A DNA stretch of 64,000 bases from Luteitalea sp. TBR-22 (GTDB lineage: Bacteria > Acidobacteriota > Vicinamibacteria > Vicinamibacterales > Vicinamibacteraceae), in contig NZ_AP024452.1 of assembly GCF_016865485.1 (NCBI RefSeq), positions 2,998,501 through 3,062,500 on the forward strand, read 5' to 3'. The notes beneath the pieces were generated by a model. It did not search any database and was not told the origin of the DNA. It saw only the letters and a program-made list of their open reading frames with translations. Of this stretch, positions 1 through 64,000 are shown in pieces (position 1 is the stretch's first letter; every line of letters starts with the position of its first letter). Both the position numbers and the translations under genes were made by a program.

Positions 1-239
1 CCCGGACGCGGACCCGCGACGTGCTGCTGCCGCTGCTGCTGTATCCGATGAGCGTGCCAGTGATCATCGGTGGCGTGCGCGGCACCGCTGCCGCTCTCGC
101 CGATCCGTACGTGCCCGGCATCGTCGGGCTGTGGCTGCCCCTCTTGGTATGCTTTGACGCGGTGTTCGCCATCCTCGCCCTGTGGACGTTCGGCACGCTG
201 ATGACCGAAGCCGCGCCCAGGGTCGCCAAGGAGAATTGA
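1..239 (+). CDS. ccmB: Heme exporter protein CcmB, C-terminal part (5' end outside the window)
   Basis: The reading frame is open from base 3 and carries the last 78 residues of a polytopic membrane protein. The segment VLLPLLLYPMSVPVII and the long hydrophobic stretch after it match the C-terminal membrane helices of CcmB, the permease of the CcmAB ABC transporter in system I cytochrome c maturation. The identity rests mostly on the next gene, ccmC, which starts 1 nt after this stop in the standard ccmB-ccmC order. The N-terminus lies upstream of base 1. Confidence 0.85.
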   Translation, partial: RTRTRDVLLPLLLYPMSVPVIIGGVRGTAAALADPYVPGIVGLWLPLLVCFDAVFAILALWTFGTLMTEAAPRVAKEN

Positions 240-240
240 G

Positions 241-900
241 ATGCTGAACCGCAGCGTGCCCGTGATGCTGGTGCTCGCCATGGGCATGTTCCTGGCCGCG
301 CCGTACTTCATCGCGCAGGCCCCCTACGAGTCCACGATGGGACTCGTCCAGAAGATCTTCTACTTCCACGTGCCTGCGGCGATCATGATGTTCCTGGCGA
401 CGTTCACGTGCGGGTTCGCCAGCGTCGCGTACCTGGTGCGGGGACGGGCGCGCAGCGACCGCCTGGCCGAGGCCGCCGCCGAGCTGACGGTGCTGTTCGG
501 GATCGTGGTCCTGATCTCGGGGCCGCTGTGGGCGCGCAAGGCGTGGGGCGTGTGGTGGCAGTGGGACGCGCGGCTCACCTCGACGCTCGTCCTCTGGCTG
601 CTGTTCTCGGCCTACCTGCTGTTGCGCCGCTTCGGCGGGCCCGGCACCGAGAAGCTGGCGGCCGGCGTGGCGCTCTTCGGCATGGCCAACGTGCCGTTCA
701 TCTACTGGTCGGTCAACGTGTGGCGGACGCTGCATCCCAAGACGACGGTGGTGCCGTCGCTGGTACCGGCCATGAAGTTCCCGTTCTACTGGTGCATGGT
801 GGCGTTCCTGCTCCTGTTCCTCGCGCTGCTGCGCACGCGCGTGCGGCTGGCCGAACAGCAGGACGCCCTGGACCTCCTCCTCGCTGACGCGGAAGGCTGA
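241..900 (+). CDS. ccmC: Heme exporter protein CcmC
   Basis: A 219-residue integral membrane protein with about six hydrophobic helices and the tryptophan-rich heme-handling motif WGVWWQWDARLT (residues 102-112), typical of CcmC/CcmF/CcsA proteins. The two periplasmic histidines expected to ligate heme in CcmC are seen as His43 (in FYFHVP) and His165 (in RTLHP). In the family, CcmC loads heme onto the chaperone CcmE. Length is close to the usual ~220-250 residues. The start follows the ccmB stop by one base, with AAGGAG just upstream inside ccmB, so the two are co-translated. Confidence 0.95.
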   Translation: MLNRSVPVMLVLAMGMFLAAPYFIAQAPYESTMGLVQKIFYFHVPAAIMMFLATFTCGFASVAYLVRGRARSDRLAEAAAELTVLFGIVVLISGPLWARKAWGVWWQWDARLTSTLVLWLLFSAYLLLRRFGGPGTEKLAAGVALFGMANVPFIYWSVNVWRTLHPKTTVVPSLVPAMKFPFYWCMVAFLLLFLALLRTRVRLAEQQDALDLLLADAEG

Positions 901-902
901 GC

Positions 903-1217
903 ATGACGACCCTCGTGACCCGCTACGCTCGTTCCCTGGCACTCGCGTGCGCGCTGCTGGCCGCCGTCGGTGTGCGTCCGGCCCTGGCCCAGGCTCCCGA
1001 GACGCAGCCCGGCAAGACGACCACGGCGGCGCAGGACGAGTACGTCCCCATCGACCAGCTTCCGGACAACGAGAAGCTGCCGGCGGCGCCCTTCGTCATC
1101 GGGGCCTACGCGGTGGCGTGGGTGGCGATTCTCGTCTACCTGCTGATGCTGTGGCGCCGGCTCGGTCGCGTCGAAGCCGACCTGCACGACGCCCGGCGGC
1201 TCGCCGCGGGGAAGTAG
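903..1217 (+). CDS. CcmD-family small membrane protein
   Basis: A 104-residue protein with an N-terminal signal-like segment (residues 1-29, ending ALAQA), a polar Gln/Thr/Asp-rich stretch, one strong membrane helix (about 64-84) and a short basic tail (WRRLGRVEADL). The helix followed by an arginine/glutamate-rich amphipathic tail is the CcmD pattern; the extra secreted N-terminus fits the longer CcmD-like variants seen outside Proteobacteria. It sits 2 nt after ccmC, the usual ccmD position. CcmD helps release holo-CcmE from CcmABC. The assignment relies on topology and position because CcmD sequences are poorly conserved. Confidence 0.75.
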   Translation: MTTLVTRYARSLALACALLAAVGVRPALAQAPETQPGKTTTAAQDEYVPIDQLPDNEKLPAAPFVIGAYAVAWVAILVYLLMLWRRLGRVEADLHDARRLAAGK

Positions 1218-1223
1218 GCGCGC

Positions 1224-1361
1224 GTGACGGCCGGGCACTTCATCTTCATCCCCGCGACCTTGCTCGTGGGCATCGTGATTGGCTGGATTCTCGGCTCGCG
1301 GGCCGCCATGGACGCGATGCGGTCGCAGCAGAAGCGACAGGACGAAAAACGCAAGGCGTGA
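1224..1361 (+). CDS. Tiny membrane protein after ccmD-like gene
   Basis: GTG start 6 nt after the ccmD-like stop, coding for 45 residues: one hydrophobic helix (about residues 5-22, FIFIPATLLVGIVIGWILG) followed by a strongly charged tail rich in Gln, Lys, Arg and Asp. Its close spacing suggests it is the last gene of the ccm transcript. The single-helix plus charged tail layout resembles CcmD-type or other assembly factors, but I do not recognise the family. It ends 8 nt before the convergent metallophosphoesterase stop. Confidence 0.55.
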   Translation: MTAGHFIFIPATLLVGIVIGWILGSRAAMDAMRSQQKRQDEKRKA

Positions 1362-1369
1362 GCGCGGCC

Positions 1370-2113
1370 CTATCGGCCTTCGCCGAGTCGTGAGGCGAGC
1401 AGTTCCGGCAGTCCGGCGGCGCGGATGGCCTGTTGCTCGGCCCCGACGTCGTAGGCGACGCGGCAGAGCGTGACGGTGCGGGCCCCGAGGTCGACGATGG
1501 CGTAGGCAGCGCGAGGATCGCCGTCGCGCGGCTGGCCGACCGAGCCGGGATTGACCAGCCACCGGTCCTCGAGGCGGATGGACAGCGTGGTCCGCGTCCG
1601 GTGCTCGCCGCTCTCGACGACGGGATGGCCCTCGCCGGATCCGTACGCGCCCTGCACGTGCGTGTGCCCGAACAGGCAGAGCGGGCGACGGCCCAGTGCC
1701 GCAGCGTCACGGATGTCGTCGATCCACACCAGGTAGGCGTCCTCGTCGGCGGGCGACCCGTGCCACACCTCCAGCACATCGTCGACCAGGAGGGGGCCGG
1801 GCGGGAGGTCCCGCAGGTAGGCCAACTGTCCCTCCGTGAGCGTGCGCGTGGTCCACTCCGCCGCCTCGCGGGCGTGCGAGTTGAACCCGTACAGTTCCAT
1901 CAGGCCGCACACGGCCTTGTCGTGGTTGCCCCGGACCACCACGTGCGGGGCGAGCGCCCGGATGCGCTCGATCACATCGCCGGGCTCGGCGCCATAGCCG
2001 ACCAGATCGCCGAGCACCAGCACGCGATCGTACTGGTCCGGCGTGCAATCGCGCAGGACCGCGGCCAAAGCCGGCAGGTTGCCGTGGATGTCGCTGATGA
2101 CGAGGTAGCGCAC
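1370..2113 (-). CDS. Metallophosphoesterase (calcineurin-like, YfcE/MJ0936 type)
   Basis: A 247-residue protein with the complete metallophosphoesterase motif series: SDIHGN (residues 7-12), GDLVGYG (about 35-41), GNHD (about 62-65) and GHTH near residue 147. These Asp, Asn and His residues form the two-metal site that hydrolyses phosphoesters. Family members act on phosphodiesters, diadenosine polyphosphates or protein phosphate; the true substrate cannot be read from sequence. No signal peptide is visible, so it should be cytoplasmic. It is transcribed toward the ccm genes. Confidence 0.88.
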   Translation of the reverse strand: MRYLVISDIHGNLPALAAVLRDCTPDQYDRVLVLGDLVGYGAEPGDVIERIRALAPHVVVRGNHDKAVCGLMELYGFNSHAREAAEWTTRTLTEGQLAYLRDLPPGPLLVDDVLEVWHGSPADEDAYLVWIDDIRDAAALGRRPLCLFGHTHVQGAYGSGEGHPVVESGEHRTRTTLSIRLEDRWLVNPGSVGQPRDGDPRAAYAIVDLGARTVTLCRVAYDVGAEQQAIRAAGLPELLASRLGEGR

Positions 2114-2155
2114 GCTCTTCGGTCTATAAACGTCGCGGGCGGCCAGATAGAACGC

Positions 2156-2662
2156 CTACCACCCGAGTCTGTGGAGGATACGCTCCACCAGCGCGTCGAC
2201 GCGACCTTGCGCATCGACGCGGAAGTGGGCGAGACGGTAGGCCGCCCGGCGCTGCTCGAACAGGGCGGCAAACGCGTCGCGGTCGGCGGCCAACGGTCGA
2301 CGGCCATCGGAAGGCACCCGGTCGACGATCCGCGAGAACGGCGCGTCGAGCCACACGGCAACGCCATCGGCGAGGATGTCGGCGCGGTTGGCCGGCTGCA
2401 CGAAGGTGCCCCCGCCGGTGGCGACGATCACGTGGCGGGCGGGCAGGAGCCCCAGCAGCACCTCGCGCTCCACCTTCCGGAAGTAGGGCTCGCCCTGCTC
2501 GGCGAAGATCTGCGACACCGTCCTGCCTTCGCGTCGCTCGATCTCCTCGTCGAGATCGACGGCGCGCCACCCGAGGCGACGGCTGAGGGCACGGGCCACC
2601 GTGGTCTTGCCCGAGCCCATGAAGCCCACCAGGTACAGCTTGTCGGTGGGAGCGGCGGTCAT
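2156..2662 (-). CDS. aroK: Shikimate kinase
   Basis: A 168-residue P-loop kinase. The Walker A motif is GFMGSGKT (residues 13-20); DLDEEIERREG supplies the Asp pair that binds Mg and shikimate, and the GGG of VATGGGTF is the conserved shikimate-binding segment. It phosphorylates shikimate to shikimate 3-phosphate. Its ATG overlaps the aroA stop by 4 nt (ATGA), so aroA and aroK are translationally coupled and catalyse consecutive steps. Length is normal for the family. Confidence 0.95.
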   Translation of the reverse strand: MTAAPTDKLYLVGFMGSGKTTVARALSRRLGWRAVDLDEEIERREGRTVSQIFAEQGEPYFRKVEREVLLGLLPARHVIVATGGGTFVQPANRADILADGVAVWLDAPFSRIVDRVPSDGRRPLAADRDAFAALFEQRRAAYRLAHFRVDAQGRVDALVERILHRLGW

Positions 2663-3978
2663 CGTCTCAGGGCGGCCAGGACGTCGAAGAAGCCGGGGTA
2701 GGACACGGTCACGGCGTCGGCGCCCCGGATGATCGTCGGCTCCATCGCGCCGAGGCCGGCCACGGCGAATGCCATGGCCAGGCGGTGGTCGTCGGCGTCC
2801 ACCTGGCCCCCGAGGAGCCGACGGGAGCCGCGCACGTGGAACCCGTCGGGCAGTTCGTCGGCGTCGGCGCCCAGCGCGCGCAGGCCGTTGACCAGCGCCG
2901 TGATGCGGTCGCTCTCCCTGGCCCGGAGTTCACCCGCGCCGGTCACGCGCAATTCGCCACCGTGGGTGGCGAGTGCGGCCAGGACCGGCAGTTCGTCGAT
3001 CAGCCCCGGGACGTCTGCAGCCGTGAGTTCGATGCCACGCAGTCCCCGGTGACGCACGCGGACCCGACCGACGGGTTCCTCGGCGTCGGTGCGATCCACC
3101 TGCACGTCGACGTCGGCGCCGACCCGGCGCAGCACGTCGAAGACGGCGGTCCGGCTCGGGTTCAGCCCGACGTCGCGCAGTTCGACGAACGAGCCGGGCA
3201 GGGCCGCCGCGGCACAGGCCCAGAAGGCCGCCGAGGAGGGATCGCCCGGTACGGCCAGCGCCCGTCCCTCGAGCGCCTGCTCGCCACTGATGGCGATCGC
3301 GTTGCCGCGGACGTCGAGCGTCGCGCCGAAGGCCCTGAGCGCGCGCTCCGTGTGATCGCGCGTCCGGGCCGGCTCCTCGACCGTGGTCGTGCCCGGCGTC
3401 TGCAGGCCCGCGAGCAGGACGGCAGTCTTGACCTGCGCGCTCGCCGTGTCGGGCCGGTAGGTGATGGGCGCCAGGCGGCCGCCGGTGACGCTCACCGGTG
3501 GGCGACCGTTGAACGAGGTGACCTCGGCGCCCATCTGCTGCAGGGGCGTCACCACGGGCATCATCGGGCGCCGGCGCAGCGAGGCATCACCGGTCAGGAC
3601 GCTGGTGAACGGGTGCGCCGCGAGGATGCCGGCGAGCATGCGCAGCGTGGAGCCGGAGTTGCCGCAGTCGAGGTCGCCGGACGGGGACTGCAGGCCGCGC
3701 AGCCCGCGGCCGACTATCTGGACAGTCGGCACCTCGGCGCCGCTCTCGCGGTCGAAGCTCGCGTGGCGCGACACGACGGTGCCCAGTTGCTCGAGGCAGC
3801 GCAGCGTGCTCTGGCAATCGTGCGCCGGCGCGAAGCGGCTGATGCGCGTGACGCCCTCGGCCAGGGCCGCGAGCATCGCATATCGATGAGAGATGGACGT
3901 GTCGCCCGGTACCCGGACGACGCCCTCGAGGGCGGTCGCCGGCCGCACGGTGACCGTCCGGGTGAACTCGGCGGACAT
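2659..3978 (-). CDS. aroA: 3-phosphoshikimate 1-carboxyvinyltransferase (EPSP synthase) with an altered active-site lysine
   Basis: A 439-residue EPSP synthase, full length for the family. Conserved elements seen: DCGNSGSTLRML, the AQVKTAVLLAGL helix, PGDPSSAAFW, the catalytic Asp in DVPGLIDELPVLA, the catalytic Glu in RARESDRIT, and DDHRLAMAFAVAGL near the C-terminus. It joins PEP to shikimate 3-phosphate. The N-terminal motif normally read as GDKSISHR is GDTSISHR here: Thr27 (codon ACG, bases 3898-3900 on the minus strand) replaces the Lys corresponding to E. coli Lys22, which contacts PEP. All other core motifs look intact. First gene of the aroA-aroK pair. Confidence 0.93.
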   Translation of the reverse strand: MSAEFTRTVTVRPATALEGVVRVPGDTSISHRYAMLAALAEGVTRISRFAPAHDCQSTLRCLEQLGTVVSRHASFDRESGAEVPTVQIVGRGLRGLQSPSGDLDCGNSGSTLRMLAGILAAHPFTSVLTGDASLRRRPMMPVVTPLQQMGAEVTSFNGRPPVSVTGGRLAPITYRPDTASAQVKTAVLLAGLQTPGTTTVEEPARTRDHTERALRAFGATLDVRGNAIAISGEQALEGRALAVPGDPSSAAFWACAAAALPGSFVELRDVGLNPSRTAVFDVLRRVGADVDVQVDRTDAEEPVGRVRVRHRGLRGIELTAADVPGLIDELPVLAALATHGGELRVTGAGELRARESDRITALVNGLRALGADADELPDGFHVRGSRRLLGGQVDADDHRLAMAFAVAGLGAMEPTIIRGADAVTVSYPGFFDVLAALRR

Positions 3979-4051
3979 GCGGGCTTCACTGTAGCATCCG
4001 CACCCGCCCGCGCCGCGGTCCGTGGCGCGGCCTCATGAGAGGGGACCGTGT

Positions 4052-4525
4052 ATGATGCACGCCAAACCCGACCGCATGCCCACAGACCGCGCAGCGCTCT
4101 CCCTGGTGCTCAACAGCCACGTCGATGTCCTCGACTACGTGCAGGTGGTCTGCGACCAGCTGTGCGTCAGCGCGCAACTCAACGAAGATGCCGGCCACTG
4201 GGTCGGCGTCTCGGTGCGCGAGTCGGTGGTCAACGCGATTCGGCACGGCAACAAGTTCGATCCGGCCAAGCACGTCGGCGTGCACTTCGCCTTCCTGCCG
4301 GCAGACGATGGCCCGGACTTCCTCGAGATCGTGGTCACCGACGAGGGGGAAGGGTTCGAGCCGGAGGAAGTAGCCGACCCGCTGGCCCCGGAAAACCTCC
4401 TCAAGTCCAGCGGACGCGGTATCTTCTTCATGCGCAACTTCATGGACGACGTCCAGTTGCGCCGTCGGCCCGAAGGCGGCATGGAAGTCCGCATGCGCAA
4501 GCGCCTGTCGGCCCCTCCTGCATGA
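4052..4525 (+). CDS. RsbW-like ATP-binding protein (HATPase fold, anti-sigma type)
   Basis: About 157 residues with a GHKL/HATPase core: the N-box region VRESVVNAIRHGNKFD, the G1-like VVTDEGEGFEPEE and the G2-like SSGRGIFFMRNFMDDV. This is the arrangement of RsbW/SpoIIAB-type serine kinases, which phosphorylate anti-anti-sigma factors or bind sigma factors. The ATG at 4052 (or 4055) is preceded by AGAGGGGA; a start at 4076 is also possible because TATGAT at 4051 could be a -10 box. The gene overlaps the downstream phosphatase by 4 nt (ATGA). No sigma or anti-anti-sigma partner lies nearby. Confidence 0.8.
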   Translation: MMHAKPDRMPTDRAALSLVLNSHVDVLDYVQVVCDQLCVSAQLNEDAGHWVGVSVRESVVNAIRHGNKFDPAKHVGVHFAFLPADDGPDFLEIVVTDEGEGFEPEEVADPLAPENLLKSSGRGIFFMRNFMDDVQLRRRPEGGMEVRMRKRLSAPPA

Positions 4526-5367
4526 GCCACGTTCCGTCCGACCTTCCCGATCCCCTGCTCCTGGCCACCGCGGTCGAGGCCGTCCAGAAGGCGGGCGCCA
4601 TCCAGATGGCCCACTTCGGCGGGCCGATGCGCATCGACAAGAAGGGCACGATCGACCTGGTCACCGAGGTCGACGTCGCCGTCGAGCGCATGTTCCGCGC
4701 CCTGATTGCCGAGCGCTTCCCGGATCACCTGGTCCTGGGCGAGGAACTGCAGCAGGACGATCTGCGCACCCGCACGGCGCCCGGATATTGCTGGGTGTTC
4801 GACCCGATCGATGGCACGACCAACTTCGCGCACGGCCTGCCGATCTTCTGCGCCTCGTTGGGCCTCGAACTCGATGGCGAGGCGATCGTCGCGGCGGTCT
4901 ACGACCCGACGCGGCGCGAGCTGTTCACCGCCGAACGCGGGCAGGGGGCGCGGCTCAACGGTGAGCGGATCGCCGTCAGCGGCGCCGACGCCGTCATCGA
5001 GAGCCTGCTGGTGACCGGCTTCCCGTACACCGTGCAGCAGCCGGAGATCGGGGAGGAACTGGTGGCGCTGTTCGGGCATTTCCTCGGACGGAGCCGGGCG
5101 GTGCGGCGCCTCGGGTCGGCGGCACTCGACCTGTGCTACGTCGCGGCCGGTCGCCTGGACGGCTTCTACGAGGCCACGTTGAAGCCCTGGGACTCCTGCG
5201 GGGGCGCGCTCATCGTCGAGGAAGCCGGCGGGCGGGTCAGCGATTGGCGGGGCATCCCGTTCCAGTCACGGATGCCCCAGGTGCTGGCCACCAACGGCCG
5301 GATCCATGACGAGATGCTCGCCATGCTCGGCGAGTTCTACAGCCGGCGCGGCGGCCTGACCGACTGA
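4522..5367 (+). CDS. Inositol monophosphatase family protein (SuhB-like)
   Basis: A 281-residue Mg-dependent phosphatase. Signature motifs are present in order: GEELQ (metal-binding Glu), DPIDGTTNFAHG (the central DPIDGT motif) and WDSCGGALIVEEAGG (WDxxGG with the last metal ligand). Family members hydrolyse inositol 1-phosphate or related sugar phosphates; SuhB homologues can also have RNA-related roles. The ATG lies within the stop of the HATPase gene, so both are made from one transcript. Substrate remains inferred. Confidence 0.9.
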   Translation: MSHVPSDLPDPLLLATAVEAVQKAGAIQMAHFGGPMRIDKKGTIDLVTEVDVAVERMFRALIAERFPDHLVLGEELQQDDLRTRTAPGYCWVFDPIDGTTNFAHGLPIFCASLGLELDGEAIVAAVYDPTRRELFTAERGQGARLNGERIAVSGADAVIESLLVTGFPYTVQQPEIGEELVALFGHFLGRSRAVRRLGSAALDLCYVAAGRLDGFYEATLKPWDSCGGALIVEEAGGRVSDWRGIPFQSRMPQVLATNGRIHDEMLAMLGEFYSRRGGLTD

Positions 5368-5521
5368 CACCTGCCGGGGACATCAGCCAGGGCACACTCC
5401 TTGCTTGAAGTCCGTCCAGTCGGGTGCGCTTCCCCTCGCGGGGACACCGCGACGCGAGAGCCGGAGGCGACACGCATGGGGCGTGACCTTCGGGAACGCC
5501 ACTCAGGCGGGGAGACAGCTC

Positions 5522-6217
5522 ATGGTGCGACGGTTGTTGGCGAGCGGGGCGATGGTGCTGGCGTGCAGCGGCGCGGCGGCCGCGCAGGATGTGGTCATCG
5601 GCGGCAACATCGGCGGTTTCCTCGTCAAGGGCGAGGAGTCGCGCGACCGGAACGACGTCATCCGGCAGAACCTCTCCTTCCTCAGCTTCAATCTCGACGA
5701 CTTCGACAGCGCCACCGGCGGCGGCGACTTCGCCATCAGCCTGGGGTCGTTCATCGAGGTCGGCGCCGGCGTGAACTACTACGGCAGCACCGTGCCGACG
5801 GTCTACTCGCGGTTCGTCGACAGCGACGGCACCGAGATCGAGTCGGACATGAAGCTGCGCAACGTGCCGTTCTCGGTCACGGCGAAGGTGTTCCCGCTCT
5901 CGCGCGACGCGGGCGTGCAGCCTTACGTGGGCGGTGGCGTGCAGTTCAACATGTGGAAGTACACCGAGGTCGGCGAGTTCCTGGACTTCAGCACCGGCGA
6001 GATCTTCCGCGACAGCTTCACCGACGACGGGATGGAGGTCGGCCCGGTGTTCCTGGCCGGCCTGCGATTCCCGATCGGCAACAGCGTGCTGATGGGTGGC
6101 GAGTGGCGCTACTCGACGGCCAAGGCCGATCTGGACCCGGACCTCGGGTTCTATGGCGACACGATCGACCTGGGCGGCAACGCGTTCCTCTTCACGGTGG
6201 CCTTCAAGCTGCGGTGA
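5522..6217 (+). CDS. Outer-membrane beta-barrel protein
   Basis: A 231-residue exported protein. The start at 5522 has a GGGGAG ribosome site just upstream and gives a clean signal peptide (residues 1-20, basic start then ACSGAAAAQ cleavage region). The mature part alternates polar and hydrophobic residues and contains repeated glycine- and aromatic-rich strands (YVGGGVQFNMWKY, FPIGNSVLMGGEWRYS), ending in FLFTVAFKLR, as in small OmpA/OmpW-type barrels. A specific function cannot be assigned. It stands alone, followed by a hairpin at 6230-6252. Confidence 0.75.
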   Translation: MVRRLLASGAMVLACSGAAAAQDVVIGGNIGGFLVKGEESRDRNDVIRQNLSFLSFNLDDFDSATGGGDFAISLGSFIEVGAGVNYYGSTVPTVYSRFVDSDGTEIESDMKLRNVPFSVTAKVFPLSRDAGVQPYVGGGVQFNMWKYTEVGEFLDFSTGEIFRDSFTDDGMEVGPVFLAGLRFPIGNSVLMGGEWRYSTAKADLDPDLGFYGDTIDLGGNAFLFTVAFKLR

Positions 6218-6229
6218 CGACACGGGGGA

Positions 6230-6252
6230 GGGCGCGGTGTCACACCGCGCCC
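6230..6252. terminator. Palindromic hairpin between convergent genes
   Basis: Perfect 11-bp inverted repeat GGGCGCGGTGT / ACACCGCGCCC separated by one base, in the 39-bp gap between the barrel gene and the convergent membrane glycosyltransferase. No T-run follows, so termination is inferred from position and stability. Confidence 0.6.
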
Positions 6253-6256
6253 CGCC

Positions 6257-7801
6257 TCACCGTCGCACGTACAGCGCGACGCCGCCGCCTTCACAGGTGC
6301 GCGTGAAGCCGTCGAGGAAGCCGGCGTCCTTCTGAGCCAACTGGAACAACTGGTCGCCGCCTTCGGCCTTCTCCTCGACGAGCATGAAGGCCGCGTGGCG
6401 GCGCGGGCTCCTGAGCGCCTCGAACCAGATCTCGCCGATCCCCTCGTGGATGAAGTGCTTCAGCGAGAGGCCGTTCACCGACATCTCCTGCATGTAGTGC
6501 GCCAGTGACCCCATGCTCACCAGGATGGGCTCGCCGCGCCACGCCTCCATGAGGCAGGCCGTGACGGCGCGCCGCTCCTTCTGGTGCGGGCGATCCCACT
6601 GCGCCTCCGCCACCATCGGCGAGGTCAGGCCGACCGGTCGACGGTCGAAGCCGAGCCCGGCCAGCACCAGCAACAGCACGACGCCGCGCGAGGCCTTCGG
6701 CGCCAGCGAGACCAGCAGGCCGATGCAGGCCGCGGCGGCGGTGATCAGCAGGATCATGTACCGGATGCGGAACGGGTGGCCGCTGACGAACGCGTAGTAG
6801 GGCAGTGCCGCACATCCGGCCAGGGCGAGGGCGAACCACCAGGCCTGGCGGTCGCGTCGCGCCAGGCCCTGCACGAAGACGATGATGGCCGCGACGGCGC
6901 CAGTCCACGCGACGGGCCAGCCGCCCACCTTGCCCAGTCCCCACCCGACCTGGACAAGTGCCTTCGCCGGGTTCCGGTACGCGGGGTTGTTCGGCTCGTA
7001 GAACCCCCCGGTGACCAGCCATGCGCCGACCGTCGCCTTGCTGAGGACGAGGAACAGAAGCAAGGCGCCGAGTGGCCAGACCCCGACGCGCAACGCGCGG
7101 GCCGCGGCCGTGCCGAGGGGCACGCCCGACCGCCAGAGCACCAGCACCGCCACCAGGCCGGCTGCGGCCGTCATGGGCCACGCCTCATAGCGGGTCAGAC
7201 AGGCCAGGCCGAGCACCAATCCGGCCGGCCACGCCGGCGCGGTGCCGCCAGAGGTCGTCCAGTGATAGAGCAGGGCGATACCCGAGACGGTCAGCCCCAG
7301 CAACAGAGGCTCGGTCATCGGGGTGGACTGCAGGTAGAGCAGGTCCGGTTGGTAGACGAAGACGGCCAGAGCCGCGACGGCCGCCGAGCGGGATCCGGAG
7401 AGGCGGCCCACCAGCCAGCACAGGGCGGCAGCAGCTGCCGCAAACGACAGCATGGAGATGACCACCCCCGACAGGCCGGTCCGATACCAGGCGTCGACCT
7501 GGACGGGCAGGGCGTTGAGCACATGGGGCAGGGGGAGCCACACCGCCCCGATCTGCCGCCAGCCGGGCGTCAGGCTGTCGAAGATGCGCCGGGCCACGAC
7601 CAGGTGAGCCTTCGCATCGTAGTGGCTCAGGGTGAGATCCTGGCCGGCGTAATAGGTCGTGGCCACGCTGCCGACGAGGAGCGCGACCGCGGCGCCGAGC
7701 ACCGGCAGGAACCAGGGACGGGCGGAGACGGGGGCTGGAACAGGCACGGGTATAATCACGATGGCCGGGGTCCGACCATCCCGCCATAGTACCTCGGCCA
7801 C
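6257..7801 (-). CDS. GT39-like membrane glycosyltransferase
   Basis: A protein of up to 514 residues with about ten membrane helices, a motif LSHYDAKAHLVVARRIFDSL in the first loop (the acidic residue after the first helix that binds metal and polyprenyl-phosphate sugar in GT-C enzymes) and a C-terminal soluble part. This fits the dolichyl-phosphate-mannose mannosyltransferase/ArnT superfamily, which transfers sugars from lipid carriers on the periplasmic face. The GTG at 7801 is the longest start; GTG codons at residues 15 and 19 are alternatives, and would leave room for a promoter toward the next gene. Acceptor unknown. Confidence 0.75.
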   Translation of the reverse strand: MAEVLWRDGRTPAIVIIPVPVPAPVSARPWFLPVLGAAVALLVGSVATTYYAGQDLTLSHYDAKAHLVVARRIFDSLTPGWRQIGAVWLPLPHVLNALPVQVDAWYRTGLSGVVISMLSFAAAAAALCWLVGRLSGSRSAAVAALAVFVYQPDLLYLQSTPMTEPLLLGLTVSGIALLYHWTTSGGTAPAWPAGLVLGLACLTRYEAWPMTAAAGLVAVLVLWRSGVPLGTAAARALRVGVWPLGALLLFLVLSKATVGAWLVTGGFYEPNNPAYRNPAKALVQVGWGLGKVGGWPVAWTGAVAAIIVFVQGLARRDRQAWWFALALAGCAALPYYAFVSGHPFRIRYMILLITAAAACIGLLVSLAPKASRGVVLLLVLAGLGFDRRPVGLTSPMVAEAQWDRPHQKERRAVTACLMEAWRGEPILVSMGSLAHYMQEMSVNGLSLKHFIHEGIGEIWFEALRSPRRHAAFMLVEEKAEGGDQLFQLAQKDAGFLDGFTRTCEGGGVALYVRR

Positions 7802-7842
7802 CCGGAGGGCCTGTCGGGGCCCGGTCTCCGGCTTTTTCCTGC

Positions 7843-8448
7843 ATGTCCAAAGTCGTCGCTACCGTCCAGTCGTTCGCCGTGAGTCTCGGCGCCCCGGGCC
7901 TGTTCCTCGTGGCCCTCCTCGACTCGTCCGCCCTGTCGCTGCCCCAGGTGCCCGACCTGTTGCTGATCTGGATGGTGGCCCGGCACCCGTCGATGTGGTT
8001 CGTCTACGCGCTGATGACGACCCTGGGCTCGGTGCTCGGGTGCGTGTCGATGTACCTGCTGGCCCGCAAGGGGGGCGAGCGGGTGCTGCGCAAGATGATC
8101 AGCGCCGACCGGATGGAGCGGGGACGCGTCGCCTTCCAGAAGTGGGGACTGCTCGCGGTGCTCGTGCCCTCCATCCTGCCGCCGCCGGCGCCCTTCAAGG
8201 TCTTCGTCCTGCTCGCCGGCGTCGTCCAGATCCCCCTCTGGCAGTTCGTCACCGCGATTGGCCTCGGGCGCGGATTCCGATACTTCTTCACGGCGCTCCT
8301 CGCCCGGTGGTACGGCGAAGCGGCGATGGCCTTCCTCGAGGCGCACATGCGCGAGATCTCGCTCGGCCTGGCGCTCGTGCTGGTGGTGGCGGCGGTGGGC
8401 TGGATCCTGCTCCGGCAGCGCCGGACGCAGCACGTCGGTGCGGTATAA
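7843..8448 (+). CDS. DedA/VTT-domain membrane protein
   Basis: A 201-residue protein with four to five helices and the VTT (SNARE-associated) fold: the re-entrant segment around LPQVPDLLLIWM, the GSVLGCVSMYLLARKGGERVLRK loop and VPSILPPPAPFKVFVLLAGVV, where the Pro-rich re-entrant loop is characteristic. DedA-family proteins are implicated in membrane lipid (undecaprenyl phosphate or phospholipid) translocation. It is divergent from the GT39-like gene and directly upstream of a GT2 gene, consistent with a role in recycling lipid carriers for glycan assembly, though that is inference. Confidence 0.8.
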   Translation: MSKVVATVQSFAVSLGAPGLFLVALLDSSALSLPQVPDLLLIWMVARHPSMWFVYALMTTLGSVLGCVSMYLLARKGGERVLRKMISADRMERGRVAFQKWGLLAVLVPSILPPPAPFKVFVLLAGVVQIPLWQFVTAIGLGRGFRYFFTALLARWYGEAAMAFLEAHMREISLGLALVLVVAAVGWILLRQRRTQHVGAV

Positions 8449-8449
8449 T
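8444..8449 (+). promoter_or_regulatory. Possible -10 box for the GT2 gene
   Basis: A perfect TATAAT overlaps the stop of the VTT gene and lies 14 nt before the GT2 ATG. It stands out in GC-rich sequence, but no good -35 box is seen 16-18 nt upstream. Confidence 0.4.
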
Positions 8450-8463
8450 CCCGCGTTCGCCTG

Positions 8464-9483
8464 ATGCCGCCCGAGATCTCGCTCGTCATCCCCATCTACA
8501 ACGAGGCGCCCAACATCGAGGCGCTGTACGAGGAGATCACGGCGGCGCTCGATCCGTGGGGCCGCACCTACGAGGTGCTGCTGGTCGACGATGGCAGCAC
8601 CGATGGCAGCGCCGACCTGCTGGCCAGGCTGCCGGCGCGGGACGCGCGCTTCCGCATCATCCGCTTCCGGCGCAATTTCGGCCAGACACCCGCCTTCTCG
8701 GCAGGGTTCGCCTATGCCCGCGGACGGATCATCATCACGTCCGACGGCGACCTCCAGAACGACCCCAGGGACATCCCGATGCTCGTCGACCGCCTCGAGC
8801 AGGGCCACGACATCGTCTGCGGGTGGCGCAAGGACCGCAAGGACAAGATGGTCACCCGGCGAATCCCGTCGATGATCGCCAACCGGCTGATCTCGCGCGC
8901 GACCGGCGTCGACCTGCACGACTACGGCTGCTCACTCAAGGCTTTCCGCTCCGAGGTGGTCAAGCCGCTGCGGCTGTACGGCGAGATGCACCGGTTCATC
9001 CCGGCGATCGCCAGCGAGTTCGGCGTCAAGGTCGCCGAGGTCGTGGTCAATCACCGGGCGCGGCGTGCCGGCAGCTCGAAGTACGGCCTGTCGCGGACCA
9101 TCCGGGTGATCCTCGACCTGCTCACGGTCAAGTTCCTGCTGAACTACGCGACGCGCCCGCTGCAGATCTTCGGGCTCGTGGGCGTCATCCTCGGCAGCCT
9201 GGGCGCGCTGATCATGGGGTACCTGGCGTTCATGCGCCTGTTCATGCACACCTCGATCGCCGACCGGCCCCTGCTGCTGTTCGGCATCCTTCTCGTCTCG
9301 TCGGGACTGCAACTGCTGACGATGGGGCTGCTGGCAGAGCTGCAGGCGCGCACCTATCACGAATCGCAGGACAAGCCCACCTACGCCATCCGCGAGATCG
9401 TCGAGGCATCGCCGGAGCATCCCGAGGGGGCGCACATGCCGGTGGACATCAGCACCGGGCCGCGGGAGCTGTCACGGGGGTGA
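8464..9483 (+). CDS. GT2 glycosyltransferase, DPM1/ArnC type with two C-terminal membrane helices
   Basis: A 339-residue protein. The GT-A domain has LVIPIYNEAPNIEAL at the N-terminus, VDDGSTDGS (nucleotide-binding Asp) and SDGDLQNDP (metal-binding DxD-like), then RRAGSSKYGLSRT, the conserved acceptor-side segment of this subfamily. Two hydrophobic hairpin helices (about residues 230-290) anchor it in the membrane. Such enzymes charge polyprenyl phosphate with a sugar on the cytoplasmic side, which then feeds GT39-like enzymes such as the one at 6257-7801. The next gene overlaps its stop. Confidence 0.9.
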   Translation: MPPEISLVIPIYNEAPNIEALYEEITAALDPWGRTYEVLLVDDGSTDGSADLLARLPARDARFRIIRFRRNFGQTPAFSAGFAYARGRIIITSDGDLQNDPRDIPMLVDRLEQGHDIVCGWRKDRKDKMVTRRIPSMIANRLISRATGVDLHDYGCSLKAFRSEVVKPLRLYGEMHRFIPAIASEFGVKVAEVVVNHRARRAGSSKYGLSRTIRVILDLLTVKFLLNYATRPLQIFGLVGVILGSLGALIMGYLAFMRLFMHTSIADRPLLLFGILLVSSGLQLLTMGLLAELQARTYHESQDKPTYAIREIVEASPEHPEGAHMPVDISTGPRELSRG

Positions 9484-10265
9484 AGGCCCCGCGCGAGCAC
9501 GACGCGCGGATCACCGTGATCCAGCGCGAGCTCTTCGACGAGAACAAGTCGAAGGCGCAGCGGTACGCCGAGCTCGTCGTCGGCAAGCCGGGCCGCTGGG
9601 CGCTGATTCGGTACGAGCTCATCACGTTGCTGTGCTGGGGTGTCCCCGGCGCGCTGGGGCTCTTCCTCCGATCGAAGCTGTATCCGCTCCTGCTCGGCTC
9701 GTGCGGTCGGGGCGTGGCGTTCGGCGCCGGCGTCGTCCTGCGGCATCCCCACAAGATCCACATCGCCGACAACGTCGTCGTCGACGACGGATGCTGCCTG
9801 GACGCCAAGGGCAGCGACAACCGCGGGATCACGATCGGCCGCGGCGTCTTCCTCGGCCGCAATGCCATCCTCAGCTGCAAGAACGGCGACATCGTCGTGG
9901 AGGACGAGGCCAACATCGGGTTCAACACCGAGATCTTCTCGGCCTCGCGGGTGCGGGTCGGCAAGAAGGTCCTCATCGCCGCCTACACCTACCTCGTCGG
10001 TGGGGATCACCTCTACGATCGCGTCGACGTGCCGGTGCTCGATCAGGGCCGGACGGCCGCGGGGATCGACGTCGGCGATCACGTGTGGCTGGGCGCGCAC
10101 GTGGTGGTGACCGACGGTTCCCGGATCGGCAGGGATGCGATCATCGGGGCAGGCGCAGTGGTCGTCGGCGAGATTCCGGAGTACGCGATCGCCGTCGGCA
10201 CGCCGGCCAAGGTGATCCGTGACCGACGAGCGACCACCGGTCCGTCGACAGCCGAGGATGCGTGA
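9480..10265 (+). CDS. Hexapeptide-repeat acyltransferase
   Basis: A 261-residue protein starting with GTG inside the GT2 stop (GTGA). From about residue 80 on it consists of left-handed beta-helix hexapeptide repeats ([LIV]-G-x4 pattern: ITIGRGVFLGRNAIL, IVVEDEANIGFNTEI, VHLGAHVVVTDGSRIGRDAIIGAGAVV) and ends with AVGTPAKVIRDR, the hallmark of sugar or serine O-acetyltransferases. A basic N-terminal part carries a short hydrophobic segment (LITLLCWGVPGALGLFL). It probably acetylates a glycan or its precursor made by the neighbours. Confidence 0.85.
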   Translation: MKAPREHDARITVIQRELFDENKSKAQRYAELVVGKPGRWALIRYELITLLCWGVPGALGLFLRSKLYPLLLGSCGRGVAFGAGVVLRHPHKIHIADNVVVDDGCCLDAKGSDNRGITIGRGVFLGRNAILSCKNGDIVVEDEANIGFNTEIFSASRVRVGKKVLIAAYTYLVGGDHLYDRVDVPVLDQGRTAAGIDVGDHVWLGAHVVVTDGSRIGRDAIIGAGAVVVGEIPEYAIAVGTPAKVIRDRRATTGPSTAEDA

Positions 10266-10283
10266 GTGTGGGGGACCGACGCC

Positions 10284-10391
10284 GGGCATTCCGGCATGGC
10301 ACCATCACGTATCGACCTGCGAGTGCCAATGACGCGTGAGATGGCGCGCCGCACTTCGCCATCCCGGCATCGCGGCATTCGTAATTGCCAG
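10284..10391. repeat. GGCAT-type degenerate octamer repeat
   Basis: The 139-bp spacer before asnB contains octamers GGCATTCC-GGCATGGC near 10285-10300 and GGCATCGC-GGCATTCG-TAATTGCC near 10366-10389. Related copies occur at 29552-29580 (reverse complement) and 39674-39706. Confidence 0.65.
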
Positions 10392-10404
10392 CGTAAGTAA
10401 GCCC

Positions 10405-12333
10405 ATGTGCGGCATCGTCGCCATCGCCGATCGTGATCCCCGCGCGCTCGTGAGCGCCGAAGCCCTGCGCGCCATGGCGCGCACCCTCGTGCACCGCGGG
10501 CCCGAGGACGAGGGCGTGATCACGCGCCCGGGTGGCGGCCTCGGGTTCCGCCGGTTGTCCTTCATGGACATCCCCGGCGGGCAGCAGCCCTTCACCAACG
10601 AGGCCGGCAACGTCCACGTGGTCGGCAACGGGGAGATCTACAACTACCCGGAGCTCAAGGCGCAACTGACCGGACTGGGCCATCGCTTCCGCTCGGGGTC
10701 CGACATCGAGGCCGTGCTCCACGCGTACGAGGAGTGGGGCTACGAGGCGTTCGTGCGCCTGCGGGGCATGTTCGCCGTGGCCTTGTACGACGAGCGCACC
10801 CAGGCGCTGGTGGCGGCGCGCGACCGGGCGGGCGAGAAGCCGTTGTTCTACGCGCCGACGCCGCAGGGGCTGTTCGTCGGCTCGGAGGTGAAGGCGCTGC
10901 TGGCGCGTCCGGAGGTGCCACGCACCTTCGACCTCGCCTCGCTCGACCAGTTCCTCACCTACGAGTACGTGATCGCGCCGCGCACGCTGTTTGCGTCGAT
11001 CCGCAAGCTGCCGGCGGCGCATTACCTCGTGTACCGCGAGGGCAAGGTGCACGTGGCGCGGTACTGGGACGTCGCTGAGACGCCGGTGCGCGCCTGGGAC
11101 GCGGAGGAGGCGGCGGTAGCGGTCCGCGAGGCCCTGTCGGCTGCGGTGGACCGCCAGATGATGTCCGACGTACCGCTGGGCGTGTTCCTGTCGGGCGGCA
11201 TCGACTCGAGCGCGATCGCCGCGTTCATGGCCGAGTCGGCGAAGCGGCGCGGCGTCACGGTGACCAGCTTCAGCATGGGCTTCCGTGACCAGAGCTACAA
11301 CGAGCTGCCGTACGCTCGGGCCATCGCGCAGCGGTTCGGCCTCACGCACGTCGAGGACATGGTCACCGCCGACGTGGCGGCGCTGTTCGATCCGCTGGTC
11401 TCGCACCTCGACGAGCCCTTCGCCGACGTCTCGTTCTTCCCGACGTACCTGGTCTCGCGCCTGGCGCGTCAGCACGTCAAGGGCGTGCTCGCCGGCGACG
11501 GGGGCGACGAGTTGTTCGGCGGCTACGACGCCTACGCCGCGCAAGCGCTGGCGGCGCGCCTGACGCGCGTGACCCCGGACGTCGCCTGGCGCCTCGCCGA
11601 TCGCGTCGCGCAACTGGTGCCCCCGTCGGAGCAGAAGAAGGGCGCACTGAACAAGGTCAAGCGCTTCCTGCAGGGCGTCACCAGCGCCGACCATGACCTC
11701 GGGCACTACCGCTGGATGACGTTCATGGACCCGGCGTCCCGTCGCAGGCTCTACACGCCGGCGATGCGCGAGGCGGCGCTCGGCGGCGACGTGCACCGCG
11801 AGGTGCGTGAGGCGCTCGGCGCGTATCGCGCCGACGACGCCGTCAATCGCGAGCTGTACGCGGACCTGCGGGTCTACCTGGCCGACGACATCCTGGTGAA
11901 GGTCGATCGCATGAGCATGGCGACGTCGCTCGAGACGCGCGCGCCGTTCCTCGATCCCGAGGTGATGGAACTGGCGTTCTCCTTGCCGGGCCACCTCAAG
12001 GTGCGCGGCAGCGAGCGGAAGATCGTGCTGAAACAGGCGCTCCGCGGCGTGCTACCCGACAGCATCCTCTTCCGCAAGAAGGAGGGCTTCAGCATCCCGA
12101 TGAAGAACTGGCTGCGACGGGAACTGCAGCCGCTGATGCGGGAACTGCTGTCGGAGCCGCGCCTGGTGCGCCGCGGCCTGTTCGAGCCACGCGAGGTGTC
12201 GCGGCTGATCGCCGAGCACGTCGACGGGCGCGCCAATCACGCGCACCAGTTGTTCTCGCTGATGGTGTTCGAGCGCTGGGCGGATGCGCTCGAGGCCCCG
12301 GTTCAGTTGCCGCGCGTCGTCGCGGCCTCGTAG
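10405..12333 (+). CDS. asnB: Asparagine synthase (glutamine-hydrolysing), sugar-cluster type
   Basis: A 642-residue two-domain amidotransferase. The start at 10405 puts Cys2 (MCGIV) at the N-terminus after Met removal, as needed for the class II glutaminase; an upstream ATG would bury it. The synthase domain has the PP-loop SGGIDS (residues 263-268) and GDGGDELFGGYDAY. Close homologues in exopolysaccharide loci amidate uronic acids or other carboxylates instead of making free asparagine. Its position after GT2 and acyltransferase genes supports that, but plain asparagine synthesis cannot be excluded. It overlaps the convergent glpD-like gene by 31 nt. Confidence 0.9.
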   Translation: MCGIVAIADRDPRALVSAEALRAMARTLVHRGPEDEGVITRPGGGLGFRRLSFMDIPGGQQPFTNEAGNVHVVGNGEIYNYPELKAQLTGLGHRFRSGSDIEAVLHAYEEWGYEAFVRLRGMFAVALYDERTQALVAARDRAGEKPLFYAPTPQGLFVGSEVKALLARPEVPRTFDLASLDQFLTYEYVIAPRTLFASIRKLPAAHYLVYREGKVHVARYWDVAETPVRAWDAEEAAVAVREALSAAVDRQMMSDVPLGVFLSGGIDSSAIAAFMAESAKRRGVTVTSFSMGFRDQSYNELPYARAIAQRFGLTHVEDMVTADVAALFDPLVSHLDEPFADVSFFPTYLVSRLARQHVKGVLAGDGGDELFGGYDAYAAQALAARLTRVTPDVAWRLADRVAQLVPPSEQKKGALNKVKRFLQGVTSADHDLGHYRWMTFMDPASRRRLYTPAMREAALGGDVHREVREALGAYRADDAVNRELYADLRVYLADDILVKVDRMSMATSLETRAPFLDPEVMELAFSLPGHLKVRGSERKIVLKQALRGVLPDSILFRKKEGFSIPMKNWLRRELQPLMRELLSEPRLVRRGLFEPREVSRLIAEHVDGRANHAHQLFSLMVFERWADALEAPVQLPRVVAAS

Positions 12334-14012
12334 GTCCGCGCGAGCGCCTGCCGTTCACGCTCGCGGCGGGTCGCCGACCATCCCAGTTCGTCGCCCATGA
12401 TGTCGGTCGCGGCGGCCGTGGCCTCGGCGCCAGGGTAGCCGCGCGAGCCGGCCTCGGTGCGTCGCAGCAGCGCATCACCGAGCGTCACGGCCATCTCCTG
12501 TCGCACCGCAAAGAGGATCTCGGCGCCGGTCACGTCGGTCCCGGGCCCGCCGGGCGCGGCGGCCCTGGATGGCGCGGGCGCGTCGTCGCCTTCGCGAGCG
12601 ACGCTCCCGAGCGGACGAAGCAGGTCGGGGCGACCCTCGGCCAACGACACCACGTCGCGCCACGCCGTGCCGTAGCTGTAGACGAGGCGCTCGATCAATG
12701 CGGCGGGGATCGCCGGGGTGGCCGCGCGCCTGGCGTCGGCGAGGAACGCGTCGAAGCGGTCGATCTCGCCACCGGCGAGCCTGGTCGTCGCCGTCGCACA
12801 GGGCGCCGTGCTGGCATCGAGGGCGCGCACGAGCGTGTCGACGGCGCGCTCGGCCGAGTGACGCGCCGTGGTGTATCGCACGCCGACCAGCGAGTAGAGC
12901 TGCGGGCAGCCATCTTCCGCGTGGTCGATGAAGGGACTCTCGCGCAGCAGCGTGACGCGGGTGGCGGAGGCTTCGGAGGCCGGCAACAGGCCGCGGTGCA
13001 CCAGGCGGATCGCCGCAGCCGTGATGCCGGCGCGCGGGAAGGCGACGTTCAGGTCGGCGAGCAACTGCGACACGTACTCCGGTCGCGGTGACAGGTGCTC
13101 GGCCGTCGCGGTCCACGGGTCGTGGCTGGTGCCGGCGATCGTGGCGCCACGCCAGGGGGCCAGGAAGAAGAGGCGGCCGCGCGCGTTGCCCCCCACGGCA
13201 TGCGTCCCGCCGAGGCCCTCGATGACCAGGTTCATCGCCACCGACCACTGCGGCACCCGGCGCGCCGTGCCGGCGCCCCAGGCGCGCACGAGGTCAGCGG
13301 TCCAGCCGCCCGTGGCGAGCAGCACGGCCCGCGCCCGGATGGGGAAGGGCGGCCCCGGGTCCGGCAGGTGTTCCTGCGCCATCACGCCGACCACCCGTCC
13401 CGAGTCCTGGCGGATCAGCCCCACGGCCTGGACGTAATTGGCCGCCTCGAGGCCCTGGCGGACGGCGCTGGTGATGAAGGCCAGTTCGGCACGCGAGCTG
13501 TTGGAGAACTGGGCGTCATGCCACTCGATCCCGCCGGTGACGCCGTGCGGATCGATCCAGGGTGCGAGCCGCAGGCATTCGTCGCGTGACAGGACGCGGC
13601 TGGCGGGAAGGTGCTTGCTCGGGTCCGGCAGGTCGTTGCGATCGCGGGCCAGCAGGTCGTTGAGGCGGAAGTACGCGGCGAGCGCCAGCTTGTGCCGCAT
13701 GAGCCGTCGGCTCGTCGGCATCAGGAAGGGCAGCGGGTGGACCAGGTGGGGGAGGATGTGCGAGAGCGCGCGCCGCTCGCGCAGGTACTCCCGCATCTCG
13801 CCCAGGTGGCCGCGCTGCAGCGAGCGGACGCCACCGTGGACCGTCTTGGCGTTGTTGAAGGACGTGCCGCTGCCGAAGTCGCCCCGGTCGATCAGCGCGA
13901 CCTTCAGGCCGCGCTGGGTGGCGTCCCAGGCCACCGTCGCGCCGTAGATGCCGGCGCCCACGATGAGCAGGTCGAACTCGGTGGTGGTGAGTCGACTCGG
14001 ATCGCGTCGCAC
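12303..14012 (-). CDS. FAD-dependent glycerol-3-phosphate dehydrogenase (GlpD/GlpA-like)
   Basis: A 569-residue flavoprotein with the dinucleotide-binding VGAGIYGATVAWDA (about residues 18-31), GDFGSGTSFNNAKTVHGGVRSLQ and LLATGGW, as in GlpD/GlpA dehydrogenases that oxidise glycerol 3-phosphate to dihydroxyacetone phosphate and pass electrons to quinone. The Asn in FNNAKTVHGG replaces the Ser/Arg more often seen (SSKLVHGG), so the exact substrate may differ. The C-terminal third is Ala/Arg-rich. It converges on and overlaps asnB; no other glycerol gene is nearby. Confidence 0.8.
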   Translation of the reverse strand: MRRDPSRLTTTEFDLLIVGAGIYGATVAWDATQRGLKVALIDRGDFGSGTSFNNAKTVHGGVRSLQRGHLGEMREYLRERRALSHILPHLVHPLPFLMPTSRRLMRHKLALAAYFRLNDLLARDRNDLPDPSKHLPASRVLSRDECLRLAPWIDPHGVTGGIEWHDAQFSNSSRAELAFITSAVRQGLEAANYVQAVGLIRQDSGRVVGVMAQEHLPDPGPPFPIRARAVLLATGGWTADLVRAWGAGTARRVPQWSVAMNLVIEGLGGTHAVGGNARGRLFFLAPWRGATIAGTSHDPWTATAEHLSPRPEYVSQLLADLNVAFPRAGITAAAIRLVHRGLLPASEASATRVTLLRESPFIDHAEDGCPQLYSLVGVRYTTARHSAERAVDTLVRALDASTAPCATATTRLAGGEIDRFDAFLADARRAATPAIPAALIERLVYSYGTAWRDVVSLAEGRPDLLRPLGSVAREGDDAPAPSRAAAPGGPGTDVTGAEILFAVRQEMAVTLGDALLRRTEAGSRGYPGAEATAAATDIMGDELGWSATRRERERQALARTYEAATTRGN

Positions 14013-14037
14013 GTGCCTCGTATTCTACGATAGCGGG

Positions 14038-14829
14038 ATGCACCCGACCGCGGCCCGGCCGCAGGGCCCCGTCACCGCCGCCGACGTCGCCGCCTACTGG
14101 AACACGCGCATTCACGACCTCGAGATGACCACCCACCCGGTGGGCACGCGCGAGTTCTTCGACGACCTCGACGACTACCGCTTCGACAAGCTCCATTACC
14201 TGCCGCGCCTGGTCGACTTCAACGGCTTCGCGGGCAAGCAGGTGCTCGAGATCGGCTGTGGCATCGGCACCGACCTGGTGCGGTTCGCCAGGGGCGGCGC
14301 ACGCGTGACCGGCGTCGACCTGGCGTCGACCTCGATCGAGCTGGCTCGGCAGAACTTCGCCCTGCATGGCCTGCAGCCCGACGAGCTGCGCGTGGCCGAT
14401 GGCGCAGCCCTGCCGTTCGACCAGGCGTCCTTCGACGTCGTCTACTGCCATGGGGTGCTGCAGTACGCCGCCGATGCGCCGGCCGTGGTGGCCGAGGCCC
14501 GTCGCGTGCTGCGGCCCGGGGGCGTGGCCATCTTCATGGTCTACAACCGCGTGTCCTGGCTGCACGCGATGTCGAAGGTGATGAAGGTGGGGCTCGAGCA
14601 CGGCGACGCGCCGGTCCTGAAGCTCTATTCCATCCCCGAGTTCGAGGCGCTCCTGGCGCCGTTCCGCGACGTGGAAATCGTGCCCGAGCGGTTCCCGGTC
14701 GCCTCGAGGCTGCACAAGGGATGGAAAGCGACCGCCTACAATTCGATCTTCGTCGGCACCTTCAACGCCCTGCCGAGGGGCTGGGTGCGGCGCTTCGGCT
14801 GGCACCTGATGGCATTCTGTCGGCCCTGA
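14038..14829 (+). CDS. Class I SAM-dependent methyltransferase
   Basis: A 263-residue protein with the SAM-binding motif I VLEIGCGIGTDLVRFARGG (about residues 70-88), GVDLAS (motif II), FDVVYCHGVLQY (motif IV) and RVLRPGG, the standard Methyltransf_11 order. A TACGAT hexamer ends 6 nt before the ATG, compatible with a very short leader. Substrate is unknown; it resembles methyltransferases acting on small molecules or quinone and sugar intermediates. The next gene overlaps its stop. Confidence 0.85.
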   Translation: MHPTAARPQGPVTAADVAAYWNTRIHDLEMTTHPVGTREFFDDLDDYRFDKLHYLPRLVDFNGFAGKQVLEIGCGIGTDLVRFARGGARVTGVDLASTSIELARQNFALHGLQPDELRVADGAALPFDQASFDVVYCHGVLQYAADAPAVVAEARRVLRPGGVAIFMVYNRVSWLHAMSKVMKVGLEHGDAPVLKLYSIPEFEALLAPFRDVEIVPERFPVASRLHKGWKATAYNSIFVGTFNALPRGWVRRFGWHLMAFCRP

Positions 14830-15869
14830 GGTCGGCGCTGCGGCCCTCGATCATCGGCCTCGGTGTCGTCCTCGCGTCGTGTGCCGGAGCGGAGCCTCCG
14901 AGCGCCAGCGAGGCGGCCGTCGTGCCGGTGAGTGCCCGGCCCGCTGCCGCCGTCGCCGCTGACGCGGAACCGCTGCCTCAGCCGGCGCAGCCGTACCGGG
15001 GCGTGGCCGCCGGCCTGCTGGCCTTCCAGTCCGACGTCCGGGGGCGACCCAAGATCTTCACGCTCGACGTGGCGACCGGCCAGGTGCGCGCGCTGACCAG
15101 TGGCGCCGACTGGCGCGACGAGGCCCCACGCTGGTCGCCGGACGGGCAGTGGATCGCCTTCACCTCCAATCGCGCGCACTACGGACCCGGCGCCGAGACG
15201 GGGACGCCCGACACCGACGTCTACGTGATGCGCGCCGACGGCTCACAGGTGCGACGCGTGACCACCGACCCCGGCAACGACCACGATCCCAGTTGGCTGC
15301 CCGACGGGCAATCGCTGGTGTTCTCGTCGGACCGGGCCTCGCGCGGTGACCTCTATCGCGTGCGGTTGGCCGACGGCCAGACGACGCGGCTGACCACCAA
15401 CTTCGTCGGTCGCGCCATCATGCCCGCCGTGTCGCCCGACGGGCGTCGGGTCGCGTTTGCCGCGCAGACCCTGCGCGTCGGCGCGTTCTGGAACTTCCAG
15501 GTCCACCTGCTCGACCTCGCCACGGGGCGGACCGAACCGGTGCCGGCCAGCGGCGGCGCCTGCTGGCCCGCATGGACGCCCGACGGCCGTGCCCTGTTCA
15601 ACGTGCAACTCGACCGCGAGCCCTCCGCCATCCAGCGGCGTGACCTCGCCAGCGGGGCGGTGACGCTCGCGCACGCGAACCCGACCCTCTGGAGCTATTA
15701 CCCGCGCGTCTCGCCTGATGGCCAGTGGCTCGTGGTGTCGCTCAGCCCCGAGCACCACGACGGCGAGAACTGGGATCTCGCGCTCGTGTCGACCAGCGAT
15801 CCGGGACGTCGCGTCGCCCTCACGACGGGCCCGGGCAACGACCGCCTGGCGGATTGGAAGCCGAGGTAG
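14826..15869 (+). CDS. TolB-like PD40 beta-propeller lipoprotein with a probable CTG start
   Basis: About 347 residues from CTG at 14826, which overlaps the methyltransferase stop (CTGA), just as GTGA and ATGA overlaps are used elsewhere here. It then begins RSALRPSIIGLGVVLASC, a good lipoprotein signal with lipobox VLASC. The only ATG, at 14721, would run 109 nt into the upstream gene and put a non-signal sequence in front. The mature protein has repeated propeller blades (DEAPRWSPDGQWIAFTSN, NDHDPSWLPDGQSLVFSSD, PAVSPDGRRVAFAA). Such TolB/DPP-type propellers bind proteins or glycans in the periplasm; no catalytic domain follows. Confidence 0.75.
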   Translation: MRSALRPSIIGLGVVLASCAGAEPPSASEAAVVPVSARPAAAVAADAEPLPQPAQPYRGVAAGLLAFQSDVRGRPKIFTLDVATGQVRALTSGADWRDEAPRWSPDGQWIAFTSNRAHYGPGAETGTPDTDVYVMRADGSQVRRVTTDPGNDHDPSWLPDGQSLVFSSDRASRGDLYRVRLADGQTTRLTTNFVGRAIMPAVSPDGRRVAFAAQTLRVGAFWNFQVHLLDLATGRTEPVPASGGACWPAWTPDGRALFNVQLDREPSAIQRRDLASGAVTLAHANPTLWSYYPRVSPDGQWLVVSLSPEHHDGENWDLALVSTSDPGRRVALTTGPGNDRLADWKPR

Positions 15870-15943
15870 GAGTCGAACGCCGCTGCCGGACGAGGTCGGC
15901 GGCGCCGCCTCGCGTGCGAACATGCGGCCTCGGAGGTGTTCAC

Positions 15944-16447
15944 GTGACCATCGCTGAACTGCTGGTGCCCGAGTTCGACCAGGAAGTCGCAAGGACGCGC
16001 AAGATGATCGCGTTGGTGCCAGAGGACCGCTTCGACTTCAAGCCGCACGAGAAGTCGATGACGCTCGGTCGGCTCGCGTCACATCTGGCCGAGATGCCGC
16101 ACTGGCTCTCCACGACGCTGACCACCGAGGTCTTCGAGCCCGGCCCGGACATGAAGGCCTTCAACGCGTCGTCGCTGCCGGCCATCCTCGCGGAGCTCGA
16201 TTCCCGGGCCGCGTCGGCGCGGGCGCTCCTCGCGACGGCGTCCGACGAAGACCTGGCCGTCACCTGGACCTTCAGGTGGAACGGCCATGTGGTGCTGTCG
16301 CTGCCGCGCCATGCCGTGATCCGCAACATGGTGCTCAATCACATGGTCCACCATCGCGCGCAGCTGGGCGTGTACCTCCGGCTGCTCGACATCCCGCTGC
16401 CCGGTACGTATGGCCCGTCGGCCGACGAGACCCGCGGGTTCGCCTAG
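15944..16447 (+). CDS. DinB-family protein
   Basis: A 167-residue protein. The GTG at 15944 is chosen because GGAGG lies 7 nt upstream. The four-helix DinB/YfiT fold is supported by HLAEMPHW in the second helix and by LNHMVHHRAQLGVYLRLL, which contributes two of the three metal-binding histidines (with the first in LASHLAEM). Members include thiol-dependent transferases and metal-dependent hydrolases; many are uncharacterised. No partner gene is evident. Confidence 0.8.
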   Translation: MTIAELLVPEFDQEVARTRKMIALVPEDRFDFKPHEKSMTLGRLASHLAEMPHWLSTTLTTEVFEPGPDMKAFNASSLPAILAELDSRAASARALLATASDEDLAVTWTFRWNGHVVLSLPRHAVIRNMVLNHMVHHRAQLGVYLRLLDIPLPGTYGPSADETRGFA

Positions 16448-16489
16448 GCGGTAGCCGGTGGCGCTGCCGGTTGCCCTGCGGGCCGAGGC

Positions 16490-18547
16490 TCAGCGCGGCG
16501 CGTCGATGGTCACGTTCCCGAGGATGGCGCTGCCGAACCGGCGGCCGACGTCGGCAGCGGCGATCGCCCCTCCGTCGGGGGCGCGCGGACGCACGAGCCT
16601 CACCGGCACGGGGGCCAGGCGCGCGACCAGCTCGGGAAGGTCGGTGACCTGCAGGACGCCGGGCATCACGGCCAGCGTCAGTCCCGCGTGCGTGTCGGAG
16701 CTGGCGACGTCCTCGTAGCTCACCGGGCCCTCCTCGAGCACCAGACCTGCAGGGCGCAGGTGCTGCGCCGCGAACACGGCGGCCGGCACCGTCTGGCCCC
16801 GCGCGTGGATGGTGACCTCGGGAGCCCCGCCGGGCACGAGGGCATCGAGCACCGCGAGGCTCGCGTGGATGTCGTGCACCTGCCATGTCACCACGCTGGT
16901 GCCGAGCAGCCAGGCGCGCGCCGCGAACTGGTAGTCGGCGCCGTATCCGCTGCTGCCGGCGCGCGGCCCCAGGACTCCCGTGCCGCGCACGTCCACCGCC
17001 AGCACGTGCTGCCCGCTGCGCGCGAGCGAGTCGATGGCGGCATCCTGGTGGATGGCCCCGCGATCGTCGAGGAGCAGCACCACGCGGCGACTCGGCGTCG
17101 TCGAGGCGCGGAAGCGCGCCGGCAGGCGCAGGCCGTCGTACAGCTCGATGGCGAGGCGCTCACCGGCCATCGTCGTCGCGCTGCCGCTGCGCTCGGCGAT
17201 GCGGCCGTGGGGACCCGTGCGGTAGAGGTGTAGCAGGCGGCGCAGCGCGTCGTCGGTCACGGCCGGGCGAGTCCTCGCGAGGGTGCGAGCTTCTTCGGCG
17301 TTCAACTGACGGACGGTGTGGCTGCCGCCGGAGGTCGCCAACTGCCCGGTCGTGGTGACCCGGAGCGCGGTCTCCGGTTCGGTGGTCACTGCCGCCTCGG
17401 CGCTCGGCCCCGGACGCCCCAGCCAGCGCCCGAGTGCCTGGTATGCGCCCTCGCGCAACGGCTGCGTCCATCCGTGGGTCGCGTCGTTCTCCACGCGCGC
17501 GAGCCGGTCGCCGGCGCCGAGCAGGTCGTACAGGCGGGTCAGCTCGGCAGAGGCGGCCCTCGAGCCGGCGATCGGGAAGAAGTCCTTGATCGCGCTGCTC
17601 ACCAGGAAGCCACGCGGCGCGGCGGCGAGCGCGAAGTCGGCGAAGTCGAGTCCCAGCCCGACGAAGCCGGGCAGGATCTGCTCGGCGTCCTGTGGCCCCG
17701 GCACGTCCCACATGTCGGCCCACGAGGTCATGTAGCAGGAGACCACCACGGCAGCGAGCCGCGGCTCCACCGCGCCCAGCAGCGCCGCCTGCGTCCCGCC
17801 TCCCGAGTTGCCGGCCACCGCCAGCCGCGCCGCGTCGACGTCAGGGCGGCTCGCCAGGTAGTCGAGCGCGCGCTGCATGTCGCGCACCATGTAGGCGCCG
17901 AGCGTGCGCCCGGTCAGCAGCACCTGCTGACCCGTCATCGAATGCTCACGCGTCCCGATGCCCACCCGGGAACCCGTGCCGGCGGCGTCGGGGTACTCGA
18001 GACGCTCGCCCTGTCCGAAGGGGTCGATGGCCAGCACGAGGAAGCCGCGCCGCGCCAGCGACACCCAGGCGTGCTGATAGACCGGCGAGGCCTTGCCCTC
18101 GTCGGCGTGCCCGGCGGTGCCGACGACGGCCGGGAAGGGGCCGGTCCCTTCGGGCACGTAGGCGTTGGCCGTCACGCGGAAGCCCGGCGCGCTCTCGAAG
18201 ACCACGTGCTCGATGCGATAGCCCTGGCGCGCCGTGGTGCGGGTGACCCTCGCCCCGAGCGGCGTGGACACGGCGGGGAGCAGCCCCAGCGAGGCGCGCA
18301 GCGCCGTTCGGACGTCCCGTTGCCGCGCCTCGACGTCGGCCCGCGTGACCAGCGTCGCCACGCGGGCACGCCGCGCGTCCAGAGCCTGCCTGGCCTGGCC
18401 ATCGAGCCACGTGTCGAAGGTGACCCGTTCGGGCGCGACAGCCGGAACGGGTGCGGGAGCGGGCTGGCGTGCGAGCAGCACGCCGGCCCCCAGGAGGACG
18501 GTGAGGACGACTGAAGGGAGGCGGCGCGCCGGAGCCATGACGCGCAA
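16490..18547 (-). CDS. Secreted alpha/beta hydrolase (acetylxylan-esterase-like)
   Basis: A protein of up to 685 residues; ATG at 18538 (residue 4) is an alternative start. The N-terminus is a signal peptide (VVLTVLLGAGVLLAR). The first hydrolase domain has the nucleophile elbow GNSGGG near residue 250, preceded by PDVDAARLAVAG, and belongs near the Abhydrolase_7/AXE1 group that deacetylates polysaccharides. The second half (from about 400) resembles a second, degraded hydrolase-like domain with VLLLDDRG and EGPVSYEDVASS but no obvious nucleophile. Likely exported for breakdown of acetylated glycans. It is a single gene. Confidence 0.75.
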   Translation of the reverse strand: MRVMAPARRLPSVVLTVLLGAGVLLARQPAPAPVPAVAPERVTFDTWLDGQARQALDARRARVATLVTRADVEARQRDVRTALRASLGLLPAVSTPLGARVTRTTARQGYRIEHVVFESAPGFRVTANAYVPEGTGPFPAVVGTAGHADEGKASPVYQHAWVSLARRGFLVLAIDPFGQGERLEYPDAAGTGSRVGIGTREHSMTGQQVLLTGRTLGAYMVRDMQRALDYLASRPDVDAARLAVAGNSGGGTQAALLGAVEPRLAAVVVSCYMTSWADMWDVPGPQDAEQILPGFVGLGLDFADFALAAAPRGFLVSSAIKDFFPIAGSRAASAELTRLYDLLGAGDRLARVENDATHGWTQPLREGAYQALGRWLGRPGPSAEAAVTTEPETALRVTTTGQLATSGGSHTVRQLNAEEARTLARTRPAVTDDALRRLLHLYRTGPHGRIAERSGSATTMAGERLAIELYDGLRLPARFRASTTPSRRVVLLLDDRGAIHQDAAIDSLARSGQHVLAVDVRGTGVLGPRAGSSGYGADYQFAARAWLLGTSVVTWQVHDIHASLAVLDALVPGGAPEVTIHARGQTVPAAVFAAQHLRPAGLVLEEGPVSYEDVASSDTHAGLTLAVMPGVLQVTDLPELVARLAPVPVRLVRPRAPDGGAIAAADVGRRFGSAILGNVTIDAPR

Positions 18548-18569
18548 GCCTATCGCAAGCGGCTGGCCG

Positions 18570-19208
18570 TCAGCTGGCCGCTTCGTCCTCGTCGGCGGGC
18601 AGCCTGCGCCTGGCGGAGGTGCGCGTCTCCAGCACGATGATGTTGCGGGGGACGAGGACGACGTCGGCCGACCGACGCGCCTCGCGCAGGATGCTGCGCA
18701 GGCCTTCGAGCGTCGCGCGCACGTCGTCGTTGCTGACGCCCTCGTCGAGCAGGTCGTGGATGCGCAGCTCGAGGTCGGCGACCGATCGCGGCTCGTCGAG
18801 TGCGATCAGGGCCCGACCGTCCGGCAACGGCACGAGGGAGACGCCGAGGTACTGCTCGAGGAGGCGAGAGGGCCTGACGCTGATCACCGCGCGGGAGCCG
18901 AACGTGACCAGTTCGGCCGGCTCACGCAGCGCCGGCGAGGTGCGGTCCTGGATCAGTCCGGCCACCGCGTGGCCGAGGTCCTCGTTGACGCGCGAGAGCG
19001 AGCCGATGACCGACTCGGGCAGCGTGAGCGACACGACCCGTGACGGTTCGTCGAACTTGCGCGGGCGGCCGCGGCGTCGGCGCAGCGGCGCCATCGCGCC
19101 GCTCGCAGTGAGGAGGAGTTCGTCGTGAGGCATCAGCACGTCCCAGCCGGCCAGCGTGAGCACGAGCGCCATCAGTCCTGCGAACTGCCACGCGATCGAC
19201 GAGGGCAT
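18570..19208 (-). CDS. RGRP-motif (AT-hook/ribbon-helix-like) protein with N-terminal membrane helix
   Basis: About 212 residues from ATG 19208, chosen because codon use becomes strongly GC3-biased from there; an ATG at 19268 is the longest choice. Residues 5-24 form a hydrophobic helix (AWQFAGLMALVLTLAGW). Next comes RRRRGRPRKF, whose RGRP core is the AT-hook DNA-binding motif, then VVSLTLPESVIGSLSRV, like the strand-helix start of ribbon-helix-helix proteins. The rest aligns with the protein at 26856-27365 (LVTFGSRAVISVRPS, GVSLVPLPDGRALIALD, NIIVLE). No characterised family is recognised. It is divergent from the membrane protein at 19373. Possibly a membrane-tethered DNA-binding regulator. 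Confidence 0.65.
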   Translation of the reverse strand: MPSSIAWQFAGLMALVLTLAGWDVLMPHDELLLTASGAMAPLRRRRGRPRKFDEPSRVVSLTLPESVIGSLSRVNEDLGHAVAGLIQDRTSPALREPAELVTFGSRAVISVRPSRLLEQYLGVSLVPLPDGRALIALDEPRSVADLELRIHDLLDEGVSNDDVRATLEGLRSILREARRSADVVLVPRNIIVLETRTSARRRLPADEDEAAS

Positions 19209-19213
19209 GGTTG

Positions 19214-19219
19214 AGCATA
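19214..19219 (-). promoter_or_regulatory. Possible -10 box for the RGRP-motif gene
   Basis: On the minus strand TATGCT ends 5 nt before the ATG at 19208, which would place the transcript start at or near the start codon. No convincing -35 box is seen. Confidence 0.4.
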
Positions 19220-19270
19220 CCTCGGGAGCGTGCCCGCGCGGGTGCGAGGTGACCATCGATCGCGTCATGA

Positions 19271-19301
19271 CTCCCGAAGGTTGGGGAGGCCCGGCTCCCG
19301 A
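19271..19301. promoter_or_regulatory. CTCCC repeats in the divergent control region
   Basis: CTCCC at 19271-19275 pairs with GGGAG at 19284-19288, and CTCCCGA recurs at 19295-19301 and, inverted, at 19222-19228. The same heptamer is found in front of the paralogous gene at 26856. A candidate operator for the RGRP-motif proteins. Confidence 0.35.
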
Positions 19302-19337
19302 ATTTACATGAGCTTAATTGATCAGTTTGCAATTTTT

Positions 19338-19366
19338 TTGACGTAATTCAAATCGCCTCCTATCCT
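19338..19366 (+). promoter_or_regulatory. Sigma-70-type promoter predicting a leaderless mRNA
   Basis: TTGACG (19338-19343), a 17-bp spacer and TATCCT (19361-19366). The GTG start codon is at 19373, exactly where transcription would begin. The element sits in an AT-rich island (about 19300-19355) that contrasts with the GC-rich surroundings. Confidence 0.65.
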
Positions 19367-19372
19367 CGGTTT

Positions 19373-21028
19373 GTGTCCACCACCGAGCCCCCGGGGACCG
19401 ACGATCCGCGCCGGCGTGAGGCGCGCGGCCTTGCCGTGGGTCTCATGCTGGTGGCCATCGCCCTGACGGCTGTCGTGTGGGTGCTGGCCGCACATCGATC
19501 GCACGACATCCTCACCGTTCGGCACCTCCAGAACGCGGTCTTCGGCCCACAGCCGGTGCTTCCCGGGCCGGTGGGCACGACCCGGGCGCAGATCGAACGG
19601 CTACGATCCATCGAGGGGCCCCTGCTGCTCGAGTCGGTGCTGCCCGACCAGGCGGGTGTGCTCTGGCTCTTTGCGCTGGTCGTGTGCCTGATCGGTTTTG
19701 CCGGCCCGCCAGGGCGCGCCGAACTCGCCGGCCTGCTCGCGCTGGGCCTGCTCCTGTTCGACATCACGAGCGACCTGTCCCGACTCGACGACCCCGTGTC
19801 GTGGCAGTTGATGGACTGGACGTTCACCGCGATCGTCGCGCTCAGCGTCGCCCTGGCGGGGGCGGCCATCTTCCGGAGTCGACGACACGCGGCCGGCCTC
19901 TGGCGACCACCGGTGACGGCTCCCACGCTGCGCGCCGCGGCCGTGACTCTCCTCGCGCTCAGCCTGGCCATCACGCTGATCCGCTTTCCGGACGACGCGG
20001 GGTTCTACACCAACCTGGGGGCGCAGCGCCTGCGGGAGCGCGGCTGGTTCCCGTACGGCGACCCGGTCCTGAGCGGCTCGGCCGCCGCCGGCTACGGGCC
20101 GGTGCTGTTCCTGGTCCACCTGCCGTTCCAGGCGCTGCTCGACCCGACGGTCCCCAATCCCGCATCTCCCGAGTACCTGCAGATTCGGTACGGTCATAAC
20201 TACCTGCTGCCGCCGGCCCAGGCGTCGCAACTCGCCACCGCGAGCCTGCATCTGTTGGCCGTGGGCGCGCTGTGGCTGATCGTGCGCCGTCAGGTCGGGA
20301 GCGCCGCCGCGTGGGGCGTGCTGGCTCTCTACCTCGCGAGTCCCTTCGTGCTCGGCGTCGGCGGCGTGCACGAGTCCATCGGTGGCGTGACCTTCATCTC
20401 CCACGTCGCGCCGACGGCGCTCGCCCTGCTGGCCCTGGCTCTCGAGGCCCGCCCGCTGTGGGCCGGGTTTGCCCTGGCGGCCAGCGTGGCCACCGTCTTC
20501 GCGCCGTTGTTCTTCGTTCCGGCCTGGGTCGGCTACTACGCACACGACCGCCGGGCGCTCGCCCGCTTCGTGGCAGGGCTGGCGCTGGCCGCGGTGATCA
20601 TCGGCGGCCCGGTGCTGTGGCGCACGCGCCCGATACCCGGGCGCAGCGTGATCGCGACGGTGGTGCACGACACGGTCGGGCACCACCAGGGCGCCGACAT
20701 GTATGGCCAGAGTCCCTTCGGGTTCTGGGGGGGACGCGATGGCTGGCGGGCGCGACTGCGCAACGAACTGGTGCCCGGCGTGTCGGTGAGCAGTCCCATG
20801 TTCGCCGCGGCGCTGGCGTTCATGGTGAGCGGCGCGTGGCTCGGGCGCGGCCGCACCCCTCGACAACTGGCGGCGCTGATGGCCGCCATGGGCATCGCCA
20901 GCCAGCTCTGGAAGATCCACGGCACCGGGGTCTACGTGAACTGGTACCTGCCCTTCCTGTTGATCGGCATCTACGGCGCCGACGGCGTGCCGGGCCCCTC
21001 CGCCCCTGTCCAGGAGACGCACCGATGA
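19373..21028 (+). CDS. Polytopic membrane protein, GT-C-like (function unknown)
   Basis: A 551-residue protein with about 10-12 membrane helices. Between helices lies a soluble stretch with DDAGFYTNLGAQRLRERGWFPYGDPVL, which resembles the first luminal loop of GT-C glycosyltransferases, where an acidic residue binds the lipid-linked sugar. Homology is too weak to name a family. It starts a run of tightly packed sugar genes: the GT2 gene overlaps its stop (ATGA), followed by a nucleotidyltransferase and epimerase. It likely handles a lipid-linked sugar or polymer. The divergent neighbour is an RGRP-motif protein. Confidence 0.7.
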   Translation: MSTTEPPGTDDPRRREARGLAVGLMLVAIALTAVVWVLAAHRSHDILTVRHLQNAVFGPQPVLPGPVGTTRAQIERLRSIEGPLLLESVLPDQAGVLWLFALVVCLIGFAGPPGRAELAGLLALGLLLFDITSDLSRLDDPVSWQLMDWTFTAIVALSVALAGAAIFRSRRHAAGLWRPPVTAPTLRAAAVTLLALSLAITLIRFPDDAGFYTNLGAQRLRERGWFPYGDPVLSGSAAAGYGPVLFLVHLPFQALLDPTVPNPASPEYLQIRYGHNYLLPPAQASQLATASLHLLAVGALWLIVRRQVGSAAAWGVLALYLASPFVLGVGGVHESIGGVTFISHVAPTALALLALALEARPLWAGFALAASVATVFAPLFFVPAWVGYYAHDRRALARFVAGLALAAVIIGGPVLWRTRPIPGRSVIATVVHDTVGHHQGADMYGQSPFGFWGGRDGWRARLRNELVPGVSVSSPMFAAALAFMVSGAWLGRGRTPRQLAALMAAMGIASQLWKIHGTGVYVNWYLPFLLIGIYGADGVPGPSAPVQETHR

Positions 21029-21741
21029 ACGGCAACGGAGCGATCAGGACGCTCAGCGTCCTGGTGCCCATCTACAACGAGCGCCACACCGTGGAGCGCC
21101 TGCTGCGATCGGTGGCGGCGGTGGACACCGGCCTCGAGGTCGAGATCCTCGCCGGCGACGACGGATCGACCGACGGCACGCGCGACATCCTGCAGGCATT
21201 GCGGCTGCCCGGGCTGCGCGTCGTGCTGATGGACCGCAACGTCGGGCGCGGCGGCGTCATCAAGCACCTGTGGTCGCTGGCCACCGGCGACGTGCTCCTG
21301 CACCAGGACGCCGACCTCGAGTACGACCCCGCCGACTATCCGGCGCTGCTCGCGCCGCTGGTGCTCGGGTCGGCCGACGTCGTCTACGGGAGCCGCTTCA
21401 AGGGACACATCGCGGGGATGCGCTGGCTGAACCGGCTGGGCAACCACACGATGAGCGCCGCGACGCGGGCGCTGTACGGCGTGCGCGTCTCCGACCTCAT
21501 GACCTGCTACAAGGCCTACCGGAGGACGCTGGTGACCGACCTGCACATCGACGCCGACGGCTTCGACTTCGAGGCGGAGTTCACCGCGCGCCTGGCGCAG
21601 CGCGGGGCGCGCTTCACGGAGGTGCCCATCCGCTTCGCCGGGCGCACGTTCGAGGAGGGCAAGAAGATCCGCGCGGTGGATGCGGTGCGCGTGATGCGCG
21701 AGCTGGTGCGCTGCAAGGTGACGGAGGCCGCACGTGGCTAG
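21025..21741 (+). CDS. GT2 glycosyltransferase, soluble DPM1-like
   Basis: A 238-residue GT-A enzyme whose ATG lies within the preceding stop. Motifs are LSVLVPIYNERHTVERLL, AGDDGSTDGT and HQDADLEYDP (DxD-type metal site), then YGSRFKGH and GFDFEAEFTARLAQRGARFTEVPI, typical of dolichol- or polyprenyl-phosphate sugar synthases. No membrane hairpin follows, unlike the GT2 at 8464. It should load a sugar onto a lipid carrier for the adjoining membrane protein. An 8-nt overlap joins it to the next gene. Confidence 0.88.
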   Translation: MNGNGAIRTLSVLVPIYNERHTVERLLRSVAAVDTGLEVEILAGDDGSTDGTRDILQALRLPGLRVVLMDRNVGRGGVIKHLWSLATGDVLLHQDADLEYDPADYPALLAPLVLGSADVVYGSRFKGHIAGMRWLNRLGNHTMSAATRALYGVRVSDLMTCYKAYRRTLVTDLHIDADGFDFEAEFTARLAQRGARFTEVPIRFAGRTFEEGKKIRAVDAVRVMRELVRCKVTEAARG

Positions 21742-22702
21742 CGCTCCGATGGTCGGCGTGATCCTCGCGGCGGGGAAGGGTGCCCGCATGTACCCCTTCT
21801 CCGAGCAGCGGCCCAAGCCGGTGTTGCCCATCCTCAACCGCCCGTTGCTCGGCTACCAGATCGACGTGATGCGTGAGGCCGGGATTACCGACATCCACAT
21901 CGTGGTCGGGCATCGCGGCTACCAGGTGGCGTCGGCGCTCGGCGACGGCGCGACCCTCGGGGTGCGGATCCGGTACGTCGAGCAGGAGACGACACTCGGC
22001 CTGGCGCACGCCGTAGGGGCCCTGGAATCGCGCATCGACGGCCCGTTCGTGCTCATGCTGGGCGACATCCAGTTCCACCTGTGCGGCCCGCTGCGGCCCC
22101 TGATGGACGAGGTGTCGTGCGGGGCAGTCAATGCCAATCTGGTGAGTCGCGAAGAGCCCGACCCCGAGATGCTGCGGCGCAACTTCGCCATCCTCGCCGA
22201 CGACGCGGGCCGCGTGCGTCGCGTCATCGAGAAGCCCCGGTTCTCGACGACGCGGTTGAAGGGATGCGGGCTCTACGTGTTCGACGAGCGGATCTTCGAC
22301 GCCATCCGGCGGACGCCCCGCACCGCCCTGCGCGACGAGTACGAGATCACCGACAGCATCCAGATCATGATCGAGGACGGCTGGGTGGTGCGGCACCATC
22401 CGATCGTCAGCCGCGACCTGAACCTGACGCGCGCCGAGGACCTGCTGATGATCAACCTGGCCGAACTGGCGCGCCGGAGCCTGCCGCGGTTGGTGTCGCC
22501 CTCGGCGCAGCTGGCGCCGGGCACCGTAGTGGAGCACAGCGTCATCGGCCCCGACGTGATCGTGCGTCATCCGATCCGCATCGTCGACTCGGTGATCATG
22601 CCCGGCGCGCACGTCGAGGCCCGTCACGACCTGACGCAGGTGGTGACCGATGGCGAGCACCTGGTCTATTGCCCCGACCTCGATCTGCAGGTCACCTCGT
22701 GA
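21734..22702 (+). CDS. Sugar-1-phosphate nucleotidyltransferase
   Basis: A 322-residue protein with the signature GVILAAGKGARMYPFSEQRP followed by KPVLPI, then a Rossmann-like core (LMLGDIQFH for the metal-binding Asp, EKPRFSTTRLKGCGLYVFDERIF). The C-terminal 80 residues have hexapeptide-like turns (APGTVVEHSVIGPDVIVRHPI). This matches glucose-1-phosphate thymidylyl- or mannose-1-phosphate guanylyl-transferases; which sugar is used cannot be read. It supplies an activated sugar to the surrounding glycosyltransferases and overlaps the downstream epimerase by 4 nt (GTGA). Confidence 0.88.
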   Translation: MASAPMVGVILAAGKGARMYPFSEQRPKPVLPILNRPLLGYQIDVMREAGITDIHIVVGHRGYQVASALGDGATLGVRIRYVEQETTLGLAHAVGALESRIDGPFVLMLGDIQFHLCGPLRPLMDEVSCGAVNANLVSREEPDPEMLRRNFAILADDAGRVRRVIEKPRFSTTRLKGCGLYVFDERIFDAIRRTPRTALRDEYEITDSIQIMIEDGWVVRHHPIVSRDLNLTRAEDLLMINLAELARRSLPRLVSPSAQLAPGTVVEHSVIGPDVIVRHPIRIVDSVIMPGAHVEARHDLTQVVTDGEHLVYCPDLDLQVTS

Positions 22703-23643
22703 CGCCCCGTCATGCGCTGGTGACCGGTGGCGCCGGCTTCATCGGCTCCCACGTCGTCGCGGCCCTGAGGGCGGGCGGCGCGGCCGTGACCGTCCTCGAC
22801 GACCTGTCGATGGGACGCCGGGAGGCCGTGCCCGCCGCTGCGCGGTTCATCCACGGCGACGTGCGCGACGAGGCGGCCGTGCGACGCGCCCTCGACGGCG
22901 TCGACGTGGTGTTCCACCTCGCGGCGCAGGTCACGGTGCGCGGGAGCTTCGCGCGGTTCTACGAGGACCTCGACACCAACGTGATGGGCACCGCCTGCCT
23001 GGTGCGCGCGCTCGACCCGTCGCGGGTGCGGTGGTTCACGCTGGCCTCGTCGATGGCGGTGTATGCCGACTCGCCCGACGGCCACCCGGTGGCCGAGACG
23101 CACCCGACGACGCCGCAGTCGCCGTACGGGGTGGGCAAGCTGGCGGCCGAGGGCGTGGCGCGACAGGTGCTGGCGATGCGCGGGGTGCCGTGCACGGTGC
23201 TGCGCTACTTCAACACCTTCGGTCCCGGCCAGGCCTACACCCCCTACGTCGGGGTGATCACCATCTTCCTGACGCGGCTGCTGCGTGGGGAAGTGCCGGT
23301 CATCTTCGGCGACGGCGAGCAGCAACGCGACTTCGTGCACGTGCAGGACGTGGCGGCGGCGACGGTCGCCGCGGTCGGACGGCCGCCGGGCACCTACAAC
23401 GTCGGCACCGGGCGTGGCACGTCGCTCACGGCGCTGGCGCGCCTGGCCATCGACGCGGCAGGTGTGCGCGGTGTCTCGCCACGGTACGAAGCCGCGCAGC
23501 CGGGGGAACTCCGGCACTCGGTGGCCGACGTGTCGGCCGCGCGCCGGGCGTTGGGATACCACCCGGAGCGGAGGCTGGCCGAGGAGATGCCCCGGGTCGT
23601 GGCCGACGTCGCGTCGCGCCTGGCGTCGTCGCGCCAGGCATAG
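22699..23643 (+). CDS. NAD-dependent sugar epimerase (UDP-glucose 4-epimerase-like)
   Basis: A 314-residue extended short-chain dehydrogenase. It starts at GTG overlapping the nucleotidyltransferase stop. The NAD-binding glycine motif is TGGAGFIGSH (residues 9-18); the catalytic Ser lies in LASSMAVYAD and the Tyr-x3-Lys in SPYGVGKLAAEG. RYFNTFGPGQ and FGDGEQQRDFVHVQDVA are also typical. It is the last gene of the 19373-23643 unit and is followed by a strong hairpin terminator. Substrate stereochemistry is not determinable. Confidence 0.9.
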   Translation: MTPRHALVTGGAGFIGSHVVAALRAGGAAVTVLDDLSMGRREAVPAAARFIHGDVRDEAAVRRALDGVDVVFHLAAQVTVRGSFARFYEDLDTNVMGTACLVRALDPSRVRWFTLASSMAVYADSPDGHPVAETHPTTPQSPYGVGKLAAEGVARQVLAMRGVPCTVLRYFNTFGPGQAYTPYVGVITIFLTRLLRGEVPVIFGDGEQQRDFVHVQDVAAATVAAVGRPPGTYNVGTGRGTSLTALARLAIDAAGVRGVSPRYEAAQPGELRHSVADVSAARRALGYHPERRLAEEMPRVVADVASRLASSRQA

Positions 23644-23682
23644 GCGAGGCCTCGACCGACGTGCCAACGGGCAGGAACACGA

Positions 23683-23706
23683 AAGGCCGGGCGGGTGCCC
23701 GGCCTT
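23683..23706. terminator. Bidirectional hairpin terminator
   Basis: AAGGCCGGGC (23683-23692), loop GGGT, GCCCGGCCTT (23697-23706): a perfect 10-bp stem with A/T ends between the convergent epimerase and radical SAM genes. Confidence 0.8.
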
Positions 23707-23730
23707 CGTCGTGCCACGCGACGGTGGCGG

Positions 23731-24882
23731 TCAGGGGCAGACGGTCGCGGCGATCGGCTGGCGCGCCGCCTTGCGCTTCTCGGCGCTGGCGCGCACCAGG
23801 AACTTCGCGTAGGGCACCACCTGCTTGATGGCCGCCACGTTCATCTGGCAGGGGCTCAGGCAGGTCGGGCACTTCTCGTCGCGGATGTAGTTGCGGTGCG
23901 CCTGCGAGGCCTTGGCGAAGTAGACCGCCTCCGGATCCTCGGTGACGGCGTTGCCGACGACGTTGCTGTTCTCGCAGAAGAACATGCCGCCGTCAGGGTT
24001 CAGCATCAACCCCTGCGTCTGGAACGGGCAGGGCGCCGTGCGGTGGTAGCCGTTGGCGATCATGTCCGCGTAGTGCAGGTAGATGTAGTTCTGCCCGTCG
24101 AGCAGCGGGTCGTGGCGGACGCGGTCCATGAAGAACTCGCGCATCCGCTGCTCCTCCTCGCTGACCGGCTTGATGTCCTTGGCCAGGTCGGCGTTGCCCA
24201 GCATGGCCTCGGTGAAGCGGACCATGTTGAACACGATGTCCAGCTTCTCCCGGCGCGCCCACGCCAGGATGTTCTCGGCATCGTCGAGGTTCATCGAGAA
24301 GATCGTCGTCGAGATCCCGAAGTTGAACGGGTACGTCTTCTGGAGCTCCTTCATGGCCGCGATCGTCTGCTCGGCCTTGTCGAAGCCGCGCTTCACGCGC
24401 CGCACCTCGTTGTGCATGTCGCCGACGCCGTCGATCGACACGCGGGTGCTGAAGATGACGCCCCGCTCGTGGCACATCTGCACGATCTTGGTGAGCATCG
24501 GGATGCCGCGATGCGGCGTCAGGCCGGTCGTGTTGAGCGTCAGCTTCCGGAGTTTGGGCAGCTTGTCGATCAGCACGCGGACGATGTCCACCAGGTCGTT
24601 GCGGGTCGTCGGCTCCCCACCCGAGATGCTGGCGTTCTCGATGTGTTTCCAGAGCGGGGAGTCGAAGACCTTCTCGATCTGCTCCAGGCTCATGTCCTCC
24701 TTGCGGTTGCCACGCGTCCAGTTGCTGCACATGTTGCAGCGGGCGTCGCACACGAAGGTGACGTGGAAAATCAACACGGTCGGGTGAAGCGCCTTCACCC
24801 GGCCGATGTAGCTGTTGACGAGGTCCCGCGGAGCGGAGAGAGCGGCCTTGGCGAGATACTTGGCCGCGTACACTTGCGCCAT
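23731..24882 (-). CDS. Radical SAM protein with C-terminal SPASM-like cysteines
   Basis: A 383-residue protein. The iron-sulfur motif CDARCNMC (Cys45, Cys49, Cys52) is the canonical CX3CX2C that binds the SAM-cleaving cluster; SISGGEPTTR is the GGE motif contacting SAM. The C-terminal part has further cysteines (CPFQTQG, FFCENSN, CPTCLSPCQMNV), as in SPASM or twitch domains that hold auxiliary clusters. Such enzymes often modify peptides or sugars; here the surface-glycan context and lack of a peptide precursor leave the substrate open. A good sigma-70 promoter precedes it. Confidence 0.88.
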   Translation of the reverse strand: MAQVYAAKYLAKAALSAPRDLVNSYIGRVKALHPTVLIFHVTFVCDARCNMCSNWTRGNRKEDMSLEQIEKVFDSPLWKHIENASISGGEPTTRNDLVDIVRVLIDKLPKLRKLTLNTTGLTPHRGIPMLTKIVQMCHERGVIFSTRVSIDGVGDMHNEVRRVKRGFDKAEQTIAAMKELQKTYPFNFGISTTIFSMNLDDAENILAWARREKLDIVFNMVRFTEAMLGNADLAKDIKPVSEEEQRMREFFMDRVRHDPLLDGQNYIYLHYADMIANGYHRTAPCPFQTQGLMLNPDGGMFFCENSNVVGNAVTEDPEAVYFAKASQAHRNYIRDEKCPTCLSPCQMNVAAIKQVVPYAKFLVRASAEKRKAARQPIAATVCP

Positions 24883-24891
24883 AAGTTCCTG

Positions 24892-24921
24892 ATCCTACAG
24901 CCTGTTGTGGTCCGGAGTCAA
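24892..24921 (-). promoter_or_regulatory. Sigma-70-type promoter of the radical SAM gene
   Basis: On the minus strand TTGACT (24916-24921), an 18-bp spacer and TAGGAT (24892-24897), followed by AGGA about 5 nt before the ATG at 24882. Spacing and hexamers are near consensus. Confidence 0.6.
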
Positions 24922-24950
24922 AGTCGGACCAAGCTGGTCGCCAGCAATGC

Positions 24951-25048
24951 GAAATTTGAAATTCGAAATTGTGGCGCGCCGACTGCGTCGCGCGCGGCGA
25001 AGGCCGCAGGCCAAGCCGCCCCGAATTTCAAATTTCCAATCTCAAATT
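24951..25048. repeat. AT-rich heptamer repeats forming an inverted pair
   Basis: GAAATTT-GAAATTC-GAAATTG (24951-24971) is three 7-bp units. The first 15 bases reappear exactly inverted at 25022-25036, and heptamer-like units continue to 25048. The 56-bp GC-rich centre (24966-25021) has no reading frame of note. The rest of the 164-bp gap holds the promoter above. Confidence 0.75.
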
Positions 25049-25976
25049 ACCTGTTCCTCAGGTAGAGCCACGCTCCCGGCAGGTTGCCGAACAGGCCCGA
25101 CAGCACGATGAGGGTCGACAGGGCCAGGGACAGTTCGTCGGGCACACCCTGCGGCCTGAGCAGCCACACCATGAACACCTGGGGCAGGCCGAAGCCGCTC
25201 ACCGAGATGGGCAGCAGCAGCATCAGCAGGCCCACCGGCATGAAGACGAGGTAGTAGCTGAAGGGCACGGCAAGGTTCAGGCCGAGGCCCAGCCCGTAGG
25301 CCTGCAGGATACGAAGCAGTTGGACCAGCACCGACAGCGCGAAGACGGCGACCAGGGTGCGGGGTTGCTCCCGATAGGCCGCGACGCTGTCGGCGATGCG
25401 GAGCGGCAGCCGGACCGCGGTCCAGTCGTGCCAGGAGGCGGGCAGCCAGCGGATCCATCGGTCGGCCCATACGGCGACGCCGGAGCCCACGAACACCGCG
25501 GCGGCGCTCGCCACGGCGACCGCCTGCACCTGGGGATCGGGGTGGGTCCGTGCGTACACCGCCACGCCGAGTGCACCCATCAGCGCGATGGCGACCACGC
25601 CCAGGATCCGATCCACCGCGACCGAGGCGACCGCCGCGCCGCGCTGGGCGGTGCGCTGCCCGAGCGCGTAGGCTCGGGCCGCGTCGCCCCCGACCCCGGC
25701 GGGCAGGAAGCTGCCGACGAATGAACTGACCAGGAAGATCCGTGCCGCCGTGCCCGTCGTGATGGGGCTGCCCTGGGCGCGCAGGAGCAGCAGCCAGCGC
25801 CAGATCATCACCGCGCGGTCCAGAAGCACGAGGGCGGCCACGACGAGCAGCGCGACGGGGTCGGCGCGCACCATCGCACCGAGGGCGGCCCCGGCATCCA
25901 CCTGGCGCATCAGGTAGGCGAGGATGGCGACGGTGATGGCGCCCCGCACCCACACCGAGCCGAGCCAGCGCGTCAT
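25047..25976 (-). CDS. UPF0104/LPG_synthase_TM family membrane protein
   Basis: A 309-residue protein with about eight helices and conserved segments LDRAVMIWRWLLLL, FLVSSFVGSFLPAGVGGDAARAYALG and VAVDRILGVVAIALMGALG; the pattern GxxxGDxxRxY in the third loop defines the AglD/UPF0104 flippase-like family. Members without the synthase domain are thought to flip lipid-linked substrates. Its ATG overlaps the upstream methyltransferase stop (ATGA), so both form one transcript read toward the radical SAM gene. A paralogue lies at 32933-33931. The stop overlaps the edge of the heptamer repeat. Confidence 0.85.
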   Translation of the reverse strand: MTRWLGSVWVRGAITVAILAYLMRQVDAGAALGAMVRADPVALLVVAALVLLDRAVMIWRWLLLLRAQGSPITTGTAARIFLVSSFVGSFLPAGVGGDAARAYALGQRTAQRGAAVASVAVDRILGVVAIALMGALGVAVYARTHPDPQVQAVAVASAAAVFVGSGVAVWADRWIRWLPASWHDWTAVRLPLRIADSVAAYREQPRTLVAVFALSVLVQLLRILQAYGLGLGLNLAVPFSYYLVFMPVGLLMLLLPISVSGFGLPQVFMVWLLRPQGVPDELSLALSTLIVLSGLFGNLPGAWLYLRNR

Positions 25977-26692
25977 GCGCGGGGCTTGCGTGCCACGAAC
26001 GTCAGCGTCTCGAACAGGTTCTTGCGCACCTTGAACAGCAGGTCCTCGGTGCCGGTCCAGCGCGACAGCGTGTTCAGCCCGGGGACGTTGGCCAACACGG
26101 CCGCGGCGGCCAGCGCGTCGCGCCGCAGGCCCGTGGCCACGCCGATGCTCCGCACCACCCGCTCGACCACGAAGCCGCCGTCGTTGAACAGCTGCTTCAT
26201 CCGGCGTTCGGTGGTCACGAAGTTGTGCGTGTAGTCGACGTCCCAGAAGAACGTGCGCTCCTTCAGGTAGTCGGGCACCACCACGAAGAAGACGCCGCCG
26301 GGCTTGAGCAGGCGAAGCGCGTCGGCGGTGAAGGCCCGGGCCGCGTCGATGCCCGGCATGTGTTCCATCACCTGGTCGGCGTACACGACGTCGAGCGAGG
26401 CATCCTCGCCCGGGATGGGCGGCGTGAAGGCCTTCACGACCTTGAAGCCCTTCTTCGTGAGGACGTCGATCAGCAGGTCGCTCGCCTCGATCGCCGTGTA
26501 GTCCCATCCCGCGGCACGGGCGAGTTCCCCGAGCGTGCCATGGCCCGGGCCAATCTCGACGAACCGCCCCGGGGGCTGGACCGCCTGATGGAGGAGACCC
26601 AGGCGCGTCCGTTCGATGCGGCTCCGGCGCGCCGCGCCGAACCCCGTGAGTTCCTTCTCGGAAAACGACTTGTAGAACGTGTCCTCGGCCAC
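25973..26692 (-). CDS. Class I SAM-dependent methyltransferase
   Basis: A 239-residue methyltransferase: VEIGPGHGTLGELARAAG (motif I), DVVYADQVMEHMPG (motif IV) and RLLKPGGVFFVVVPDY (post-motif). The His-Met pair after motif IV and the downstream DVDYTHNFVTTERR are common in methyltransferases of O-antigen and glycolipid clusters. It is coupled by a 4-nt overlap to the flippase-like gene. A role in capping or modifying a surface glycan is likely but inferred. Confidence 0.85.
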   Translation of the reverse strand: MAEDTFYKSFSEKELTGFGAARRSRIERTRLGLLHQAVQPPGRFVEIGPGHGTLGELARAAGWDYTAIEASDLLIDVLTKKGFKVVKAFTPPIPGEDASLDVVYADQVMEHMPGIDAARAFTADALRLLKPGGVFFVVVPDYLKERTFFWDVDYTHNFVTTERRMKQLFNDGGFVVERVVRSIGVATGLRRDALAAAAVLANVPGLNTLSRWTGTEDLLFKVRKNLFETLTFVARKPRA

Positions 26693-26740
26693 GGCGCCGG
26701 ATCATAGCAGGCGCCCGCCAGCCGCCCCGGCCGGGATCGC

Positions 26741-26799
26741 GCCCTCCCGGCGATTCGGGAGGGCTTCCGTCCCCGACGAACAGGGGATTCGGATCCCGA
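26741..26799. promoter_or_regulatory. Inverted repeat and CTCCCGA elements upstream of the second RGRP-motif gene
   Basis: A perfect 9-bp inverted repeat GCCCTCCCG (26741-26749) / CGGGAGGGC (26756-26764) with a 6-base loop, then TCCCGA at 26794-26799. The CTCCCGA core is shared with the control region at 19222-19301. It may be an operator or a terminator for upstream reads. Confidence 0.4.
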
Positions 26800-26821
26800 G
26801 AATTAACTACAAAAAATTCGG

Positions 26822-26850
26822 TTGAAACCGGCGTTTATGTCGATGAAAAT
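26822..26850 (+). promoter_or_regulatory. Promoter predicting a leaderless mRNA
   Basis: TTGAAA (26822-26827), a 17-bp spacer and GAAAAT (26845-26850); the ATG is at 26856, so the transcript would start at the start codon, as at 19373. It lies in an AT-rich island following GAATTAACTACAAAAAATTC. Confidence 0.5.
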
Positions 26851-26855
26851 GCGGC

Positions 26856-27365
26856 ATGCCTCCACGGGGTCGCCCCCCCAAGTTCGGCAAGCCTGCCAGT
26901 CTTGTGGCACTCACGCTGCCCGAAGACGCCATCGCCGAACTCGAGGCGATCGATCCCGACCTCGGCTGGGCCATCGTCAAGCTGCTCGACCTGGCCACCG
27001 AGGGACGACGCGGAACGCCAGCCGACCCGCCCGACGCCGAGCTGTTGCCGATTGGCCCCCGGCAGTTCCTGATCGTCGTCCGACAGGACGTGTTCGCCGG
27101 CCTGCCGCACGTGTCTCTGGTGCCGCTGGGCCAGGGCAGGGCCTTCCTTGCGTTCGCCCCGGGCCGCACCATCGAGACGCTCGAACTCGCGGTGCTCGAC
27201 AGGCTCGAGAGCGGCCTGCTCACGCCTGACGAAGCCGTCCGGTATCGGGCCTTCCGGACGGTCCTCCGGGACTGGCGGCGCGACAGCACACTCCGCTTCC
27301 ACGAACGCTCCATTGTCGTCGTCGAACGGAACGACGGCGGTGCGACCCGGAGGCGTCGCGCGTGA
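26856..27365 (+). CDS. RGRP-motif (AT-hook/ribbon-helix-like) protein, paralogue of the 18570-19208 protein
   Basis: A 169-residue protein starting with PPRGRPPKFGKPASLVALTL. The RGRP motif and the following LVALTLPEDAIAELEAID, DLGWAIVKLL, HVSLVPLGQGRAFLAF and SIVVVERND align with the paralogue on the other side of the block. It lacks that protein's N-terminal hydrophobic helix and should be soluble. The short basic C-terminus (RRRR) may also touch nucleic acid. It overlaps the large membrane protein by 4 nt (GTGA), so the two are co-translated. No known family is recognised; a DNA-binding regulator is the best guess. Confidence 0.7.
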   Translation: MPPRGRPPKFGKPASLVALTLPEDAIAELEAIDPDLGWAIVKLLDLATEGRRGTPADPPDAELLPIGPRQFLIVVRQDVFAGLPHVSLVPLGQGRAFLAFAPGRTIETLELAVLDRLESGLLTPDEAVRYRAFRTVLRDWRRDSTLRFHERSIVVVERNDGGATRRRRA

Positions 27366-29455
27366 GCGCGCAGTCGCCCGCCACCCGCCGGCTCACCATC
27401 GGCGCGGCAACAGTGGGGGTGCTTGGCACGGCCTGGCTGTGCGTCGCGTCGTGGCGGGTGCTCTGGCTCCTGGCCGTCGGCCTCTGGTGGGTCACGCCCG
27501 GGGTGATCGCCCTGCGCCGCGCCTACCGCGACACGCGGCAGCCGTGGCCGTTGGCCCTGCTGCTCGGCCCGCCCCTCGGCTTTGCGCTGAGCAGCCTCGT
27601 GCTGCTCGCGGTCTGGTTACCCGGGTGGCACTCGGCATGGTGGCTGGTCGCCGCGCCACTGGTCGCGTGCGTGCTCGCCGCCGCGACGCCCTCGCTGGGG
27701 ACGCGGCTGGTGGTGCCCCGGTTTGACCGCCGCGACGTCGTTGCCGTCGCGCTGGTGCTGCTACTGGTGCCGGCGGTCGTCGCCCGCCCCTACTCGCAGG
27801 TCGGCCGCGACCTGCCGGAAGGGCGCGCCTATCGCGCGTACTTCACCGCGGATTTCGTGTGGGCCATGGCCGTGGTGTCGGAGGTCAGCAAGGGCGACGT
27901 GCTGCCGCGCAACCCGTACCACGTCGACCAGCCTCTGCACTACTACTGGCTCGCGCACCTGTTTCCCGCGCTCGAACACCGCGCGCTCGGTCGCGCGGTG
28001 CGCCTCGACCACCTGCTGCTGGCCAATGCCGCGTTCGCCGCGGCGATGTTCCTCGGGTTCCTCTACGGACTCGCCAAGCACTTCGCGCGGGCGGCCGTGC
28101 CATCTGCCCTCGGCTGCGTGGCCGTGGTGCTCTGTACCAGTCCGGAAGGACTCATCGCACTGAGTGACCTGGCGCGGCAGGCGCGCCCGCTGGACCTCGT
28201 GCGCTACCTGAACATCGATGCGGTGGATCGGTGGATCTTCGGGGCCTTGCCCATCGACGGCCTGCAGCGCCTCTTGCTGTACCAGCCACAGCACCAGATC
28301 GGCTACGCGCTGGCCTGCACCGCGCTGCTGCTGATGGCGCAGCAGGGCAGTCGGCCGCGTGTGCGCACCGCCGCGATGGCCGCGACCGTGCTGGGGTGCG
28401 GCCTGCTGATCAGCACGTTCTCGGCCCTGATGGTGGCGACGATGCTGGCGCTCGTGGCCAGCGTCGTCATCGTGCGTGCCCGTGCGTGGTCGACCGGCAT
28501 CGCGCAGGGCGCCGTCGCGGCAGTGCCGCTGGGCATTGCGGTGTGGGCGAGCCGGGCCCTGTCCTATGTGGTGAGCGACGACGGCGCGCCGCTGGTGACT
28601 GTCGGCCTCAATCCGATTGCGGCCCGGCATCCGTTCATCGGCCCCCTGGTGAGCCTCGGCCCGGTCCTGCTGCTGCTGGCCTTGGGCGGATGGTGGCTGG
28701 CGCGAACCGGGAGGCGTCAGACCCGGGTGCTGATCCCTGGTGTGGCCCTGGTCGTGTGCGCGTTCTACTACTACGCCGTCGACGTGCGCGACCACCAGGA
28801 CGTCTACGTCGGCTGGCGCGCCGGCCACCTGCTGCTGATTCTCTCGAGCGGGATGATCGGCTGGACGGCATGGCGGCTGCTGCACGCGTCGGCGCGTCGG
28901 TGGAGCGCGATCGGCGTTGCGACCGTCGCGCTGCTCGTGACGGCCACGCTGCCGACGGTGGTGCTCGACCTCTACAACAGCCAGGACCTCACGAACCGGC
29001 AGATGGCGGCGGGTTTTCCCTGGACGCTCGTCCTCGGCCACGACGAGGTGAACGCGTTGCGGTGGATTGCCGAGCGGACGCCGCTCGACGCGCGCGTGCA
29101 GGTCGATCCGATCGCCCGCGACCCGGCCACCTGGGCCTACATCCCGGCCTTCGCCGAGCGGCGAATGTCGGGCGGGCTGCCGATCTCGATGATTCCGCTG
29201 CACCCCTACGAGGAGATCAGCGGGCGGATCAGGCGCATGTTCGACCGCACGACACCGGAAGGGATCTTCCAGGAAGCGCAGGCCCTCCGTATCGACGTGT
29301 TGTTGGTGGGCGGCGTCGAGAAGCAGGCGCATCCGCGACTGGAGGCGTTGCTGGCGTCGCGTCCCCAACTCTTCGTGCCCATGTTCAGGACGCGCAACGT
29401 CACGCTGTACGCCATCAGCGGACGGATGCGCGCGCAGGTCGCGGCGCGCCGCTAG
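27362..29455 (+). CDS. Large polytopic membrane protein, GT-C-like (function unknown)
   Basis: A 697-residue protein with 13 or more predicted helices and a soluble C-terminal domain (about residues 560-690). The first large loop has RAYFTADFVWAMAVVSEVSKGDVLPRNPYH, and an acidic residue in this position is the metal or lipid-sugar ligand of GT-C transferases; LHYYWLAHLFPALEH follows, as in several DUF2298-type or oligosaccharide-transferase-like proteins. No family can be named with confidence. Translation is coupled to the RGRP-motif gene. It is followed by repeats and a strong terminator. Confidence 0.7.
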   Translation: MSAQSPATRRLTIGAATVGVLGTAWLCVASWRVLWLLAVGLWWVTPGVIALRRAYRDTRQPWPLALLLGPPLGFALSSLVLLAVWLPGWHSAWWLVAAPLVACVLAAATPSLGTRLVVPRFDRRDVVAVALVLLLVPAVVARPYSQVGRDLPEGRAYRAYFTADFVWAMAVVSEVSKGDVLPRNPYHVDQPLHYYWLAHLFPALEHRALGRAVRLDHLLLANAAFAAAMFLGFLYGLAKHFARAAVPSALGCVAVVLCTSPEGLIALSDLARQARPLDLVRYLNIDAVDRWIFGALPIDGLQRLLLYQPQHQIGYALACTALLLMAQQGSRPRVRTAAMAATVLGCGLLISTFSALMVATMLALVASVVIVRARAWSTGIAQGAVAAVPLGIAVWASRALSYVVSDDGAPLVTVGLNPIAARHPFIGPLVSLGPVLLLLALGGWWLARTGRRQTRVLIPGVALVVCAFYYYAVDVRDHQDVYVGWRAGHLLLILSSGMIGWTAWRLLHASARRWSAIGVATVALLVTATLPTVVLDLYNSQDLTNRQMAAGFPWTLVLGHDEVNALRWIAERTPLDARVQVDPIARDPATWAYIPAFAERRMSGGLPISMIPLHPYEEISGRIRRMFDRTTPEGIFQEAQALRIDVLLVGGVEKQAHPRLEALLASRPQLFVPMFRTRNVTLYAISGRMRAQVAARR

Positions 29456-29551
29456 CGCCGCAGCAGGGCGGGGCCGGCGTTGCCCTCGCAACGCTGGTCA
29501 CGTGGAGGGGTGGGCCTGGCCCCCGGGAGGGCTGGGTCCACTCCTTCTCAT

Positions 29552-29637
29552 GAATGCCGCAATGCCGTGATGCCGCAACGAGGGGAACGGCTCAGGGCTC
29601 GCGGCTCGAGGGCCGACGGCCGAGTGACGAAGGCCGA
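29552..29637. repeat. Composite array of octamer then heptamer degenerate repeats
   Basis: 29552-29580 is a reverse-complement copy of the GGCAT octamer repeat (GGCATCAC-GGCATTGC-GGCATTC when read on the minus strand). 29589-29637 is seven consecutive 7-bp units: GGCTCAG, GGCTCGC, GGCTCGA, GGGCCGA, CGGCCGA, GTGACGA, AGGCCGA. The rest of this 263-bp gap holds only the terminator. Confidence 0.75.
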
Positions 29638-29653
29638 CGCTCCGCCAGACACG

Positions 29654-29691
29654 AAGAGGCCGGTCGCCCCACTCGGGACGACCGGCCTCTT
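29654..29691. terminator. Strong bidirectional hairpin terminator
   Basis: A perfect 13-bp stem AAGAGGCCGGTCG (29654-29666) / CGACCGGCCTCTT (29679-29691) with a 12-base loop, between the convergent membrane-protein and lipoprotein genes. Confidence 0.8.
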
Positions 29692-29718
29692 GCCTTCTGC
29701 GCGTGTGTCGTTCGACGA

Positions 29719-30603
29719 CTAGTTCACGAAGCGGCCACGGCCGATCCAGCGGCCGATGGTGCCGGAGTTGATGGTCACGGCCGTCTGGTCGATCCATGCC
29801 GGCGACGGGCTGTTGCCGCAGTGGCCGAACATGATGTCGATGATGTAGACCGACGTGCTCAGGTTGCTCGGCCCGGCGCCGTAGTGGTAGTCGACGATGT
29901 CCTGGCTCGGGTCGTTGGCGTTGCCACGCTTGCCGTTGTAGCCCCAGCGGTTGTCTTCCTTGCGGAGTTCATCCACGAGGTAGTCCATGAATTCCCACGT
30001 GCCACCGTGCTCCTGGCACGAGCGGCGAACGAGGTCGGGGCGCGCCGCAAAGGCGGCGTTGACCACGTTCGACCGGTTGGGCAGCGGCAGGCGCGTGCCC
30101 GGCGCCGGGTCGGGCGTGCGGTTGGCGCCCGACACGGGCGCGGCCGGCGTCCGGAAGGTCCAGTTCGGCGACCACTGCGCGTAGGCGTCGCCGTACTCGG
30201 CGCGGACGCGCCACGTGTAGGTCGTGTCGAACTTCAGCTGCGAGGTCACCGTCCAGCTCGTACGACCGTTGCCGGCAGGCACGAGAGGCTCGGCGAGGAG
30301 CGTGCTGCCCTCGAAGAGCTGGAAGCGGTGCGCCACGGCCACCGTCGACACGTGGGTCGCCGTGGCGTTGGCCACCGACAGCGTCACGGGAATCGTGTTC
30401 GACGGGCCGAGGGTCGTCGTCGCGCCCGACTCGGGCGCCGGCGACGACGGCACGCTGGCCTTCAGCGTGGGCGTGCCTTCCGGCACGGCGGCAACGGCGC
30501 CAGAGCCGGGGGTGCCGCTGGGCGACACGGGGTTGGAGTTGCTGCTGCAGGCCGCGCTGGCGGCGAGCAGGACCACGAGACCGAGTTGAATCGCGTGCTT
30601 CAT
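29719..30603 (-). CDS. Secreted lipoprotein with Fn3-like region and WGYNGKRGN domain
   Basis: A 294-residue lipoprotein; ATG 30603 gives a clean signal and lipobox (ASAAC, Cys19). Residues about 50-170 look like a fibronectin-type-III-like module (TYTWRVRAEYGD, WTFRTPAAP). The C-terminal ~125 residues form a conserved block: PDPAPGTRLPLPN, SCQEHGGTWEFMD, RWGYNGKRGNANDPSQDIVDY, VYIIDIMFGHCG and GTIGRWIGRGRF. Two cysteines in the block could form a disulfide. The block is nearly identical to the C-terminus of the lipoprotein at 31612-32883. Function unknown; surface-exposed by inference. Confidence 0.8.
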   Translation of the reverse strand: MKHAIQLGLVVLLAASAACSSNSNPVSPSGTPGSGAVAAVPEGTPTLKASVPSSPAPESGATTTLGPSNTIPVTLSVANATATHVSTVAVAHRFQLFEGSTLLAEPLVPAGNGRTSWTVTSQLKFDTTYTWRVRAEYGDAYAQWSPNWTFRTPAAPVSGANRTPDPAPGTRLPLPNRSNVVNAAFAARPDLVRRSCQEHGGTWEFMDYLVDELRKEDNRWGYNGKRGNANDPSQDIVDYHYGAGPSNLSTSVYIIDIMFGHCGNSPSPAWIDQTAVTINSGTIGRWIGRGRFVN

Positions 30604-30634
30604 GTGCGTTCCGTCCTTGGGTGTCCGCGCGGGA

Positions 30635-31405
30635 TCAGAAGGAAACACGGACGGCGCCGAAGAACTGCGCACCGCCGTACTTGACGTCCACGTCCCCGGT
30701 CGACCCGGGCAGGGCGACCGTGCCACCGGCATAGCGGAAGCCCACCGTCGCTCCCACCTTGCCCGAGTCGCCGAGTTCGAACGGGAAGTACGTCAGTTCC
30801 GCGCCGACGTTGATCGTGACGGCCGTCTTGTCGGCCGTCGAGAGCGTGATGTCCTGGATGGCCACCGTGGCGAAGTTGGGCGCCGCGTCCTGCTCGACGA
30901 CGCGCGCATCGGTGGCGAAGTCGTGCTTGACCGTCACGAACGACGGGCCGCCGCCGAAGGCGAACTGCAGGTTCTCGCCGACCGGGATCGCCCACATCGC
31001 CGCGAGGTGGAAGCCGTTCTCTTCGTGCTTCAGGCCGCCGATGCTCTGGTTGGCGGTGCGGGGCCGGTTGAGGAAGAGCGGGTGGGGCACACTCGCCGTC
31101 ACGGCGGTGTCCATCGTGTCGCTGTTGCGCGTGAAGTTCAGCGCGAGGTGCAGGTTGCGCCACGCGCGGAAGCCACCGCCGATGTTCCAGAGGGCGCCGC
31201 CGCCGTATTCCTGGGCGCCGGCGATGGTGCCTTGCTCGCCGTAAATCGTGAACGTCGAAGTGTTGGTGAGGTTGTGCGACCCGCTCTGGGCGCCGCCTCC
31301 CACCTGGATGTACACCCGCTGTTCGACGGCAGACGACGAGGACTGGGCCGACGCCACCGCGGGCGACAGCAACAGCCCGAGGATCAAGAGGGCTCGTGTA
31401 TTCAT
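30635..31405 (-). CDS. Outer-membrane beta-barrel protein
   Basis: A 256-residue exported protein with signal peptide MNTRALLILGLLLSPAVASAQ. The mature part has alternating beta-strand patterns (GGALWNIGGGFRAWRNLHLALNFTRN, GENLQFAFGGGPSFVTV, KVGATVGFRYAGGTV) and ends in VRVSF, with a terminal Phe as required for outer-membrane assembly. It lies between two lipoproteins sharing a C-terminal domain, all in the same direction, suggesting a common surface role. Closest by pattern to OmpW/OmpA-type eight-strand barrels; no substrate is indicated. Confidence 0.78.
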   Translation of the reverse strand: MNTRALLILGLLLSPAVASAQSSSSAVEQRVYIQVGGGAQSGSHNLTNTSTFTIYGEQGTIAGAQEYGGGALWNIGGGFRAWRNLHLALNFTRNSDTMDTAVTASVPHPLFLNRPRTANQSIGGLKHEENGFHLAAMWAIPVGENLQFAFGGGPSFVTVKHDFATDARVVEQDAAPNFATVAIQDITLSTADKTAVTINVGAELTYFPFELGDSGKVGATVGFRYAGGTVALPGSTGDVDVKYGGAQFFGAVRVSF

Positions 31406-31578
31406 GGACAGGTATCGATCTCCCGCAAGGCAGGTCGGATTCGTGGGCGTCCGTTGTGTTGACGTGTGACGCGGGCCCGCGAGGGCGCCACGCCGAGGAT
31501 GTCCGCCGGGAGTCGGACACTCGATTGTTGGTTAGCCGCTGAGCGTTGTCAACCTTCAGCGGGCCGTGCGGGAAGGAT

Positions 31579-31602
31579 GGCCGGGGGCGGGCGCCCCCGG
31601 CC
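31579..31602. terminator. GC-rich hairpin after the lipoprotein gene
   Basis: Perfect inverted repeat GGCCGGGGGCG (31579-31589) / CGCCCCCGGCC (31592-31602), ten bases past the stop of the minus-strand lipoprotein gene. No T-run. The remaining 206-bp gap shows nothing else that I can name. Confidence 0.55.
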
Positions 31603-31611
31603 GGTGGTGCG

Positions 31612-32883
31612 TCAGAAGCGGCCGCGTCCGGTCCACCGTCCGATCGTGCCCGAGCGGAGGGTCACGTCGGTCTGGTCGATCCACGCCGGCGTCGGGTTGG
31701 AGCCGCAGTGGCCGCCCATGATGTCGATGATGTAGACGTTGGTCGTCCCCTCGTCGCGCTCGGAGCCCCAGTTGTAGTCGACGACGTCCTGCGACGGGTC
31801 GCTGGTGTTGCCGCGCTTGCCGTTGTAGCCCCAGCGCGTGTCGAACTGGCGCAATCGATCGACCACTCGGTCCATGAACTCCCAGGTGCCGCCGCTGCTC
31901 TGGCAGGAGTTGCGCAGCGCCGACGGGTACTGGCGCGCGACCTCCTCGACCACCCACGCCATGTTGGGCAGCGGCAGGCGCTGGCCGGGGGCGGGATTGG
32001 GCGTGCGGGCTCCACCGGGCGACGGGCTCGGCGACGGAGACGGAGACGGCGCCGGGGAAGGTGACGGGCTCGGGGACGGCGTCGGGCTCGGCGTGGGCGT
32101 CGGCGCCACGGGCGCCGCAGGCGTCCGGAAGGTCGCCACCGGCGACACCGGGCTGGTGCGCACGCCGTCGCTGGCGGTCACGCGCCAGAAGTAGACGGTG
32201 TTGTAGGCCAGCGGCGTGGTCGTGGCCGTCGTCGTGGTCCCGGAGGTCCGCGCCACCGTCAACACCGCCACCATGTTGGCGAATGCCTCGTCGGTCGCCA
32301 GCTCGAACCGATAGGAGACCGGGCTGGCCAGCGGGCCGGTCGCGGCGCCGTTGGCGACGGTGAGCGAGGCCACGTTGGAGGTCAGGGTCGTGCCTCCCGT
32401 CGGTCCGGCCGGGGTCGGTGTGCCGACCACGACGGCGTCCTGCAGGACGAACGTGGAGATGGCGGAGAAGTCACCGGTGTTGGCGCCGTCGAGTGCCCGG
32501 GCGCGCCAGTAGTAGCGGGCGCCGCCGGCTGGCAGCGTGACCGGCACGGTGTAGGTCGTGCGGCCGCCGGTGCCGGGCGTGACCTTGTCGGCGCTGTGGA
32601 CCTTGTTCTGGAACGCCGTGTCGGTGGCGATCTCCACCTGCAGCCAGATGGGGCGCTCACCGCTCGTGGTGGCGTTCTCGATGAGGAGGGTCAGGGTGCT
32701 GCCGGCCGTCAACTCCTGGTTGTTGACCGGCTCGAGGGGCTTGGGGGCGGTGATCGTCACGCCGGCGATCGGGCCGGCCACCGTCGGGCTGAGCGGATTG
32801 CGGCTCTTGCTCGATTCACATCCCACGAGCGCGAGGCCGGCGGCCATCCACGTCGTGAGCATCAGGGTTCGGGTCGGTCTCAT
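31612..32883 (-). CDS. Secreted lipoprotein with two Fn3-like regions, PSP linker and WGYNGKRGN domain
   Basis: A 423-residue lipoprotein with lipobox LVGC (Cys22), and GAGGA 6 nt before the ATG. Two Fn3-like repeats follow (about 40-145 and 145-255), each with a YYWRARALDG or VYFWRVTASDG strand. A low-complexity Pro-Ser/Pro-Thr linker (about 257-290) leads into the same C-terminal block as the protein at 29719-30603: SCQSSGGTWEFMD, RWGYNGKRGNTSDPSQDVVDY, VYIIDIMGGHCG, GTIGRWTGRGRF. The linker suggests the block is held away from the cell surface. Function unknown. Confidence 0.8.
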   Translation of the reverse strand: MRPTRTLMLTTWMAAGLALVGCESSKSRNPLSPTVAGPIAGVTITAPKPLEPVNNQELTAGSTLTLLIENATTSGERPIWLQVEIATDTAFQNKVHSADKVTPGTGGRTTYTVPVTLPAGGARYYWRARALDGANTGDFSAISTFVLQDAVVVGTPTPAGPTGGTTLTSNVASLTVANGAATGPLASPVSYRFELATDEAFANMVAVLTVARTSGTTTTATTTPLAYNTVYFWRVTASDGVRTSPVSPVATFRTPAAPVAPTPTPSPTPSPSPSPSPAPSPSPSPSPSPGGARTPNPAPGQRLPLPNMAWVVEEVARQYPSALRNSCQSSGGTWEFMDRVVDRLRQFDTRWGYNGKRGNTSDPSQDVVDYNWGSERDEGTTNVYIIDIMGGHCGSNPTPAWIDQTDVTLRSGTIGRWTGRGRF

Positions 32884-32932
32884 GAAGCGTCCTCGCTCGT
32901 TCGAAGGAGGACCGCCACGTCCGTGCGGCGGA

Positions 32933-33931
32933 CTACACCTCCTCTTCAGGCATATCGGACGATGGCGGGGGCACCATCAGTCCTTCCTTGCGCAGCAGAA
33001 AAATCAGGCCGCCGGGGAGCGAGGCGAGGATGAGCAGGGCCGCGCCGGCGATCGACAGGGCGAGGCCGGCGTCCACCGGGTGGCCCAGCATGCGGAACAG
33101 GTAGGAAAAGACGGCTTCGCGCACGCCGAACCCGTTGATGGAGACCGGCGCGAGCTGGATCACCAGGCTGACCGGCACGATGACCATGGCGTCGCGGAGC
33201 GGCAGGTCGATGTGCAGGCCGCGGGCCACGCACACGTAGAACACCACGACCAACCCCTGGACCACGAGCGCGCCGCCGAACGCCTGCAGCAGGCTGGCCC
33301 GGTCGCCCCCCGCCTTGGCCAGCATTGTCTCGAGCCGGCCCAGCCGCTCGGTCACCCAGTCCTCCCGCAGGCGGGCGAGTGGGCGCAGGCCACGCGTGAC
33401 CAGGGCCGGTTGCGACACCACGATGGCCGCCGCGAGGGCCCCGCCGATGAGCAGGATCCAGAGGTAGCCGGTACCTGGCAGCGCGTGACGGAGGAGCAAG
33501 GACCCGCACGCCGCCACGGCGAACAGCGCGATCAGGCCGAGGACGCGGTCGAGCAGCACGACGGCCGTCGCCACGGTCCGCGACCCGGCCGCGCCGGCCG
33601 TGTCGGCGATCCGCACGAAGTCGCCGCCGATGTTGCTGGGGAGGAAGTTGTTGAAGAAATTGGCCACCAGGCAGGAGAGCGTCAGCTGCCAGGTCGTCGC
33701 GTCCACGTGCTGGGTGACCAGCAGCCGCCGCCAGCGCCATCCGCTCACGAGCAGCAGCACGGCCTGCACGAGGAGGGCGAGCGCAATCCAGCCCGGTTCG
33801 ACCTGCCGCAGCCGGGCGGCGACGGCGCCCACGTCGGTCTGGCGGAACAACACCGCCAGCAAGCCGACACTGATGCTGAGTTTGAGGGCGAAGGAGGACG
33901 CGCGACGCACGCCACCGGAGATGGGCGACAT
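32933..33931 (-). CDS. UPF0104/LPG_synthase_TM family membrane protein (second copy)
   Basis: A 332-residue protein with about eight helices. The family motif reads FFNNFLPSNIGGDFVRIAD, and VLLDRVLGLIALFAVAACGSLLL and SINGFGVREAVFSYLF are also characteristic. It is a clear paralogue of the protein at 25047-25976. The charged tail (SSDMPEEEV) is unusual. It is divergent from the GT4 gene at 34167 and upstream of the lipoprotein genes; flipping of a lipid-linked glycan made by the third sugar block is plausible but unproven. Confidence 0.85.
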   Translation of the reverse strand: MSPISGGVRRASSFALKLSISVGLLAVLFRQTDVGAVAARLRQVEPGWIALALLVQAVLLLVSGWRWRRLLVTQHVDATTWQLTLSCLVANFFNNFLPSNIGGDFVRIADTAGAAGSRTVATAVVLLDRVLGLIALFAVAACGSLLLRHALPGTGYLWILLIGGALAAAIVVSQPALVTRGLRPLARLREDWVTERLGRLETMLAKAGGDRASLLQAFGGALVVQGLVVVFYVCVARGLHIDLPLRDAMVIVPVSLVIQLAPVSINGFGVREAVFSYLFRMLGHPVDAGLALSIAGAALLILASLPGGLIFLLRKEGLMVPPPSSDMPEEEV

Positions 33932-34092
33932 GGAGTGAGGCAGGCCGGGCCCCCGCTTCGGCGGCCCAAGGGGAGAGACGGTACCATGGCCCCGGGAGTG
34001 GGTCTAGGCGCAGGCGCGCGCGACCCTCCTGAGGGCCAGCCGGGCCGAGCGCCGCGACGACCGCGGCGGCCGCGGCAGGTCAGCCGCTGGTC

Positions 34093-34098
34093 TATACT
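34093..34098 (+). promoter_or_regulatory. Possible -10 box upstream of the GT4 gene
   Basis: TATACT in an otherwise GC-rich 235-bp divergent spacer, 69 nt upstream of the chosen GT4 start and 21 nt upstream of an alternative ATG. No -35 box is clear. The rest of the spacer holds only GC-rich imperfect palindromes. Confidence 0.35.
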
Positions 34099-34166
34099 TG
34101 AGAGCTTGGCCGCGCCGGATGCCCCCCGTCGGGGGTACCGCCGCGACCGGTCGCCTTCCTGGAACC

Positions 34167-35423
34167 GTGACGCCCCCAGCCACGCCGCTCCGAATCCTGA
34201 TGCTCGCGCCGGAGCCGTTCTTCGAGCCGCGTGGCACGCCGTTCAGCGAGTACCACCGCATCAAGGCCCTGGTCGAGGACGGTCATCACGTCGACCTGGT
34301 CACCTATCCGGTCGGCCGCGACGTCGACCTGCCCAACCTCCGGATCATCAGGTGCTGGCGGCCGCCGTTCATCAGGAAGGTGGCCATCGGGCCGTCGTTC
34401 ACCAAGATCGTGCTCGACGCCTGCCTCACGCTCACCATCCTGCGGGTCGCCTTCTTCGGCGGGCAGCGCTACGACGCCATCCACTCCCATGAGGAGATGG
34501 GCGTGCTCGGCGTGTGGCTCGGGCGCCGGCTCAAGGTGCCGCACCTGTACGACATGCACTCGAGCCTGCCGCAGCAGCTCAACAACTTCCGCTATTCGCG
34601 GTCGAAGGCGTTGCGGTGGGGGTTCGAGCGGGCCGAGGACTACATGGTCCGCGGCTCGCAGGTGGTGATCACCATCTGCCAGGAGTTGCAGGACACCGTG
34701 CACGAGATGGGCGTCGGCGACCGCGCCGTGCTCATCGAGAACGTGATGGGGGGCGACGTCGACCCGGCGCCGGGACCCGGCCGGGAGGCCGTACGGGCCC
34801 GGTGGGGCCTGTCTGCCAGCCAACCGGTGGCGTTGTACACCGGCACGTTCGAGCAGTACCAGGGACTCGACCTCCTGCTCGACGCGAGCGTCGCCCTCAA
34901 GGCGCGCGTCCCCGGCGCCGCCGTGCTCGTCGTCGGTGGCGCGCCCGAGCAGGTCGCGGCGCTCGAGGCGCGGGCCAGGGCGGTCGGCGCTCCGCTGGTC
35001 CTGACCGGCCAGCGGCCGCCCGCCGAGATCCCGCACTTCGTCGACGCCTGCGACGTCCTGGTGTCCCCACGGATCTCGGGCACCAACACGCCGCTGAAGA
35101 TCTACTCGTACCTGCGATCGGGACGCCCCATCGTGGCCACCAACCTGCGCACCCACACGCAGGTGCTGTCGTCGGAGTCGGCCGTGCTCGTGGAGCCGAC
35201 GGCCGCGTCGCTGGCCGACGGGCTCGCCCGGGTGCTCGCCGACCGGGCCGAGGCGGCGCGCGTCGCCGCCGGGGCGCAGCGCCTCGCCGACGAGCGCTAC
35301 AGCCGCGAGTCGTACCTCACCCGGACGCGGCGCGCCTATGCGATGCTCCTGGCCTCGATGCGCGGTGCCGGGACGGTCCCGGTGACCGGTGCGCCGGCCG
35401 CGCCGGGACAGGAGCCGCGGTGA
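34167..35423 (+). CDS. GT4 glycosyltransferase
   Basis: About 418 residues from GTG 34167; ATG 34119 is the alternative. The N-terminal Rossmann domain begins LRILMLAPEPFFEPRGTPFSEYHRIKAL, matching GT4 enzymes with a donor-site Gly/Thr loop. The C-terminal domain has ALYTGTFEQYQGLDLLLDA and SPRISGTNTPLKIYSYLRSGRPIVATN; the expected Glu of the EX7E motif is part of this region but is written as SGTNTPLKIYSY, a variant common in this subgroup. It heads a five-gene unit whose members overlap by 4 nt. Sugar donor unknown. Confidence 0.85.
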   Translation: MTPPATPLRILMLAPEPFFEPRGTPFSEYHRIKALVEDGHHVDLVTYPVGRDVDLPNLRIIRCWRPPFIRKVAIGPSFTKIVLDACLTLTILRVAFFGGQRYDAIHSHEEMGVLGVWLGRRLKVPHLYDMHSSLPQQLNNFRYSRSKALRWGFERAEDYMVRGSQVVITICQELQDTVHEMGVGDRAVLIENVMGGDVDPAPGPGREAVRARWGLSASQPVALYTGTFEQYQGLDLLLDASVALKARVPGAAVLVVGGAPEQVAALEARARAVGAPLVLTGQRPPAEIPHFVDACDVLVSPRISGTNTPLKIYSYLRSGRPIVATNLRTHTQVLSSESAVLVEPTAASLADGLARVLADRAEAARVAAGAQRLADERYSRESYLTRTRRAYAMLLASMRGAGTVPVTGAPAAPGQEPR

Positions 35424-36412
35424 CGGCGCTGGTCACCGGCGTCACGGGGTTCACCGGCGGGCATCTGGCCCGCCACCTGCGACATCGCGGCGTCGCGGTG
35501 CGGGGGTTCGTGCGCGCGAAGAGCCTTGCGCGGCCGGAGGTCGCGTCGCTGCGGGAGGCTGGCGTCGAGATCGTCGAGGGCGATCTCACCGATGCGGCGG
35601 CCGTCGCCGCGGCGTGTCGTGGGGTCGAGGTGGTCTACCACATCGCCGCCACGTACCGCGAAGCAGGCCAGCCCGACAGCGCGTATCGCGCCATCAACGT
35701 GCAGGGGGTGCAGCACGTGATCGACGGCGCGCGGCAGGCCGGCGCCCGCCGCGTGGTGCACTGCAGCACCGGCGGCGTCCACGGGCACGTGGCCAACCCG
35801 CCGGCCAACGAGGATGCGCCGTTCAACCCGGGCGACGTCTACCAGGAAACGAAGCTGGAAGGGGAGCGCCTGGCCACGCTCGAGGGCCGCAAGGGCGGCC
35901 TCGAGGTGGTCGTGGCGCGGCCGATCGGCATCTACGGACCCGGCGACCTGCGCTTCCTCAAGATGTTCCGTGGCATCTCGCGCCGCCGGTTCCCGGTGCT
36001 GGGGTCGGGCGAGGTCTTCTATCACCTCACCTACATCGACGATCTCTGTGAAGGATTCCGGTTGTGCGGCGAGGTGCCGGCGGCGGCTGGCCGCACGTAC
36101 ATCCTGGGCGGGCCGCGCTACACGACGATGAACGAGCTGGTGGCGATGATCGCCGCCGAACTGAAGGTGGCGCCGCTGCCGTTCCACCTGCCGGTGTGGC
36201 CGTTCTGGCTGGCCGGCGCGGCTTGCGAGGCCGTGTGCATCCCGTTGCGGGTGCAGCCGCCGCTGTACCGTCGGCGGGTGGACTTCTACACGAAGAGTCG
36301 CGCCTTCGACATCACGCGCGCCCGCACGGAGCTGGGCTTCGCCCCGGCCGTCGACCTGCCGGAGGGCATCCGGCGCACCATCGCGTGGTATCGCGCCCAG
36401 GGCCTGTTGTGA
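35420..36412 (+). CDS. NAD-dependent epimerase/dehydratase
   Basis: A 330-residue extended SDR. GTG start within the GT4 stop. The NAD motif is TGVTGFTGGHLARHL; the catalytic residues are seen as Ser in VHCSTGGVHGH and Tyr-x3-Lys in DVYQETKLEGE. RPIGIYGPGDLRFLKMF is the usual substrate-loop segment. The YHIAATYRE segment recalls HpnA-type hopanoid-associated or other lipid-glycan epimerases. It is flanked by two GT4 genes on one transcript, so it probably makes or modifies the nucleotide sugar they use. Confidence 0.87.
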   Translation: MTALVTGVTGFTGGHLARHLRHRGVAVRGFVRAKSLARPEVASLREAGVEIVEGDLTDAAAVAAACRGVEVVYHIAATYREAGQPDSAYRAINVQGVQHVIDGARQAGARRVVHCSTGGVHGHVANPPANEDAPFNPGDVYQETKLEGERLATLEGRKGGLEVVVARPIGIYGPGDLRFLKMFRGISRRRFPVLGSGEVFYHLTYIDDLCEGFRLCGEVPAAAGRTYILGGPRYTTMNELVAMIAAELKVAPLPFHLPVWPFWLAGAACEAVCIPLRVQPPLYRRRVDFYTKSRAFDITRARTELGFAPAVDLPEGIRRTIAWYRAQGLL

Positions 36413-37644
36413 GCGAGAAGATTTCGGTGCTGCACGTGTGCGACCACCTCGGGTGGACCGGGTCGCGGATGCACGGCGTCAAGCGCCTGTTCGCCTGGAC
36501 GCTGCCGCGCTTCGACGCCAGCCGCTTCGACGTGTCGTTGGTGAGCCTGCGCAAGAAGGACACCTCCGAGGACACCCTCGAGCAGTTCGGGATCGACGTC
36601 ACGTACCTGCACAAGGGCAAGTTCGACCCCGCCACGCTCACCGCGCTCCTGAAGGTCATGGATCGCAAGGGCACGCAGGTGCTGCACCTGCACGGCTACG
36701 GCGCGACGACGTTCGGCCGCATCGCCGCGGCGATGCGCGGCACCGCGGTGCTGCTGCACGAGCACGCCAACCACACGACGACGCCGTGGTTCCAGCAGGT
36801 GGCCGACTCGCTCCTGGCCCCGTACACGGACCTGGCGATCGCGGTCTCGGCCTCGACCGCGGAGTTCACCGTGCGGGCCCGCAAGATCCCGGCCGAGAAG
36901 ATGAAGGTCGTCTACCTCGGCGCGCCGCTCGACGAGTTCGGGCGCACGCGCAGTCCGCAGGAGATCGCGGCGGCACGCGCCGCGCTCGGCATCGCGCCGG
37001 GAACGTTTGCCGTCGGCACGGTCACGCGGCTGATGCCGGCCAAGGGCAACCGGTACCTGGTGGAGGCCGTCAGGCCGATCGTCGAGCAGATCCCCGAGGC
37101 GCACGTCTACATCGCCGGGGAAGGCGAGTTGCGCGACGAGCTCGAGGCGCAGGCGCGCAGTCTCGGCATCACCGATCGTCTGCACTTCCTCGGCTTCCAG
37201 CGCGACGTGGCGGCCGTGCTCTCGGCCTACGACCTGGTGGTGTTCCCGTCGCTGTGGGAAGGGACGCCGCTCACCTCGTTCGAGGCGCTGGCGATGGGCA
37301 AGCCGATCGTCTCGACAGATGCCGACGGGCTGCGCGACATCCTGCGTGACCAGGTCGACGCGGTCATCGTGCCCAAGGAGGACGGACGGGCCATCGCCGA
37401 TGCGGTCGTCGCCCTCGAACGCGACCCGGCGCGGCGCGCCGCCCTCGGCGCCGAGGCGCAGCGCACCAGCCGCCGCTACGACATCGCGGCCTACGTTCGC
37501 AAGATGGAGCGCCTGTACGAGTTGATGGCGCGGGTGTCGAGGCCGACCAGGCGCCAGGGACTGTTGCGCGAGGACCTCTCGTTCCTCGACAGCGGACCGC
37601 CGTCGCCGGCAATCGGCGTCGGCGCCCCGGGGGGCCGGGCGTGA
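36409..37644 (+). CDS. GT4 glycosyltransferase
   Basis: A 411-residue GT-B enzyme starting at GTG in the epimerase stop. The N-terminal half has HVCDHLGWTGSRMHGVKRLF and VLHLHGYGATTFGRIA; the C-terminal half has VGTVTRLMPAKGNRYLVEAV, the donor-binding GEGELRDELEAQA and PSLWEGTPLTSFEALAMGKPIVSTD, which carries the EX7E catalytic pattern (Glu in WEGTP and Glu in FEALA). The last 40 residues are unusual and charged. It is coupled by GTGA to the next membrane protein. Confidence 0.92.
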   Translation: MSEKISVLHVCDHLGWTGSRMHGVKRLFAWTLPRFDASRFDVSLVSLRKKDTSEDTLEQFGIDVTYLHKGKFDPATLTALLKVMDRKGTQVLHLHGYGATTFGRIAAAMRGTAVLLHEHANHTTTPWFQQVADSLLAPYTDLAIAVSASTAEFTVRARKIPAEKMKVVYLGAPLDEFGRTRSPQEIAAARAALGIAPGTFAVGTVTRLMPAKGNRYLVEAVRPIVEQIPEAHVYIAGEGELRDELEAQARSLGITDRLHFLGFQRDVAAVLSAYDLVVFPSLWEGTPLTSFEALAMGKPIVSTDADGLRDILRDQVDAVIVPKEDGRAIADAVVALERDPARRAALGAEAQRTSRRYDIAAYVRKMERLYELMARVSRPTRRQGLLREDLSFLDSGPPSPAIGVGAPGGRA

Positions 37645-39638
37645 ACGTGCCCCGGGCCGCCCGGCTCGGGCGCGTGTGGAGCGATCCCGGTGCCGTTGCG
37701 ACGCTGATCCTCGGCGTGCTGCTGCTCGGCTTCGCGCTGACGGTCAAGTTCCCGGTCGTCGCCTTCGGATTCCAGAGCGACGAGGCGACCTACTACAGCA
37801 TCGGCCACAGCCTGGCCAGCGACTGGGACCTGCAGTTCCAGCGCCGCGACCTGGTGCGGGTCTACCGCGAGTTTCCCAGCGGCCCGGAGGGCATCTTCCT
37901 CAAGCGCGGACGCAGCGTGCACCTCGAGTTGCAGGCACGTCCGCCGTTCGTGGCGTGGGTGAAGGGGCCCGACCCGCGCGTCGATCGCCTCTACTACGGC
38001 AAGTCGTTCATCTACCCGCTCTTCGCTGCGCCGTTCATCGCGCTGGCCGGCACCAACGGCTTCCTCGTGCTGCACGCGCTGCTGCTCACCGCGTGCTTCG
38101 GCGCGGTGTATGCGTTCGTCCGCGCCCGGTCGTCATCGGCCGCGGCGCTCGCCTACGCGGTGGCGTTCCTGTTTGCCTCGGCCGCGCCGGTCTACTTCGT
38201 GTGGCTCACGCCGGAGCTGTTCAACCTCGCGCTGGTGCTGCTCGGGCTCTTCTTCTGGGCCTACAAGGAAGTCGCGCCGACGGCCGTGCCGACCGGCACC
38301 TGGCTGGACGGCTGGGGACGCCTGCTGCGTGGTCCGTGGTCCGACGTCATCGCCTGCGCCCTGCTCGGCATCGCCACGTTCTCCAAGCCCCTCAACGTGC
38401 TGGCCGCGGCGCCGGTGCTGTGGCTCGCGCTGCTGCGCCGGCAGTGGTGGCGCGTCGCCCTCGTCAGCCTCGCCTTCGTGGCCGCGACCGGCGGCCTGTT
38501 CCTGGTCAACGGGATCAGCAGCGGCGACATGAACTACCAGGGGGGCGGCGCCGACCGGGCGACGTTCTACGGACGCTTCCCGTTCCAGTCGCCCGAAGCG
38601 ACCTTCGGCACCACCGGCATCGTGCGGGCCACCGACGGGCTGCTCACCGACGTCATCTTCAACCGCGACGCGTTGACCACCGTGCTGCGGCACAACGTCG
38701 TGTACTTCCTGTTCGGGCGTCACACCGGGCTGGTGCCGTACTTCTTCCCGGGCATGCTGACGCTCGGGCTCTTCCTGCTCGCCGGCCGCGATCGACGCGA
38801 GCCGTTCCAGTGGTTGGTGCTCCTGGCGCTCGCCCTGGCGTCCGTGGCGTTGCTGATCTACATGCCCTTCACGTACTCGGGCGGCGGCGGGCCGATCGGC
38901 AACCGCTATTTCCTGGGCTACTACGCGCTGTTCCTCTTCCTCGTGCCGGCGGCCATCACCGTGCGCACCGCCGTCGCCGCGGCGCTGGTGGGCGGGCTGT
39001 TCACCGCGCAGTTGATCGCCAACCCGTTCTACACGTCGTTCAACCCCGCGACCCACCCCAAGTACGGCGCCTTCCGGTGGCTGCCGATCGAGCTCTCGCT
39101 CGTCAACGACATCCCGGTGAACGTGACGCCGTCGCGGGCCAAGCAGCCGCTGGCCGGCGACCCGCCCGTGCAGGCCTACTTCCTCGACGACAACGCCTAC
39201 AACCGCGAGGGCGAGTGGTTCTGGGTGCGCGGCGAGTCGCGCGCCGACATCATCCTGCGGGCGCCTGCCCGGCCGCATCCCGACGGCGCCTTCACGTCGT
39301 TGGCCATCGACGCGCTCGAAATCGAGATCGCCACCGGCGCGGCGGCGCCCGTCGTGCGCATCGACACGGGCGCGGAGCGGGTGCAGGTGGCCCCGGGCGC
39401 CAGGAGCGGCCAGGTGGTGAAGGTCCGGATGCCCGAGGGGTTCCCGTACAAGGCGATCCCCGGGCAGCCGCTCAACCGCGTGTACGCGATCTCCATCTCG
39501 GCAAGCGAAGGCTTCATCCCGCTCTTCGACGAGGGCGTGAACGACCGACGCTTCCTCGGCGCGCGCATCCGGATTCGCCCGCTGTACCGCGACGATCGGT
39601 ATCAGCCGCCGCCTGCGCCACCGCCGCCTGCGAGATGA
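37641..39638 (+). CDS. Polytopic membrane protein, GT39/GT-C-like (function unknown)
   Basis: A 665-residue protein with about 12 helices, a periplasmic loop after helix 1 containing FGFQSDEATYYSIGHSLASDWDL (acidic DEA motif, as in the GT-C catalytic loop) and a large C-terminal soluble domain (about 480-650) with a beta-sandwich-like pattern (IDALEIEIATGAAAPVVRIDTG). It resembles PMT/ArnT-like transferases. It ends a five-gene sugar unit and is followed by the GGCAT repeat. The C-terminal domain looks added on to the core. Confidence 0.72.
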   Translation: MNVPRAARLGRVWSDPGAVATLILGVLLLGFALTVKFPVVAFGFQSDEATYYSIGHSLASDWDLQFQRRDLVRVYREFPSGPEGIFLKRGRSVHLELQARPPFVAWVKGPDPRVDRLYYGKSFIYPLFAAPFIALAGTNGFLVLHALLLTACFGAVYAFVRARSSSAAALAYAVAFLFASAAPVYFVWLTPELFNLALVLLGLFFWAYKEVAPTAVPTGTWLDGWGRLLRGPWSDVIACALLGIATFSKPLNVLAAAPVLWLALLRRQWWRVALVSLAFVAATGGLFLVNGISSGDMNYQGGGADRATFYGRFPFQSPEATFGTTGIVRATDGLLTDVIFNRDALTTVLRHNVVYFLFGRHTGLVPYFFPGMLTLGLFLLAGRDRREPFQWLVLLALALASVALLIYMPFTYSGGGGPIGNRYFLGYYALFLFLVPAAITVRTAVAAALVGGLFTAQLIANPFYTSFNPATHPKYGAFRWLPIELSLVNDIPVNVTPSRAKQPLAGDPPVQAYFLDDNAYNREGEWFWVRGESRADIILRAPARPHPDGAFTSLAIDALEIEIATGAAAPVVRIDTGAERVQVAPGARSGQVVKVRMPEGFPYKAIPGQPLNRVYAISISASEGFIPLFDEGVNDRRFLGARIRIRPLYRDDRYQPPPAPPPPAR

Positions 39639-39673
39639 GCGGCGGTGGGATGCCTCGGCCCTGCGACCTTCCT

Positions 39674-39706
39674 GCATTCGGCATCGCAGCATTCCCGGCA
39701 TTACCA
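39674..39706. repeat. GGCAT-type degenerate octamer repeat
   Basis: Units near GGCATCGC-AGCATTCC-CGGCATTA lie in the 84-bp spacer before ttcA. They match the copy at 10360-10390 over most of their length. Confidence 0.65.
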
Positions 39707-39722
39707 TCGTCAGTGAGCTGAT

Positions 39723-40598
39723 ATGTCCTACGCTTCCTCGCTCGAATCCCGCATCGCCAAGGCCGTCGCTCGTGCGTCGATCGAGCACCGGCTCATCGAG
39801 CCGAACGACCGCGTGATGGTCGGCCTCTCGGGTGGCAAGGACAGCTGGGCCCTGCTGCAGATCCTCGACGTCATCCGCCGGCGGGCGCCGTTCCCGTTCT
39901 CCTTTGTCGCCGTCAACGTCGACTCGGGCTACAAGGACTTCAAGCACGACGTGATCCGGAAGACCTGCGAGGAGCGCGGCTGGGAGATTCGCATCGAGCA
40001 CACCGAGATCGGCGAGGTCATGGACGACCTCCTCGAGGCCAACGCCACCCCGTGCTCGCTGTGCGCGCGGCTGCGCCGGGGCGTGCTGTACCGCATCGCC
40101 GACGAGGTCGGGGCGACCAAGATCGCGCTCGGCCATCACGCCGACGACTTCATCGAGACCCTGCTGCTGAACCTGTTCTTCGGCGGCGCGCTCAAGGCGA
40201 TGCCGGCGCGGCTGGTGTCGGACAACGAGCGGCACGTGGTGATCCGCCCGCTCGTGTACGTGTCCGAACAGGACGCCCTCGACTACGCGCTCGCCTCGGA
40301 ACTGCCGATCGTCGGCTGCTGCTGCCCGGCGTGCGGCGACCTCGGCCTGCAGCGGCAGCGCCTCAAGCGACTGATCGGCGACCTCGAGCGCGAGCATCCC
40401 GGGATCAAGGCGTCGATGCTGAAGGCCCTGCAGAACGTCCATCCACGTCACCTCCTCGATCGGCGGCTCAGCCCGCTGGACGCGATGGCGCGTGCCGGGC
40501 ATGTCGATGCCGATGACGAGGGGCGTGCAAGTGCCTCGGTGCACCCGCTGCCGGTCGTCGGTCGCACCGGCCGCGCCGCGGCGCCGCGCGTCTCGTGA
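39723..40598 (+). CDS. ttcA: tRNA 2-thiocytidine biosynthesis protein TtcA
   Basis: A 291-residue protein. The ATP pyrophosphatase PP-loop SGGKDS is at residues 36-41. ATPCSLCARLRRG supplies the first CxxC pair and GCCCPACGD the second set, the cysteines that hold the iron-sulfur cluster used to thiolate C32 of tRNA. GHHADDFIETLLLNLFFGGALKAMPA is a hallmark of the TtcA group. GTG of dtd overlaps its stop. Length and motifs are normal. Confidence 0.93.
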   Translation: MSYASSLESRIAKAVARASIEHRLIEPNDRVMVGLSGGKDSWALLQILDVIRRRAPFPFSFVAVNVDSGYKDFKHDVIRKTCEERGWEIRIEHTEIGEVMDDLLEANATPCSLCARLRRGVLYRIADEVGATKIALGHHADDFIETLLLNLFFGGALKAMPARLVSDNERHVVIRPLVYVSEQDALDYALASELPIVGCCCPACGDLGLQRQRLKRLIGDLEREHPGIKASMLKALQNVHPRHLLDRRLSPLDAMARAGHVDADDEGRASASVHPLPVVGRTGRAAAPRVS

Positions 40599-41044
40599 GG
40601 GCCGTCCTCCAGCGCGTCCGATCCGCGTCGGTCACGGTCGAGGGCCGGGTGACGGGCGAGATCGGGGCTGGCTTCCTGGTGCTGCTCGGGGTCGAGGTGG
40701 GCGACACCGCGGCCGACCTGGCCTACATCGTCGACAAGACCGCCGCGCTGCGCGTGTTCCCGGATGCCGACGGCCGGATGAACGTCGACATCCGGCAGGC
40801 CGGCGGGGCGTTGCTCGTGGTGTCGCAGTTCACCCTGGCCGGCGATTGCCGCAAGGGACGACGGCCGTCGTGGGACGGGGCCGCCAGGCCGGAGGAGGCC
40901 CGCGCGTGGTACGAGCGCGCGCTCGAGGCATGGCGGGCGCACGGGCTGCCCGTCGAGGCCGGGGTCTTCCAGGCCGACATGCAGGTCGCCCTCGTCAACG
41001 ACGGCCCGGTCACGTTGCTCCTCGACAGCCGCAAGCAGTTCTGA
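40595..41044 (+). CDS. dtd: D-aminoacyl-tRNA deacylase
   Basis: A 149-residue enzyme that removes D-amino acids from mischarged tRNA. MRAVLQRVRSASVTV is the family N-terminus; VVSQFTLAGDCRKGRRPSWDGAA contains the SQFTL motif, and NDGPVT near the C-terminus is the active-site Gly-cisPro counterpart. The GTG overlaps the ttcA stop, linking two tRNA quality and modification genes. Fully normal in length. Confidence 0.95.
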   Translation: MRAVLQRVRSASVTVEGRVTGEIGAGFLVLLGVEVGDTAADLAYIVDKTAALRVFPDADGRMNVDIRQAGGALLVVSQFTLAGDCRKGRRPSWDGAARPEEARAWYERALEAWRAHGLPVEAGVFQADMQVALVNDGPVTLLLDSRKQF

Positions 41045-41122
41045 CACCCTGTGCCCGCGGCGATCCGCGTCCGGTGCCCGGTGCCGGCGAGCGGGACGCC
41101 CGACCCACGTGTTCGGCCGCCC

Positions 41123-41150
41123 GACTCCCGACTCCCGACTCCCCACTCCC
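41123..41150. repeat. GACTCCC heptamer tandem repeat before the dapF-like gene
   Basis: Three perfect GACTCCC units and one CACTCCC, directly abutting the gene start (ATG at 41156) with no ribosome-binding site between them. Similar degenerate heptamers precede it within the 111-bp gap. Confidence 0.8.
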
Positions 41151-41155
41151 GGCCC

Positions 41156-41947
41156 ATGCACTTCTGGAAAGCCCACGCCTACGGCAACGACTTCCTCTAC
41201 GCCACGTTTGCCGACGTCGTCAGCGACGACCTGCCCGAACTCGCACGACAGATGTGCGGCCGGACCACGGGCGTTGGCGCCGACGGACTGATCCTGTTCG
41301 AGGAGCGGCGCAGCGGCGCGCGGATGCGGTTGTACAACGCCGACGGGTCCATCGCGGAGGTCTCCGGCAACGGCGTCCGCGGGCTCGCCGCCCTGTTGGC
41401 CCGGCAGCAGGGCATCGCCCCCGGCAACACGCTGCTCATCGACACCGATGCCGGTCCCAAGCGGCTGGAACTGCTGTCGCGCGACGAACGTCATCGGCCG
41501 GTCTTCCGGGCAGCCATGGGCGCGCCCGAGCACCTGACGCGGCAGGAGATCGAGGTCGATGGCGACGCCCTCTCCCTCGTCACGCTCTGGATGGGCAATC
41601 CGCAGGCCGTCTGGCTGGTCGACGTCCTCGACACGCGCGAGATGCTCCGCATCGGCGCGGCCCTGCAGCGCCACCCGGCGTTTCCCGATGCCGTCAACCT
41701 CGAACTGGCCCACGTGGTGAGCCCGACGGAAGTCGAGATCCTCATCTACGAGCGCGGCGTCGGCCCCACGCACTCCTCGGGGACCGGCTCCTGCGCGGCC
41801 GCCGTGGCCGCGGCCGCCTACGGGGGCGCCGAGCGGCGCGTCGAGGTCGTGGCGCCGGGCGGCCGGCAACGGGTGGACTGGCGTGACGATGGGGTGTTCC
41901 TGACGGGGTGGGCGGAAGTGATCTGCGAAGGCACCTGGCTGGCGTGA
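41156..41947 (+). CDS. DapF-like protein (diaminopimelate epimerase homologue) lacking both catalytic cysteines
   Basis: A 263-residue protein with the DapF two-lobe pattern: AYGNDF, GVGADGLILFE, NADGSIAEVSGNGVRG, MGNPQAVWLVD and IYERGVGPTHSSGTGSCAAAV. The Asn and Arg residues that bind diaminopimelate are kept (Asn11, Asn61, the YERG Arg). However, the acid-base cysteines of the family (Cys73 and Cys217 in the Haemophilus enzyme) are Ser70 and Ser208 here. Known Cys-to-Ser mutants of DapF lose epimerisation. It could use serine, serve another substrate, or be a divergent but active enzyme. The next gene overlaps by 4 nt. Confidence 0.8.
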   Translation: MHFWKAHAYGNDFLYATFADVVSDDLPELARQMCGRTTGVGADGLILFEERRSGARMRLYNADGSIAEVSGNGVRGLAALLARQQGIAPGNTLLIDTDAGPKRLELLSRDERHRPVFRAAMGAPEHLTRQEIEVDGDALSLVTLWMGNPQAVWLVDVLDTREMLRIGAALQRHPAFPDAVNLELAHVVSPTEVEILIYERGVGPTHSSGTGSCAAAVAAAAYGGAERRVEVVAPGGRQRVDWRDDGVFLTGWAEVICEGTWLA

Positions 41948-43470
41948 GGACGTTGCACGAGGCAATCGGCGCCGTCGAGACCTACTCGCCGGCCGAGGAG
42001 GCCTTCAACAGACGCCGACGCACGTGGGGCCTGTTCCTCGGGCCAGTCGTCTTCGCCCTCGCCTGGGTCTCGCCGCTGCCGCTCGATACCGCGCCGCACC
42101 GGCTGGCGGCCATCCTCGCGATGGTGGTGGTCCTCTGGATTACCGAGGCCCTGCCGATGGCGGTGACGGCGGTCCTCGGCCCGGTGCTCGCCATCGTGTG
42201 CCAGGTGGCGCCCGCGCGGGCGGCGTTGGCCCCGTTTGCCGACCCCATCATCTTCCTGTTCATCGGCAGCTTCATCCTGGCCGAGGCCATGTTCGTGCAC
42301 GGCCTCGACCGCCGCATCGCGTTCACCGCGCTGGCCTCGCCGTGGGTCGGTACCAGCGGCGCCCGCATCCTGGTGACCTACGGGCTGGTCGGCACGACGA
42401 TCTCGATGTGGATGAGCAACACCGCCACGACGGCGATGCTGTTCCCGATCGGCGTGTCGATCGTCGCGCAGCTGCGCCGCGGCGTATCGGGCCAGGACGA
42501 GGCCCTGCGCCGCTTCGCGACGGCGATGATGCTCATCACGTCGTTCGGCGCCTCGGTGGGCGGGATGGCGACCCCGGTCGGGACGCCGCCGAACCTGATC
42601 GGCATCGGCCTCATCGAGCGCATCACCGGCACCCACATCGGCTTCTTCCGCTGGATGGCCATCGGCGTGCCGTTGGTCGTGATCCTGTTTGCGTTCCTGG
42701 CGGTCTACTTCACGCGCACCAGCACCCGCGGCATCGAAGTCGGCGAGGCCAGCGCCCGGATCGTCCGGGAGGAACTGGCCCGTCTCGGTCCGGTGACGCG
42801 TGCCCAACGCAACGTGATGCTGGCCTTTGCCATCACGGTGCTGCTGTGGACCTTCCCCGGCGTGCTGGCCTTGCTCGGGCAGGGCGACTCGCCGCTGGCA
42901 CGCAGCTACATGACCTCGGTACCGGAAGGCGTGGCCGCGATGCTCGGGGCGATGCTGCTGTTCGTGCTGCCGGTGCACTGGAACGCTCGCCGTTTCACGC
43001 TCACCTGGGAGGAGGCGGCCCGCATCGACTGGGGAATCGTGCTGCTCTACGGCGGCGGCCTGGCGATGGGCGACCTGGCGTTCTCGACGGGACTGGCGCG
43101 CGCCATCGGCGAGGGGATGACGGCCTGGTTGCCGGGGGCCGGGGTGGTCCTGCTCACGGCCGTGTTCACGGGCGTGGCGATCCTGCTCTCGGAGACCACC
43201 TCCAACACCGCCTCGGCCAACATGGTGGTGCCGGTCGCCATCGCGGTGGCGACGGCCTCGAAGGTGGACCCGATGCTGCCGGCGCTGGGGGCGACCCTCG
43301 GCGCCTCGATGGGCTTCATGATGCCCATCTCGACCGCGCCCAACGCCATCGTGTACAGCAGCGGGCACGTGCCGATCGGCGCGATGATCCGCTACGGCTT
43401 CTGGCTGGACGTGGCCGGCTTCGTGGCCATTGTCGGCGTGCTCGCGCTCATCGGCCCGCTCCTGTTCTGA
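41944..43470 (+). CDS. DASS/SLC13-family sodium-coupled anion or dicarboxylate transporter
   Basis: A 508-residue protein starting at GTG in the dapF-like stop. It has about 11-12 helices, the two SNT-type motifs that line the substrate and sodium site (MSNTATTAML and SETTSNTASANMV), and MATPVGTPPNLIGIGLI in between, all typical of divalent-anion:sodium symporters (VcINDY, citrate/succinate carriers). The N-terminal ~25 residues are soluble. Its link to the dapF-like gene is only positional. Substrate could be a dicarboxylate, citrate or sulfate. Confidence 0.88.
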   Translation: MRTLHEAIGAVETYSPAEEAFNRRRRTWGLFLGPVVFALAWVSPLPLDTAPHRLAAILAMVVVLWITEALPMAVTAVLGPVLAIVCQVAPARAALAPFADPIIFLFIGSFILAEAMFVHGLDRRIAFTALASPWVGTSGARILVTYGLVGTTISMWMSNTATTAMLFPIGVSIVAQLRRGVSGQDEALRRFATAMMLITSFGASVGGMATPVGTPPNLIGIGLIERITGTHIGFFRWMAIGVPLVVILFAFLAVYFTRTSTRGIEVGEASARIVREELARLGPVTRAQRNVMLAFAITVLLWTFPGVLALLGQGDSPLARSYMTSVPEGVAAMLGAMLLFVLPVHWNARRFTLTWEEAARIDWGIVLLYGGGLAMGDLAFSTGLARAIGEGMTAWLPGAGVVLLTAVFTGVAILLSETTSNTASANMVVPVAIAVATASKVDPMLPALGATLGASMGFMMPISTAPNAIVYSSGHVPIGAMIRYGFWLDVAGFVAIVGVLALIGPLLF

Positions 43471-43533
43471 TCGCGGAAGCTGCGCCGGTCGCGAGCGGCG
43501 TCCTTCGCAGTTCCTGCCAGCCGACCCTGCCCC

Positions 43534-44172
43534 TCAGCGCCCGTGGCGGCCGCCTCGGGCCGCCGGCGCCGCCGCGCGCTCCTCGTCGAAGGTGCGGGTT
43601 GCGGCCCGAATCCGCTCGGTGAGGGGGGCGGCCAGCGCCAGGGCGTCGGCAAAGCGCTGGGCTTGCACCTGCGAGCGCGCTTCTTGCAGACCTTTCTCGC
43701 CGGCGGCAATCGTCTCCTGCAGGGTCTTGAACGCGGCGGTGGTCGACACGGCACGCCGACCGGTGGTCGGGCCGGCGGCGACGGCGGAGCCGAGGCGCTG
43801 CTGGGCGGTGGCAAGCGCGAGTTCGGCTTCGGTGAGGGCGCGCTCGGCCTGCCCGCGGGCGACGGCCTTCTTGTCTGCCGCCTCGCGGGCCGCATTCTGG
43901 GCCCGCTCGCGCGCGTCGAGGGCCTGGTTGAGGGCCTGACGGTAGTCGCGCTGGCCGACCGCCTCGTGGGAACGCCGCAGGGCGTCCTCGGCGGCGCTGA
44001 ACTCCGCCGTCGCGTATTGCGGGGCGCCGGCGGCACGCGCCGTGGCGATGGCGCCTTCGGCTTGATCCATTTCCTTTTGCGGCGGCGCCGCGCAGGCGGC
44101 GACGGTCCCCAGAGCGAGCGCCGCGGCGAGGGCGCGCAGCACGGGTCGGCCCGTGCCCGGACGATCGAACAT
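43534..44172 (-). CDS. Small lipoprotein with coiled-coil DUF4398-like region
   Basis: About 212 residues from ATG 44172. The signal ends at LGTVAAC (lipobox Cys27). Residues 32-120 match the DUF4398 pattern (MDQAEGAIATARAAGAPQYATAEF, SAAEDALRRSHEAVGQRDYRQAL), alternating helices rich in Ala, Glu and Arg; the rest is another amphipathic helical stretch with a basic end. DUF4398 lipoproteins often accompany outer-membrane or peptidoglycan-related genes. It is convergent with the DASS transporter and divergent from radC. Confidence 0.72.
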   Translation of the reverse strand: MFDRPGTGRPVLRALAAALALGTVAACAAPPQKEMDQAEGAIATARAAGAPQYATAEFSAAEDALRRSHEAVGQRDYRQALNQALDARERAQNAAREAADKKAVARGQAERALTEAELALATAQQRLGSAVAAGPTTGRRAVSTTAAFKTLQETIAAGEKGLQEARSQVQAQRFADALALAAPLTERIRAATRTFDEERAAAPAARGGRHGR

Positions 44173-44253
44173 GCGCAGGAGTATACCGAGAGGGCGTAGT
44201 AGCATGTGGGGCTCGGCCCGGCGGCCGGCAGGGTCAGCGGGGGCGCGCCGGCC

Positions 44254-44925
44254 ATGAAGGCGCTGGCACCCGAGGACCGGCCGCGCGAGAAACTGGTCGA
44301 ACACGGGGCTCCGGCCCTCGGCGACAACGAGTTGCTCGCGATCGTCGTCGGACACGGCCATGGCGGGGCGAGTGCGCTGGACCTGGCCAATCGGCTCATG
44401 GGCGAGGTCGGGGGACTGCGGGGACTGGCGCGTGTCTCGCCAGCCGCCCTCCGACGCCGTGGTGTCGGACCGGTGACGGCCGGCCGCATCGTCGCGGCGG
44501 TGGAACTGGGGCGCCGGAGCGTGGTGCGCGCCGCGCCGGCGCGGCTGCAGGTGGCGGCGCCGGCGGACGCGGCGCGATACCTGCTGCCACGCTTTGCGAG
44601 CGCTGAGGTCGAGCAGTGCGGGGTGTTGTTGCTCGACGCCCGGCATCGGGTGTTGCACGCCCGCGTGCTCACCCGCGGCACGGCCGACGCGGCGACGATG
44701 CACCCGCGGGACGTGTTCCGCGAGGCGGCGCTGGCCGGGGCCGCGGCACTCGTGCTGTTCCACAATCACCCGTCCGGCGATCCGCTGCCGAGCCCTGAGG
44801 ACCTGGCGCTCACGCAGCGGATGGTCGCGGCCGGCGAGGTGATGGGAATCGCGGTGGTCGACCACGTGATTCTCGGCGACTCGACCTACTGCAGCCTTCG
44901 CGACCTCGGCAAGCTGACGCGCTGA
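44254..44925 (+). CDS. radC: RadC/JAMM-domain DNA-repair-like protein
   Basis: A 223-residue protein. The N-terminal half has an HhH-like region (LGDNELLAIVVGHG, LRRRGVGPVTAGRIVA) and the C-terminal half a JAMM metalloprotease-like domain with FHNHPSGDPLPSPED, the HxH...D zinc motif. RadC was named for radiation resistance, but its biochemical role remains debated. The start at 44254 gives the normal family beginning; ATG 44206 would add 16 atypical residues. It precedes metG by 10 nt. Confidence 0.88.
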   Translation: MKALAPEDRPREKLVEHGAPALGDNELLAIVVGHGHGGASALDLANRLMGEVGGLRGLARVSPAALRRRGVGPVTAGRIVAAVELGRRSVVRAAPARLQVAAPADAARYLLPRFASAEVEQCGVLLLDARHRVLHARVLTRGTADAATMHPRDVFREAALAGAAALVLFHNHPSGDPLPSPEDLALTQRMVAAGEVMGIAVVDHVILGDSTYCSLRDLGKLTR

Positions 44926-44935
44926 CGACCTGACC

Positions 44936-46957
44936 ATGCCTCGCTTCTACCTCACGACCGCCATCGATTACGTCAACAGCCGGCCCCACCTCGGGACCGC
45001 GTACGAGAAGATCACGGCCGACGTCATCGCCCGGTACAAGCGCCTCGCCGGCCTCGACACGCACTTCGTGATGGGCAACGACGAGCACTCGCAGAACGTG
45101 TTCCGTCGCGCCCGCGAGCTCGGCAAGGATCCCCTGGCCTACTGCGACGACATGGAGGGCCAGTTCCGCGAGGTGTGGCGGGCGCTCGACCTGTCGTTCG
45201 ACGACTTCATCCGCACCACGCAGGGTCGCCACAAGGCGGCGGTCGAGACCATCGTCCGGCGGATTGCCGACGCGGGCGACCTGTACCAGGCCGACTACGA
45301 GGGGTGGTACTGCGTCGGCTGCGAGGCCTTCAAGCAGGAGAAGGACCTGGTCGAGGGACTCTGCCCGATCCATCGCACGAAGCCGGACTGGATCAAGGAA
45401 CGCAACCACTTCTTCCGCCTGTCGGCCTACCGGGATCGCCTGCGCGCCCACTTCGCCGACCACCCCGACTTCCTGCAGCCGGAGAGCCGTCGCAACGAGA
45501 TTCTGAGTCTCCTCGAGTCGGGCCTCGAGGACATCTCGATCAGCCGGGCGGGGCAGTCGTGGGGCATCCCGCTCCCGACCGACCCGAGCTCGGTGGTGTA
45601 CGTCTGGTTCGACGCCTTGATCAACTACGCGTCGGCGGTCGGCCTGGGCACCGACCCGGCCCTGTTCGACACGTGGTGGCCGGCCGACCTGCACGTGGTC
45701 GGCAAGGACATCACGCGCTTCCACTGCGTGATCTGGCCGGCGATGCTGATGAGCGCGAAGCTGCCGGTGCCCCGGCAGGTGTTCGGCCACGGCTGGGTGC
45801 ACCTGCGGGGCGAGAAGATGAGCAAGTCGCTCGGGACCGCCGTCGATCCGCTCGAGGCCGCGCAGCGCTTCGGTGCCGATGCCCTGCGCCTGTTCCTCAC
45901 CAAGGAGATTCCGTACGGCGCCGACGGCGACTTCACCTTCGAGCGGTTCGAGGAGCGCTACAACGCCGATCTGGCCAACAACCTCGGCAACCTCGTGAGT
46001 CGCGTCACGGCGATGGGTGCGCGGTACCGGCAGGGGCACCTCACGCCCACCGCCTCGCCGTCACGTCTGCGTGACCTCGCCGAGACGACGGTGGGGGAGT
46101 ACCGCGCAGCGATGGACGCCTTCGCCCTGCACCAGGGCGTGGCGTCGGTGTTCCGGTTGCTGGATGCGACCAACGAGTACCTGGCCGAGCGGGCGCCCTG
46201 GACCCTCGCCAAGGATCCCGCCAACGCCGCGGCGCTCGACGAGGTGCTCTTCACGGCGGCCGAGAGCCTGCGCCTGGCGGCCGTGCTGCTCGGCCCCGTC
46301 ATGCCGGCCTCGTCGCAGGCCATCCTCGCGCGCCTCGGCGACCCGTCGCCCCTGGCGACACGCCGCCTGGCCACCGACGGCACGTGGCGCGCCGAGGGCG
46401 CGCGCACCGTCGCGGCCGGCGACGCGCTGTGGCCGCGCGCCGAGTCGGCCCCTGTCGTTCCTCCCGTGACGGCTCCGGCCGTCACCGTCGCCAAGCCTGG
46501 AGTTGCCTCCGTGTCCGAGCCAGAGTCGTCCCCCGTCCCCTCCGCCGCACCGCCCGCGGGCACGACCGCCCACGTTCCTGGCGCAACGCCGGTCCAGGTG
46601 GCCGTCGCCGCCGCACCAGAAGCCGAGGGCGGGGTCATCACCATCGACGACTTCATGAAGGTCGAGTTGCGAGTCGGCAAGGTGCTGGCCGCCGAGGCCG
46701 TGCCGAAGTCGAAGAAGCTGCTCAAGTTGACCGTGCAGGATGGCCCGGAGTCGGAGCGCACGATCCTGGCCGGCATTGCCGAGTCGTACACGCCCGAGGC
46801 GATCGTCGGCCGCACCATCGCGTTCGTGGCCAATTTGGCGCCCCGCCCGATGATGGGCCTCGTGTCGCACGGGATGGTCCTGGCCGCCGACACCGACGGC
46901 AAGGCGCAACTCATCTCGTTCGAGACGCCACCCGCACCCGGCACCCGCATTCGCTGA
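44936..46957 (+). CDS. metG: Methionine-tRNA ligase with C-terminal tRNA-binding domain
   Basis: A 673-residue enzyme. The ATP-binding HIGH equivalent is HLGT (residues 18-21) and KMSKS is in RGEKMSKSLG. A zinc knuckle (CVGCEAF and CPIHR) is in the connective region, of the type with one CxxC and one CxxH. The catalytic core is followed by the anticodon-binding helical domain and a Pro/Ala/Val-rich linker (about 505-560), then a tRNA-bind/EMAPII OB-fold (ITIDDFMKVELRVGKVLAAE to the C-terminus). It charges initiator and elongator tRNA with methionine. The spacer after its stop is a repeat. Confidence 0.95.
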   Translation: MPRFYLTTAIDYVNSRPHLGTAYEKITADVIARYKRLAGLDTHFVMGNDEHSQNVFRRARELGKDPLAYCDDMEGQFREVWRALDLSFDDFIRTTQGRHKAAVETIVRRIADAGDLYQADYEGWYCVGCEAFKQEKDLVEGLCPIHRTKPDWIKERNHFFRLSAYRDRLRAHFADHPDFLQPESRRNEILSLLESGLEDISISRAGQSWGIPLPTDPSSVVYVWFDALINYASAVGLGTDPALFDTWWPADLHVVGKDITRFHCVIWPAMLMSAKLPVPRQVFGHGWVHLRGEKMSKSLGTAVDPLEAAQRFGADALRLFLTKEIPYGADGDFTFERFEERYNADLANNLGNLVSRVTAMGARYRQGHLTPTASPSRLRDLAETTVGEYRAAMDAFALHQGVASVFRLLDATNEYLAERAPWTLAKDPANAAALDEVLFTAAESLRLAAVLLGPVMPASSQAILARLGDPSPLATRRLATDGTWRAEGARTVAAGDALWPRAESAPVVPPVTAPAVTVAKPGVASVSEPESSPVPSAAPPAGTTAHVPGATPVQVAVAAAPEAEGGVITIDDFMKVELRVGKVLAAEAVPKSKKLLKLTVQDGPESERTILAGIAESYTPEAIVGRTIAFVANLAPRPMMGLVSHGMVLAADTDGKAQLISFETPPAPGTRIR

Positions 46958-46960
46958 GAT

Positions 46961-47066
46961 TTCAGAATTGCAGAATCTCAGAATTTCGGAAATTCAACAG
47001 CAACGTCAGGCTCCGAAGTGCTGAAGCGTTCGTGAAATTCTGAAATCCTGCAATTCTGCAATTCCG
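46961..47066. repeat. AATT-type octamer repeats as an inverted pair
   Basis: Left arm: octamers CAGAATTG-CAGAATCT-CAGAATTT-CGGAAATT (46963-46994). Right arm: GAAATTCT-GAAATCCT-GCAATTCT-GCAATTCC (47034-47065), largely complementary to the left in inverted order, around a 39-bp centre. The region follows metG directly and lies before tatD. It resembles the heptamer pair at 24951-25048. Confidence 0.75.
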
Positions 47067-47092
47067 ACAGTGCTGACAGGTGAACCGTTTCG

Positions 47093-47890
47093 ATGCTGAT
47101 TGACACCCACTGCCACATCGCCGGCGACGAGTTCGCCGAGGACCTCGACCTCGTCGTGGACCGGGCCCGCGCCGCAGGCGTCGAGCGTGCGATCTGCATC
47201 CTCGATGCGACCACCCGCGTCGAATTCGACAGGGTGCCGCGAGTGCGCGAGGCCTGGCCGGCGGTGCGGTTCGCGGCCGGCGTGCATCCGCACCATGCCG
47301 GCAAGGTCGACGCCGGCCGGGTGCGCGACGTGGTGGCGGCGGCCGTTGACGAGGTGGGTGCGGTCGCGGTCGGTGAGATCGGCCTCGACTACCACTACGA
47401 TTTCTCGCCGCGCGAGACGCAGCGCGCGGTCTTCGGGGCACAGGTGGTCTTGGCGGTGGAGCGCCACCTGCCGGTGGTGATTCACACCCGGGAGGCCGAC
47501 GCCGATACCCTCGCGGTGCTCGACGAGTCGGGGCAGGGGCGCGTGCGGGGCGTGTTCCACTGCTTCACGGGCGACCAGGCGCTGGCCGAGGCGGCCATCG
47601 CCCGGGGCTTCCACCTGTCCTTCTCGGGCATCGTCTCGTTTCCACGGGCCGGGGCGCTCCGGGAGGTGGCGGCGTGGGTGCCCGCCGATCGGTGGCTGGT
47701 GGAAACCGACAGCCCGTACCTGTCGCCGGCGCCGCACCGCGGCGGCCGCAACGAGCCGGCCCGCGTGGCCAGGGTGCTCGAGGTCCTGGCGGAGGTGCGA
47801 GGACTGTCGCTCGCTCAGGCGCGGGCGCAGGCGCAGGCCAACGCCGAAGCCGTGTTCGACGGGGTGGGCCCAACAGGTAGCGCTCGTTGA
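47093..47890 (+). CDS. tatD: TatD-family metal-dependent DNase
   Basis: A 265-residue TIM-barrel hydrolase. IDTHCH (metal ligands), GVHPHHA, GEIGLDYHYDF (Glu ligand), VIHTRE, FHCFTGD and ETDSPYL are in family order. TatD proteins are 3'-5' exonucleases on DNA and RNA; YcfH-like members share the fold. It is commonly found next to metG, as here. Length is standard. Confidence 0.93.
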   Translation: MLIDTHCHIAGDEFAEDLDLVVDRARAAGVERAICILDATTRVEFDRVPRVREAWPAVRFAAGVHPHHAGKVDAGRVRDVVAAAVDEVGAVAVGEIGLDYHYDFSPRETQRAVFGAQVVLAVERHLPVVIHTREADADTLAVLDESGQGRVRGVFHCFTGDQALAEAAIARGFHLSFSGIVSFPRAGALREVAAWVPADRWLVETDSPYLSPAPHRGGRNEPARVARVLEVLAEVRGLSLAQARAQAQANAEAVFDGVGPTGSAR

Positions 47891-47931
47891 CAGCGTTACC
47901 CTAATGTGTTGAGATTCCTGAGGTTCCGCAC

Positions 47932-51055
<3,124 letters not shown>

Positions 51056-51058
<3 letters not shown>

Positions 51059-51083
51059 GACCTGAGCCTTGAGACCTGAGCCT
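51056..51083. repeat. Two perfect 14-bp direct repeats filling the ligA-ntrX spacer
   Basis: TGAGACCTGAGCCT occurs twice in tandem (51056-51069, 51070-51083). The ligA stop codon is the first three bases of the first copy, and the next gene starts 2 nt after the second. Internally each unit is two degenerate heptamers. Confidence 0.85.
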
Positions 51084-51085
51084 GT

Positions 51086-52597
51086 ATGAGCGGACGCATC
51101 CTGGTCATCGACGACGAAGCGGGGATCCGCGAGAGCCTGCGGATGATCCTCGAGTACGAGGGGTACGCGTGCCTGCTGGCCGCCACCGGTGAGGAAGGCA
51201 TCGCCATGGCACGCAGCGAGGCGCCCGACCTGGTCTTCTCCGACATCAAGATGCCCGGCCTCGACGGGCTCGAAGTGCTGGCGCGGCTCAAGGCGATGGA
51301 CGAGTCGCTGCCCGTCGTCATGATCTCGGGGCACGGCACCGTCGCCACCGCCGTGGAGGCCACGCGCCTGGGCGCGATGGACTTCATCGAGAAGCCGCTG
51401 TCGTCCGAGCGCGTGCTGCTCACCGTGCGCAACGGCCTCAAGGCGAGTCGCCTCGAGCAGGAGAACCGTCGGCTCCGCGGCGCCGAGGACGCGCGCTACA
51501 ACCTGGTGGGCCAGAGTCCCGCCTTGCTGCAGGTGCTGGACGCCGTCGGCCGCGCCGCGCCGACCAACGCCACCGTGCTGGTGCTCGGCGAGAGCGGGGT
51601 CGGCAAGGAACTGGTGGCCCGGGCGATCCACCGCAACAGCCTCCGGTCGCGCGAGCGCTTCGTGCAGGTCAACTGCGCGGCGATTCCCGAGGAGTTGATC
51701 GAGAGCGAGCTGTTCGGCCACGAGAAGGGCAGCTTCACCGGCGCCACCGACAAGCAGATCGGCAAGTTCGAGCTGGCCGATCGCGGCACGATCTTCCTCG
51801 ACGAGGTCGGGGACATGAGCCAGAAGACGCAGGCCAAGGTCCTGCGCGTGCTGCAGGAGGGCGAGGTCGAGCGCATCGGCTCGCAGCGCACGCTCAAGGT
51901 CGACGTGCGCGTCATCGCCGCCACCAACAAGGACCTCGAGGCGGCGATCGCCGACGGCACGTTCCGCGAGGACCTCTATTTCCGGCTCAGCGTGATCCCG
52001 GTGCACGTGCCGCCCCTGCGGGAGCGGCCCGAGGACGTCCCGCTGCTGGTGAAGCACTTCGCCGAGCTGTTCGCGGCCGAGGGCGGGCGGGCCCGCCGTT
52101 TCACCCCCGACGCGCTGGGCGTGTTGCAGCAGCACCGCTGGCGCGGCAACGTCCGCGAGCTGAAGAACACCGTCGAGCGCATCCTGATCATGGCGCGGGG
52201 CGAGGTGATCGACGTCGCCGACGTGCGCCAGTACCTGCGCGTCGACGGCCCATCCTTCATGCCCGTGCACGCGCCTGCGGCGCCCCCATCACCGGCCCCG
52301 ATGGCGATGTCGGCCCCCAGCGTTGCGGCGCCGCTGGTGCCCGACCCCTGGTCGGCCGGCGTGCCGGTGTCGGCCGGGTCGGCGCCGACGGGCGGCGTGT
52401 CGGAGCCTCGTCCACCTCAGCCCAAGCCGACGACCCTGCGCGAATTCAAGGAGCAGGTCGAGCGCGAGTTCCTCGTCGAGAAACTGCGCGAGCACGGCTG
52501 GAACATCTCGAAGACGGCCGAGGTGATCGACACGCCGCGCTCCAACCTCTACAAGAAGCTCGAACAGTACGACATCAGCCAGGAGAAGGACGGGTAG
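51086..52597 (+). CDS. Sigma-54-dependent response regulator (NtrC/NtrX family)
   Basis: A 503-residue protein. The N-terminal receiver has DDE (residues 9-11), the phosphoacceptor Asp53 in FSDIKMPG and Lys in IEKPLSS. The AAA+ domain has the Walker A GESGVGKE, the sigma-54 contact loop ELFGHEKGSFTGATDKQ (GSFTGA form of GAFTGA) and Walker B ELADRGTIFLDEV. A Pro/Ala-rich linker (about 395-460) leads to a Fis-type helix-turn-helix (NISKTAEVIDTPRSNLYKKLEQY). The partner histidine kinase is not in the window. Confidence 0.92.
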   Translation: MSGRILVIDDEAGIRESLRMILEYEGYACLLAATGEEGIAMARSEAPDLVFSDIKMPGLDGLEVLARLKAMDESLPVVMISGHGTVATAVEATRLGAMDFIEKPLSSERVLLTVRNGLKASRLEQENRRLRGAEDARYNLVGQSPALLQVLDAVGRAAPTNATVLVLGESGVGKELVARAIHRNSLRSRERFVQVNCAAIPEELIESELFGHEKGSFTGATDKQIGKFELADRGTIFLDEVGDMSQKTQAKVLRVLQEGEVERIGSQRTLKVDVRVIAATNKDLEAAIADGTFREDLYFRLSVIPVHVPPLRERPEDVPLLVKHFAELFAAEGGRARRFTPDALGVLQQHRWRGNVRELKNTVERILIMARGEVIDVADVRQYLRVDGPSFMPVHAPAAPPSPAPMAMSAPSVAAPLVPDPWSAGVPVSAGSAPTGGVSEPRPPQPKPTTLREFKEQVEREFLVEKLREHGWNISKTAEVIDTPRSNLYKKLEQYDISQEKDG

Positions 52598-52602
52598 AGC
52601 CG

Positions 52603-52630
52603 GCCGTCGGTATTCGGCGGTCGGCCATCG
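52603..52630. repeat. Degenerate heptamer tandem repeat
   Basis: Four 7-bp units GCCGTCG, GTATTCG, GCGGTCG, GCCATCG occupy the 5' half of the spacer between the response regulator and rnpB. Confidence 0.6.
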
Positions 52631-52687
52631 TGTGACGACGGGGGGCGCGAGAATCCGAAGGCCGTCCGCGCCGGGAAGGCCGTCGGG

Positions 52688-52693
52688 TATCAT
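52688..52693 (+). promoter_or_regulatory. Possible -10 box of rnpB
   Basis: TATCAT lies 9 nt before the first base of the P1 helix, at the right distance for the RNA 5' end. No -35 box is clear. Confidence 0.4.
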
Positions 52694-52702
52694 CCCTCTG
52701 CG

Positions 52703-53089
52703 GCAGTCGTCCAGGCGATCGCTGGCAATGGGCGCAAGTCCGTTGCTGGAGGAAAGTCCGAACTCCGCAGGGCAGTGCGCCGGGTAACGCCCGGGCGGGG
52801 CAACCCGACGGAAAGTGGCACAGAAAACACACAGCTGACGCGCACTTCGGTGCGCAAGCAATGGTGAAAAGGTGCGGTAAGAGCGCACCGCGCGGCCGGC
52901 AACGGACGTGGCAGGCAAAACCCCGCACGGAGCAAGACCAAATAGGGAGGCGCTCGAGGACGGCCCGTCCGAAGCCTCCGGGTAGGTTGCTCGAGGCCGT
53001 CAGCAATGCCGGTCCCAGAGGAATGATCGCTCGCTCGTGCGCCCGCAAGGGGGCGCGGGCCGACAGAATTCGGCTTATCGGACGACTGC
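52703..53089 (+). ncRNA. rnpB: RNase P RNA (class A)
   Basis: The ends are set by a perfect 10-bp P1 helix, GCAGTCGTCC (52703-52712) with GGACGACTGC (53080-53089). Universally conserved segments are GGAGGAAAGTCCGAACTCC (CR-I), the ACAGAAA-like segment near 52820 and the 3' CR-V region AGAGGAATGATCG, with ACAGAATTCGGCTTAT just before the 3' P1 strand. The RNA is the catalytic part of RNase P, which trims the 5' ends of tRNA precursors. Exact ends could differ by a few bases. Confidence 0.93.
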
Positions 53090-53140
53090 AGCACTTGAGT
53101 CTGGATGTGCGCGCGAGGCGCGCGAGGAGACGCGGACGAG

Positions 53141-54085
53141 ATGGCGTTCTATCTGGTGACGGGCGGGGCAGGCTTCATCGGATCGCACATGGTGGAGGCG
53201 CTCCGCGCCCGGGGCGACCGGGTGCGCGTGGCCGACAGCCTCGTCACCGGCAAGCGTGAGAACCTGGCGCACATCGATGACGTCGAGTTCCTGCAGGGCG
53301 ACCTGGCCGACGAGGCGTTCGCCCGGCGGGCCGTCGAGGGCGTGGAGTACGTGCTGCACCAGGCGGCCATCCCCTCGGTGCCCAGGTCGGTCGAGGATCC
53401 CCTCTCCTCCAACCGGGCCAACATCGATGCGACGCTGAGCCTGCTCGTGGCGGCGCGTGACGCCGGCGTGCGTCGCGTCGTCTACGCCGGCAGCTCGTCG
53501 GCGTACGGCAACTCCGCCACGCTGCCCAAGCACGAGGAGATGCCGACCGCCCCGCTCTCGCCCTACGCGCTCCAGAAGCTCGTGGGCGAACAGTACATGC
53601 AGATGTTCACCACGCTGTACGGGCTGTCGACGGTGACCATCCGCTACTTCAACGTGTTCGGCCCGCGCCAGGATCCCTCGTCGGCGTATTCGGGCGTGCT
53701 GTCGCTGTTCATCCGGTTCCTCGTCGAGGGCCGCAGCCCGACGATTCACGGCGACGGCGAGCAGACGCGCGACTTCACCTACGTCGCCAACGTCGTCGAC
53801 GGCGCGCTGCGCGCCAGCGTCGCGCCCGACGAGGCCAGCGGCCAGGTGATCAACGTGGCCACCGGCCGTCGCATCTCCCTCAACGACGTCTACCGCACGC
53901 TGAAGGGGATCACCGGCGCCACGGTGGACCCGGTGTACGGCCCGCCACGGGTCGGCGACGTGCGCGACTCGCTGGCCGACATCAGCAAGGCCTCGCGCCT
54001 GCTCGGCTACACGCCGATCGTGCACCTCGAGGAAGGCCTGCGCCGCACCTACGAATGGTTCGCCTCGACCCGGGTCGGCGCCTGA
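53141..54085 (+). CDS. NAD-dependent nucleotide-sugar epimerase
   Basis: A 314-residue extended SDR; the start at 53141 has GAGGAG upstream. The NAD motif is VTGGAGFIGSHMVEAL; catalytic Ser in AGSSSAYGNSA and Tyr-x3-Lys in PYALQKLVGEQY are typical of UDP-glucose/UDP-GlcNAc 4-epimerases (WbpP-like), as are RYFNVFGPRQDPSSAYSGV and FGPRQ. It stands alone after rnpB and 13 nt before the ethanolamine permease gene. A 6-bp GCGCGC hairpin at 53109-53123 lies between rnpB and the start. Confidence 0.88.
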   Translation: MAFYLVTGGAGFIGSHMVEALRARGDRVRVADSLVTGKRENLAHIDDVEFLQGDLADEAFARRAVEGVEYVLHQAAIPSVPRSVEDPLSSNRANIDATLSLLVAARDAGVRRVVYAGSSSAYGNSATLPKHEEMPTAPLSPYALQKLVGEQYMQMFTTLYGLSTVTIRYFNVFGPRQDPSSAYSGVLSLFIRFLVEGRSPTIHGDGEQTRDFTYVANVVDGALRASVAPDEASGQVINVATGRRISLNDVYRTLKGITGATVDPVYGPPRVGDVRDSLADISKASRLLGYTPIVHLEEGLRRTYEWFASTRVGA

Positions 54086-54098
54086 TCGGCGGCGGCCG

Positions 54099-55457
54099 GT
54101 GACCTCGTCGTCGGCGCCGACGCTCGAGCGCACGCTCGGCACGTTCCAGCTCTGGGGCATCGCCGTCGGCCTGGTCATCTCGGGCGAGTACTTCGGCTGG
54201 AGTTACGGCTGGGCCTCAGCGGGCACCCTGGGCTTCCTCGTCGCGTCGGCATTCGTGGCGGTGATGTACGCCACGTTCATCTTCAGCTTCACCGAGCTCA
54301 CCACCGCCATCCCGCACGCCGGCGGCCCCTTCGAGTACGCGCGGCGGGCCTTCGGTCCCGTCGGCGCGGTGATCGCCGGCATGGCCACCCTCGTCGAGTT
54401 CCTGTTCGCGCCGCCGGCGATCGCGCTGGCCATCGGCGCGTACATGCACGTGCAGTACGCGTGGCTCGAGCCGCGCTGGGTGGCCGTCGCGGCGTATGGC
54501 GTCTTCATGGGGCTGAACATCGCCGGGATGGCCATCGCCGCGAGCGTCGAGCTGGTGGTCACGCTGGTGGCCATCTTCGAGTTGCTCGTGTTCATGGCTG
54601 TCGTCGCGCCCGGCTTCCGGTGGCAGCATTTCCTGGCGGGCGGATGGGGCGGGGCTGCCACCTTCACGCCCGGCAGCCTGGCGGGCATCGTCGCCTCGCT
54701 GCCGTTCGCGATCTGGTTCTTCCTGGCCATCGAGGGGGTGGCGATGGCCGCCGAGGAGGTGCGCGACCCGCACCGCTCCATCCCGCGCGCCTACATCGGC
54801 GGCATTGTCACGCTGCTGGCCCTCGCCGCGGGCGTGATGCTGGCCGCCGGCGGGGTCGGCGACTGGCGGCAGCTGGCCAACATCAACGACCCGCTCCCGC
54901 AGGCCATGGCGCGCGTCGTCGGGGCGCAGAGCGGCTGGCTGCACATGCTGCTGTGGCTCGGGCTCTTCGGGCTGGTCGCCTCGTTCCACGGCATCATCAT
55001 CGGCTACTCGCGCCAGATGTTCGCGCTGGCCCGCGCCGGCTACCTGCCCGCCGTGCTCGCGCGTGTCCACCCGCGCACGCACACCCCGTGGGTCGCCATC
55101 CTCGCCGGGGGCCTGGTCGGCGTCACCGCCATCTTCAGCGACGGCATCGTCTCGATCGCCGGCCAGACGCTGACGGCCTCCATCGTCACCATGTCGGTGT
55201 TCGGGGCGATCGTGATGTACATCGTGAGCATGGCCGCGCTGTTCCGCCTCCGCCGCCTCCAGCCGGATCTCGCGCGTCCCTTCACGGCGCCAGGCTACCC
55301 CTGGGTGCCGGGCTTCGCGCTGGGCGCCGCCTGCCTGTGCCTGGTCACGATGATCTGGTTCAATCCGGTGATCGCCGCCTGGTTTGGCGGCATGATGGGC
55401 CTGGGACTGCTGTCGTTCGTGCTCGTGAGGCACGGGCAGGAGCCCGGCCACCACTGA
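54099..55457 (+). CDS. Ethanolamine permease (APC family)
   Basis: A 452-residue APC transporter with about 12 helices. GISVGLVISGEYFGWSYG-like residues at the start (seen as IAVGLVISGEYFGWSYGW) and ELTTAIPHAGGPFEYARRAFGP are typical of the ethanolamine permease group; FFLAIEGVAMAAEEVRDPHRSIPRA is the usual mid-section. The next two genes encode ethanolamine ammonia-lyase, which strongly supports ethanolamine as substrate. It likely starts the operon; only 13 nt separate it from the epimerase. Confidence 0.88.
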   Translation: MTSSSAPTLERTLGTFQLWGIAVGLVISGEYFGWSYGWASAGTLGFLVASAFVAVMYATFIFSFTELTTAIPHAGGPFEYARRAFGPVGAVIAGMATLVEFLFAPPAIALAIGAYMHVQYAWLEPRWVAVAAYGVFMGLNIAGMAIAASVELVVTLVAIFELLVFMAVVAPGFRWQHFLAGGWGGAATFTPGSLAGIVASLPFAIWFFLAIEGVAMAAEEVRDPHRSIPRAYIGGIVTLLALAAGVMLAAGGVGDWRQLANINDPLPQAMARVVGAQSGWLHMLLWLGLFGLVASFHGIIIGYSRQMFALARAGYLPAVLARVHPRTHTPWVAILAGGLVGVTAIFSDGIVSIAGQTLTASIVTMSVFGAIVMYIVSMAALFRLRRLQPDLARPFTAPGYPWVPGFALGAACLCLVTMIWFNPVIAAWFGGMMGLGLLSFVLVRHGQEPGHH

Positions 55458-55460
55458 CGC

Positions 55461-56876
55461 ATGAGCACCTTCGCGCACGTCGTCGACGGCACGCGGCACG
55501 TCTTTGCCGACCTGCGGACGCTGCTCGCCCGCGCGACGCCGCTGCGCTCGGGGGACCAACTCGCCGGCGTGGCGGCGCGCTCGGCCGAGGAGCGGGCCGC
55601 GGCGCAGATGGCGCTGGCCGACGTGCCGCTGCGCCAGTTCCTGCACGAAGCCGTCGTCCCATACGAGACCGACGATGTGACGCGCCTGATCGTCGACACC
55701 CACGACGCGGCTGCCTTCGCGGCGGTCTCGCATCACACGGTCGGCAGCTTCCGTGAGTGGCTCCTCTCGGACGACGTCGACGCCGAGGCGCTGTCGGCGG
55801 TGCAACGCGGGCTCACGCCGGAGATGGTGGCGGCCGTGGCCAAGATCATGCGCGTGCAGGATCTGGTGCTGGTGGCGCGCAAGGCGCGGGTCGTGACCCG
55901 CTTGCGCAACACGATTGGCCTGCCCGGTCGCATGGCCACGCGCCTGCAGCCGAACCACCCGACCGACGATCTCGCCGGTATCGCCGCCAGCGTGCTCGAC
56001 GGCCTGTTGTACGGGGCCGGCGACGCCGTGATCGGCATCAACCCGGCGCTCGACAACGTCGCGCAGGTGGTGCGCCTGCTCGAGATGCTCGACGCGGTGA
56101 TCGGCCGCTACGAGATCCCCACGCAGTCGTGCGTGCTCACGCACGTGACGAGTACGCTGCAGGCCATGGAACGCGGCGCGCCCGTCGACCTGGTGTTCCA
56201 GTCGATCGGTGGCACGCAAGGCACCAACGAGAGCTTCGGCGTGTCGCTGTCCATCCTCGTCGAGGCGCGCGAGGCGGCCCTGGCCCTGAAGCGGGGCGCC
56301 ACCTTCGATGCGGGCCTCGGCGCCAACGTGATGTACTTCGAGACGGGGCAGGGCAGCGCCCTCTCGGCTGGCGCCCACCACGGCTGCGATCAGCAGACCC
56401 TCGAGGCGCGCGCGTACGGGGTGGCGCGTCACTTCTCGCCGCTGCTGGTGAACTCGGTGGTCGGCTTCATCGGCCCCGAATACCTCTACGACGGCAAGCA
56501 GATCACGCGCGCCGGCCTCGAGGATCATTGCTGCGGCAAGCTGCTCGGCCTGCCGATGGGCGTCGACGTCTGCTACACCAACCACGCCGAGGCCGACGCC
56601 GACGACATGGACGTGCTGCTCACGCTGCTCGGCGCCGCCGGCTGCACCTTCGTGATGGGCGTGCCTGGCGCCGACGACGTGATGCTCAACTATCAGAGCA
56701 CCTCGTTCCACGACGCGCTGTACGTGAGGCGCGTGCTCGGCCTGCGCCCCGCGCCGGAGTTCGAAGCCTGGCTCGAGCGCATGGCCATCCTCGCACCCGG
56801 TGGGGAGGCGCGGTTGCGCGAGCATCGTTCCGGGGTGCCGCCGGCCTTCGCCCGCGTGCTGGGAGAGCCCTCGTGA
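55461..56876 (+). CDS. eutB: Ethanolamine ammonia-lyase large subunit
   Basis: A 471-residue protein, normal length for EutB. The TIM-barrel residues are seen in RLRNTIGLPGRMATRLQPNHPTDD, VFQSIGGTQGTNESFGV and FGPEYLYDG-like (FIGPEYLYDGKQITRAGLEDHC). EutB binds adenosylcobalamin with EutC and converts ethanolamine to acetaldehyde and ammonia. It follows the permease stop by 3 nt. EutC overlaps its stop by 4 nt (GTGA). No microcompartment shell genes are nearby. Confidence 0.95.
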   Translation: MSTFAHVVDGTRHVFADLRTLLARATPLRSGDQLAGVAARSAEERAAAQMALADVPLRQFLHEAVVPYETDDVTRLIVDTHDAAAFAAVSHHTVGSFREWLLSDDVDAEALSAVQRGLTPEMVAAVAKIMRVQDLVLVARKARVVTRLRNTIGLPGRMATRLQPNHPTDDLAGIAASVLDGLLYGAGDAVIGINPALDNVAQVVRLLEMLDAVIGRYEIPTQSCVLTHVTSTLQAMERGAPVDLVFQSIGGTQGTNESFGVSLSILVEAREAALALKRGATFDAGLGANVMYFETGQGSALSAGAHHGCDQQTLEARAYGVARHFSPLLVNSVVGFIGPEYLYDGKQITRAGLEDHCCGKLLGLPMGVDVCYTNHAEADADDMDVLLTLLGAAGCTFVMGVPGADDVMLNYQSTSFHDALYVRRVLGLRPAPEFEAWLERMAILAPGGEARLREHRSGVPPAFARVLGEPS

Positions 56877-57688
56877 GCGACGCCGTCGTCACCAACCCCT
56901 GGAGCGCCTTGCGCAGGTACACGCCGGCGCACGTCGGGTTGGGCAGGGCCGGCGTCAGCCTGCCGACGGCGACCCAGCTGGCGTTCGCGCTGGCGCACGC
57001 CAGGGCCCGGGATGCCGTCCACGATCCGCTGGACGTGCCGCGGGTGCGGGCAGAGATTGGCGCGCTCGGCCTCGACACGCTGGCGCTGCACAGCGCCGCG
57101 CCCGACCGGGCGACCTACCTGCAGCGGCCCGACCTCGGACGTCGGCTCGACGAGGCCAGCCATCGTGCGCTCGACGTGCTGGGCCTGCCGTACCGGGCCG
57201 ATGCGTACGACGTGGCGTTCGTCGTGTGCGACGGGCTGTCGTCGCGCGCGGCGCAGGCCCACGCGGCGCCGATGCTGCGTGAGGTGCTCGGCGCCCTGCG
57301 CGAGGGAGGTGGATGGCAGGTCGCGCCGGTCGCGGTGGTGGAGCAGGCGCGAGTCGCGGTCGGCGACGTCGTCGGGGAAGCGCTGCGGGTGCCGCTCGTG
57401 GTCGTCCTGATCGGCGAGCGTCCTGGCCTGAGCGCCCCCGACAGCCTGGGCGCGTACCTGACGTGGGATCCGCGACCAGGCCGCACCGACGCGGAGCGCA
57501 ACTGCATCTCGAACATCCGGCCGCAAGGACAGCCCCCTGCGGAGGCGGCCCGTCGCCTGGTGGCGCTGATGATCGAGGCGCGGCGCCGCCGCCTGACCGG
57601 CGTGTCCCTGAAGGACCGGGAAGAGGCGCCGCGCGCCGCGAGCACGTTGCCGGGCTTTCTCATCGGCGACCCTCGGTCGACCGGGTAA
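56873..57688 (+). CDS. eutC: Ethanolamine ammonia-lyase small subunit
   Basis: A 271-residue partner of EutB. PWSALRRYTPAHVGLGRAGVSLPT, VFVVCDGLSSRAA-like (VAFVVCDGLSSRAAQAHA) and RNCISNIRPQG are family motifs; the last holds the residue series around the cobalamin pocket. GTG 56873 lies inside the eutB stop. With the permease it makes a minimal three-gene ethanolamine operon that needs imported or endogenous B12. The terminal 25 residues are Ala/Arg-rich. Confidence 0.93.
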   Translation: MSDAVVTNPWSALRRYTPAHVGLGRAGVSLPTATQLAFALAHARARDAVHDPLDVPRVRAEIGALGLDTLALHSAAPDRATYLQRPDLGRRLDEASHRALDVLGLPYRADAYDVAFVVCDGLSSRAAQAHAAPMLREVLGALREGGGWQVAPVAVVEQARVAVGDVVGEALRVPLVVVLIGERPGLSAPDSLGAYLTWDPRPGRTDAERNCISNIRPQGQPPAEAARRLVALMIEARRRRLTGVSLKDREEAPRAASTLPGFLIGDPRSTG

Positions 57689-57819
57689 CTGCAGGACCCA
57701 TCCGACAACGCGAGTTGGCGTCCCGAGGCCAGCGGCTCACCAGGCGCCTGCCGCCCGACGTGGCGTGAAGTCCTGCGTGAGCTGTGGCTTACGGACGAAT
57801 GTCGGCGCCGCGCGCGGCC

Positions 57820-57835
57820 TGGCCCGCGGCTTGCT
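57820..57835 (+). promoter_or_regulatory. Sigma-54-like promoter upstream of comEA-like gene
   Basis: TGGCCCG-CGGC-TTGCT matches the -24/-12 consensus TGGCACG-N4-TTGCW with one mismatch; GG and GC are spaced by 10 bases as required. The transcript would begin about 120 nt before the comEA ATG. The rest of the 280-bp gap after eutC holds a hairpin and no reading frame I can support. Confidence 0.5.
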
Positions 57836-57931
57836 CCATGGGACTGCGTGCACACGCGCCGCATGTCGTCGTCGCCTGAGAACATCCAGCGGGCCAACCT
57901 CCCTGCGACGCGTCATCGGCCGTGTGCGCTC

Positions 57932-57950
57932 GCGCGCCATGGTGGCGCGC
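57932..57950. promoter_or_regulatory. GC-rich hairpin before the comEA ribosome site
   Basis: GCGCGCCA (57932-57939), loop TGG, TGGCGCGC (57943-57950), ending 6 nt before the AGGAGG ribosome-binding site. Could shape translation or be incidental in GC-rich DNA. Confidence 0.35.
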
Positions 57951-57968
57951 CGCTCACAGGAGGTTCCC

Positions 57969-58298
57969 ATGTTCCGATCGCTGCTTCCCGCCGCCCTCGC
58001 ACTCGTCGCCCTGTTCGCGCCGGTCGCCCCGGCCGCTGCCCGGGCGCAGGAGACCCGCGCCGCGGCCCCCGCACAGGTGGTCAACGTCAACACCGCCACG
58101 GCCGCGCAGTTCGAGGCCCTGCCCGGCATCGGCCCCAGCATGGCCCAGCGCATCGTCTCGTACCGGGAGAAGAACGGCCCGTTCAAGAAGCTCGAAGACC
58201 TGATGAACGTGCAGGGCATCGGCGAGAAGTCGTTCCTGAAGCTGCGTCCGTACCTGTCGGTGGGTGCGCCGGCCGAGGCCCGTGCCAGCAAGGACTAG
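57969..58298 (+). CDS. ComEA-like helix-hairpin-helix protein, exported
   Basis: A 109-residue protein. The start at 57969 has AGGAGG 6 nt upstream and a signal peptide ([19 protein letters not shown]). The mature part is a double HhH of the ComEA type: [26 protein letters not shown] and [21 protein letters not shown]. ComEA binds incoming DNA in the periplasm during uptake. The pseudopilin that follows overlaps its end by ~35 nt, suggesting a pilus or DNA-uptake accessory unit. A membrane-anchored ComEC is not in the window. Confidence 0.85.
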
Positions 58299-58887
58299 CC
58301 AGGACGAGGCGGGGCGCTCCCGTCGGGGCGCCTCGCTCCCCGAGGTGCTGATCGTGGTGGCCCTCACCGGCCTGATCGGCGCCAATGGCCTGCACGCGCT
58401 CGACCGGATGCGTGCGGAACGCGCCGGGCGCGAGGCGGCGAGAGGGGTCGCTGCCGACCTGCGCGCCGTGGCGCAGGAAGCGCGGCGGACCCGCCGCACG
58501 CTGGCGGTGGAGTTCGACCTGCGTGGCCGCGCGCTCTGGCGAGTCGTCGTCGATGGCAACGGCAACGGCGTCACCGCCGCCGACATCCTGGCCGGCCTCG
58601 ACATCGCCCGGCCATGGACGATGGTGGTGCGGGAGGGACGAGCGACCCTTGACGTCCCCAGGGACCTTCCTGCCGCCGACGGCGCGGGCGTGATCGCCGC
58701 CGGCAGCGATCCTGTCGTTCTCGGCGCGGCGCCACGGCTGACCTTCACCGCGCGGGGCACGGCAACCTCGGCCTCGATCTACGTGGTCGGGGCGTCCGGG
58801 GCGATCTACGTGGTGCGAGTTCTCGGCACCACGCAACGGGTCAGGCTGTCGTGCCTGGGCGCCGGCGACGCATGGGAGGTCTGTTGA
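58264..58887 (+). CDS. Type IV/type II pseudopilin (GspH/FimT-like)
   Basis: A 207-residue protein with a prepilin signal: basic leader then [20 protein letters not shown], in which Gly precedes the cleavage point and Glu is at +5, with the hydrophobic helix that packs in the fibre. It is processed by prepilin peptidase. The C-terminal domain has a [21 protein letters not shown] segment like minor pseudopilins, and two cysteines near the end. GTG 58264 gives the longest form; GTG 58282 is an alternative. It overlaps comEA. Confidence 0.8.
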
Positions 58888-58888
58888 G

Positions 58889-59197
58889 GTGAGCACGCTC
58901 GTCATCAACGAACGTCGCCGTGAACCGAGGACGGCGCCGGGGGAGGCGGGCGAGTCGCCGCAGGTGCCCGGTGCGCGGGTCCTCGAGGTGCTCGACAGGT
59001 CGGCGCACGGGCTGCGGTGTCGACTGGCGCAGCCCGTGCGACCGGGCCGCACCATGGCGATACGAGTGCCGGCTGGACAATCCGGCTTCGTGTTGCGACA
59101 GGGCTGGGTAGCGCGGTGCGAGGTCTGCCGCATCACCCGCCACGGCGTGCAGTACGAAGCGGCGTGGCGCTTCGACACGCCATGGCGAGATGAGTAG
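58889..59197 (+). CDS. PilZ-domain protein
   Basis: A 102-residue protein from GTG 58889. PilZ-type motif residues are seen: RRREPR near the N-terminus (RxxxR, a c-di-GMP contact) and DRSAHGLRCRL (D/NxSxxG). The rest is a small six-strand barrel pattern ending in YEAAWRFDTPW. c-di-GMP binding is likely. It follows the pseudopilin gene by 1 nt, in line with a role in pilus control. Confidence 0.75.
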   Translation: MSTLVINERRREPRTAPGEAGESPQVPGARVLEVLDRSAHGLRCRLAQPVRPGRTMAIRVPAGQSGFVLRQGWVARCEVCRITRHGVQYEAAWRFDTPWRDE

Positions 59198-59359
59198 CAG
59201 GTACACACCCGGCTGGCGTGGCTTCTCGCCCCACTTGCGCCGTGGGGGCGTCAACGGCAGCCAGGGGCGACCTCGAGCCACCTGACCATGGCGCAGTGAT
59301 TGAAGGTGTGCCGAGCGACACCCCTGATCGTGCCCGACGGGGCACCAGCGAGAGAGATC

Positions 59360-60802
59360 ATGACCGACCCAGCTGCTGCGGCCTCGGCCGCGCTTGACGA
59401 CATGTCCGTCGAACCCGCCGTGTTCCTCGAGCGAGCCGTCACGATCCTGCGTGCGGAGACGCAGGTACGCGAAGGGCTCGAGCGCCTGCTGACATTGACG
59501 GTCGGGCTGAACGATCCCACCGTCCATCTCGCCGGCGAACCGCTCGATCTCTCGCGTGGTCGCGGCGTCATCGCTGGTGGAGCGGACACCTTGCGGGTCA
59601 CGGCCGCGGGTCCCGCCGAGGCAATGCGGGCCGCGGCGCCGTTGGTGGACGTCCTGGCGGCGTTGGGGCCGTTGATCCTCGATCTCGAGCGCAAGGCCGA
59701 CATCCGGTCGGTGACCCGCACTCTCGGGCCCGAGCAAGGGGGCCTGCTGGGGGTGACGCCAGTGATGCGTCAACTGCACGAGCGGATCGCCCGCGCGGCG
59801 CGCAAGCCGTTCATCGTGCTGGTCCAGGGGGAGAGCGGCGCAGGGAAGGAACTGGTGGCCCGACGCGTCCACGCCCTCAGCGATCGCGCGTCAGGCCCCT
59901 TCGTCCCCCTCAACTGCGCGGCCATCGTCGAGTCACTGCTCGAGGCGGAGCTGTTCGGGATCGAGGAGCGAACGGCCACCGGCGTGCGTGGCCGCCGCGG
60001 CAAGTTCGAACTGGCCGACGGAGGCACGCTGTTCCTCGACGAGGTCTCGGACCTCTCGTCGTCGGCCCAGGCCAAGTTGCTGCGCGTCATCCAGGAGCCG
60101 ACCATCGAGCGCGTCGGCGGCCACGGAGGCAGGCGCGTCGACGTGCGCGTCATCGCGGCGACGAACCGACCGCTCGAGAGCCTCTGCCGGCGTGGCGAGT
60201 TCCGCTGGGATCTGTACTACCGGCTCAACGCCATCGAGATCAGCGTCCCGCCGCTGCGGTCTCGTCGCGACGACATCCCGTACCTGGTCGAGGCCATCCT
60301 CCAGCGATCGGCAGACGGGCAGCCCTACCGGGTGTCGGTCGAAGCCATGGAAGCGCTGCGTTTGCACGAATGGCCGGGCAACGTCCGCGAACTCGAGCGC
60401 GTCATCGAACGAGCGGTCACGCTCGCCCAGTCGCACCTGATCAAGGTCGAGGATCTGCCGGACGCGGTCACGGGACGGTACCGAGAGGTCTTCCTGCCCG
60501 GAGAGCAGGCCGGCGACACCATGCGGGAGTGGGGAAGCCGGTACGCACGCTACGTGCTCGAGCGCGCCAACGGGAACAAGCGCGAGGCCTGTCGCGTGCT
60601 GGACATCAGCTATCACACGCTGTGCGCCTACCTCGCCTACCAGCCCTCGTCGGAACCGCGCCGGCCGCGACGCGCGGCGCCGGTGGACCTGCCGGCGCCC
60701 GCGTCGGTGGCACGGCGCCAGGGCTCTTCCGCATACGCGCCGACGACACGCCCGCTGGCCACGCTGGTCCATGATGGGCCGGCGCCGGCTCTCGACACAT
60801 GA
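59360..60802 (+). CDS. AAA+/Fis-type regulator with degenerate GAFTGA loop
   Basis: About 480 residues from ATG 59360, which follows GAGAGA; longer starts lack a ribosome site. An N-terminal ~150 residues have no receiver or GAF signature. The AAA+ domain has Walker A GESGAGKE and Walker B GGTLFLDEVSDLS, but the loop that normally reads GAFTGA is GIEERTATGVRGRRG (residues 200-214). In the bEBP family this loop contacts sigma-54, so this protein may not activate it. A Fis-type HTH (NKREACRVLDISYHTLCAYL) is at the C-terminus, followed by a basic Pro/Arg tail. Confidence 0.85.
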   Translation: MTDPAAAASAALDDMSVEPAVFLERAVTILRAETQVREGLERLLTLTVGLNDPTVHLAGEPLDLSRGRGVIAGGADTLRVTAAGPAEAMRAAAPLVDVLAALGPLILDLERKADIRSVTRTLGPEQGGLLGVTPVMRQLHERIARAARKPFIVLVQGESGAGKELVARRVHALSDRASGPFVPLNCAAIVESLLEAELFGIEERTATGVRGRRGKFELADGGTLFLDEVSDLSSSAQAKLLRVIQEPTIERVGGHGGRRVDVRVIAATNRPLESLCRRGEFRWDLYYRLNAIEISVPPLRSRRDDIPYLVEAILQRSADGQPYRVSVEAMEALRLHEWPGNVRELERVIERAVTLAQSHLIKVEDLPDAVTGRYREVFLPGEQAGDTMREWGSRYARYVLERANGNKREACRVLDISYHTLCAYLAYQPSSEPRRPRRAAPVDLPAPASVARRQGSSAYAPTTRPLATLVHDGPAPALDT

Positions 60803-60871
60803 CGAACGCCTGCACTACAGTGACGGGGATCCTTCCCATCGCGTCGCCACGGGGCGGCGCAGGAGTATTCC

Positions 60872-61690
60872 ATGAAGCACTTGCGTTCCTCGTTCCGCTT
60901 GTCCCTGCCGCTCGCCGGCCTGGCGACCGCGGCAGGCCTCGGCGCGACAGTCCTGGCGACGGCCCCGGCCGGTACCGGCGCGGTCGTGGTCGCCGCGCAG
61001 GCGGCGGCCAACACGCTGACGGCCGAGGAGAAGGCTGCCGGCTGGCGCCTGCTCTTCGACGGCACGTCCACCAAGGGCTGGCGTAACGCCCACGCCGACA
61101 CCTTCCCGCAGAAGGGGTGGCAGGTGAAGGACGGCCTGCTCACCGTCCTCGAGTCCGGTGGAGGGGAAGCCGCACACGGCGGCGACATCGTCACGGTCGA
61201 CGAGTACGGCGATTTCGAGCTCAAGGCCGACGTGCGCCTGTCCAAGGGCGCCAACAGCGGCATCAAGTACTTCGTCACCGAGAAGCTCGGCACGCCGGGC
61301 AAGGGCTCGGCCATCGGCCTCGAGTACCAGCTCCTCGACGATGCGGTGCATCCGGACGCGAAGATGGGCCGCGACGGCAACCGGACGTTCGGGTCGCTGT
61401 ACGACCTCATCGCCGCGCCGACCAGCAAGCCGGTCAAGCCAATCGGCGAGTGGAACAGCGTGCACATCGTCTCCAGGGGCACCAAGGTGGAGCACTGGCT
61501 GAACGGCACGAAGCTGATCGAGTACGACCGCGCGAGCGCCGCCTTCGACAAGTTGGTGGCCGCGAGCAAGTACAAGGACTACGCCGGCTTCGGCAAGGCC
61601 AAGAGCGGCCACATCCTGCTGCAGGATCACGGCAACACGGTGTCGTTCCGCAATGTCAAGGTGAAGGGCACGGCGCTCCCCAACACCTAG
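60872..61690 (+). CDS. Secreted 3-keto-disaccharide-hydrolase/DUF1080-family protein
   Basis: A 272-residue exported protein; CAGGAG precedes the ATG, and a signal peptide plus a long hydrophobic segment run to about residue 43. The mature domain has GWRLLFDGTSTKGW, IVTVDEYGDFELKADVRLSKGANSGIKYF and GLEYQLLDD, the usual core of DUF1080 (concanavalin-like fold). Family members act on glycosidic or 3-keto sugar substrates. It stands alone, with a terminator hairpin after it and before gcvT. Confidence 0.85.
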   Translation: MKHLRSSFRLSLPLAGLATAAGLGATVLATAPAGTGAVVVAAQAAANTLTAEEKAAGWRLLFDGTSTKGWRNAHADTFPQKGWQVKDGLLTVLESGGGEAAHGGDIVTVDEYGDFELKADVRLSKGANSGIKYFVTEKLGTPGKGSAIGLEYQLLDDAVHPDAKMGRDGNRTFGSLYDLIAAPTSKPVKPIGEWNSVHIVSRGTKVEHWLNGTKLIEYDRASAAFDKLVAASKYKDYAGFGKAKSGHILLQDHGNTVSFRNVKVKGTALPNT

Positions 61691-61703
61691 GAGCCGACCT
61701 GGC

Positions 61704-61725
61704 GCCGTCGCTCGCGGGCGACGGC
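61704..61725. terminator. Hairpin terminator after the DUF1080 gene
   Basis: GCCGTCGC (61704-61711) pairs with GCGACGGC (61718-61725) over a 6-base loop, 14 nt past the stop. Confidence 0.55.
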
Positions 61726-61737
61726 CGCCGGCCTTCC

Positions 61738-61766
61738 TTGAACCCCCACCCCTGAGCCTGTATTGT
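61738..61766 (+). promoter_or_regulatory. Sigma-70-type promoter of the glycine cleavage operon
   Basis: TTGAAC (61738-61743), a 17-bp spacer and TATTGT (61761-61766). Transcription would start near 61773, at the foot of a hairpin. Confidence 0.6.
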
Positions 61767-61768
61767 TG

Positions 61769-61800
61769 AAGGGTTGCGGCCCCTCCGGGCCGCGCCCCTT
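61769..61800 (+). promoter_or_regulatory. 5' UTR stem-loop before gcvT
   Basis: Core stem GCGGCCC (61776-61782) / GGGCCGC (61787-61793) with a CTCC loop; with AAGGG and CCCTT at the ends it becomes a 14-bp stem with one mismatch. It ends 8 nt before the gcvT ATG and no ribosome-binding site is obvious between. It does not match the glycine riboswitch core. Confidence 0.5.
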
Positions 61801-61807
61801 CAGCGGC

Positions 61808-62923
61808 ATGACCCACTCGCAGCCTCCTCTCAAGCAGACGCCCCTGCACGCGACGCACCTCGGCCACAAGGCCCGGATGGTGCCGTTCGGCGGCTGGGAC
61901 ATGCCCGTCGAGTACTCCGGCATCACCGACGAACACATGGCCGTGCGGACTCGCGCGGGCCTGTTCGACGTCAGCCACATGGGCGAGATCGAGATCGCCG
62001 GCGCCGACGCCCTCGCCGCGGTCCAGAAGTTCTCGTCCAACGATGCCTCGCGGCTCGCCGTCGGCCAGATCCACTACTCCGCGCTGACCACGCCGCAGGG
62101 CACGTTCGTCGACGACCTGCTCGTCTACCGCATGGCCGACGACCACTTCCTGCTCGTGGTCAACGCCTCGAACATCGAGAAGGACTACGCCTGGATCCGC
62201 AGCCAGGTCGAGGAGTTCGCCGACGCGCCGGCCGTGAACAACAGCCAGCGGTACGCGCTGCTCGCGCTGCAGGGGCCGCTGGCCGCCGAGGTGCTCCAGA
62301 CGTTGACCGCCGTCGACCTGGCGGCGATCAAGTACTACTGGTTCGAGAACGGCGAGATCGCCGGCGTGCGCGGCATGATCTCGCGCACCGGCTATACCGG
62401 CGAGGACGGCTTCGAGGTGTTCGTGCCCCCCGCACAGGCGCCGCACGTCTGGCAGGCGATCCTGCAGGCCGGGGCGTCGGCCGGCGTCGTGCCCGCCGGG
62501 CTCGGGGCCCGCGACACCCTCCGCCTCGAGGCCTCGATGCGCCTGTTCGGCAACGACATGGACGAGACCACCACGGTGCTCGAGGCCGGGCTCGGGTGGA
62601 TCGTCGGCTGGAAGAAGGAGACCTTCAACGGCGCCGACGTGCTGCGCGCCCAGAAGGCCGGTGGCGTCGAGCGCACGCTCGTGGGCCTCGAGATGATCGA
62701 CCGCGCGATCGCGCGGCACGGCTATCCCGTCATCGTCGACGGGCAGGCGGTGGGCACCGTCACGAGCGGCACGCAGACGCCGTTCCTCAAGAAGGCCATC
62801 GCGATGGCCTACGTGCCCACGGCGGTCGCGCAGCCCGATCGCCAGGTGCACGTCGAAGTGCGGGGCCGGCTCGCAGCCGCCCGCATCGTCCCCATGCCGT
62901 TCTACAAGCGGCCGAGGAGCTGA
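61808..62923 (+). CDS. gcvT: Aminomethyltransferase (glycine cleavage T protein)
   Basis: A 371-residue T protein from ATG 61808. MVPFGGWDMPVEYSGITDEHMAVRTRAGLFDVSHMGE is the canonical N-terminal block (quoted in parts: GGWDMPVEYSG, FDVSHMGE), with ISRTGYTGEDGFEVF for folate and aminomethyl-lipoyl handling and EASMRLFGNDMDE later. It transfers the methylene group from the lipoyl arm of GcvH to tetrahydrofolate. gcvH follows by 8 nt and gcvP after that, the standard order. Confidence 0.95.
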   Translation: MTHSQPPLKQTPLHATHLGHKARMVPFGGWDMPVEYSGITDEHMAVRTRAGLFDVSHMGEIEIAGADALAAVQKFSSNDASRLAVGQIHYSALTTPQGTFVDDLLVYRMADDHFLLVVNASNIEKDYAWIRSQVEEFADAPAVNNSQRYALLALQGPLAAEVLQTLTAVDLAAIKYYWFENGEIAGVRGMISRTGYTGEDGFEVFVPPAQAPHVWQAILQAGASAGVVPAGLGARDTLRLEASMRLFGNDMDETTTVLEAGLGWIVGWKKETFNGADVLRAQKAGGVERTLVGLEMIDRAIARHGYPVIVDGQAVGTVTSGTQTPFLKKAIAMAYVPTAVAQPDRQVHVEVRGRLAAARIVPMPFYKRPRS

Positions 62924-62931
62924 GCACGCCG

Positions 62932-63303
62932 ATGTATCCCGCCGACCTGAAGTACACCAAGGATCACGAGTGGATCCGCGCCACGGCCGACACCGCCGAC
63001 GTGGGCATCACCGACTACGCCCAGCAGCAGCTCGGGGACGTCGTCTTCGTCGAACTGCCGCAGGTGGGCCGCGTGCTCGCCCAGGGCGAGGTGTTCGGCA
63101 CGATCGAGTCCGTCAAGGCGGTGTCGGAGCTGTTCTCGCCCGTGGCCGGCGAGGTCGTCGCGGTCAACGACGCGCTGACCAGCGCACCCGAGCAGGTCAA
63201 CAGCGACCCGCACGGCGCGTGGATCATCAGGGTGCGCCCGAGCAATCCTTCCGACCTGGACAGCCTGCTCGACGCCGCCGCGTACACGCAGCACGTCGGC
63301 TGA
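62932..63303 (+). CDS. gcvH: Glycine cleavage system H protein
   Basis: A 123-residue lipoyl protein; GAGGAG lies upstream of the ATG. The lipoylated lysine is Lys62 in [21 protein letters not shown] and [20 protein letters not shown] are typical. GcvH shuttles the aminomethyl group between P, T and L proteins. The gap to gcvP is 121 bp and holds only GC-rich, non-repetitive sequence. Confidence 0.96.
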
Positions 63304-63424
63304 TCGCCGCCGCGTCGAGCTGCGGCCGCTCCGACGGGGCGGCCGCGGCCTCCGAGGCGTCACAAAGAAGAGCCGCGCGCCACACGAGCGCCGGCACGCA
63401 CGTCCGTTCCCGCCGTACCCACAC

Positions 63425-64000
63425 ATGACCCAAGTGGCCACTGACGCGTTTGCCCTTCGGCACATCGGGCCCCGCCCCGAGGACCGCGACCGCATGCTGC
63501 ACGCCCTCGGCGTGCCCTCCCTCGACGCCCTGATCGATCAGGTGGTGCCGGCCCACATCCGCCGCACCGAGCCGCTCGTCGAGCCGCCGGCCGAGACCGA
63601 GCAGGCGTTCCTGGCGCGGTTGCGCACGCTGGAGGCGAAGAACGCGCGCTTCCGATCGTTCATCGGCGCCGGATACTACGGGACGGCCACGCCCGCGGTC
63701 ATCCAGCGGATGGTGCTCGAGAACCCGGGCTGGTACACGCCATACACGCCCTACCAGGCCGAAATCGCCCAGGGCCGCCTCGAGGCCCTGCTGACGTTCC
63801 AGACCGCCGTCAGCGACCTGACGGGGATGGACGTGGCCAACGCGTCGCTGCTCGACGAGGCCACCGCCGCGGCCGAGGCGATGACCCTGTTGCGCCGCGT
63901 GAGCAAGAAGCCGGCGGCGGCAACGCGCTTCCTGGTGATCGGCGAGGTCTTCCCGCAGGTCCTCGAACTGCTGGTCGCGCGTGCCGAGCCGCTCGGCCTG
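63425..64000 (+). CDS. gcvP: Glycine dehydrogenase (decarboxylating) P protein, 5' part
   Basis: The first 192 residues of the P protein, continuing past the window. [20 protein letters not shown] is the family N-terminus; [49 protein letters not shown] (cited in parts) covers the conserved GAGYY and YTPYQAEI segments. The P protein is the PLP enzyme that decarboxylates glycine. Reading stays open to base 64000, so it could be the long single-chain type or the N-terminal half (GcvPA). Confidence 0.95.

Follow-up and report, generated by a model that had tools for sequence, protein, structure and literature searches.

Two described regulators resemble most closely the proteins considered here. 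As far as the excerpted report goes, AmrZ of Pseudomonas has an extended N-terminal arm, a ribbon-helix-helix (RHH) core and a C-terminal domain for which a role in oligomerisation has been proposed, and it represses its own gene, the half-sites being joined by an A/T-rich linker (PMC3325190). Extracellular polysaccharide genes are regulated by AmrZ according to extracts of a second report (PMC3946381). In the excerpted account of WhiB7 from mycobacteria, the protein has an AT-hook, an AT-rich element lies at its own promoter, and it is autoregulated (PMC3905903).

Two proteins encoded in a 64 kb stretch of the Luteitalea sp. TBR-22 genome (the window, by which we mean all of the 64,000 nucleotides analysed), P0001 (18570..19208, reverse strand) and P0002 (26856..27365, forward strand), probably represent a new family of RHH/AT-hook-like autoregulators controlling nearby envelope genes, as predicted from sequence. 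The bacterium was first isolated from duckweed. Acidobacteriota are an abundant soil phylum and, to our knowledge, little is known of their transcription control. What is gained here is a family with no significant match in Pfam or NCBIfam, an operator-like element of fixed spacing and a set of named putative targets. Because the element and the named targets are found in a genome matching a cultured strain, binding and regulation are directly testable, and the boxes could reveal which envelope genes each family member controls.

The P0001/P0002 protein family

An earlier note on this DNA had described P0001 and P0002 as paralogues with a shared RGRP motif, and their open reading frames, coordinates and motifs were all confirmed. 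The paralogy is real (BLASTP, 36% identity over 154 aa), and at an E value of 1e-25 the similarity is significant and the homology stands. When the whole 6.47 Mb genome was searched with P0002 at E values up to 1, the only matches were P0002 itself and P0001 (8.4e-21). The family is present in 39 of the 193 genomes of the class, almost always as a single copy. Neither protein alone matched any Pfam family at E 1, for the family nothing of note came from Pfam or NCBIfam, and profile searches of Pfam, NCBIfam, PHROGs and the PDB returned nothing significant; no relatives of P0002 were found among viral contigs and plasmids. A scan of 84,980 species found four relatives, all in Acidobacteria MAGs, and since only one short peptide pattern was usable in that scan, the restriction of the family to the phylum is not proven.

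In a tree from which matches covering fewer than 140 model positions were left out, P0001 falls in a clade of 20 rows (clade A; 96/92), paired with the copy of genome G004, and P0002 in a clade of 16 rows (clade B; 97/96), grouped with the copies of G001 and G002. The two clades are old. Local tandem duplication, considered as the origin of the pair, was rejected, as the tree puts the copies in separate clades. Beyond this paralogy, a repeat search gave nothing relevant among the 20 and 25 longest repeats listed.

P0001 consists of an RGRP arm, a ribbon-helix-like segment, an uncharacterised C-terminal domain and an extra hydrophobic helix at the N terminus. This membrane helix, also pointed out previously, lies within the open reading frame, and its codons (19096-19208) are as coding-like as those of the core (0.325 versus 0.347 per codon); the closest P0001 homologue, that of G004, is without it. 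The AT-hook consensus is a GRP core with basic residues on its flanks. In the RGRP core of the family, G5, R6, P7 and K9 are invariant in all 17 aligned sequences, and no AT-hook Pfam match was obtained among P0001, P0002 and the relatives scanned.

The ribbon-helix segment claimed for both proteins is moderately supported: the pattern of the strand and helix A is there, but no curated RHH family matches significantly. The three best Pfam matches of the family are all weak and all RHH-type (RHH_5, BrnA and RHH_1, where we take BrnA to be such a family), and the best RHH match among 17 relatives, at E 0.032, is not significant. Aligned by hhalign with an RHH profile, the family profile gave a P value of 2.4e-4 over 22 columns, with a probability of 44% for the N-terminal part and 12% for the whole profile, and none of 60 column-shuffled control profiles scored as well. 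The alignment covers the strand and helix A and leaves helix 2 (helix B) unaligned. Structure prediction, which the note had proposed, was of little help: the AF2 monomer of P0002, of low confidence (pLDDT 57), has helices at 23-32 and 34-52 with no strand there and matches no fold clearly, and a fold search with it found no match at E 0.001 or better, the best (VIA, Z 4.0) being uninterpretable. RHH structures were absent among the matches listed in that search, which proves nothing. With moderate confidence, the family would thus share the strand and helix A pattern of the RHH superfamily.

Genomic neighbourhood

P0001 is followed downstream by a gene for an esterase/abhydrolase-like protein (16490..18538, reverse strand) and is separated by a divergent spacer of 164 nt (19209..19372) from P0003, a polytopic membrane protein of 551 aa and putative GT-C enzyme (19373..21028, forward strand). 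The P0003 block continues on the same strand with a family 2 glycosyltransferase (21025..21741), a nucleotidyltransferase (21749..22702) and an NAD-dependent epimerase/dehydratase (22699..23643). Then comes a conserved backbone on the reverse strand, composed of a radical SAM protein (23731..24882), an LPG_synthase_TM-type membrane protein (25047..25976) and a methyltransferase (25973..26692) divergent from P0002. P0004, a 697-aa polytopic membrane protein (27362..29455, forward strand), shares 4 nt with P0002 (27362-27365); both this overlap and the divergent layout of P0001 and P0003 had been described correctly. Beyond it, all on the reverse strand, are a surface protein, probably a lipoprotein, with an Ig/Fn3-type stalk (29719..30603), a recurrent neighbour without Pfam match that is putatively an outer-membrane barrel protein (30635..31405), and a lipoprotein with Ig/Fn3-type domains (31612..32883). 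P0001 lies within a 5 kb block missing at the same site in three congeners, and the flanking layout seen here is therefore secondary.

P0003 and P0004 look unrelated, as had been noted, since BLASTP finds no similarity between them (best E 0.49). Against Pfam, P0004 alone has no match and P0003 alone one weak, irrelevant match; 18 sequences of the P0004 family gave weak matches only, the best to DUF6541 (one member, 7.2e-4) and DUF6798 (six members, best 0.0083), and eight of the P0003 family no useful one. No PDB relatives were found with either profile, and the model of P0003 built from its sequence alone is unusable (pLDDT 43). These searches thus gave no confirmation that either protein is GT-C-like.

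From this arrangement the earlier note had proposed a module of a regulator and a GT-C membrane enzyme. The adjacency table, from which second fragments of broken genes were left out, comprises 40 places in the class and 10 outside it. Genes were called with a home-made caller, and some starts may be wrong. At the 40 class places, a P0004 homologue adjoins the family gene seven times and a P0003 homologue once, whereas a gene for an Ig/Fn3-type lipoprotein is found within 5 kb, instead or additionally, at 33. The steadier neighbour is a surface lipoprotein and not a polytopic membrane enzyme. Of the class genomes, 53 have a P0004 homologue and nine a P0003 homologue; 30 and six of these, respectively, are without the family, and in one congener the P0002 orthologue occurs but P0004 does not. 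Although the seven adjacent P0004 homologues, the 4-nt overlap and a pair of boxes in front of the P0004 orthologue of G001 speak for such a module, it is contradicted as a general rule and remains a sub-case of clade B; as the explanation of the family we think it very unlikely.

RHH proteins are often antitoxins, and one weak match to BrnA_antitoxin would agree with the family being an RHH-type antitoxin and its neighbour the toxin. The neighbours, however, are mostly envelope or unassigned genes that vary by genome, no recurrent toxin-like partner was seen among them, and we give this explanation almost no weight.

Paired AT-rich boxes

A new finding is a pair of AT-rich near-palindromes, spaced by about 31 bp, in front of many family genes. 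The boxes, which are rich in AATT, follow approximately the consensus gAATTttttcgaaaaAATTc, and from centre to centre they are separated by roughly three helical turns. When the motif was trained on the same upstream regions, boxes of at least 12 bits were found in front of 39 of the 49 family genes scored, compared with 7 of the 433 upstream regions used as controls and 1 of 490 shuffled ones; a fiftieth upstream region, L078, was too short and was taken as a miss in the held-out test. Of the seven box-positive controls, five come from spacers of lipoprotein or barrel-type genes, and two of these five have a single box in common. In the held-out test, with the motif derived from 23 upstreams (five families), 14 of 27 upstreams reached at least 12 bits versus 1 of 133 controls. 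Boxes were below 12 bits or absent in 10 of the 49 and 13 of the 27, respectively. The EM likelihood of the motif was 162.6, compared with 58-77 on six control sets of equal size.

Measured from the best box, the second-best is 29-33 bp away in 31 of 38 cases (200 of 1900 shuffles), and in 21 of 38 when a second box of at least 4 bits is demanded (22 of 1900). Strict pairs number 27 in the 730,755 bp round family members: 25 are upstream of the family gene, one precedes the P0004 orthologue of the congener G001 and one a lipoprotein gene adjoining the family gene. None occurs in 53 loci (281,335 bp, or about 248 kb without overlaps) of genomes without a family gene, nor in locus L161 of G004, which has its family member elsewhere in the genome. 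Even by a relaxed rule, 24 of the 50 family genes have no pair, some of them lacking upstream sequence. A two-box profile model, low in power, found five sites at E 1 or less in 54 genomes (27 with the family), three of them preceding a family gene, and no site in the Luteitalea sp. TBR-22 genome.

The window contains exactly two pairs, one in each divergent spacer. Between P0001 and P0003, the boxes are at 19300..19319 (12.9 bits, nearer P0001) and 19330..19349 (20.3 bits), both on the reverse strand, and the latter overlaps the -35 (19338) of the predicted P0003 promoter. Between the methyltransferase and P0002, they are on the forward strand at 26800..26819 (22.1 bits) and, 32 bp away, at 26832..26851 (18.6 bits). 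These four are the only single boxes of at least 10 bits in the 64 kb, where the lipoprotein genes have none, and an exact pattern drawn from them matched just these four in the whole genome. Allowing one mismatch added 12 matches, one being a box on the other strand and the others unpaired. In G005, which has no family member, the exact pattern gave four single, unpaired matches, and the reversed-pattern control two.

In several members, stretches within the boxes double as -35 and -10 hexamers (TTGAAA/TAATCT-like), and promoter conservation therefore explains some of the box signal. Together with the general AT-richness of the upstream regions, this would suit boxes that are mere elements of a promoter type, the family protein not binding them and being regulated like its neighbours. 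The near-palindromes extend past the hexamers, however, and in the loci scanned strict pairs occur nowhere but in front of the family gene and the two neighbours named above, with none in similar loci of genomes lacking the gene; we hold a pure promoter type to be improbable.

Somewhat less improbable, yet still unlikely, is that the protein acts as an activator, its AT-hook-like arm binding AT-rich DNA beside the -35 and aiding RNA polymerase as in WhiB7. The RGRP core, AT-rich boxes touching the -35, the autoregulatory position and the precedent of WhiB7, as far as its excerpted report describes it (PMC3905903), all agree with this. Paired near-palindromes three turns apart, which in 7 of the 21 pairs examined cover the -35 with the first box and the -10 with the second, fit a repressor better. 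For the predicted regulatory role suggested in the note, the boxes in front of many family genes, of the P0004 orthologue in a congener and between P0001 and P0003, and the absence of strict pairs from the loci scanned in genomes without the family, offer strong if indirect support.

Proposed regulation and comparison with known regulators

The autoregulation we consider probable would work as follows. The AT-hook-like RGRP arm and the RHH-like segment would bind the pair of AT-rich near-palindromes. As these boxes sit in front of the gene that encodes the family protein and, in several members, overlap the promoter predicted for it, a pair of dimers sharing one face of the DNA would repress that gene, and with it envelope genes that are divergent or downstream. 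In Luteitalea sp. TBR-22 the putative targets are P0002-P0004 and the divergent methyltransferase operon on one side, and P0001 and the divergent P0003 glycan block on the other. The C-terminal domain may sense a signal or form higher oligomers.

More tentatively, the family might be a phylum-specific class of regulators, with an AT-hook arm, an RHH-like core and a new C-terminal sensor, that reads the state of the envelope and travels with variable surface genes, bringing its own paired operator. If this is true, the family and the box mark plug-in surface loci across Acidobacteriota. The surface genes in question are lipoproteins with exchangeable tips and glycan membrane enzymes.

Compared with CopG/RHH_1 (PF01402) and related RHH families, the strand and first helix of the family align in the same order, but the best single-sequence E value is only 0.032 and helix 2 is unaligned. 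AmrZ, as portrayed in the excerpted report, has in common with the family an arm, an RHH core (RHH-like here) and a C-terminal domain, and the family would, as predicted, also repress its own gene at A/T-rich sites. According to the same excerpts, AmrZ ends at residue 108 (PMC3325190), whereas the family proteins have 169-212 residues, with a larger, unassigned C-terminal part and an RGRP core in the arm. Within the searches made, no relatives of the family turned up outside Acidobacteriota, and while AmrZ acts widely, box pairs occur here in two spacers only, as judged from the window and the pattern search. With WhiB7, in the available extracts, the family shares the AT-hook-like core, AT-rich sites before its own gene and, as predicted, autoregulation. 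WhiB7 is an activator that contains an iron-sulphur cluster, binds sigma and carries its hook at the C terminus, whereas the hook-like core of the family is N-terminal and joined to a ribbon-helix-like segment, and its putative DNA sites are paired near-palindromes.

The RGRP-motif proteins and their relatives

Luteitalea sp. TBR-22, isolated from duckweed, belongs to the class Vicinamibacteria of the phylum Acidobacteriota (PMC8852301). A search of its whole genome, a single contig of 6,468,984 bases, found only two members of the family, P0001 (18570-19208, reverse strand) and P0002 (26856-27365, forward strand). The similarity between them proposed in the earlier note is real (36% identity over 154 aa, 1e-25). 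In an alignment of 17 family sequences the GRPxK core is invariant and the xLTLPED strand-helix segment is conserved, as are further blocks up to a final RxIIVLE. P0001 has an additional hydrophobic helix at its N-terminus. The codons of this helix (19096-19208) score as coding, unlike those immediately upstream; the closest homologue of P0001, in the congener G004, lacks this helix. The arrangement described beside two polytopic membrane proteins was also confirmed: P0002 overlaps P0004 (27362-29455, forward strand, 697 aa) by 4 nt, and P0001 is divergent from P0003 (19373-21028, forward strand, 551 aa) across a shared spacer of 164 nt. On the same strand as P0001, and beginning 31 nt past its end, is a gene for a 682-aa hydrolase-like protein (16490-18538), the first part of which resembles acetyl xylan esterase; the two are possibly co-transcribed.

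The relatives detected in a scan of named genomes were Acidobacteria. The family profile matched in 39 of 193 Vicinamibacteria genomes, among which TBR-22 was the only one with two intact copies; the two matches in G049 are a single copy broken around unknown bases. In a sample of 396 genomes from the phylum, 22 had a match, eight of them from outside the class, and two of these eight carry two matches. In a tree of 42 members, P0001 and P0002 fall in separate well-supported clades, each spanning several taxonomic families, and therefore are not a local duplicate pair, a possibility that the tree rules out. Full-text searches of open-licence papers brought up none on such a family, as judged by titles and abstract beginnings among the matches listed.

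Paired boxes upstream of the family genes

The regions upstream of family genes are AT-rich (38 versus 261 controls, spacers of at least 60 nt only; Mann-Whitney p 2.5e-10), and unsupervised EM on them returned a 20-bp near-palindrome. Of 49 family upstreams, 39 contain this box at 12 bits or more; 7 of the 433 control genes from these loci do so, and 1 of 490 shuffles. The contrast is partly by construction. A motif trained on 23 upstreams of five families reached the same score in 14 of 27 held-out upstreams versus 1 of 133 controls, and gave 16.8 and 17.7 for the two promoters of the window.

The boxes tend to occur in pairs. The second-best box lay 29-33 bp from the best in 31 of 38 upstreams (200 of 1900 shuffles), and in 21 of 38 (22 of 1900) the box at that distance also scored 4 bits or more. 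When a strict pair was defined as boxes 29-33 bp apart, each of at least 5 bits and with a sum of at least 20, 27 were found in 730,755 bp. Twenty-five were upstream of family genes, one was before the P0004 orthologue of the congener G001, and one before a lipoprotein gene adjoining the family gene of locus L097. Half of the family genes (25/50; 26/50 by a relaxed rule) carry a pair. None was found in 53 loci from genomes without a detected family member (281,335 bp, ~248 kb without overlaps), in locus L161 of G004 or in 20 shuffles of the window. In 7 of the 21 pairs examined, a promoter-like -35 begins 10-11 bases into box 1, with the -10 within box 2. A sequence-only two-box model was weak: across 54 genomes, 27 of which carry the family, it gave five sites at E <=1, three of them directly upstream of a family gene (G123, G124 and G212) and none in TBR-22.

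Only four boxes of at least 10 bits occur in the window, at 19300, 19330, 26800 and 26832. The -35 of a predicted P0003 promoter falls within the 19330 box; for P0002, a predicted promoter places the -35 between the 26800 and 26832 boxes and the -10 within the latter. A search pattern derived from the four boxes matches only them in the whole TBR-22 genome and nothing in G001, G002 or G004; in G005, which lacks the family, it gave four single matches on different contigs, against two for the reversed pattern. The further matches gained elsewhere in TBR-22 by allowing one mismatch were all unpaired.

Strong single boxes also stand upstream of truncated or broken family genes (L034:7960-8184 in G048, which adjoins a P0004 homologue, and L099:8711-8999 in G130). 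In G212, from outside the class, two family members lie ~4 kb apart on opposite strands (L070:8310-8765 and 12224-12499), one of them with a strong pair.

Gene neighbours and history of the locus

The earlier note had also proposed a module of regulator and GT-C-like membrane enzyme. This describes a special case in one part of the family and is not general: among 40 places in the class, the P0004 family was adjacent at 7 and within 5 kb at 8, and for the P0003 family the corresponding counts were 1 and 2. Homologues of P0004 occur in 53 class genomes, 23 of which have the family, and those of P0003 in nine, three of which do. The most frequent neighbour was a lipoprotein-family gene (adjacent at 20/40, within 5 kb at 33/40); for a barrel-type gene the figures were 4/40 and 16/40. 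All these counts are minima, because several contigs end within 5 kb. In 12 genomes the lipoprotein family had only 2 to 6 match pieces each, so its closeness to the family genes is far beyond chance. At 10 places outside the class, neither a lipoprotein nor a P0004 gene was found within 5 kb, and a barrel-type gene was at one.

The lipoprotein-family proteins have an Ig/Fn3-like stalk in common and a variable C-terminal part. A lipobox-like Cys is near the start in 28 of 50 called members, many of the others being cut or having uncertain starts. At least four unrelated-looking C-terminal ends were seen (29719-30603 and 31612-32883 in the window; L029, L081, L097, L094 and L026), as if the tips had been exchanged over a shared stalk.

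Four congeners (G001-G004) were searched for the locus. The esterase gene (16490) is close to the radical SAM gene (23731) in G001, G002 and G004, and P0001, P0003, the GT2, the nucleotidyltransferase and the epimerase are missing between them, G001 having one different gene there; in G003 the esterase gene was not detected. None of these four congeners has a P0003 homologue. The backbone common to G001, G002 and G004 comprises the radical SAM, LPG_synthase_TM, methyltransferase, surface, barrel-type and lipoprotein genes. The P0002 orthologue is present in G002, where P0004 is absent; both are absent from the locus in G004, whose family member sits elsewhere. These differences are compatible both with gain in TBR-22 and with loss from the other genomes. 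A second insertion into the same backbone is a gene for an 801-aa protein in G004 (L161:5185-7590), between the LPG_synthase_TM-type and radical SAM genes, absent there in TBR-22, G001 and G002. The GT2, nucleotidyltransferase and epimerase genes (21025-23643) form a block with P0003 that is kept in another taxonomic family, in G030 (L145:6741-11032), in a different order with P0003 at the opposite end, ~19 kb from the family member of that genome.

Proposed mode of action

The regulatory role suggested for these proteins is well supported by the boxes in the DNA, to which they would bind. The family protein may be of the RHH type, for which the evidence is moderate; its predicted structure model was poor. 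In the simplest reading, one RHH dimer would bind each box, two dimers would sit three turns apart on paired boxes, and the RGRP arms would enter the AATT minor groove. The nearest model is AmrZ; this RHH protein, which has both an extended arm and a C-terminal domain, represses its own gene (PMC3325190). Alternatively, an AT-hook can serve activation, as in WhiB7 (PMC3905903).
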